Shown: positions 1 to 21,788 of the stretch, piece after piece
How the letters are laid out: every line of letters starts with the position of its first letter
How positions within the stretch are numbered: the first letter of the stretch is position 1
Virus record (IMG/VR): IMGVR_UViG_3300036781_000803
Location: 1-21,788 of that record
Reading direction: 5' to 3' (one strand)
Source of the DNA: a virus
DNA: 21,788 nucleotides
Translations under genes and position numbers: made by a program
The notes under the pieces: model-generated
The model's database searches: none
Seen by the model: the letters and a program-made list of their open reading frames with translations, nothing else
What the model was told of the DNA's origin: nothing

Positions 1-1014
1 TCAGGCTACCCGCCGCAGCTTCGTGGTGGGGGATTTTTGACCAATCTTCCCGATCGCTTCGACCAACGCGTCGGTCTTCAGATGCGCGTAGCGCTGTGTC
101 GATCGCGCGTCCTTGTGACCGAGCACGGCCCCCACGGTGTACAGGTCGACGCCGTTGTTGATCAGCTCCGATGCCGCCGAGTGGCGTAGGTCGTGCAGGT
201 GGTACTGCTGCATGCCGACCGCATTCATCGCTGCGCGGATGTTCTTCTGAACCGTGATGCGTGCCGGCGCCTTGAAGTGCCGCGCGCACACCGCCACGCG
301 CGGGTGGATCGGCACGATGCGCGGATCGCCGTTCTTCGTGGTCGACAGGTGCCATCGATCGTCGCGCGGCACCGCGCGCAGGATCTCGGCCAGGCGCATG
401 CCGCTGTAGAAAGCCATGCGCACCACCATGCGCGCCTGCCGGTTCTTCGTGGCCTTCGCCACCGCCAGCATCTGCGCGCGGCCGGCGTAGAGGTGGCGCT
501 CGTTCTTCACCTGCGGCACCACGACTCGCGCGCCGGGATCGGAATCGCCGAGGCCGTGCCGCTTCCATGCATAGCGACAGGCGGCGGTAAGGTAGCGGAT
601 CCGGATGCGGATGGTGGCCGCCGACAGCTCGCGCGGCTCCTCGCCCTCTCTCTTCGGAATCGACTTCGATTTCAGGGTGATCGCCTTGCACACGTCGGCC
701 AGGCTCGACAGTGGCCGACCCCGATAGAAATGCGTGATCAACGCCAGCTCGCGCGCGACGTTGGTGCCCTGCTTGAGCTGCGGCACTCGTTCATTCAGGT
801 AGAGGGTGACGGCCTCGTCGATGAGGTGATGCTCACCACCGATGCCGTTGGCTTGCGCGTAGAGCCGTGCGCTTTCCTTGCGGTCGAACTCGTCAGCCTG
901 GGCTTTATTCCAAGCCTTCGGAAGGCGTTTTCGAGCGCGGACTCGCCCCCCGCCGATGTAGGTGTCAAAGTCAAAGACGAACGAACCTCGCGCCTTGTCC
1001 CGGTAGATCGACAT
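1..1014 (-). CDS. int: Tyrosine-family phage integrase
   Basis: This 337-residue site-specific recombinase catalyses integration and excision of the phage at its attachment site. The C-terminal catalytic domain shows the full set of active-site residues: R207 in FYSGMRLAEIL, K227 in TTKNGD, H274 and R277 in HDLRH, H300 in LGHKD and the nucleophile Y309 in TQRYAHL. Residues of about 60-160 look like the helical SAM-like core-binding domain. The stop codon lies at the first base of the window, so the nearest attachment site is probably just outside. It is the last gene of the leftward arm and overlaps the excisionase-like gene by 220 bases in another frame. The start at 1014 has a GGAG about 11 bases upstream. 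Length and residues are typical of an intact enzyme. Confidence 0.96.
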   Translation of the reverse strand: MSIYRDKARGSFVFDFDTYIGGGRVRARKRLPKAWNKAQADEFDRKESARLYAQANGIGGEHHLIDEAVTLYLNERVPQLKQGTNVARELALITHFYRGRPLSSLADVCKAITLKSKSIPKREGEEPRELSAATIRIRIRYLTAACRYAWKRHGLGDSDPGARVVVPQVKNERHLYAGRAQMLAVAKATKNRQARMVVRMAFYSGMRLAEILRAVPRDDRWHLSTTKNGDPRIVPIHPRVAVCARHFKAPARITVQKNIRAAMNAVGMQQYHLHDLRHSAASELINNGVDLYTVGAVLGHKDARSTQRYAHLKTDALVEAIGKIGQKSPTTKLRRVA

Positions 1015-1166
1015 GTTGCTTTGAACTCCAATACGTCGGCAGGTTCGAAGCGAACCGATCGACCGATGCGATAGCCCGGCAGCGAGCCGGAGCCGGCCAG
1101 ATCATAGACTTGGCGTGCGGAGATCCCGAGTTGAGCGGCGACCTCCACTGCGGTGAGCATGCTCAT
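795..1166 (-). CDS. Excisionase-like MerR/HTH_17 DNA-binding protein
   Basis: This 123-residue protein starts with an excisionase/AlpA-type winged helix-turn-helix (TAVEVAAQLGISARQVYDLA, then GYRIGRSVRFEPADVLEF, about residues 4-50). Such proteins bind next to att sites or regulate the integrase, steering excision. The tail (GESALENAFRRLGIKPRL and onward) is encoded entirely across the 5' end of int in another frame, a 220-base overlap. The ATG at 1166 is chosen because it forms an ATGA overlap with the upstream gene and has AGAAAGG ahead of it; the longer in-frame opening to 1283 adds only low-complexity residues. The HTH fold is clear. The excisionase role is inferred from position beside int. 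Confidence 0.8.
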   Translation of the reverse strand: MSMLTAVEVAAQLGISARQVYDLAGSGSLPGYRIGRSVRFEPADVLEFKATCRSTGTRREVRSSLTLTPTSAGGESALENAFRRLGIKPRLTSSTARKAHGSTRKPTASVVSITSSTRPSPST

Positions 1167-1360
1167 GGCCTGCCTTTCTCCAATGGCTGCATGGTGCTGT
1201 CCATGCCGGCCATCTGGTCCGGTGTCGGTGGGGTGGCCGCAGCGCGGCGCAGGGCTTCCAGATGTGCCTTGCGCGCCTTGCATCCGCCGCAGCTGCGGTG
1301 GAAGGTGGTGGCGTCCTGCGTGCGACAGGCCGGGCAGCTCGGGGCGTATGCGCTGCTCAT
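1163..1360 (-). CDS. Small Cys-containing (zinc-ribbon-like) phage protein
   Basis: This 65-residue protein has a compact metal-binding-like pattern, C9-x2-C12 then H21, C24-x2-C27, followed by a basic helix (KARKAHLEALRRAA) and a polar Pro-rich tail. The arrangement suggests a small zinc ribbon or treble-clef knuckle, so nucleic-acid or protein binding is possible, but I do not recognise a named family. The ATG at 1360 is preferred over the upstream in-frame start at 1435 because it makes an ATGA overlap with the DUF4326 gene, and its own stop makes the same overlap with the excisionase-like gene. It is probably translated by coupling. Confidence 0.7.
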   Translation of the reverse strand: MSSAYAPSCPACRTQDATTFHRSCGGCKARKAHLEALRRAAATPPTPDQMAGMDSTMQPLEKGRP

Positions 1361-1710
1361 GGCATGCTCTTGTCGAGCAGTTCGTTCGCCAGCTCCAGCA
1401 ACACGTCGGCGTGGCAGAGCTGGCCGCGCTTGCACCAGCAGGCGAGATTCTTGCCGCGGATCAGTTCAAGCTGGCCGCGGGCCTCTACCGGCGTCCGGCG
1501 GAGCTTCGTCTCCCATGACGTGCGGAAGGCCTGCACGGCGCCGGCGACGCCGATTGGTTCGCCCTGCTTGTAGTGCTTGCAGCCAGGCGAAACGCACAGC
1601 ATGTCTGGCGTGAAAGGGTTGCCCCATTTGGTCGAGCGGTCGACCTTCACCGTGTTCTCGGGCATGCGCCAGCCCTTCGTGCGCTGCAGTTGAATACGTT
1701 GCGGCTTCAT
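1357..1710 (-). CDS. DUF4326-family protein
   Basis: This 117-residue protein has the DUF4326 hallmarks: an early VKVDRSTKWGNPF segment (about residues 22-34), a central AVQAFRTSW helix and the C-terminal GKNLACWCKRGQLCHADVLLE block (about 86-106), whose two Cys and following C-H pair could bind metal. DUF4326 proteins are common in phage and plasmid accessory modules and their biochemical role is not established. It is joined by 4-bp overlaps to the ASCH gene upstream and the small Cys protein downstream. Family assignment is confident; function is unknown. Confidence 0.85.
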   Translation of the reverse strand: MKPQRIQLQRTKGWRMPENTVKVDRSTKWGNPFTPDMLCVSPGCKHYKQGEPIGVAGAVQAFRTSWETKLRRTPVEARGQLELIRGKNLACWCKRGQLCHADVLLELANELLDKSMP

Positions 1711-2135
1711 GGCGCGGGGACCTCGAAGAAGCCGAGGGCGCCCTTCAGCGGCCGGAAGGGAAGGGGCACGGCGTTGGCCATGACAAAGCCGAAGGTGCCG
1801 AAGAAGAAGCGCGATTCGCTGGCGGTGACGCAGTCAACGAGGTCGGCCCGCCCGACAATGCCGCCGCGCTGCAGGTCCTCGAAGGCTGGCAGCGTGTGCA
1901 GCACAGCGTGCAGGCCAGGATCAAGCCGCAGGAACTCGACGACATCCTCGTATTCGTACCGCGTCATGCCCTTGGCGGCATGGATCAGCAGCGGGCCGCG
2001 GTAGCGCGCCGGCCAGCCTCGGTTCTCGATCGTCTTGATCTCGCCGCGCTGGAAGGCGAGGGTGCGTTCCACGCCCTGCAGGTCGGGCCGAACGATGAGC
2101 CAGGCCCAGGGCTGGCGGATGCTGAGTGCCTTCAT
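1707..2135 (-). CDS. ASCH-domain (PUA-like) protein
   Basis: This 142-residue protein has the ASCH pattern: N-terminal KALSIRQPWAWLI, then KTIENRGWPARYRGPLLIHA (about residues 34-53) and GGIVGRADLVDCV (about 91-103). ASCH domains are PUA-like beta-barrels thought to bind RNA or modified bases; some members are ribonucleases or amidohydrolases acting on modified nucleosides. The conserved GxKxIENR-W region of the ligand-binding groove is intact. Next to a C5 cytosine methyltransferase in the same operon, a link to modified nucleotides is conceivable but is inference. The start gives an ATGA overlap with the 48-residue gene upstream. Confidence 0.88.
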   Translation of the reverse strand: MKALSIRQPWAWLIVRPDLQGVERTLAFQRGEIKTIENRGWPARYRGPLLIHAAKGMTRYEYEDVVEFLRLDPGLHAVLHTLPAFEDLQRGGIVGRADLVDCVTASESRFFFGTFGFVMANAVPLPFRPLKGALGFFEVPAP

Positions 2136-2278
2136 TGGTCGACCTCCTCGTCGTCGAAGGCGCCAGGATCTTCCCCGCAGCCGCAGCCCTCGGAGCTGTA
2201 TTCGATGGTCTCGACCACGCAGTCATCGATGTCGCCGTGGCAGTAGCAGGCGCAACCGCAGAGGACGCAGTCATGCAT
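2132..2278 (-). CDS. Cys-rich 48-residue microprotein
   Basis: This short gene encodes 48 residues with eight cysteines at 4, 7, 9, 11, 13, 20, 32 and 34, followed by an acidic tail (DDEEVDQ). The spacing (CxxCxCxCxC and CGCG) suggests binding of metal ions, perhaps zinc or a cluster; no family is recognised. The ATG at 2278 is supported by an AGGAGAA ribosome binding site about six bases upstream, and the stop makes an ATGA overlap with the ASCH start. Its 5' end overlaps the preceding gene by 8 bases. A competing ATG at 2274 in another frame gives only low-complexity Ala/Thr sequence. Confidence 0.66.
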   Translation of the reverse strand: MHDCVLCGCACYCHGDIDDCVVETIEYSSEGCGCGEDPGAFDDEEVDQ

Positions 2279-2543
2279 GGTGGTTCTCCTGCCGCGCGTC
2301 GATCGCCTTGCAGACGTCGACGTGGCTCTCGCCTCGGATCTCGGGCTTGCTGATGCCCTCGATGCTCGACCAGCGGCCGCGCCCGGCTACGGCCACCTTG
2401 TGGGTGTCGTACATGAGGATTTCGCCCTTGTATTCCCAGCGGTTGAGACCGGCCGGCACCAGGAAGTAGGCGAGACGCTCAGGGTCTGGTGCATGCGGCG
2501 CGGGCGCGGCTACTGGCTCGTCGTCGAAGAGGTCGAACGTCAT
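2271..2543 (-). CDS. Hypothetical phage protein (90 aa)
   Basis: This 90-residue protein starts with an acidic segment (MTFDLFDDEP), has a Pro/Ala linker and then a folded-looking part (RLAYFLVPAGLNRWEYKGEI, and WSSIEGISKPE about residues 58-68). It is not recognised. The start makes an ATGA overlap with the cytosine methyltransferase upstream, and the stop overlaps the Cys-rich microprotein by 8 bases, so it belongs to the tightly coupled accessory operon. No membrane segment or signal peptide is visible. Confidence 0.72.
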   Translation of the reverse strand: MTFDLFDDEPVAAPAPHAPDPERLAYFLVPAGLNRWEYKGEILMYDTHKVAVAGRGRWSSIEGISKPEIRGESHVDVCKAIDARQENHHA

Positions 2544-3457
2544 GCAGCCTTCCGCAGCTCAGTGATCACGTCGCGCGCCACTGGCGGGCACACGGCATTG
2601 CCGAGCATGTGCACAGCCTGCCGGTGCCGCGCGGGTAGGCGGTAGGTTTCTGGGAATCCCATCGCGCCGCGGTTCTCTTCTGCGGACAGCATGCGCATCC
2701 GGTCGCCGTCGACGATCGCCCAGCGGTCCAGCGTGGTGATGGTGCCGATCGGGCGCGAGAGGCTGCGGCCGGTCAGCCCGGAGCCGCTGCCATAGTAGGG
2801 CATCAGAAAGCGCCGGCCATGCCGCGCCCGGCCCGCGGCCACGCGAGCGAGCGTCGCGGCAGAGCGGCCCGGTCGATCAATTGCGGCCCACTTGCCTTCG
2901 CCGAAACGGATGAAGGAATCAGCGCCGACGTGTGCGCGCGGCGTCATCTGCAGGTGCAAAGGGTGCTTGCTGCGCGTGCCGATGATGAAGATCCGGCGGC
3001 GGTGCTGCGGCACGCCGTGATCTGCCGCGTCGAGAATGTGCGGCGCGAGCGCGTACCCCAGCGCGGACATGGCGCTGCACCATGCAGGAAACAGCGTCCA
3101 CTTCGCGAGCTCGACCACGTTCTCGACAACGACTGCGGCGGGGCGATGGCATTCGACGGCCGACACTACGGCCCACGCGGTGCTGCGCTGCGCGTCATGG
3201 TGGTCCTTTTCCTTGCCTCGGGCGGGGCTGTGCCCCTGGCAGGCGGGCGAGGCCAACAGCAGGTCATGCGCCGGCACATCTCGCCAGTCCGCCTGTTGCA
3301 CGTCCTGGCAGGCGTGCGCCGTGCCCGGATGGTTGGCCGCATGGACGTCGACCGCTGCCTGCCAGTGGTTGGCGGCCCAAACGACCTTCACGCCGGCCAT
3401 CTCTGCGCCCGTGGTAAAGCCGCCGGCGCCTGCGAAGAGATCGATGCCGGTGATCAT
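2540..3457 (-). CDS. C5 DNA cytosine methyltransferase
   Basis: This 305-residue enzyme transfers a methyl group from S-adenosylmethionine to carbon 5 of cytosine in DNA. Motif I is DLFAGAGGF (6-14), the catalytic loop is SPACQGHS with nucleophile C73 (P-A-C-Q instead of the usual P-P-C-Q), motif VI is ENV (112-114), motif VIII is QHRRRIFIIG (151-160) and motif X is GNAVCPPVA (286-294). The target recognition region between motifs VIII and IX is short, as in monospecific phage enzymes. No cognate restriction nuclease is nearby, so protection against host restriction or an epigenetic role is more likely than a restriction-modification pair. It overlaps its neighbours by 4 bp on both sides. Confidence 0.94.
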   Translation of the reverse strand: MITGIDLFAGAGGFTTGAEMAGVKVVWAANHWQAAVDVHAANHPGTAHACQDVQQADWRDVPAHDLLLASPACQGHSPARGKEKDHHDAQRSTAWAVVSAVECHRPAAVVVENVVELAKWTLFPAWCSAMSALGYALAPHILDAADHGVPQHRRRIFIIGTRSKHPLHLQMTPRAHVGADSFIRFGEGKWAAIDRPGRSAATLARVAAGRARHGRRFLMPYYGSGSGLTGRSLSRPIGTITTLDRWAIVDGDRMRMLSAEENRGAMGFPETYRLPARHRQAVHMLGNAVCPPVARDVITELRKAA

Positions 3458-3723
3458 GCGGCGCTCGATGTGGTCTGCACGGTGCCGGCGCGGAAGATTC
3501 GTGCGATTTCATCGAACGCGGTAGCCATCTCTTCGAGGCGATGTGCCGACGACGGAAGCCAGAACGTCACCGCGCTGCGGTCATCGTCCATCGGCGGGTG
3601 ATGGAGACGCTCGGTGCTGTGCAATATCAGCTGAGCGGCCTGATAGACGCGGCCCGTGTTACTGACCTTTTCGAGTGCGATGACTTCGGAAGTCAACTCC
3701 TGGCTGTAGACGTTGATTCTCAT
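3454..3723 (-). CDS. Hypothetical phage protein (89 aa)
   Basis: This 89-residue soluble protein has a likely helical first half (SQELTSEVIALEKVSNTGRVYQAAQLIL), a segment DDDRSAVTFWLPSS and a second helix (AHRLEEMATAFDEIARIF). It is not recognised beyond being phage-like. Its ATG forms an ATGA overlap with the stop of the DGR reverse transcriptase, so it is co-translated with the retroelement, and its stop overlaps the methyltransferase start in the same way. Nothing in it suggests a direct retroelement role. Confidence 0.75.
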   Translation of the reverse strand: MRINVYSQELTSEVIALEKVSNTGRVYQAAQLILHSTERLHHPPMDDDRSAVTFWLPSSAHRLEEMATAFDEIARIFRAGTVQTTSSAA

Positions 3724-4844
3724 CTCGTGTCCTTGCTATGGAAGATCTTGGTTAGACGGCCATCGACCGCATGCCCGCGCTTGAGCAGCGCGCGCGCCAC
3801 GGCGGCTTGTTCTTGGTGGCTGGAGCCCGCCTGCCGCACCAGGCCGAGGTAGCTGTTGCCGGTGGCAAAGAGCTCCTCGGCCGGCAGGGTCTCGATGCGC
3901 GCGAGCGCAGCCCGCAACGTGCGTGGCCGCGTCATGCGGCGCCAGGGCTTGATCAGGTGGCCAACGAAGTCGACGCCACGCGCCACGGGCTGCAGGATCG
4001 TCTTGCGTGGGTTGAGCCTCAGATGCAGCTCGGCCAGCTTGCGCTCGATCTGCTCGCGCGCGGAGTTGAGCCACTGCGGGTCATGGTGCAGCAGGACGAA
4101 GTCATCGACATAGCGCACATAGTGCGGTGCGCGCAGGCGATGCTTGGCGAACTGGTCCAGATCGTCGAGCAGCACATTGGCGAAGAACTGGGACGACAGA
4201 TTGCCGATCGGCAATCCATGGTCGGGCGGCGCATTGAACAGGCGCTTGTGCGGCGGCACCAGCTCGAGCTCGCGACGGCCGCCGCGCATCTCGACCTCCT
4301 GCCGCGGGTCGTGCATCAGGATGGCCTCGGCGAGCCACGCCCACCACGGCTCTGTAATGCGCCGCTGCAGCTGATCGAGCACCACGTGCTTGTCGATACT
4401 CACGAAGAAGTTGGCCAGGTCGCACTTGAGATAGTGCGCCGGCCGGCTCCAGTTGCGCGTGATGCTGCGCACCTGGTGCTCCAGCCGCCGAGCGGCGTAT
4501 AGGGTGCCGCGCCCTGGAATGCAGGCGCAGCTGTCGGCCGTGAAGGCCGCATGGAAGCGCGGGGCGATGCGGTTGTACAGCAGGTGATGCACGATGCGGT
4601 CGCGGAACTGCGCCGCCCACACCTCGCGCGGCCGCGGCCGGGTGATGACGAAGCAGATGGAGCGGCCAGGCCGATATGCGCCGCTGGCCAGCTCCTCGTG
4701 CAGCTCAAAAAGATTGCTCTCGGCATGGGCCTCGAATGCGAGCGCGCTGGCGCTGCCGCGCTTCGTGCGCCGGCAGTCGAGGTAGGCTTGAACGAGCAGG
4801 GGAAACAGGTCGGAATCTGCGGGCGGCAACGGCGCAACCCTCAT
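3720..4844 (-). CDS. DGR-type reverse transcriptase
   Basis: This 374-residue RNA-directed DNA polymerase should copy the template RNA with errors at adenines. The palm shows CDLANFF (catalytic D142), the DGR-typical GLPIGNLSSQFFAN (210-223), whose SQ block replaces the QG of other reverse transcriptases, and YVRYVDDF with catalytic D247/D248. N-terminal and thumb regions match the DGR layout (LFELHEELASGAY about 45-57; VDFVGHLIKPW about 291-301), and there is no maturase or integrase domain. The ATG at 4844 gives the family's usual length but lies inside the TR and lacks a well-placed ribosome binding site. The frame stays open to an ATG at 5081 that overlaps the avd stop as ATGA (453 residues), so translation through the TR is an alternative. 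It lies downstream of targets, avd and TR, as in phage BPP-1. Confidence 0.95.
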   Translation of the reverse strand: MRVAPLPPADSDLFPLLVQAYLDCRRTKRGSASALAFEAHAESNLFELHEELASGAYRPGRSICFVITRPRPREVWAAQFRDRIVHHLLYNRIAPRFHAAFTADSCACIPGRGTLYAARRLEHQVRSITRNWSRPAHYLKCDLANFFVSIDKHVVLDQLQRRITEPWWAWLAEAILMHDPRQEVEMRGGRRELELVPPHKRLFNAPPDHGLPIGNLSSQFFANVLLDDLDQFAKHRLRAPHYVRYVDDFVLLHHDPQWLNSAREQIERKLAELHLRLNPRKTILQPVARGVDFVGHLIKPWRRMTRPRTLRAALARIETLPAEELFATGNSYLGLVRQAGSSHQEQAAVARALLKRGHAVDGRLTKIFHSKDTR

Positions 4845-4907
4845 AGCTCTTGTGGTTGTTGTTCTGGTTGCCGTTGTTGAAGTTGCAATTCCAGGCGTAC
4901 GAGGCCT
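4816..4907 (-). repeat. DGR template repeat (TR)
   Basis: This 92-base template aligns without gaps to VR1 (5490-5581) and over 87 bases (4819-4905) to VR2 (5989-6075). Read on the minus strand it is rich in AAC/AAT codons, encoding W-N-C-N-F-N-N-G-N-Q-N-N-N-H-K-S in the target frame, the typical arrangement that maximises substitution at codon positions 1 and 2. Every difference to VR1 (10) and VR2 (12) is at a coding-strand adenine. The last 25 bases (4819-4843 on the plus strand) are identical in all three copies and correspond to the initiation-of-mutagenic-homing block. The reverse transcriptase start codon lies within the TR. Confidence 0.96.
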
Positions 4908-5077
4908 TGTCGCGCTATGTAGGCGGTCATCCCGAAGGCCATGGCCGATCAGGGTGGCGGCTGCACCGGACCGGGCCTGCCCGAAGGCAGCGGTCTCCGC
5001 GGCGTGCATGTCGGTGGACTCGTGATCCAGCGGCGCGACCAGATTCACTATGCGCACGGGCATGAGGGCCTTGACCG

Positions 5078-5440
5078 TCATGCTGCAGGCGCCCTGTTCG
5101 CTGTCTTGAGCCATCCGCCGGCCTGCTTACCGATGCTGCCCAACAGCTGCACGGACTCGGCCCACAGCCTGGGCGAGAGGTGCTTGCGGTCGAAGATGAC
5201 CCGCAGCATCACCGTCACGGCGCGCTGCTTGGTGAGCAGCTCCTGAAGGTGTGCTGCGCGCATCTCGCGCTGCGACGAGTTGGCCAGCGCCATGAGCTCG
5301 AGGATGTCGACGCAATGCTGCGTGATCTTCTCGCCCATGATGCGCTTGAGGTTGCGGGGCATTTGCTCCTGCACGCTGACGGCGAGGTCGAGCAGTTGCA
5401 CGCCTGTCCGGTAGATCGGCAGATCCGTATGCAGGGCCAT
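5078..5440 (-). CDS. avd: Avd-like DGR accessory variability determinant
   Basis: This 120-residue, almost entirely helical basic protein fits the Avd four-helix bundle. Helices are visible at about residues 7-26, 30-53 (MPRNLKRIMGEKITQHCVDILELMALAN nearby), 57-84 (REMRAAHLQELLTKQRAVTVMLRVI) and 90-114 (RLWAESVQLLGSIGKQAGGWLK). In Bordetella phage BPP-1, Avd forms a pentameric barrel that binds the reverse transcriptase and template RNA and is needed for cDNA synthesis. Placement between the target genes and the TR/reverse transcriptase is the classic order. The stop overlaps an ATG at 5081 that opens the upstream-extended reverse transcriptase frame. Confidence 0.92.
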   Translation of the reverse strand: MALHTDLPIYRTGVQLLDLAVSVQEQMPRNLKRIMGEKITQHCVDILELMALANSSQREMRAAHLQELLTKQRAVTVMLRVIFDRKHLSPRLWAESVQLLGSIGKQAGGWLKTANRAPAA

Positions 5441-5456
5441 TGGCGAGGCTCATCTC

Positions 5457-5469
5457 AAAAGGATTGAAG
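5457..5469 (-). repeat. 13-bp repeat downstream of VR1
   Basis: AAAAGGATTGAAG on the plus strand occurs here and again at 5953-5965, each shortly after the stop codon of a VR-bearing gene and ahead of the next start codon. It may be part of the homing-site context, a leftover of the duplication that made the two targets, or a leader for the next gene. Its role is unknown. Confidence 0.6.
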
Positions 5470-5480
5470 GACCGAAGGGA

Positions 5481-5936
5481 TCAAAGAACTCTGCGGGCGG
5501 CAACGGCGCAACCCTCATAGCTCTTGTGGTCGTGGCCCTGGTTGCCGTCGTCGAAGTAGCAAAACCAGGCGCACGAGGCCTCATCCGCATGCACCTCGTT
5601 GGACCAGTGCCAGCTCTGTTCCACGTGCGGCCTGCAGTTGGCGAAGATCAATGCCAGCTCCTGGCGGTCCGGCAGATCGCCGCCCAGGCCCTGAGCCCAG
5701 TTCATCGCCGATTGCCAATCGAGGCGGCCTTCGGGCCGCTCGGCCATCAGGACCAGGTGATGCTTGACGCTGCCGTCCGCGTCGAGCACGGGCCCGACAT
5801 AGCGGTCGCCGGCGCGCAGCTCGATGGCGACCTCGGGGATGAAGTAGGTCGTGCTGACCTGCGCCTGCAGCTGTTCGATCATGCTGGCCAACTCGGCCTG
5901 ACGGGCCTGGACGGCTTGGATGGTGACTGGGGTCAT
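5481..5936 (-). CDS. DGR target protein 1 (C-type-lectin-like/DUF1566-like, variable C-terminus)
   Basis: This 151-residue protein starts with a short predicted coiled coil (VQARQAELASMIEQLQAQV, about 8-27) and continues into a C-type-lectin-like, DUF1566-related fold: WQSAMNWAQGLGGDLPDRQ (74-92), LALIFAN (94-100), WHWSNE (109-114). Its end is encoded by VR1. Variable residues by TR comparison are 122, 125, 127, 129, 130, 134, 135 and 136; the scaffold residues (W124, C126, F128, G131, KS, EGCAVAAR) match the TR. There is no signal peptide or tail-fibre domain, so the displayed ligand surface may act inside the cell; the binding partner is unknown. The start at 5936 follows a GAGG. It is paralogous to target 2. 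Confidence 0.93.
   Translation of the reverse strand: MTPVTIQAVQARQAELASMIEQLQAQVSTTYFIPEVAIELRAGDRYVGPVLDADGSVKHHLVLMAERPEGRLDWQSAMNWAQGLGGDLPDRQELALIFANCRPHVEQSWHWSNEVHADEASCAWFCYFDDGNQGHDHKSYEGCAVAARRVL
5490..5581 (-). repeat. DGR variable repeat 1 (VR1)
   Basis: This stretch aligns to the TR with a constant offset of 674 bases. It differs at 10 positions (TR 4857, 4860, 4862, 4863, 4875, 4878, 4884, 4889, 4890 and 4898), each a T on the plus strand and therefore an A on the coding strand. Changes on the coding strand are A to G, C or T. It ends just before the stop codon of target 1, with the invariant GC-rich initiation block at its 3' end. Confidence 0.96.
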
Positions 5937-5952
5937 GGGTGGCCTCGGGGAA

Positions 5953-5965
5953 AAAAGGATTGAAG
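5953..5965 (-). repeat. 13-bp repeat downstream of VR2
   Basis: This is the second copy of AAAAGGATTGAAG, lying between the stop of target 2 and the ribosome binding site of target 1. The same spacing logic as at 5457-5469 supports duplication of a target-plus-flank unit. Confidence 0.6.
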
Positions 5966-5967
5966 AA

Positions 5968-6342
5968 TCAAGCGGTGAGCGGAATCAAGCGGGCGGCAAC
6001 GGCGCAACCCTCAGAGCTCTTGTGGCAGTCGTACTGGTAGCCGTCGTAGAAGCTGCAACCCCAGGCGGACGAGGCGTCGTACTCCTCGCTGGTCCAGTGC
6101 CAGCGCTCGACCAGGTGCTTCTTCACGTTGGCGAAGAGCAGCGCGGCGATCGGGCGGGTGGGCAACTGCGCGCCGAGCTTTTCGGCCCAGGCAACGGCGG
6201 CCTTCCATTTGATGTCCTGCGCTCTGTCTGGCAGCAGAACTACAGCGACGTGCATGCCGTCAGGCTGGGTGATCACGCCGGCGAAGATGCCGCCTTCGAG
6301 TTCGGCGCCGATGGCGGGGAGGGAAGTGAGAGTCGTGCTCAT
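5968..6342 (-). CDS. DGR target protein 2 (C-type-lectin-like/DUF1566-like, variable C-terminus)
   Basis: This 124-residue paralogue of target 1 lacks the N-terminal coiled coil. Shared scaffold: WKAAVAWAEKLGAQLPTR (46-63), LLFAN (68-72), VERWHWTSEE (78-87) and the terminal EGCAVAAR. Its C-terminus is encoded by VR2; residues changed relative to the TR are 92, 95, 97, 99, 100, 102, 104, 105, 106 and 110, with Tyr, Asp, Ser, Gly and Cys replacing the template Asn/Tyr. The ATG at 6342 (MSTTLTSL) is preferred to the in-frame ATG at 6423 because the extra 27 residues overlap the upstream gene and look noncoding; an AAAGG lies upstream of it. No signal peptide is present. Ligand unknown. Confidence 0.92.
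   Translation of the reverse strand: MSTTLTSLPAIGAELEGGIFAGVITQPDGMHVAVVLLPDRAQDIKWKAAVAWAEKLGAQLPTRPIAALLFANVKKHLVERWHWTSEEYDASSAWGCSFYDGYQYDCHKSSEGCAVAARLIPLTA
5989..6075 (-). repeat. DGR variable repeat 2 (VR2)
   Basis: This stretch aligns to TR 4819-4905 with a constant offset of 1170 bases and differs at 12 positions (TR 4844, 4856, 4857, 4860, 4863, 4869, 4875, 4878, 4883, 4889, 4890, 4898). All are coding-strand adenines in the TR. VR2 shares no variable codon outcome with VR1 except one Asp, which indicates independent mutagenic events. Confidence 0.96.
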
Positions 6343-6409
6343 GAGGGCCTTTCGGGTGTTGAGCTGGTGGGAAAGTTGAAGATTGAGAAGCGGAGTCGAC
6401 GCCGGCGCG

Positions 6410-7087
6410 CTATCGATCGGCAATGCGGTCGAGGCGCTCCATTTCGGCGAGGATCAGAGCGCCGGCCTTTTCGAGATTTCGGCGGGCATCGGCGGGCTTC
6501 CAAGAGGCGCCATCCCATGGCCAGAAAAGCTCGAAGACAGATTGCGGCCAGTGGCTCGCGCCAAGCGCGTAGCAGGCCGCCGCGTCGCCGAGCTGTCCAG
6601 CCGAGTGAGCGTCATCGTGCTCGGTGGTGTATGCCTCGGCAGACACCTGCCGCACGCGCTCGGCCAGGACGCTACGGGCAGCGCGTGAGAGGTCGAGGCC
6701 TGCGAAGCTGCCCTTGCGATGTGCGTCCGCAAACCTAGCGCGGATTGCATCGGCGACCGCCTGCGGGTCGCAGACACGCCCGCCAGGCACGGTATCGGAC
6801 AGTAGCTGCTCCACGTCGACCGAGAGACTGGCGGCGCCGGCGTCTTCTTCGTCGCTTAGAGGACTGGCGCGCAGCACCGCGGTGACGGCTGCATGCATGC
6901 GACCGTGGATGAAATTCTTCTCTGCTTCCACCTTGGTCACACCGAACCACGCAGCGACGCCGGCGTCCAGAGCGCTTTCGCTGAAGGTCTGGGGGATAGC
7001 GAAAAAGCGGCGATCCTGTGTGTCCAGTTTCAGCGGTTGCGCTTCGCCTGACAGGAAGATGTAGTTGGGGGTCTTGGGGTTGCTCAT
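6410..7087 (-). CDS. Phage protein with an N-terminal D5-helicase-like fragment
   Basis: This 225-residue protein appears composite. Residues 3-31 (NPKTPNYIFLSGEAQPLKL, then DTQDRRFFAIP) resemble the post-Walker-B segment of D5/P4-type helicases and match residues 289-326 of the helicase in this window (NPK, NIVFLSNELQPLALDNSDRRYLVV). The second half has two segments common in phage hypothetical proteins: ARSVLAERVRQVSAEAYTTEHDD (about 136-160) and WPWDGASWKP, ARRNLEKAGALILAEMERLDR (about 190-221). No nucleotide-binding loop is present, so it is not itself a helicase. The ATG at 7087 overlaps the ParB-like stop as ATGA; the longer opening to 7159 lies inside the neighbour. Function unknown. 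Confidence 0.82.
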   Translation of the reverse strand: MSNPKTPNYIFLSGEAQPLKLDTQDRRFFAIPQTFSESALDAGVAAWFGVTKVEAEKNFIHGRMHAAVTAVLRASPLSDEEDAGAASLSVDVEQLLSDTVPGGRVCDPQAVADAIRARFADAHRKGSFAGLDLSRAARSVLAERVRQVSAEAYTTEHDDAHSAGQLGDAAACYALGASHWPQSVFELFWPWDGASWKPADARRNLEKAGALILAEMERLDRIADR

Positions 7088-9354
7088 GGCTCGATGGACT
7101 CCATTTCGGTGTAGTCGGCGGAAAGGGCGAAAGAGAGGGTGCTGGGCTGTACCATCCACGCGCGGTCGCCGAGCGCATGCATGACCTCGGCCTCGACGCC
7201 GCGTGTGTTGAACACGTCGACGCCCTTGCGAAGATCGGTCTTTAGGCGCACGCGCTGGCCGGCCTGGAAGGCATTGGGATTGCCGGCCGCCTGCAACTGC
7301 GCGGCGATCGCGGCCGACGCCTCGGCGGCGGTGGCCTTCGGCTTGCGCGCCGGCTTGGTTGGCGCGGCCTGCGCCACCACGGCCGCCGCGGCGCCGTCGA
7401 CCTTCTTGTCGCTCGCAGCCTTCTTCATCGACGCCTTGACGCCCGCGCGGATCTTGTTGGTGTCGACGCCGTATTCGCTGGCCACGGTATCGATGCGATC
7501 AGCGGCACCGTCTTTGCTCGCGTCGTGCTGCACCAGCAGCAGCAGCAAAACCGTGTCTACGTCCTCCTCGGGGCAACTGACGATGTGCGACTCAATGGCC
7601 TCGCGAGCTGCGATGCGGCCCAATTCGAGCAACTTGCATGTGTGGTTGCGGTCTTCCGTCGTCAGGCCATCTACCAACATCAGTGCCAACTGGCGCAGTA
7701 CAGGCGCATTGAAGCCTCCCTCGACATCGTTCTTCAGCGCGGCGAAGATCTTCTCGACCGCCTCCCGGCGCCACGTTTTCTCGAACTTCTCGGCCAGGTC
7801 GCGCTGCGCTGCAGCTTCGTTCGTCTCGACTGTCGGCGCCTCGCCGATGCCCTGTTCCTTCAACAGCTTGCCGACGACTACGGTGGGCAAAACCTCGACC
7901 ATCTCGTGCGTCTTCGGATCCTCGATCAGCGTCGGCGTAGGCATGTCCTTGCCCAGCACCTTGCGCAGCGTCTTCATCTGCCCACCGAGCGCCTGGTGGT
8001 CGTCGACCTTGGTGTAGCCGCGCAGCGTGTTGCTGTCCGGCATGATCTCCTTCGCCTCGCGGCCGGTGATGACCGTCTGGCCGCGGGCCTCGGCCTGCGT
8101 GCGGATGCGCAGGTAGTGCGCGTCCTTCTTCTCGGCGAAGCACGACGGGTCGGTGCAGGTGTCAGCGTGCGCGACATCGTCGAACAGCTCAGGGTTGGCG
8201 CCCGAGCGCTTCGGGCACACGCGGCAGCTCCCGGCCGCCGGCACCAGCTCGGCGTCCGTGATCTTGAAGGCGGCAGTACCGAGTCGCAGCATGTAGCGGT
8301 CGTCGATGTGCGCCTTTGCCTTGCGGAAACTCATCGGCTCGCCGTGGAAATCGGGCGCCGTGATTTCCTTCAGCACCTGCAGCTGCAGATTGGGCTGGCG
8401 CATGGCGACCAACTCGGCGGTCGACCGCGTCAGCTTGCCCTCGTAGAACGCCTCTCGGGACTCGGGCTCCAGGTCGAGCAACTTGAGGGTCTTGTAGACG
8501 TAGGCGCGGCCCTTGCCGATCTTTTCGGCGATGTCGTCGGCCGTCAGCCCGACTGTGTCGCGTAGCCGGCCGTAGCCCTCGGCTTCCTCCATGGGGTGCA
8601 GGTCGCGACGCTTGAGGTTCTCGACGAGTTGAATCTCGAGAACCTGGGCGTCCGTCAGGTTGCGGATCATGGCCGGAATCGCGCGGAGGCCGGCAATGCC
8701 GGCAGCACGCCAGCGCTGTTCGCCGGCGACAACCTCATGGGTTGGCCGTGGTTGCCCCGGCAGCAGGTCTTCGAGCGTCTCTTGCAGCCTCGATCCCGGC
8801 AGTGGGCGAACCAGGATCGCCTGTAGCACGCCGTTGGCCCGAATGCTCGCGGCGAGGTCCTTGATGAACGCTTCGTCGAAATGCGTGCGGGGGTTCGTCT
8901 TGCTTCGCACGATTGCCGCGTGCGGCAAATCGGCGAACCCGGGCGTCGTCGTGGTCGAGGCGACTGTGGGGGTAACGGACTGCGCCGCCAGGCGCTCGGT
9001 GTCTTCTCGCTTGCCGCCGAAGGCGGGTGGATTGACTTTGCTCTGCGCGCGCAAATCGGCAGGCGGCATAAAACCGTCGTTGGTCGCCACTTCGTTTCTC
9101 GGTTCCCCCCCCTCCCCAAGAGATGGCGAAGCCCGCGAAGGTGTCGGGGCGGTTGCGAGGATCGACGCCTTGCTGCGCCGCTTGCGGTCGTACTCGCGCT
9201 CGTGATCCTTGTTCTTCGCGCCCCAGGCGGCGCGCAGCTTCTTTTTGCAGTCGCGACAAAGGCGCTGCAGGCCATCCGCGCTGGTGCTGTCGACAGCGAA
9301 CGCTTCGGCGGGCAGCAGCACGCCGTGGCAGGTCTTTTGAGTAGGTGTCGCCAT
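7084..9354 (-). CDS. ParB/Spo0J-family protein (orphan, phage-encoded)
   Basis: This 756-residue protein has an HNH-like Cys knuckle at the start (C9, C33, C36), then a ParB N-domain from about residue 145 (NPRTHFDEAFIKDLAASI; GEQRWRAAGIAGL; VENLKRRDLHPMEEAEGYGRL) with the GERR-like and ENLxRxDLxPxEEA motifs used for CTP binding, then a KorB-like HTH (LTADDIAEKIGKGRAYVYKTLKLLDL). A Cys cluster, CRVCPKRSG with DTCTDPSCF (about 375-408), is seen in phage ParB-like proteins. The long C-terminus includes an Ala/Lys-rich linker and a final small domain. No ParA or parS is visible, so gene regulation or DNA organisation is likelier than plasmid-style partition. It is far longer than chromosomal ParB (about 300 residues). 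Confidence 0.9.
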   Translation of the reverse strand: MATPTQKTCHGVLLPAEAFAVDSTSADGLQRLCRDCKKKLRAAWGAKNKDHEREYDRKRRSKASILATAPTPSRASPSLGEGGEPRNEVATNDGFMPPADLRAQSKVNPPAFGGKREDTERLAAQSVTPTVASTTTTPGFADLPHAAIVRSKTNPRTHFDEAFIKDLAASIRANGVLQAILVRPLPGSRLQETLEDLLPGQPRPTHEVVAGEQRWRAAGIAGLRAIPAMIRNLTDAQVLEIQLVENLKRRDLHPMEEAEGYGRLRDTVGLTADDIAEKIGKGRAYVYKTLKLLDLEPESREAFYEGKLTRSTAELVAMRQPNLQLQVLKEITAPDFHGEPMSFRKAKAHIDDRYMLRLGTAAFKITDAELVPAAGSCRVCPKRSGANPELFDDVAHADTCTDPSCFAEKKDAHYLRIRTQAEARGQTVITGREAKEIMPDSNTLRGYTKVDDHQALGGQMKTLRKVLGKDMPTPTLIEDPKTHEMVEVLPTVVVGKLLKEQGIGEAPTVETNEAAAQRDLAEKFEKTWRREAVEKIFAALKNDVEGGFNAPVLRQLALMLVDGLTTEDRNHTCKLLELGRIAAREAIESHIVSCPEEDVDTVLLLLLVQHDASKDGAADRIDTVASEYGVDTNKIRAGVKASMKKAASDKKVDGAAAAVVAQAAPTKPARKPKATAAEASAAIAAQLQAAGNPNAFQAGQRVRLKTDLRKGVDVFNTRGVEAEVMHALGDRAWMVQPSTLSFALSADYTEMESIEP

Positions 9355-9369
9355 GGCGTGCTGCCTCGC

Positions 9370-10014
9370 TCAACCGCCGGCCTGCCAGGGCATGCGCTGC
9401 TGGCGCGCGGCGATCGGTGTCGCCTCGCCGTCGAGCAGTGCCTGCGCGCGCCTGGCCTCGCGCGCATCGCGGGTCGACTTGCAGGTGTAGTAGCCGCCGG
9501 CCTCGACGATCGGCAGGAACTGCGTGCACAGCGCCTCCAGGCGCATCACGGCCTGCGGCGTGAACACCAGCACCTTGCTCGTGCTGCCGTCGGTGTTCTT
9601 CTTCTCTCCTTCGACCATGGGCAGGCTACCTACTTCGCGCCCGACCATGATTGCTAGGCACTTCGGCATCTCGATCGGCCTGCTCTTGCTGCCGTTGGCA
9701 AAGAAGACCGACGCGCTCGCGGCCTCGACCGCGCCGCACAGGCTGGTGTTCTGGCCGAAGGCCGCGGGCGCTGTGGCGGCGCTCAGCGATTTGTAGGTGA
9801 GCGTGCCGTCGGAGTTGCTATAGGTGTACGGGCTGGGCGCCTCGGCACCGTAGACCGTGAGGTTCTGCGCGTTGCCGGCGTTGGTCGCCGTGCCTGTGCT
9901 TTGCACGCCGGTGCTCACGCCGTTGGTCAGCGTGTCCGCGCTGGCGCGCCCGGCGAAGATGACAGCGGCAGCGAGCGCGAGCAGCCACAGCGCGACCTTG
10001 AAATTGCGAGTCAT
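9370..10014 (-). CDS. Exported hypothetical protein with signal peptide
   Basis: This 214-residue protein starts with a clear Sec signal peptide (MTRNFKVALWLLALAAAVIF then AGRASA, cleavage predicted after about residue 26). The mature part is Ser/Thr/Asn-rich, with four cysteines that could form disulfides and a segment KVLVFTPQAVMRLEALCTQFLP. No family is recognised. An AGGA ribosome binding site lies about 10 bases before the start at 10014. It follows a second exported protein, with a hairpin between them. Export from a gene in the lysogeny-side arm suggests a cell-surface or periplasmic role, such as superinfection exclusion or lysogenic conversion; this is inference. Confidence 0.82.
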   Translation of the reverse strand: MTRNFKVALWLLALAAAVIFAGRASADTLTNGVSTGVQSTGTATNAGNAQNLTVYGAEAPSPYTYSNSDGTLTYKSLSAATAPAAFGQNTSLCGAVEAASASVFFANGSKSRPIEMPKCLAIMVGREVGSLPMVEGEKKNTDGSTSKVLVFTPQAVMRLEALCTQFLPIVEAGGYYTCKSTRDAREARRAQALLDGEATPIAARQQRMPWQAGG

Positions 10015-10054
10015 GGGTAGAATTCCTGTGTGAGTGATCGATAGAAAGCACGAA

Positions 10055-10079
10055 GCCCGGCGGCCCTACACCGCCGGGC
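10055..10079 (-). terminator. GC-rich hairpin between the two exported-protein genes
   Basis: A perfect 9-bp stem (GCCCGGCGG with CCGCCGGGC) encloses a 7-base loop, beginning 7 bases after the stop of the upstream exported gene. On the minus strand it is followed by TTCGTGCTTTC rather than a clean U-run, so termination may be partial; the plus strand has TTT after the stem. It may reduce transcription into the downstream gene or stabilise the upstream mRNA. Confidence 0.6.
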
Positions 10080-10085
10080 TTTCGT

Positions 10086-10805
10086 TTACGGGTGGAGCGG
10101 GTCGTCGGCCATCGTCTGCACGACGACATCGACGCCGGCCTGCGCCCAGCGCGGCGCGGCCGTCTGCCCGGCCGGCACGCCGCCCTCGAAGGTGACGCCG
10201 CCGACCGCAGCACTCGAGTCGTTGGTGGTGGCCACCACCGTGGACGTGGCGAGCTGCGCGCCGCCGGGGATCGGCGTCTGACTCATCGTGGTGAGCGCCG
10301 AGACGGTCGCGTCGTACTGGCCCACGGCGACGCCGTCCTGGTTCTTGCCCGCATCGACGTGCGCGTCGACGCCGTAGCGCTGGGCGTTCGCCATGCCGCC
10401 GTCCATCTTGACGTCCAACGCCGCCGCGCCGTTCGGCGTCACGAGTGCGGCGTTGGCATTCCACGCGGCGTCATTCCAGCTGCCGCCCAGCGCCTGCGCG
10501 TTGATCACGCCGGGGCCTTCGGCGCGGGTGTACGCGACGACCTTCATCGAGCCGCCGACATCGCCCGTGATGCCGATCGCGCCAGGCAGCACGGCCACCG
10601 CGCCGTTCGCATGGACTGCACTGTCCACGCTCACGCTCGACAGCGCCGAGCCATCGCCCGACACGTTGACGTTCGTCTGCGCGTTGACCAGCGTGCGCGT
10701 CTGGTTCTCGCCAAAGTAGGTGGTCGCCGTGGGCGCCGGCAGGTTCTGCGCGCCGGCGATGGCACAGGCGGCCAGTGTGGCGACGAGTAGGAGAGTCTTT
10801 TTCAT
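10086..10805 (-). CDS. Secreted or lipid-anchored beta-rich hypothetical protein
   Basis: This 239-residue protein has an N-terminal export signal, MKKTLLLVATLAACAIAGAQ. It could be cleaved by signal peptidase I after AGA, or lipid-modified at C14 (LAAC lipobox), although 13 residues is short for a lipoprotein signal. The mature part is rich in Val/Ala/Gly/Asn with alternating short hydrophobics (NVNVSGDGSALSSVSVDS; VVAYTRAEG), suggesting beta-strand repeats. No family is recognised. A GGAAAG lies upstream of the start. Together with the gene at 9370-10014 it forms an exported pair inside the phage leftward arm. Confidence 0.82.
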   Translation of the reverse strand: MKKTLLLVATLAACAIAGAQNLPAPTATTYFGENQTRTLVNAQTNVNVSGDGSALSSVSVDSAVHANGAVAVLPGAIGITGDVGGSMKVVAYTRAEGPGVINAQALGGSWNDAAWNANAALVTPNGAAALDVKMDGGMANAQRYGVDAHVDAGKNQDGVAVGQYDATVSALTTMSQTPIPGGAQLATSTVVATTNDSSAAVGGVTFEGGVPAGQTAAPRWAQAGVDVVVQTMADDPLHP

Positions 10806-10844
10806 GGTGCTTTCCGAGGGAGTGGTTGCGAAAATGGGCGCACT

Positions 10845-10869
10845 TGAAGGCGGCGCCCGTCGGCCTTCA
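10845..10869 (-). terminator. Weak hairpin after the winged-helix-like gene
   Basis: TGAAGGC and GCCTTCA form a 7-bp stem around an 11-base GC-rich loop that overlaps the stop codon of the gene at 10867-11550. On the minus strand ATTTTCG follows only after about 10 bases, so intrinsic termination would be weak. Confidence 0.3.
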
Positions 10870-11550
10870 TTCGGCGGCGGGCGTGGTCAAGAGGCGCAGC
10901 TGGAGGTCCAGCACTTCGGCCTGTAGTTCGATGAGTTGCCGCTGCGCGCGCGCGAGGCGCGCGTCCAGGTGTTGGCGTCGCTTCGAGGGCGGCGGAACGT
11001 TGGCCGGCGGTGCATAGCCCGGCAGCGCGAAGGCGGCGCGCTCGTTGATGGTGTGGCGCACCAGCACGCCGGCGTTGATAGCGCTCTTGAAGACGGCGGT
11101 AATGCTGCTGGCGGGACAGCCGAAGCGCTGCGTGATTTCGGCGTATGTCAGGTGGCCGCCCTTGTCGCGCAGGTGGGCCAGCAACTGAAACGGGATGCTG
11201 CCGAGCTGCGGCGTGTACCCGGTGCGCGCGGGGACTGCGGCGAACCGGCGTGTGGCCGCAGCGGCGCGCAGGAAATCGGCCCGTCCCGACGTGTGGACGT
11301 AGTTCGCGAAAGGCGCAGGCCCGAGTCGGCCAGGCGCGGCCGGCGCATGGCGGCGGCCGTTGAAGAGGCTCGGCAGCGTGAGCGCGTCATACGCGCCCGG
11401 GCGCGTCGAGGTCTGGCGCAGCTCGGCGCCGGTGTAGACCTCGGCGGAGAACGGCATGCGTGGGCCGGCCACCGTGCATACGATCGGCGCCGGCCGCGCC
11501 ACGTCGCCGGCGTGCTCGGCCTCGTAGGCTTGTTGCAACGGGGAGTTCAA
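10867..11550 (-). CDS. Winged-helix-like DNA-binding protein with C-terminal coiled coil
   Basis: This 227-residue protein (TTG start) is polar in its first half. It then has a likely winged helix at about residues 120-165 (GSIPFQLLAHLRDKGGHLTY, ITQRFGCPASSITAVFKSAI, AGVLVRHT) resembling a GntR/MarR-like reading head, and ends in a heptad-like helix (LDARLARAQRQLIELQAEVLDLQLRLL) suited to dimerisation. It is not recognised by name; gene regulation or a replication-accessory role is possible. The TTG at 11550 overlaps the HD-gene stop as TTGA and has GAAGGGG upstream. An internal ATG at 11457 would give 196 residues. Confidence 0.68.
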   Translation of the reverse strand: MNSPLQQAYEAEHAGDVARPAPIVCTVAGPRMPFSAEVYTGAELRQTSTRPGAYDALTLPSLFNGRRHAPAAPGRLGPAPFANYVHTSGRADFLRAAAATRRFAAVPARTGYTPQLGSIPFQLLAHLRDKGGHLTYAEITQRFGCPASSITAVFKSAINAGVLVRHTINERAAFALPGYAPPANVPPPSKRRQHLDARLARAQRQLIELQAEVLDLQLRLLTTPAAE

Positions 11551-12221
11551 GGCGCGGCCCCTTCGCGCAGGTCCAGTCCGAGGCCGAACGTGATCTCGGC
11601 GAATCGATCGAGGAACTGCTGCCGCCAGTCGCGCCAGGTCATCGCCTCGCGCTCGGGCGTCTTGAGGTCCGCCCAGCCGATCGGCAGGATGACGCGATCG
11701 GGGTCGACTTCGCGATCGCCGAGCACCTGCCATGGGGTGTGCAGGTAGCTGTCGAAGGGCATCAGGTCGCGCCGCTCCGTGGCGAGCGCTTCCATGTCCA
11801 TGCGGTGCAGCTCGGCGCGGCGCGACTTGAAGACCGTGAGCAACCCGAAGTGGCGGTGCACCGTTCGCTCGTGGTCCTCTTCGAACTGCGCCCATGCCTT
11901 GGTGCCGCCCGACTGCGCCGCCATCCAGTTGATGGCGCGCTTGGCCGGGCTCGACATGTCCTGGGTGTAAATCTCGTGCGCGTCGTGCAGCAACGCGGCC
12001 AACTGCACGATGAGGGTGCAGCCGTTGCGCTGGGCGATCTCGCTGACGAACAGGCTGTGCTCGGCGACGCTGTACGGACGCCGAGTCGCACCGTGGAAGC
12101 GATTGATGATCGCCAGCTGGTGCCCGATGTCCTCGATGCGAACGGGCCGGCCGCCGGGTTGGAGTGCGGCGAGGCCGGTGTAGTGGTACTCGGCACCACT
12201 GGCCGTGAGCATGTGGGTCAT
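11547..12221 (-). CDS. HD-domain phosphohydrolase (YfbR-like 5'-nucleotidase)
   Basis: This 224-residue protein carries the HD metal-binding pattern: RRPYSVAEHSLFVSEIAQ (first His), LAALLHDAHEIYTQDMSSPAKRAI with the HD pair, and a later helix containing FKSRRAELHRMDMEAL. The layout matches YfbR-like 5'-deoxynucleotidases that remove phosphate from (deoxy)nucleoside monophosphates. In phages such enzymes adjust nucleotide pools or nucleotide signals. The ATG at 12221 is chosen because it overlaps the upstream stop as ATGA; the longer opening to 12620 is an Arg-rich shadow of the neighbouring gene. Catalytic residues look intact. Confidence 0.87.
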   Translation of the reverse strand: MTHMLTASGAEYHYTGLAALQPGGRPVRIEDIGHQLAIINRFHGATRRPYSVAEHSLFVSEIAQRNGCTLIVQLAALLHDAHEIYTQDMSSPAKRAINWMAAQSGGTKAWAQFEEDHERTVHRHFGLLTVFKSRRAELHRMDMEALATERRDLMPFDSYLHTPWQVLGDREVDPDRVILPIGWADLKTPEREAMTWRDWRQQFLDRFAEITFGLGLDLREGAAP

Positions 12222-12592
12222 GGGGAGGTCGAGGTCACGCAGCCTGCGGGCCGCGGTTGAAGGGCAGGGGCGGCGGTCGGATCGACCTCGGTCCTGGGCC
12301 AGCGGTCGGGCGCGAGCGCGCAGCTCGCGACGCGCACGACGAGTTCGCCCATCAGCGGGCGGACGTTGTCCAGTTCCAAGGTCAGCGCCTGGCCGGCCTT
12401 GAGCCGCTCGTGATGGATCTGCACGAAGATGGCGGCATCGGTGCCTCGCCAGTACGCGGTCACCTTCTGCACGCCACGCTTGGTGCGCTCGACCAGGGGG
12501 AATGCCCAGTCGTGCACGTCGCCGTCGGCGGGCGACTTGCCGCGCACCAGGCACGGGCGGCCGCACAGGAAGAAGAGGCCGGTGGCCTTCAT
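12218..12592 (-). CDS. Hypothetical phage protein (124 aa)
   Basis: This 124-residue protein has a probable beta-rich globular segment (GLFFLCGRPCLV; DWAFPLVERTKRGVQKVTAYWRG; AAIFVQIHHERLKAGQALTLELDNVRP) followed by a Pro/Ala-rich tail. No family is recognised. The ATG at 12592 shares one base with the preceding stop (TGATG); a GTG at 12595 is an in-frame alternative. It lies between a membrane protein and the HD phosphohydrolase in the coupled operon. Confidence 0.7.
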   Translation of the reverse strand: MKATGLFFLCGRPCLVRGKSPADGDVHDWAFPLVERTKRGVQKVTAYWRGTDAAIFVQIHHERLKAGQALTLELDNVRPLMGELVVRVASCALAPDRWPRTEVDPTAAPALQPRPAGCVTSTSP

Positions 12593-12870
12593 CACAGCCA
12601 GCCGATGACCTGGTGGACAACGGGGAGGGCGGACGCGTACAGCGCCGGCGCGTGGCGCACGATGGCGGCGCCGATCGGGATCAGCGCTGCCACGATCGCG
12701 GCGAGAGCGAACACCACGAGCACGCCGGTGGCGCGCATGCCACCGACCGCTTCGTCGCGAGCGCTCGCCGGGTAGCGGAGGCGCTCGATGACTTGCATCA
12801 TGAGCTTGCGGCTCTCGTGCGTTGCCAGCAGGGCCTCGTGGTCTTCGATGGAGATGTCGCGCGTGGTCAT
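12592..12870 (-). CDS. Small membrane protein (92 aa)
   Basis: This 92-residue protein has a polar, partly acidic N-terminus (TTRDISIEDHEALLATHESRK) and one strong membrane helix at about residues 47-69 (GVLVVFALAAIVAALIPIG). A weaker hydrophobic C-terminus (ALPVVHQVIGWL) may be a second interfacial helix. No family is recognised. It is adjacent to another single-span protein and coupled to it by an ATGA overlap, so the two may act together at the inner membrane. Confidence 0.7.
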   Translation of the reverse strand: MTTRDISIEDHEALLATHESRKLMMQVIERLRYPASARDEAVGGMRATGVLVVFALAAIVAALIPIGAAIVRHAPALYASALPVVHQVIGWL

Positions 12871-13124
12871 GGCAGGAACCTTTCAGCGATGAGGATCAGG
12901 AACAGGGCGAGGCCCGCGACCGCGCTGGCACGCAGCACCAGTCGCTCGGCGGGGTGCATGGGTGCGTCCGCGCCCATCGGGACGATCTGTGCGGTGCTGC
13001 TGCGTTCGGTGGGGCGGCGCTCGTCAAGCGTTCGGCTGAAGTGCTCGACCGTGAGCGGCATGGGCTCGTACGGCTGGACGCGGCGAGCGGGGGCGGAGAG
13101 GGAGACGTGGAAGAGAGCGCTCAC
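12867..13124 (-). CDS. Small C-terminally anchored membrane protein (85 aa)
   Basis: This 85-residue protein has a basic, Pro-containing soluble N-terminus and a single hydrophobic helix at the end (LVLRASAVAGLALFLILIA, about 62-80), giving a tail-anchored layout. It starts with GTG at 13124, overlapping the preceding stop as GTGA, and its stop overlaps the next gene's ATG. No family is recognised. Early leftward phage genes of this kind sometimes affect superinfection, but that is only a suggestion. Confidence 0.68.
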   Translation of the reverse strand: MSALFHVSLSAPARRVQPYEPMPLTVEHFSRTLDERRPTERSSTAQIVPMGADAPMHPAERLVLRASAVAGLALFLILIAERFLP

Positions 13125-13324
13125 GAAGCGCTCCCGGTGGTCTTAGCGATGGCGGCGCGGCGCCTCTGGAAACGGCCCATCACGCCAGCATCGGTGCGCG
13201 CAATCGACCATCTGCATGAGTGACCGCGGGGACATAGCCACTGGCCAATAGGCTCGGTGAAGAAGACTTGTCCCCAGAGGTAGCTGTGACCATCGGCACG
13301 CGCCGGCGTGTGCTGCGCGCTCAT
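13121..13324 (-). CDS. Hypothetical protein (67 aa)
   Basis: This 67-residue basic protein contains HSYLWGQVFFTEPIGQWLCPRGHSC, with two Cys and two His that might form a small metal site, and a basic end (GRFQRRRAAIAKT). It is not recognised. Its ATG at 13324 overlaps the previous stop as ATGA and its stop overlaps the GTG of the next gene, which supports it as part of the coupled early operon despite its small size. Confidence 0.58.
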   Translation of the reverse strand: MSAQHTPARADGHSYLWGQVFFTEPIGQWLCPRGHSCRWSIARTDAGVMGRFQRRRAAIAKTTGSAS

Positions 13325-13497
13325 GCCCGCGACTCCGGAAGCTGCGCACCCATGCGGCGAGCGATTTCGAAGGTGCGCCGGGTCGCTTCCTGTTCCTTCG
13401 CCGAGGCGGAGAACAACGAGTGCTCGATCGACGTGAGAAACGGCAGGTGCCGCTTGATGCTGGCTTGAAGTAGCGGGGTTGGCATTTCGGCTTCCAT
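13321..13497 (-). CDS. First gene of the leftward operon, 58-residue hypothetical
   Basis: This short gene encodes 58 residues (MEAEMPTPLLQASIKRHLPF, ending in FEIARRMGAQLPESRA), mostly helical and mixed-charge. It is the first frame after the candidate leftward promoter and ends with an ATGA overlap onto the next gene, which supports it. No good ribosome binding site is visible before the ATG at 13497; an in-frame ATG four codons later is an alternative. No family is recognised. Confidence 0.62.
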   Translation of the reverse strand: MEAEMPTPLLQASIKRHLPFLTSIEHSLFSASAKEQEATRRTFEIARRMGAQLPESRA

Positions 13498-13513
13498 CCG
13501 GTTGATGGGGCCG

Positions 13514-13555
13514 AGTATTTATCCAATGGATATCTGTGTCAATATCTGGTGGATA
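13514..13555 (-). promoter_or_regulatory. Leftward early promoter PL with two repressor operators
   Basis: On the minus strand a consensus -35 TTGACA (13537-13542) is 17 bases from a -10 AATACT (13514-13519). Operator TATCCAATGGATA (13520-13532), a near-perfect 13-bp palindrome, fills the promoter spacer, and a second site, TATCTGGTGGATA (13543-13555), abuts the -35. Site starts are 23 bp apart. Three related sites lie between the repressor and cro. The layout predicts direct repression of the leftward operon. Confidence 0.8.
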
Positions 13556-13606
13556 CTATTCGTGCACAATTGCCCATGCGCCGCTTGTTGCGGCGAGGAG
13601 ATCGGA

Positions 13607-13876
13607 ATGTCATCACAGAGAGACGCGGACCACGCGCCGTTGTGCCTCGACTGCGCGCACCACCAGCAGGAGGCGTCAGGCGTGCCTGGACGATCCCGTC
13701 ATCTCTGCATGGCGAAGATCAGCGTCGTCACCGGCGAGAGCGTTGGTGAGCACTGTGTCTTGGAAAGGGGTGCCCGACTGGGAAGCTGTAAACCGGAAGG
13801 GCTGCTATTTCGCAGCAAGGCCGTCCGCAACATGCTCAATGGCATCGACAAGACGATCCACGAGGTCGGGCAGTAG
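13607..13876 (+). CDS. Small Cys-rich phage protein (89 aa)
   Basis: This 89-residue protein has cysteines at 13, 16, 34, 50 and 61 in a pattern seen in small phage proteins with a zinc-like core (CLDCAHH, HLCM, VTGESVGEHC, GSC, then GLLF). Function is unknown. The ATG at 13607 is strongly supported by GAGGAG six bases upstream; the frame opens earlier at 13502, but that part runs across the PL operators. It is transcribed rightward, away from PL, and its last 72 bases overlap the convergent gene at 13805-14068. Confidence 0.76.
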   Translation: MSSQRDADHAPLCLDCAHHQQEASGVPGRSRHLCMAKISVVTGESVGEHCVLERGARLGSCKPEGLLFRSKAVRNMLNGIDKTIHEVGQ

Positions 13877-14068
13877 CTCTGCCCATGTGGCACTGGACAG
13901 CGAGGCGGCATATTCAGCCACGGCGACCTGCATGACGGCGGCGATCAGTTCGGGATGCAGCTTCGCATAACCTTCCTCAAACTCCTCGTCGATCTCTCGA
14001 ACGGCGGCCCGGAGGTAGTTGCCGGTCGCTGTTTTCGAGTCTCGATGCAGTTGCCCGTCATCTGGCAT
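13805..14068 (-). CDS. Hypothetical phage protein downstream of the repressor (87 aa)
   Basis: This 87-residue, mostly helical acidic protein (AVREIDEEFEEGYAKLHPEL, LIAAVMQVAVAEYAASLSSA, LVDRLVDAIEHVADGL) resembles uncharacterised phage proteins in which LIAAxMQVAA-like sequence recurs. It lies 45 bases downstream of the repressor on the same strand and is probably expressed with it in the lysogen. It overlaps the convergent Cys-rich gene by 72 bases. No DNA-binding or protease domain is visible, so it does not supply the missing repressor C-terminal domain. Confidence 0.75.
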   Translation of the reverse strand: MPDDGQLHRDSKTATGNYLRAAVREIDEEFEEGYAKLHPELIAAVMQVAVAEYAASLSSATWAELLPDLVDRLVDAIEHVADGLAAK

Positions 14069-14113
14069 GTGAGTCCTTAGGTAATGGTGGAGAAGCTGGT
14101 GTCGTTGCTAGAA

Positions 14114-14494
14114 CTACTGGCCTGTCGTGCCTTCGGCCTTGGGCGGTTCAGCAAGCGCATTAAGCAAGCGGAGCGCCGTCGAGCGCTCCGCCGCGGGGAG
14201 CTGATTGAACAAGCTCAGCATCTGACGGCTGGTGTCGTCGGCCAGGCCTTCGAGTTCGACCGGGGTATCCAGCCATCCCACTTCGAGACCAAGCTTCTCT
14301 TCTATCTCTCGTGCCGTTGGGTCACCGAGCTCATAAGGCTTACCGCGGTCACTGCGGATGCTTCCGTTTTGAATTTGCGAGATCCGGGCGTTTGTCGCTT
14401 CCCATCCGAGCGCGAGATTCAACGCGGCGATTGTCCCGTAACGGCGAATTAGCTCCTTGAGCCGTTCGCGACGGGTTTGGAAGACGGTCTTCAT
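14114..14494 (-). CDS. cI: CI-like phage repressor, HTH only
   Basis: This 126-residue protein has a basic start (FQTRRERLKELIRRYG), a Cro/CI-type helix-turn-helix (TIAALNLALGWEATNARISQ, IQNGSI, about residues 21-46) and a YELGDPTAREIEEKLGLEVGWLDTP segment typical of phage repressor N-domains. It should hold the lysogenic state by binding the five 13-bp operators. The LexA/CI-type S24 peptidase domain is absent: the C-terminus is only a short helix (QMLSLFNQLPAAERSTALRLLNAL). Classical RecA-stimulated self-cleavage is therefore not expected. It is transcribed leftward, divergent from cro. Confidence 0.87.
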   Translation of the reverse strand: MKTVFQTRRERLKELIRRYGTIAALNLALGWEATNARISQIQNGSIRSDRGKPYELGDPTAREIEEKLGLEVGWLDTPVELEGLADDTSRQMLSLFNQLPAAERSTALRLLNALAEPPKAEGTTGQ

Positions 14495-14507
14495 GCCCCC
14501 GATTTCA

Positions 14508-14572
14508 TATCCAAGGGGTAAAAGCCAAAACTGTCCTGTGGATATTGACTTTGCTTAACCCTAGGATACGAT
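14508..14572 (+). promoter_or_regulatory. OR-like operator triplet and rightward promoter PR
   Basis: Three 13-bp sites, TATCCAAGGGGTA (14508-14520), TGTCCTGTGGATA (14532-14544) and TAACCCTAGGATA (14556-14568), start exactly 24 bp apart and share the half-site TATCC/GGATA of the PL operators. A rightward promoter fits between them: -35 TTGACT (14545-14550), 16-base spacer containing the third site, -10 TACGAT (14567-14572). The second site abuts the -35, as at PL. The first site would overlap the repressor's own leftward promoter. Predicted transcription starts at or near the cro ATG. Confidence 0.78.
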
Positions 14573-14579
14573 CGGCGCC

Positions 14580-14843
14580 ATGAACCTCCAACAGTGGCTG
14601 TCCGTCGAGCGTGGCCGCGCTAAGGCGCTTGCTGACCATTTGCACATTCCGGCTTCGATGGTCTCGAAGATGGGCAGCGGAGAAAAGCAAATCCCGGTGG
14701 ATCACTGCCCGTTCATCGAGGTGTTTACCGAAGGCGCTGTGACCTGTGAGGAACAACGACCCGACAAGGTCGAGTACTTCACGATCCTGCGGTCGCGGGC
14801 GAAGGGGATCGAGGAGCCCGTCACCCAGCCGGGAGCGCTCTGA
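14580..14843 (+). CDS. cro: Cro-like regulator (YdaS-type HTH)
   Basis: This 87-residue protein opens with a compact helix-turn-helix (GRAKALADHLHIPASMVSKM, about residues 12-31), followed by the GEKQIPVDHCPFIEVFTEGAVTCEEQRPDK segment characteristic of YdaS/Cro-type regulators that pair with CI. It should bind the operators at 14508-14568 and switch off repressor synthesis to commit to lysis. There is no ribosome binding site before the ATG, and the predicted PR start is within a base or two of it, suggesting a leaderless mRNA. It is divergent from the repressor across an 85-bp gap. Confidence 0.88.
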   Translation: MNLQQWLSVERGRAKALADHLHIPASMVSKMGSGEKQIPVDHCPFIEVFTEGAVTCEEQRPDKVEYFTILRSRAKGIEEPVTQPGAL

Positions 14844-14908
14844 CGTGGGGCTCGAGAAAGTCTTCTCAGAATGGCGCGCCGGCAAGCGCTTCGTGGTTGG
14901 TGACGACC

Positions 14909-15121
14909 CTACGCCGCAGCGATCGCCGCGCGGTGCAAGTCGGTCAACAGCGCCTCCGTCGTCGTGGCGCCTTCTCGTTCCGCACTCTTCGCGAGGCTCG
15001 CCAGCGTGGCTGCGAACCCTGCGCGTCGCTCCGGCGGCAATTCGTGCACGACTGCAAAGACTAGCGCGCCGAGGCCGTCGATGACCGCATTCATCGTTTC
15101 CGTGTCGTTGTTGAATTTCAT
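14909..15121 (-). CDS. Antisense-oriented hypothetical phage protein (70 aa)
   Basis: This 70-residue helical protein (NDTETMNAVIDGLGALVFAV, VHELPPERRAGFAATLASLA, EALLTDLHRAAIAAA) resembles uncharacterised proteins of Burkholderiales phages. GGAAGGGG about 6 bases before the ATG at 15121 is a strong ribosome binding site. It lies on the minus strand inside the rightward region between cro and the CII-position gene, so rightward transcripts would be antisense to it. Expression in the lysogen is therefore plausible. It is soluble, with no recognised domain. Confidence 0.76.
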   Translation of the reverse strand: MKFNNDTETMNAVIDGLGALVFAVVHELPPERRAGFAATLASLAKSAEREGATTTEALLTDLHRAAIAAA

Positions 15122-15243
15122 GGGTGCCCCTTCCGTTGGTGGTGTTGCAAGCGCACGCCGCGGCGGCGGGGGCCTTCCGTGTGTGCGACTGCGTGCTGTG
15201 TTTCGTCATGGCGCCCAGTCTCGTTTTTTTGTCTTTTCGAGTC

Positions 15244-15282
15244 TTTACGAACGCAGACGAACGTTTCGTCGACGTTCGTAAA
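15244..15282 (+). promoter_or_regulatory. 39-bp dyad/hairpin just before the CII-position gene
   Basis: An outer 10-bp perfect stem (TTTACGAACG with CGTTCGTAAA) encloses a 2-base mismatch pair (CA/GA) and an inner 6-bp stem (GACGAA with TTCGTC) around a 3-base loop. It ends directly against the GGGGGAG ribosome binding site of the gene starting at 15294. It could be a DNA operator built from ACGAACG boxes or an RNA hairpin that gates translation. Confidence 0.72.
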
Positions 15283-15293
15283 CGGGGGAGAAA

Positions 15294-15665
15294 ATGGAAT
15301 CACTCAGTGAAGCCTTGGTCGAGTGCGTCAGAGCGTGCGGGGGGAGCAAGCAGGTAGGTCCGCTCCTCTGGCCGGAGAAGACGCCCGACGCCGCGCAGCG
15401 CCTCTTGCTGGACTGCCTCAACGACGATCGCCCGGCGAAGCTTTCGCCCGAGCAGCTTCTGTTTGTCCTGCGCCTGGCGCGCCAGCGTGGCCACCACGGT
15501 GGCATCAACTACATCGCCGGCGATCTGGGCTACGGGACGCCCGTGCCGATCGAGCCGCGCGACGAGATCGCCGACCTGCAGCGTCAGTACATCGAGGCGG
15601 CGCGATCAATGGCGCGCATGGCCGAGAAGATCGACCGGCTGAACACCGGGGCGCCGCACGCCTGA
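15294..15665 (+). CDS. Phage protein in the CII position (123 aa)
   Basis: This 123-residue protein starts with a helix-turn-helix-like segment (SLSEALVECVRACGGSKQVG, LLWPEKTPDAAQRLLLDCLN, about residues 3-43) similar to proteins in the CII position of Burkholderiales lambda-like phages, followed by a helical DDRPAKLSPEQLLFVLRLAR region and a C-terminal helix (ELQRQ-like, IADLQRQYIEAARSMARMAEK) that may oligomerise. A DNA-binding regulatory role is likely but not proven. The ribosome binding site GGGGGAG follows a 39-bp dyad. Its stop shares a base with the next gene's ATG (TGATG). Confidence 0.75.
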   Translation: MESLSEALVECVRACGGSKQVGPLLWPEKTPDAAQRLLLDCLNDDRPAKLSPEQLLFVLRLARQRGHHGGINYIAGDLGYGTPVPIEPRDEIADLQRQYIEAARSMARMAEKIDRLNTGAPHA

Positions 15666-16672
15666 TGGACAACCTCAACGCGGTCCTCCATCAGATGGAG
15701 GCCTTCGGCATCGAGCTGCGCGACGCGGACAAGGACCGCATCGCGTCGTTGCCTGGCAGCGCCCATGAGGGCAAGCGCAAGACGTGTGGGAAGAAAGGCA
15801 AGGACTGGTTCAAGTTCTACGTCTTCCGTCCCGACATGGGCGGCGTGTTCCTCACCGGATCGTTCGGCACCTACCGGCATGGCGGCTCATGGGCGAAGGT
15901 CGAGCAGGATTGGGCGCCGCTGTCGGCCGCCGAGCGTGAGCGCCAGGCGCGCGAGCGAGAGGCAGCAGCTGCTCGGGCGGCAGCAGCACGCGAGGAATCC
16001 AAGCGCATCGCGGCGATGCGCGCCGGCGAGCTGTGGCACTACGCCGCGCGCGAGGGGCATTCGCCGTACCTGGTGCGCAAGGGCCTGCAGGGTGAAGCCT
16101 GCCGCTATCTCCCCGACGGCACGCTCGTGATCCTGATGCTTCGCTATGACCTGCCGCGCGAAGAAGCCATCCAGGCCGCGCAGCGCATCATGCCGAACGG
16201 CGAGAAGAAGTATTCCTACGGGTTCTCGAAGCCCGGTTGCGCGCTTCGACTCGGCGGCGTGGATGAGTCGACGCAGTTGGTAGCGGTCGTCGAGGGCTAT
16301 GCGACCGGCCTTACAGTGCGCACCGCGCTCGATCGCCAGATCCCCGTCTACGTCGCATTCGACGCCGGCAACCTGTACCACGTCGTGCCGATCCTGCGCG
16401 AGCTGCACCCCGGCGTGCGGATGCTCATCTGCGCGGACGACGATTGGCGCACGCGCGACCCGCAAACGGGCGAGTTGAACAACCCCGGCCGGACCGCGGC
16501 GAAGGCGATCGCCAAACAGGTGCCGGGCGTGGACATCGTGTACCCGGTCTTCGATCGCACGCGGCAGGACGCCGACACGGACTTTGACGATCTGCGCATC
16601 CGCCAAGGCATCGAGGTCGCCCAGCGGCAGCTGCAGGGCGCCGTGCGGATGATGGAGCGCGTGCATGGCTGA
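15665..16672 (+). CDS. Toprim-domain DNA primase
   Basis: This 335-residue protein synthesises primers for phage replication. The N-terminus (about 30-75) has C41 and a KDWFKFYVFRPD segment, perhaps a degenerate zinc-binding region, then a long Arg/Ala/Glu helix (about 87-122). A Toprim fold spans about 200-300 with the metal-binding pattern: VVEGYATGLTVRTAL (E210) and MLICADDDW (D258-D260), followed by NPGRTAAKAIA. This is the P4-alpha/Toprim arrangement with primase and helicase as separate, adjacent genes. The ATG at 15665 shares a base with the previous stop; its end overlaps the helicase start by 8 bases. Confidence 0.9.
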   Translation: MDNLNAVLHQMEAFGIELRDADKDRIASLPGSAHEGKRKTCGKKGKDWFKFYVFRPDMGGVFLTGSFGTYRHGGSWAKVEQDWAPLSAAERERQAREREAAAARAAAAREESKRIAAMRAGELWHYAAREGHSPYLVRKGLQGEACRYLPDGTLVILMLRYDLPREEAIQAAQRIMPNGEKKYSYGFSKPGCALRLGGVDESTQLVAVVEGYATGLTVRTALDRQIPVYVAFDAGNLYHVVPILRELHPGVRMLICADDDWRTRDPQTGELNNPGRTAAKAIAKQVPGVDIVYPVFDRTRQDADTDFDDLRIRQGIEVAQRQLQGAVRMMERVHG

Positions 16673-18221
16673 CGACGGCAAGAGCACCAGCCCGCCCGCC
16701 GCCGCGAACGTCGTGCAGGCTGAATTTGGCGGAAAGGCGCGCAAGGGGCGAAAGAAAAAGGGCGACGCTGCTGCTGCACCCCCATCCTCAGGATCGAGCG
16801 CAAATGCGCCGAACTCGGGGATAGGGGAGGGCACGGCCGCGAAGCCATCGCTGCCCGTGAAGCCCGACAAGAAAAAGCCCGAGCGCGTGATCGACTGGGG
16901 CAAGTTCAACTACCTGATCGAGCGGTTCGCCTTGATCTATGGCACCGACACCGTGTGGGACGGCGGCGCGCGGCTGATCATGAAGATCGGCAACATGGCG
17001 CATGCGCACGGCAGCGACATGGTGCGCATGTGGAAGACCAACGAAAAGCGGCGCACGGTGATGCTGACCGATGTTGTCTTCGACCCGACGGAGACGTGCG
17101 GCGACCATTGCGTGAACCTGTTCGGCGGCATGGCGATGGAGCCCATGGATGGCGACGTGGCGCCGATGCTGGATCTCGTTCGCTACCTCGTCAGCCGAAC
17201 GTCCGAGGACGAGGTCGAGCGGGACGAGATCATGCATTGGCTGCTGTGCTGGATCGCCTACCCGCTGCAGAACTTGGGCACCAAGCTGCGCACGGCAGTG
17301 ATCATGCATGGCGACGAGGGCGCGGGTAAGAACTTCCTGTTCGACCTGGTCGTCGACATCTACGGGCAGTACGGCGTGCTGGTCGGCCAGGACGAGCTCG
17401 AGGACAAGTTCAACGACTGGCGCTCGGGCAAGATGATGGTGATCGGCGATGAGGTGTCGAGCCGGGCCGAGCTTGTGCATAACAAGAATCGGTTGAAGGC
17501 GCTCATCACCAGCCCTTCGGTGCAGATCAATCCTAAGAACCTGCCTCGACGCACCGAGTCGAACAACATCAACATCGTCTTTCTGTCGAATGAGCTGCAA
17601 CCGCTCGCGCTCGACAACTCCGATCGGCGCTATCTCGTGGTCTACACGCCGCGTGCCAAGGAGTTCGACTACTACGTCAAGCTGAAGAAGTGGCGCGCGG
17701 ACCATGGCGCCGAACGCTTCTACAACTTCCTGCTGCACTACGAATGCACGGGCTTCGATCCCTTCGCGCCCGCGCCCTTCACCCAGGCGAAGGCGGACCT
17801 GATCGACATCAACCGCAAGAGCCCTGAGCGCTTCTGGGTGGAGTGGCAGCAGGGGCTGCTCGATCTGCCCTACCAGTCGTGCTCGGTCGACCAGGCGTAT
17901 CAGGCCTATATCAAGTACGCGCAGCGCATCGGCGACCGCTTCCCCCTGCAGAGCAACGTCTTCACGCGGATGGTGGGGCGATTCAGCGAAGGGCAGGGCT
18001 ACCCCGTCCGGGTCAAGACGATGCAGATCACGCAGGTGACCGGCGGGCGTAAGGCGTACCGAATGCTGCTGGTCTGTGATCCGCCCCCTGGCATCAAGGA
18101 AGGCGAGTGGGCGACGGAGAGCGTGCGGGCCTTCGGTGAGCAGCTGCGCAAGTACATCGGCGGCGGGTGGAATCCCCGCTCCCCCAGTGAGGCCGAACAG
18201 GCTGAGAGGGGCAACGAATGA
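16665..18221 (+). CDS. Replicative helicase, D5/DUF5906 superfamily 3-like
   Basis: This 518-residue ATPase should unwind DNA at the phage origin. After a Lys/Ala/Pro-rich disordered N-terminus (1-75), it has Walker A HGDEGAGKN (215-223), Walker B MMVIGDEV (257-264) and a downstream conserved block (NPKNLPRR, NIVFLSNELQPLALDNSDRR, 289-322) typical of DUF5906 primase-helicase C-terminal parts. The last residue of Walker A is Asn where Thr/Ser is usual, as in several members. It overlaps the Toprim primase by 8 bases and together they form the replication pair. A repeat-rich block immediately follows, consistent with an origin next to its helicase. Confidence 0.92.
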   Translation: MADDGKSTSPPAAANVVQAEFGGKARKGRKKKGDAAAAPPSSGSSANAPNSGIGEGTAAKPSLPVKPDKKKPERVIDWGKFNYLIERFALIYGTDTVWDGGARLIMKIGNMAHAHGSDMVRMWKTNEKRRTVMLTDVVFDPTETCGDHCVNLFGGMAMEPMDGDVAPMLDLVRYLVSRTSEDEVERDEIMHWLLCWIAYPLQNLGTKLRTAVIMHGDEGAGKNFLFDLVVDIYGQYGVLVGQDELEDKFNDWRSGKMMVIGDEVSSRAELVHNKNRLKALITSPSVQINPKNLPRRTESNNINIVFLSNELQPLALDNSDRRYLVVYTPRAKEFDYYVKLKKWRADHGAERFYNFLLHYECTGFDPFAPAPFTQAKADLIDINRKSPERFWVEWQQGLLDLPYQSCSVDQAYQAYIKYAQRIGDRFPLQSNVFTRMVGRFSEGQGYPVRVKTMQITQVTGGRKAYRMLLVCDPPPGIKEGEWATESVRAFGEQLRKYIGGGWNPRSPSEAEQAERGNE

Positions 18222-18232
18222 CGGCCCGGCAA

Positions 18233-18428
18233 GTTGCGGTGTTGCGGTTAACCGCAACAGGCAGAGGCCCAGCCGGCGCGGGTTGTTGCGGTGTTGCGGT
18301 GTTGCCGCCCCCTCCACACATGCGCGTAGGTGCATGCGTGTGTGCGCATGCATGTGCACGTACGTGCGACCCATCGCAACACCGCAACACCGCAACACGC
18401 AAGGCGTGGCGTGGGTTGCGGTGTTGCG
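18233..18428 (+). repeat. Iteron and cruciform block, candidate replication origin
   Basis: The unit GTTGCGGT recurs directly at 18233, 18241, 18285, 18293 and 18415, with degenerate copies at 18301 and 18423, and inverted as ACCGCAAC at 18251, 18381 and 18389. It builds an 18-bp perfect palindrome, GTTGCGGTTAACCGCAAC (18241-18258), and a 21-bp perfect inverted repeat (18285-18305 with 18376-18396) around a 70-base spacer. It lies in the 258-bp gap between the helicase and the P-loop gene. Origin function is inferred from repeats and position; no DnaA box or AT-rich unwinding element was recognised. Confidence 0.62.
18331..18368. other. 38-bp alternating pyrimidine-purine tract (Z-DNA prone)
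   Basis: Every step from 18331 to 18368 alternates pyrimidine and purine, preceded by another 14-base alternating run (18315-18328). It contains an 8-bp inverted repeat (TGCATGCG with CGCATGCA, 18331-18352) and the 12-bp palindrome GCACGTACGTGC (18356-18367). It sits in the spacer of the 21-bp inverted repeat, so Z-DNA or cruciform extrusion under supercoiling is plausible. Confidence 0.7.
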
Positions 18429-18479
18429 CTCGCGCGCGTATGCGCAACAGGGATTGATCTTTAAGAAAGGAAAAGAGGA

Positions 18480-18911
18480 ATGAACAGAGAGAAGAGCAGC
18501 GAGAAGTCGGTCATCGTGTTTGGGCCACAAGGGTGCGGCAAGCATCGTCAGGCCGAAGCGATGCGTCGCTACTTCCGTCTGGACCATGTTCGCGATCTCG
18601 ATGAGCATGGGGTGCGGCCGATCACGGGCACGCTGTACCTCACCAACTTGTCGCGTCTCGAACTGCAAGGGAGGGGAGTGATCGACCAGCATGTACGGCG
18701 CGTCCACTCCTTCGACGAGGCGATGCTCCTGCTCGCCCGCCCGAGGGTCGATCTGTCGCTCCCTCGCAACGTTGCGCAGGCGCAACACCCCACCCCCCCG
18801 GCAGGTACTCCCGGCCTGAGAGCCCGTGCGGGTAATTCGACCCCCCCGCGCGCGCCAGTCGTTGGTGTGGACAAAAGTGAACGAGTTGGTGAACGGGACT
18901 CGCGGAAGTGA
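18480..18911 (+). CDS. Phage P-loop NTPase-like protein (143 aa)
   Basis: This 143-residue protein has an N-terminal P-loop fold of about 95 residues: VIVFGPQGCGKHRQAEAMRR (11-30), DHVRDLDEHG and GTLYLTNL. The P-loop reads GxxGxGKH, with His where Ser/Thr normally coordinates Mg, so nucleotide hydrolysis may be impaired. The C-terminal third is low-complexity Pro/Arg sequence translated from the C-run segment at 18793-18847. AAGGA lies 8 bases before the ATG, just after the iteron block. The stop overlaps the small terminase GTG as GTGA. Homologues in phages sit at the same place, but the role is unknown. Confidence 0.76.
   Translation: MNREKSSEKSVIVFGPQGCGKHRQAEAMRRYFRLDHVRDLDEHGVRPITGTLYLTNLSRLELQGRGVIDQHVRRVHSFDEAMLLLARPRVDLSLPRNVAQAQHPTPPAGTPGLRARAGNSTPPRAPVVGVDKSERVGERDSRK
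18793..18847. other. Candidate cos/packaging segment
   Basis: Two seven-base C runs (18793-18799 and 18841-18847) lie 48 bp apart, flanking GC-rich sequence with short inverted elements, 61 bases before the small terminase start. Phages with GC-rich cohesive ends often carry cos immediately upstream of the small terminase gene. The cut positions cannot be read from sequence and the call rests on position and composition only. Confidence 0.33.
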
Positions 18912-19495
18912 ACGCTAGGGCACCGCTCATCACGCAAGCCGAGTACGCGCGGCGGCGTGGCGTCGCCAAGTCGGCGGTCGCCAAGGCTGTCGCCGAAGGT
19001 CGCATCACGCTGATCGACGGCAAGGTGAACGAGCAGGTCGCCAATATCCAGTGGGAACAGAACACCCGCGCCCGGGCCGACAGCGCTCGCACCAGCGTGC
19101 CAGGCAGCGCGGGCGAAGGGCAGGGTGGCGCTGGCGGCTCTGACGGCGCTGTCGCGGCCGAGGCCGGCACAAGTCCAGCACAGCCGGCCGCCTCGCCGGG
19201 CTACAACGATTTCCGCACGCGCCGCGAAGCTGCTGACGCCGAACGCTCCGAGATCGAGCTGGCCAAGATGCGCGGGCGGCTCGTTGACCGCGACACGGTC
19301 GAGCGCGCGATTTTCGATGCGTTCCGGGCGCTCCGGGACGCGGCATTCAGTGCGCCACAGCGCGCCGCGCCGCGTGTGATCGGATTGGCCGATTCGCGCG
19401 ACATCGAGATTGCCTTCGCCGCCGAGCTGCGCAAGGCGTTCGAGGGTTGGGAGGCGCGAATGCTTCAGCGCCTGCCGGCGAGGGACGACGCATGA
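18908..19495 (+). CDS. terS: Terminase small subunit (Nu1-like)
   Basis: This 195-residue DNA-recognition subunit of the packaging motor has an N-terminal helix-turn-helix (TQAEYARRRGVAKSAVAKAV, then AEGRITLIDGKV, about residues 9-40) like lambda Nu1, a Gly/Ala-rich linker (about 60-98) and a helical C-terminal part (RREAADAERSEIELAKMRGR, LVDRDTVERAIFDAFRALRD) that should contact the large subunit. The GTG start at 18908 overlaps the previous stop as GTGA; GGA lies just upstream. It starts the packaging module and is followed by an inserted methyltransferase gene. Confidence 0.88.
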   Translation: MNARAPLITQAEYARRRGVAKSAVAKAVAEGRITLIDGKVNEQVANIQWEQNTRARADSARTSVPGSAGEGQGGAGGSDGAVAAEAGTSPAQPAASPGYNDFRTRREAADAERSEIELAKMRGRLVDRDTVERAIFDAFRALRDAAFSAPQRAAPRVIGLADSRDIEIAFAAELRKAFEGWEARMLQRLPARDDA

Positions 19496-20361
19496 CTGCG
19501 ACGCGTCCTGCGTTGAGATACCACGGCGGCAAGTGGAAGCTGGCGCCCTGGCTTCAACTGTTCTTTCCGCCGCATCGCGTATACGTGGAAGCGTTCGGCG
19601 GTGGCGCTTCGGTATTGCTGCGCAAGCCGCGCGCCTATGGCGAGATCTACAACGACCTCGACGGCGAAGTCGTCAACGTGTTCCGGATGCTTCGCGACCG
19701 TGGCCAGGAACTCGCCGAGCTGCTCAAGCTCACGCCCTTCGCGCGAGCGGAGTTCGATCTTTCATACCTGCGTCCCGAGGATGATTTAGAGCAAGCTCGT
19801 CGCACGATTGCAAGGTCGTTCATGGGCTTCGGCTCGGCGGCGGCCACTGGTGAGCGAAGTGGCTTCCGGGCGAACTCCAACCGCAGCGGCACCACGCCGG
19901 CGCACGACTGGGCCAACTTGGCCGGCGCCATACCAACGTTGGTCGACCGCCTGCAAGGCGTGGTGATCGAGAACCGCGACGCCATGCGGATTGCTGTCCA
20001 TCACGATTCGCCCGACACGCTGCACTACTTCGATCCGCCCTACGTCCACAGCACGCGCTCGGGGAAGATGCGCGGAACTGCGACCGAGGGACGCAGCTCG
20101 GGAAAGGCCTACCGCTACGAGATGGACGATGCTGCGCACCGTGCCTTCGCTCTGCTCGCTCACGAGCTGAAAGGAATGGTCGTGATCTCGGGATACTCCT
20201 GTTCGCTCTACGAAGAGCTGTTCCAAGCTTGGGAACGCTTCGATCGGCCGGCCTTCGCCGACGGTGCTCGCTCGCGCACGGAAGTCGTGTGGCTCAATCC
20301 GGCCTGCAGCTCGGCGCTCGAGCGCGACCGCGGCGGGTTATTCGCGGAGCACGGCCGGTGA
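19492..20361 (+). CDS. D12-class DNA N6-adenine methyltransferase
   Basis: This 289-residue enzyme methylates adenine in DNA using S-adenosylmethionine. It has the Dam/D12 pattern: LRYHGGKWKLAPWL (8-21), motif I YVEAFGGGASVLL (31-43), IYNDLDGEVVNVFR (52-65) and the catalytic DPPY (181-184). It lies between the small and large terminase genes, with GTGA/ATGA overlaps at both ends, so methylation may protect or mark DNA during packaging, or shield against host restriction. The ATG at 19492 is chosen because it overlaps the terS stop; the longer opening to 19447 is inside terS. Confidence 0.93.
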   Translation: MTATRPALRYHGGKWKLAPWLQLFFPPHRVYVEAFGGGASVLLRKPRAYGEIYNDLDGEVVNVFRMLRDRGQELAELLKLTPFARAEFDLSYLRPEDDLEQARRTIARSFMGFGSAAATGERSGFRANSNRSGTTPAHDWANLAGAIPTLVDRLQGVVIENRDAMRIAVHHDSPDTLHYFDPPYVHSTRSGKMRGTATEGRSSGKAYRYEMDDAAHRAFALLAHELKGMVVISGYSCSLYEELFQAWERFDRPAFADGARSRTEVVWLNPACSSALERDRGGLFAEHGR

Positions 20362-21788
20362 ACATCGCCGACGGGTTCGACCTGGTGGCGCGCACCGCCA
20401 TTGCAGCAGCTCGGCCAGATCCTGAGCTTCGCGTCGACGAGTGGGCCGAAGAGTTCATGATCCTGCCGAAGAGCAGCCCGCAGCCTGGCGCCTTCCGGTT
20501 CGATCGCTCGCCGCCGGCGCGCCGGGTGCACCAGGTGCTGTCGCCGGGCCACCCCTGCAAGCGCGTCGTGGCCAAGGTCGCCTCGCAGATGTTCAAGACG
20601 CAGACCGCCTTGAACTGGATCGCGGCGATCATCCATCGCCGGCCGCGCAACATCCTCGCGCTGGAGCCCACCGACACGCTGGTCAAGCGCTTCAGCGCGC
20701 GCGTGTCGACGATGATCCGCAACGTCCCCGTGCTGCGGGAGCGCGTGGCCACGGCCAAGAGCCGCGACTCGCGCAACACCGTCCAGGCCAAGGATTTCCT
20801 CGGCGACGCTACGCTCTACATGAACACGGCAGGTTCGGCGGCCAACTTGGCCGAGGTTTCTGCGCCCTACATCTACTTCGACGAGATCGATCGCGCCGAG
20901 CGCAGCGTCGACGAGGAAGGCGACCCGGTCGAGATCGCGGAAGCCCGCGCCACGCAGTACGCCAGCGACGCCAAGTTCTTCTACACCAGCAGCCCGAGCA
21001 TCAAGGGCTTCTCGAAGATCGACGAGCTGTTCGAGATGGGGACGCAGGAGTCCTATCACGTGCCGTGCCCCCACTGCGGCGAGCTGCACGAGCTCGACCT
21101 CGCCAACTTCCACTACCAACGCGATCCAGACACTGGCTTCATGGATCGGGCGTGGTTCACGTGCCCGGCATGCGGCTGCGATATCGACGAGCACCACAAA
21201 GCCGTGATGCTGCCTGATGAAGGGATGGGGGGACGCGCAAGGTGGGTCGCGAAGAGCCGTGGCGACGGCGAGACGATCAGCGTGACCCTGTCGGCGTTCT
21301 ACATGCCAGTCGGCGCGATCACCTGGCTGTCGCTGGCTCGCCAATACGCTCGGGCCAAGGATCGCCTCGCCAAGGGCGACCACGAGGCCATGCAGGTGTT
21401 CTACAACACGCGCCTGGGGCTCAGCTACCAGAACAGCGAGGCGGTCACCACGGCGAAGCAACTGCAGGACCGCGCCGATGACTATCCGCCACGCGTGGTG
21501 CCCGAGAAGGCACTCGTGCTCACGATGGCAGTCGACACGCAGGCCAACCGGCTCGAAGTCCAAATCGAGGCGTGGGGCCCCGGGCTTGAGCATTGGCTTG
21601 TCGACCACATCGTTCTGAACGGGTCGCCATCCGACCCGCCCGACGCGGACGGCAGCGTGTGGAAGCGGCTCGACGAGATTCGTCGCACTGCGTTCGCCCA
21701 CGCCTCGGGAGGAAAGCCCATCCAGATCAGTGCATACGGGATCGACGCCGGCGGAGCGAACACGCAAGACGTGTACAACTACGGCGCC
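20358..21788 (+). CDS. terL: Terminase large subunit, GpA family (3' end outside the window)
   Basis: The first 477 residues of the packaging ATPase/nuclease are present and the gene runs off the right edge without a stop. The ATPase domain begins with ILPKSSPQPGAFRFDRSPPA (about 35-54), an atypical Walker A-like VAKVASQMFKTQTALNW, and Walker B APYIYFDEID. A zinc-binding insertion follows (CPHCGELHEL and FTCPACGCDID). The nuclease domain starts with LTMAVDTQANRLEVQI and reaches GIDAGGANTQDVYNYG. These are GpA-type features shared with lambda-like packaging systems. It begins with GTG at 20358, overlapping the methyltransferase stop as GTGA. Confidence 0.94.
   Translation, partial: MNIADGFDLVARTAIAAARPDPELRVDEWAEEFMILPKSSPQPGAFRFDRSPPARRVHQVLSPGHPCKRVVAKVASQMFKTQTALNWIAAIIHRRPRNILALEPTDTLVKRFSARVSTMIRNVPVLRERVATAKSRDSRNTVQAKDFLGDATLYMNTAGSAANLAEVSAPYIYFDEIDRAERSVDEEGDPVEIAEARATQYASDAKFFYTSSPSIKGFSKIDELFEMGTQESYHVPCPHCGELHELDLANFHYQRDPDTGFMDRAWFTCPACGCDIDEHHKAVMLPDEGMGGRARWVAKSRGDGETISVTLSAFYMPVGAITWLSLARQYARAKDRLAKGDHEAMQVFYNTRLGLSYQNSEAVTTAKQLQDRADDYPPRVVPEKALVLTMAVDTQANRLEVQIEAWGPGLEHWLVDHIVLNGSPSDPPDADGSVWKRLDEIRRTAFAHASGGKPIQISAYGIDAGGANTQDVYNYGA

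Follow-up and report, generated by a model that had tools for sequence, protein, structure and literature searches.

A diversity-generating retroelement with a structured leader RNA before its template repeat in a phage contig

Gene content of the retroelement locus

The analyzed window comprises a complete IMG/VR virus record, 21,788 bases in length. An integrase-like frame occupies positions 1-1014 (read from the ORF list) and the terminase large subunit, detected by family search, lies at the opposite end; therefore, the contig is likely a fragment of a temperate phage. A preliminary description had placed the locus in a prophage, which the integrase-like gene makes likely, although host flanks are absent from the record. 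On the minus strand, the order of elements is VP2 (with the variable repeat VR2), VP1 (with VR1), avd, leader, template repeat (TR), and the reverse transcriptase (RT) gene (Table 1). A C5 methylase gene (2540-3457, family search) is located just downstream of the RT gene. In both the window and the phage Magia, the neighbors of the target genes are early genes (integrase, methylase, ParB-like), and no recognized tail genes adjoin them.

Table 1. Features of the retroelement locus (positions in the window)
Feature	Position	Strand	Evidence
Reverse transcriptase, 374 aa from ATG 4844	3720..4844	-	ORF list, family and structure-relative searches
a1, TR 3' end plus 3 nt (CAGAUUC), pairs with a1'	4813..4819	-	complementarity, covariation, parsimony
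Template repeat (TR)	4816..4907	-	repeat search, ungapped alignment
RT-15 structured leader RNA (Rfam RF03018), 5' of TR	4903..5094	-	Rfam match, alignment, fold
Closing helix (helix 2), 3' strand (GCGCGAC), ends 1 nt before TR	4909..4915	-	consensus fold
Closing helix (helix 2), 5' strand (GUCGCGC)	5033..5039	-	consensus fold
a1', conserved GAAUCUG, pairs with TR 3' end	5040..5046	-	complementarity, covariation
Leader hairpin H (leader helix 1)	5052..5092	-	alignment columns 10-50, consensus fold
Avd accessory protein	5078..5440	-	Pfam, NCBIfam, PHROG matches
8-nt-period degenerate tandem following VR1	5455..5489	-	pattern scan
Target protein VP1, lectin fold (Lcl_C-like), carries VR1	5481..5936	-	alignment, family search, structure model
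Variable repeat VR1	5490..5581	-	repeat search, ungapped alignment
8-nt-period degenerate tandem following VR2	5947..5988	-	pattern scan
Target protein VP2, related to VP1, carries VR2	5968..6342	-	alignment, sequence comparison
Variable repeat VR2	5989..6075	-	repeat search, ungapped alignment

The three repeats were recovered at the positions given in the preliminary description, and its count of adenine-only differences was reproduced. In ungapped alignments of the minus strand, the TR differs from VR1 at 10 positions in 92 nt and from VR2 at 12 positions in 5989-6075. All 22 differences fall at TR adenines; differences at other bases were looked for and amounted to zero. With 27 A among the 92 TR positions, the chance that all ten VR1 differences fall on A is 1.2e-6 (VR1 alone).

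Both proteins of the mutagenesis machinery were confirmed as previously described. The RT matches Pfam RVT_1 and the PHROG RT family (1e-111), and among solved structures the best relative is the 8ub7-8ube reverse transcriptase (3e-34), with group II intron RTs far behind (2e-9). In a phylogenetic tree built without a non-DGR outgroup, it groups with the RTs of other diversity-generating retroelements (DGRs) that bear TR/VR pairs. Retron identity of the RT was not indicated (Retron St85 RT model, 43.5 bits versus a cut-off of 235), and the Rfam search of the window returned no retron RNA. The accessory protein matches the PHROG family "Avd protein of DGR" (3e-22), NCBIfam DivGenRetAVD (E 6e-12), and Pfam bAvd (1.5e-9), the last two with scores under the curated cut-offs.

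In VP1, the VR encodes the last ~30 residues. The structural model of VP1 has a pLDDT of 85.5, with the low-confidence segments at residues 117-138 corresponding to the VR-coded part; its best PDB matches are the Legionella Lcl C-terminal domain and C-type lectins, with E-values of 0.005-0.1, all above 0.001. By this model, the VR is in the C-terminal part of a target with a predicted C-type-lectin fold. A 52% identical VP2 homologue is encoded at 1946-2314 of EBPR siphovirus 1 (JF412302.1), a record for which no similar RT was listed. The locus is a DGR, a known kind of system, and is complete as had been proposed, with the TR, both VRs, Avd, a DGR-type RT, and two lectin-fold targets. Neither of the refuting outcomes named in the preliminary description, many non-adenine differences or an RT of a non-DGR clade, was observed.

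The RT-15 leader RNA and its helix with the template repeat

The one Rfam match in the window, RT-15, is full-length, scores 156.2 bits versus a gathering threshold of 82, and ends 5 nt inside the TR. About 170 nt of structured leader precede the TR, which itself runs into the RT gene; the nearest RT start codon is inside the TR. Scans with the RT protein yielded 72 viral and 24 genome loci, and about 60 relatives were compared. An adenine-tolerant repeat script detected TR/VR pairs in most of the scanned loci, with mismatches nearly always all at TR adenines, and the RT-15 leader was present in 45 of 48 related records and 16 of 17 related genomes. The phages Magia, Cruim01, vB_Sb_QDWS, and SC_8_H2H8_2017 belong to the same lineage as the window DGR. 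Burkholderia phage Magia and Pseudomonas phage Cruim01 also share its gene order (targets, Avd, leader, TR, RT); the annotation of the former names an Avd and a potential DGR target and that of the latter gives RT-15 as a misc_RNA, but neither joins the RNA to the DGR.

The association was also assessed in an RT-blind manner by searching RF03018 in 399 genomes of one order while ignoring the RT. All nine matches above the cut-off (two of these genomes are also in the RT scan) adjoin an RT and an Avd, and at each of the nine a TR, accompanied by adenine-biased VRs, begins at an offset of -4 to +1 nt from the end of RT-15; none of the four weak matches has such a TR. The Rfam name marks an association with RT only, whereas here RT-15 is assigned to the 5' portion of a DGR template RNA. 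Our literature search found no account of RT-15 or of a 5' DGR handle; the first description of the motif was outside this search, so an earlier notice of a DGR link is possible.

RNAalifold applied to 51 leaders predicted 47 pairs, forming the hairpin H followed by a multibranched domain with a 7-bp closing helix (5039-5033 / 4915-4909). In this fold, 96.3% of cells are paired versus 87.2% after shuffling, and double changes occur at 31 of the 47 pairs versus 15.0 in shuffled data (0/500 shuffles). Slid registers pair 23-42%, but this control is biased toward the fold because the structure was derived from the same sequences. The double-change counts are the stronger evidence.

The conserved segment a1' is unpaired in the leader fold, lies directly 5' of the closing helix, and is complementary to the TR 3' end. 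In 54 loci, with both sides anchored on neighboring conserved bases, pairing was found at positions 0-8 and none beyond; the pairing sum for positions 5-8 was reached by 0/10,000 shuffles. Among 47 distinct sequences, 87.7% of cells are paired (77.3% shuffled), with 45 double-change cells versus 15.9 (0/500), although these shuffles ignore relatedness. Parsimony on an RT tree was added for that reason and gave at least 10 compensatory changes that each involve both sides. Slid registers pair 21-44%. Complementarity is kept with different letters in the distant members L093/L094 (AUCAUUUG/CAAAUGAU), L095 (AAGAGCUC/GAGCUCUU), and L097 (AUGAUCUC/GAGAUCAU), each an 8-bp run, and likewise in L032 (CAACCUG/CAGGUUG) and Bacteroides phage F2 (GUUAUCUG/CAGAUAAC, read from the sequence). 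Pairs 5 and 8 are mismatched in about 40% of sequences, and in groups L056-L075 the pairing comprises a 5-bp core only (AUCUC/GAGAU), without per-locus significance. When sequences are folded singly by thermodynamics, the helix exceeds a probability of 0.5 in just 20 of 54, so its formation may need protein.

Comparison across the loci shows that the a1' strand of the leader pairs with the TR 3' end, a helix that is present in the window RNA but not in the Rfam RT-15 model. Since this helix is nested, a1/a1' and the closing helix make up a single continuous helix from which the TR (about 89 nt) bulges out as one very large loop, with both of its ends side by side.

RT-15 could instead be a cis-regulatory leader for RT translation or mRNA stability, outside the template RNA machinery. 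It lies just upstream of the RT, and the RT frame remains open beyond the TR to an ATGA at 5081-5078 (minus), at the avd stop. In all 22 close relatives examined, this ATGA is in frame with the RT across the leader and the TR, and length changes are multiples of three, so translation and folding would have to compete; translation from the ATGA through both elements is possible. A codon-position signal along the RT frame of the leader was looked for in these 22 relatives and not seen. Against this role, stops interrupt the ATGA-to-RT frame in several other subgroups, the leader abuts the TR to within 4 nt and pairs with its 3' end, and it remains attached to the TR in L018, L023, L083/L084, and L086, where the RT is 0.3-1.9 kb away (in L023, L083, and L086, the intervening DNA has methylase-like frames, identified from translation only). 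We consider a purely cis-regulatory role unlikely.

Variable repeats and activity in the lineage

The sequences that follow the VRs differ from those in BPP-1. A BPP-1-type hairpin or cruciform directly after the VR was not detected, as the stems found within 40 nt of 159 VRs did not exceed those of shuffled sequences in length, whereas the BPP-1 control gave its 8-bp stem; some sublineages have GC-rich hairpins about 30-45 nt downstream of the VR. An 8-nt-period degenerate tandem (such as CTTGATTCTTCAATCCTTTT) follows VRs throughout the lineage, including L004-L100. This pattern was picked after looking, and with that proviso it occurs at 112 of 125 VRs versus 2 of 125 shuffled sequences and 0 of 67 TRs, lag-8 self-identity downstream of VRs is 0.424 versus 0.266, and nine other DGRs show a weaker lag-8 signal (p 0.0005).

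Additional VRs were observed several kb off the DGR core in L035 (1901), L077 (3781), L078 (4794), L079 (5017), L083 (1159), L088 (4925), L093 (3251), and L096 (1345), which points to putative remote extra targets.

The preliminary description had called the element recently active, which goes beyond the data for this copy, as an exact 36-nt search of IMG/VR found no strain-level relatives of the contig. Among the other loci, the pairs L039/L040 and L021/L082 differ by 5-6% overall and have identical TRs, with 8-16 changes per VR at A sites versus 0-2 at other bases. Of the 19 differences between L063 and L073 over 2.6 kb, 18 fall at VR A sites. Such VR-confined change with an unchanged TR supports activity of the lineage, as judged from these relatives only. 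That the window holds an ordinary DGR copy, now inactive, would fit the lack of a close relative in that search, but its RT, Avd, TR, leader, and both targets are all intact, the VRs are free of non-adenine differences, and the relatives are active; we regard inactivity as quite unlikely.

Template RNA architecture compared with BPP-1 and retrons

The window DGR resembles that of the Bordetella phage BPP-1 in its RT, Avd, TR, adenine-specific mutagenesis, and VR at the C-terminus of a C-type-lectin-fold protein. The comparison with BPP-1 drawn in the preliminary description holds for the adenine signature, whereas the template RNA architecture differs. BPP-1 has 0 nt between avd and TR and a 144-nt structured spacer between TR and RT; in the window, the leader fills the former interval and the TR overlaps the RT start. 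The only Rfam match of BPP-1, RF03022 ("Bacteriophage Diversity-Generating Retroelement RNA"), is in this TR-RT spacer. By its layout and the Rfam search, the window does not carry a BPP-1-type template RNA with a structured spacer 3' of the TR and before the RT.

The same division extends to the relatives. In the leader class, the distance from the avd stop to the TR is mostly 130-240 nt and that from the TR to RT residue 17 mostly 16-50 nt, versus 0-31 nt and 150-335 nt, respectively, in the spacer-class controls. A branch with support 100/99 in the RT tree separates all leader-type RTs from the spacer-type RTs; on the spacer side, placements are uncertain owing to long outer branches. It is very unlikely that the element works exactly as BPP-1, with a spacer handle hidden in the RT 5' coding region and the leader secondary: BPP-1 requires its 3' spacer (PMC12875486) and the RT start here directly follows the TR, but the Rfam search of the window gave no RF03022 or RT-14 match 3' of the TR, the third-position excess in the first RT codons is ordinary, and conservation ends a few bases past the TR where other DNA follows directly.

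We concluded, with a probability of about 0.75, that the DGR template RNA is laid out as leader, TR, and RT, with the leader acting as a handle clamped to the TR 3' end. BPP-1 uses its spacer to recruit bRT-Avd, and cDNA synthesis starts at the TR 3' junction from an internal adenine that serves as the primer (PMC12875486). Located on the opposite side of the TR, the leader resembles the BPP-1 spacer in its kinds of elements, having a hairpin, a stretch complementary to the TR end, and a structured domain, and it would do the same job of recruiting RT-Avd and placing the TR 3' end for self-primed synthesis. RT-Avd would bind the leader, and cDNA synthesis would be primed from a 2'-OH near the a1/a1' junction. 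The cDNA would copy the TR with errors at adenines, stop at the closing helix, and then replace VR1 or VR2.

Complementarity at the TR end also occurs in spacer-type DGRs. In Bacillus phage BalMu-1 (L119), Rfam RT-14 matches at 1286-1429, directly 3' of the TR, and looks like another DGR spacer RNA. In four spacer-type phages, three of them read by eye, the TR end finds its complement some 50 nt downstream, beyond a hairpin: CUUAUCA/UGAUAAG in BalMu-1, which is helix 1 of RT-14, and, by eye, CCUUUG/CAAAGG in L120, UGAUGG/CCAUCA in L124, and UUGCCUU/AAGGCAA in L125. The corresponding match in BPP-1 itself is short and does not reach significance on its own. The order H, a1', domain, TR, a1 of the leader type is cyclically identical to the order TR, a1, H, a1', domain of spacer-type DGRs, which suggests that the two RNAs are circular permutations of one ancestral RNA; this is the least certain step and draws mainly on BalMu-1 and the three phages read by eye. 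BPP-1 priming is placed at spacer position 56, and by that count the priming adenine follows AGGUG-GUC. Because the priming adenine of BPP-1 follows a1'-GUC and the leader type has a1'-GUC-G, G5036 (minus) or a neighbor is a candidate primer. We propose tentatively, at rather less than even odds, two circularly permuted architectures that would both clamp the TR 3' end beside the priming nucleotide.

Retrons also place structured RNA 5' of the template, as in msr-msd-RT (PMC8867640). The window system differs from them in that, by score, its RT is not of the retron type; it also includes Avd, TR, and VRs, and its cDNA would edit another gene.

The kind of system described here is known; what is unusual is a template RNA with a structured handle before the TR, in the opposite order to BPP-1, the phage on which the mechanistic understanding of DGRs is based. 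Should a large phage lineage rely on a 5' handle in place of a 3' spacer, search strategies and engineered designs built around a spacer would overlook or disrupt it. The orphan RNA motif RT-15 would gain a place, and a specific helix is predicted, which compensatory mutations could test. A template that keeps its handle even when separated from the RT gene would be well suited to mutagenesis tools working in trans.

Follow-up and report, generated by a model that had tools for sequence, protein, structure and literature searches.

Small lectin-fold targets of a diversity-generating retroelement in the repressor-to-integrase arm of a phage lineage

The usual reading of phage-borne diversity-generating retroelements (DGRs) is that they diversify tails and thereby alter host range, as far as the accessible parts of a large survey go (PMC8144416). 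The window analysed here, i.e. the whole of IMG/VR record IMGVR_UViG_3300036781_000803 (21,788 bases, a linear fragment of a bacterial virus), carries a DGR whose two targets had been described, in a first-pass annotation, as small soluble paralogues on the lysogeny side of the genome and not as tail proteins. The locus raises the question of where such diversified proteins may act, and on what partner.

The retroelement and its two targets

In the left 14.5 kb of the window all matched genes lie on the minus strand and run from a phage repressor (14114..14494; phrog_12107 'transcriptional repressor', E=5.4e-16, without a Pfam match) to a tyrosine integrase that ends the arm (1..1014; PF00589, phrog_1). 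A divergent Cro/YdaS-type regulator (14580..14843, plus strand; PF15943, E=2e-11; phrog_35) opens the rightward arm, on whose strand profile matches place a DUF5906 gene (16665..18221), a D12 methyltransferase and, from about 20.2 kb, the terminase large subunit (20229..21788; PF05876, PF20454; cut at the record end, with its start not fixed), which is the sole packaging or structural match among the scanned window genes. The DGR is complete and occupies the minus strand midway along the left arm, in the order T2, T1, Avd, template repeat (TR), reverse transcriptase (RT). Downstream of the cassette lies a C5-cytosine DNA methyltransferase (2540..3457, minus strand; PF00145, E=2.1e-49), and upstream of T2 a 225-aa neighbour left without an assigned function by profile searches (6410..7087, minus strand) is followed by a ParB-like protein (7084..9354, minus strand; PF02195, PF17762), in agreement with the earlier placement of the targets between a ParB-like protein and accessory genes. 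As the record is a linear fragment without tail genes, the distance to the structural module was assessed in complete and near-complete relatives (see below).

The RT gene (3720..4844, minus strand; PF00078, E=2.5e-16; phrog_1423, E=9e-112), for which the putative start is the ATG at 4844 within the TR, encodes the strings IGNLSSQ and YVDD, which we take to be DGR/RT motifs. The TR (4816..4907, minus strand) is a 92-nt direct repeat with one 92-nt copy at the 3' end of T1 (VR1, 5490..5581, minus strand; 10 of 10 mismatches at TR adenines) and another at the 3' end of T2 (VR2, 5986..6077, minus strand; 14 of 16 mismatches at TR adenines, the two others being at G in the TR, at repeat positions 2 and 91 of 92 on the coding strand). 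When adenines were treated as wildcards on both strands of the window, the three repeat copies scored 0.97-1.0 and the next-best place 0.55, and thus the repeats are not a product of chance. The accessory gene Avd (5078..5440, minus strand, 120 aa) matches phrog_3206 'Avd protein of DGR' (E=3.3e-22), and falls below the curated cut-offs of NCBIfam NF033474 (45.8 of 80 bits) and Pfam bAvd (38.7 of 40 bits). The RT frame, Avd, the TR and both VRs are intact, and by its anatomy (RT type, adenine-specific TR/VR differences, Avd) the element is a DGR. That the RT is instead a defence-associated one (of the DRT/UG or retron type), with the paralogues as its effectors and not as DGR targets, appears extremely improbable: although RT_UG4 and other DRT models of PADLOC do match, with E values as low as 6e-24, a general RT model ranks first there, PADLOC matches give no cut-off and the NCBIfam Drt models stay far under theirs (best Drt3a, 42.5 of 200 bits). 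Furthermore, TR, VR, Avd and adenine-specific changes are diagnostic of a DGR, and two sequences of one related phage (QDWS and zrk29-1, see below) have VRs that differ in an adenine-specific way, which already speaks against such a reading.

The targets have the lengths reported at first pass, T1 being 151 aa long (5481..5936, minus strand) and T2 124 aa (5968..6342, minus strand; its start is an ATG inside a TTG-started frame of 151 codons, 5968-6423), and the WHW...EGCAVAAR scaffold then noticed indeed closes both. In predicted structures T1 comprises an N-terminal helix (residues 6-25) and a C-type-lectin domain, and T2 is C-type-lectin-like without the helix. A crude hydropathy rule flagged neither N-terminus, in keeping with the claimed absence of signal peptides; as phage tail proteins need none, this absence says nothing against a role in the virion. 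Neither T1 nor T2 was assigned to a PADLOC family.

The AlphaFold2 model of T1 (pLDDT 94, from an alignment of 58 sequences) matches in the PDB the C-terminal domain of Lcl, a Legionella adhesin (8q4e; Foldseek E 4.5e-5; VIA Z 13.0, rmsd 3.6 over 113 residues), and Bdellovibrio Bd2740 (8oks; Z 14.1, rmsd 2.2 over 101 residues); by sequence search, 8q4e alone among solved structures has an E below 0.001. The T2 model (pLDDT 86.6) is good except in the VR, where it is poor (two ten-residue blocks at pLDDT 47 and 54), and had no PDB match at E<=0.001. The C-type-lectin fold, whose prediction had been proposed as a check for both targets, was thus borne out by the model for T1, which carries its VR at the C-terminus of that fold as is usual for a DGR target, and for T2 just in part, its VR being poorly modelled. 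Against Pfam Lcl_C, T1 scored 23.5 bits (under the curated cut-off of 34.9) and T2 had no match to Lcl_C / DUF1566; the same weak match recurs in 60 of 60 T1-type proteins, nine of which also match FGE-sulfatase weakly. Within BFVD, the named phage matches of the T1 fold are small DUF1566 proteins and also long fibre-like proteins, so that the fold alone cannot decide the role. Likewise, phrog_4245 (of unknown function) is matched by T1, by T2 (E=2.8e-6) and by 56 of 61 T2-type proteins, and as its profile is 583 columns long and T1 and T2 span just the last 80 or so, longer members may exist.

The codons of T1 that contain TR adenines span residues 119 to 149, and the eight AAT/AAC codons among them (125, 127, 129, 130, 132, 134, 135 and 136) map to predicted strands 122-127 and 133-137 and the intervening turn, i.e. 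to one beta-hairpin, in which A123, W124 and G131 never vary and F128 and Q133 hardly do. The assignment to one hairpin follows the predicted secondary structure of the T1 model and not its coordinates, and with this qualification the variable residues of T1/T2-type proteins are predicted to centre on a single beta-hairpin.

Related loci and their place in phage genomes

Related loci were gathered by scans with the targets and with Avd (the best 80 of 303 and the best 80 of 130 matches) and from phage records, and their total is a lower bound that leans to near relatives. They make up at least 134 non-redundant locus groups, at least 117 of which have an Avd gene (the window and the complete phages Magia and QDWS included), and they stem from viral as well as bacterial DNA. 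Their hosts, where known, are mostly beta-proteobacteria; one locus (L014) is from Undibacterium macrobrachii, and the host of QDWS is Shewanella baltica. The gene order across the lineage is target, target, Avd, TR, RT. For the 117 Avd loci listed, at least one VR-bearing target was found in 111 and at least two in 104 (none in six groups, one in seven, two in 74, three in 26 and four in four), after removal of self-matches in which the TR had been found as its own VR (L050, L057, L088 and L108); the VR scan over the loci penalises non-A mismatches, so that its count of 2884 vs 48 is not a neutral one, whereas the mismatch counts for the window and for QDWS vs zrk29-1 are neutral. Figures on targets sharing a strand follow from the construction of the scan and were left out of account. 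In 99 of the 104 listed loci the target ORFs closest to each other are overlapping or separated by 150 nt at most. The early-arm layout with two targets is that of a lineage and not a single case.

The targets are small throughout. Median start-adjusted lengths in the loci listed are 153 aa for the target next to Avd and 131 and 132 aa for those beyond it (starts were chosen by a heuristic based on the expected offset, with ATG preferred), and merely two of 245 VR-bearing targets exceed 220 aa after adjustment (L092, and L079 with 226 aa). Unadjusted ORFs of more than 250 aa comprise five of 111 first, nine of 104 second and two of 30 third targets (the four fourth targets were left out of this count), and 15 of the 16 measure at most 220 aa once an internal start is chosen; the exception, L092, is one ORF that fuses a T2-type and a T1-type domain. 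Hence the longer, tail-like homologues that might have spoken against the first-pass view were sought among the loci examined and none was found. The fusion, together with the nearly constant tandem, suggests that T1 and T2 act together. In a quick tree the T1 and T2 types cluster by position, imperfectly (changes vs shuffled: 17 vs 80 for T1, 25 vs 78 for T2, 19 vs 28 for T3); a single old duplication behind T1 and T2 was considered and set aside, the grouping being strong yet not clean. Crude rules applied to the 245 targets flagged a hydrophobic N-terminal stretch in eight, some of which may reflect wrong starts, and a TM-like stretch in six.

For the position of the cassette, 50 records chosen from the contigs of the lineage were searched for marker genes, and distances cover the 44 of them with at least one of integrase (matched in 37 records, 34 above cut-off), baseplate J (19) and GpA terminase (20, 19 above cut-off). 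The nearest integrase lies at a median of 5.7 kb from the cassette (within 10 kb in 33 of 37), as against 33.6 kb for baseplate J (within 10 kb in one of 19) and 16.1 kb for GpA terminase (within 10 kb in none of 19), and where integrase and baseplate J are both present the former is closer in 13 of 14 records (the exception being G046). Four of the 37 integrases are more than 10 kb off on the linear maps (G046, G004, G005, and G010 at 17 kb), and those of G046, G004 and G005, at the opposite end of the record, would probably be near on a circle. Upstream gene families, counted over the 117 loci listed (93 with at least 6 kb of upstream sequence) and each named from one representative, include a Cro/YdaS-type family on the opposite strand (45 loci), a CI/S24-type family (37 loci; 38 of 41 members on the strand of the cassette), a VapE-type family (25 loci; 25 of 26 members on the opposite strand) and a RecT family (12 loci; named from the annotation of Magia, without a Pfam match). 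The complete genome of Magia has recombination genes on one side of the cassette and excisionase/integrase on the other, and its third target is close to the repressor. In that of QDWS the arm that contains the cassette ends in the integrase, and a third target is found upstream of recT; in both phages the strand of the cassette is opposite to that of the late genes, as it is in the window (where this is judged by the terminase only). The remoteness from the structural module noted at first pass thus holds in the relatives.

Moreover, whole-record wildcard scans found three VRs each in Magia and QDWS, all in small genes of this arm, no VR in tail genes of Magia, QDWS or the window, and no other place above 0.56 in the two complete phages, which settles for these relatives the earlier suggestion to look for further VRs in tail genes. 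When five IMG/VR records were queried with the window TR by BLAST, a method that strongly mutated VRs escape, 12 places came up, all of them TR or VR positions of cassettes. As to tail INDEPENDENCE, baseplate J was found in 19 of the 50 records and a lambda-J-type tail protein in eight others (seven above cut-off); a T7-type head-tail connector was matched above cut-off in one further record and below it in a second, and 22 of the 50 had no tail marker (above cut-off; E<=0.001 for baseplate J and the tail protein). The target module is therefore found with markers of contractile, long flexible and (in one record) short tails, and if the targets had to bind to a tail, such sharing across tail types would not be expected.

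These observations bear directly on the alternative that the targets are virion or host-attachment proteins, i.e. small lectin domains that bind non-covalently to a tail fibre or the virion and set host range. The phage DGR targets known to us with an established function bind receptors. The viral targets of clades 1, 4 and 6 are mostly tail proteins in the accessible parts of Roux et al. (PMC8144416), and the announcement of Burkholderia phage Magia, which names genes 47 and 57 as DGR targets, raises the possibility that host range is changed by this DGR (PMC7883833). In addition, the T1 helix and lectin domain could trimerise in the manner of an adhesin, long fibre-like phage proteins share the fold, and in the eight siphovirus-type records the cassette comes as near as 6.4 kb to the lambda-J-type tail gene (6.4-27.4 kb). 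Set against this are the placing of the cassette in the repressor-integrase arm, where it is read from the other strand than the late genes, the length of 243 of the 245 targets, which leaves no space for an extra tail or attachment domain, and the presence of the module in phages with differing tail markers. A virion role retains some probability, given that a tail protein needs no signal peptide, that the helix could trimerise and that the phrog_4245 profile is long; we regard it as unlikely, and the earlier claim that the targets are not tail proteins as well supported, if indirectly, by location and architecture.

Recent change, expression and proposed role

Between QDWS and zrk29-1, both complete sequences of the same phage, there are 31 differences in 47,902 bp, and 27 of them (26 at TR adenines) fall inside two VRs, namely that of the T2-position gene (14, all at TR adenines) and that of the third target (13, 12 of them at TR adenines), with none in the VR of T1 and four elsewhere. 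Near-identical pairs were taken from different records at 97% identity or more, leaving out loci of one contig or genome, and in three of them the VR adenine sites differ far more often than positions outside VR and TR (L055/L056: 13/25 vs 38/10,558; L101/L103: 24/52 vs 47/6,926; L062/L064: 38/94 vs 195/11,096), the TR being unchanged in each. As judged from these sequence comparisons, the lineage is active, with recent VR rewriting in relatives of the window. The rival view, that the DGR is decaying or inactive and its targets have passed to a fixed role, draws on six of ten near-identical pairs in which the VR adenine sites are alike (L049/L051, L073/L074, L063/L064, L088/L089, L088/L090 and L025/L126, the last differing by gaps alone, with 16 sites covered); five further pairs of different records are identical throughout their aligned part (L039/L041, L076/L077, L080/L081, L088/L091 and L161/L162). 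It also draws on target genes without Avd or RT in about 9-10 kb of downstream sequence (L113, L117, L122, L159 and L160; an RT profile matched none of 13 whole records that include these five) and on gp4 of EBPR siphovirus 1, a single target gene likewise without nearby Avd or RT (the window's RT as query found no RT in the 49 kb searched). Since the RT frame, Avd, TR and both VRs of the window are intact and the recent change in relatives is confined to VRs, we hold inactivity to be quite improbable.

The arm that holds the cassette resembles the early leftward operon of lambda-type phages, which runs from repressor to integrase and is normally silenced by the repressor in the lysogen, and for this reason expression in early infection is at least as likely as expression in the lysogen. 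Moreover, the cassette is in the repressor-to-integrase arm of a temperate phage and not in a late operon, so that T1 and T2 most likely appear soon after infection or when the prophage is induced. The scans for promoters and terminators delineated no clear transcription unit for the cassette: no sigma-70-like promoter on the minus strand was found directly before T2 in the window, and the one minus-strand promoter-like site between 4700 and 15300 (13542-13514) lies near the repressor, upstream of the whole arm (the scan gave two sites in all, vs 0.9 expected by chance). The promoter result weighs against the possibility that the targets are accessory genes expressed in the lysogen from a promoter of their own, whose products guard the lysogen against other phages or sense for the prophage. 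In its favour, the record of Magia annotates a terminator directly upstream of the T2 gene, terminator-like hairpins (by our own rule) occur at 0.31 per kb in the 250 nt before T2 (eight of 103 loci) vs 0.12 far upstream, and DGR targets predicted to be cytoplasmic have been proposed as antigen sensors in a multicellular bacterium, as far as the portions available of that study go (PMC10907252). On the other side, 95 of the 103 loci, and the window, have no such terminator before T2. We consider lysogen expression a doubtful though serious contender; it shares with the explanation preferred below an intracellular, non-virion role and differs from it in the time of expression, so that our confidences in the two overlap.

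As nearly all targets are too short to hold a virion-attachment domain and export-like signals are few, a pair of intracellular binders is the most economical reading. We thus consider it rather probable, and the best explanation of the locus, that an early-arm DGR makes intracellular, non-virion lectin binders of a protein partner that changes fast. The RT would copy the TR, altering adenines at random, and together with Avd would rewrite the 3' ends of the tandem paralogues T2 and T1 (and, in some relatives, that of a third target a few kb upstream). Each product would be a small C-type-lectin domain with its variable residues grouped about one beta-hairpin, the short conserved helix of T1 probably serving oligomerisation or the binding of a fixed partner. 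Made most likely early in infection or on induction, T1 and T2 would act as a pair inside the cell, their contact surface being kept variable as the partner varies; this partner may be a component of host defence or a protein of a rival phage. Rather tentatively, we put forward an antibody-like role, in which paired intracellular lectin-fold binders, diversified by an early-operon DGR, track variable proteins of host defence or competing phages and have no part in adsorption. Taken together, the above observations suggest that what the diversified proteins tune is an intracellular contact and not which host is infected. If, in a lineage of more than 100 loci, the targets are indeed neither encoded with the tail nor bound to one tail type, targeted hypermutation would serve phages within the cell as well. 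The role is directly testable, since complete phages exist (Magia and QDWS) and T1 and T2 are small and suited to pull-down.

Comparison with known systems

In Bordetella phage BPP-1 the DGR (mtd/avd/brt) diversifies one target of 381 aa at the tip of the tail fibre. The element described here resembles it in having RT, Avd, TR, a 3'-terminal VR, adenine-specific change and the C-type-lectin fold (in part from the accessible text of PMC8144416), and differs in that its targets number two or three, measure ~120-160 aa and are encoded in the repressor-integrase arm; by location, target length and the tail markers of relatives, the lineage is not a tropism DGR of the BPP-1 type. Within that survey's main target clusters, 71% of sequences have no known domain outside the VR (PMC8144416, same parts), and the present lineage may be among them. 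Magia is a member of the lineage (Avd 42% identical, the same T2-T1-Avd-TR-RT order beside the integrase) that was isolated and propagated on plates (PMC7883833), and next to the targets named in its announcement gene 46 (T1) carries a VR too, with 11 of 11 mismatches at TR adenines. To the Lcl C-terminal domain / DUF1566 (PF07603; 8q4e), T1 is alike in fold and through a weak sequence match; as T1 of the window stays under the Pfam cut-off and T2 has no match, the likeness is one of fold.

DGRs with several VRs have been described before. The DiGReF survey, in the excerpts at hand, reports multi-VR DGRs in Burkholderia, Ralstonia, Collimonas and others, which share with the present loci the two to four paralogous VR targets and may partly belong to the same lineage; its test for prophage association was not successful, and these excerpts give no location in a phage arm (PMC3521204). 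A survey of 948 DGRs lists, in its available portions, several small-repeat VRs in different DUF1566 ORFs (e.g. six in a Stenotrophomonas), which are not assigned there to phage arms, unlike the lineage here (PMC6642488). For an RT of Burkholderia phage KS5 the authors hold, in the passages available, that it is not a DGR (PMC3091744). Phage DGR targets in an early operon are undescribed in the titles and abstract openings of the open-access DGR papers searched, and the accessible parts of PMC8144416, PMC3521204, PMC7883833, PMC10053308 and PMC10907252 were not found to link a broad phage lineage, a non-tail location, independence of tail type and divergence in the VR only.

As regards function, the Tentaclins, proteins of a two-target phage DGR, are in the available text proposed receptor binders of 313 aa or more (PMC10743442), and differ from T1 and T2 in both this size and this proposed role. 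Closer to the reading favoured here, DGR-based immunity has been proposed by Belalov et al. (PMC10053308, as far as accessible), and Thiohalocapsa PB-PSB1 carries DGR-diversified putative antigen sensors, some of them predicted to be cytoplasmic (PMC10907252, in the portions available); those targets are cellular and associated with MoxR or STAND/NACHT NTPases, whereas the targets described here are phage-borne, single-domain proteins.

RT start codon and leader sequences of the cassette

Reading of the window RT (minus strand, 3720-4844) likely starts at a codon within the 3' end of the template repeat (TR, 4816-4907). Across 110 loci of the lineage, the RT frame was found to be open over the entire TR in 102, the TR itself contains an in-frame RT start codon in 71, and another such codon is situated at most 45 nt past the TR in 63. 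Furthermore, a 13-base block (AAAAGGATTGAAG, as read on the plus strand) is common to the leader of Avd (5457-5469) and that of T1 (5953-5965), one of the two small C-type-lectin-like targets, and is perhaps the trace of a gene-unit duplication or a cis element.

Other genes of the window

Within the DGR arm (the repressor-to-integrase genes), two minus-strand genes (9370-10014 and 10086-10805), separated by a strong terminator-like hairpin of 12 pairs (10081-10053), encode proteins with signal-peptide-like N-termini and without a family match. A D12-class adenine DNA methyltransferase (plus strand, 19447-20361) immediately precedes the terminase large subunit, and the window carries a second methyltransferase, of the C5 type (2540-3457).

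Target genes and host labels among relatives

Target genes are retained with neither Avd nor RT nearby in the lineage loci L113, L117, L122, L159 and L160, as well as in L010 (1937-2350), and thus the target proteins seem to be useful even without diversification. One relative (L092, 1841-3067) has a single frame of 408 codons in which two lectin domains, one T2-type and the other T1-type, are fused. Gene 46 of Burkholderia phage Magia (L009, 32316-32780) is a third DGR target, as all mismatches between its VR and the TR (11/11) fall at TR adenines; it is absent from the targets named in the genome announcement (PMC7883833).

'Hujiaoplasma phage zrk29-1' (OP650936), whose record gives a Tenericutes bacterium as host, is 99.94% identical to Shewanella phage QDWS (OK094664). 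The two are one phage, and at least one of their host labels is doubtful. In the tree, the nearest T1 relatives include Magia and a Burkholderia prophage.
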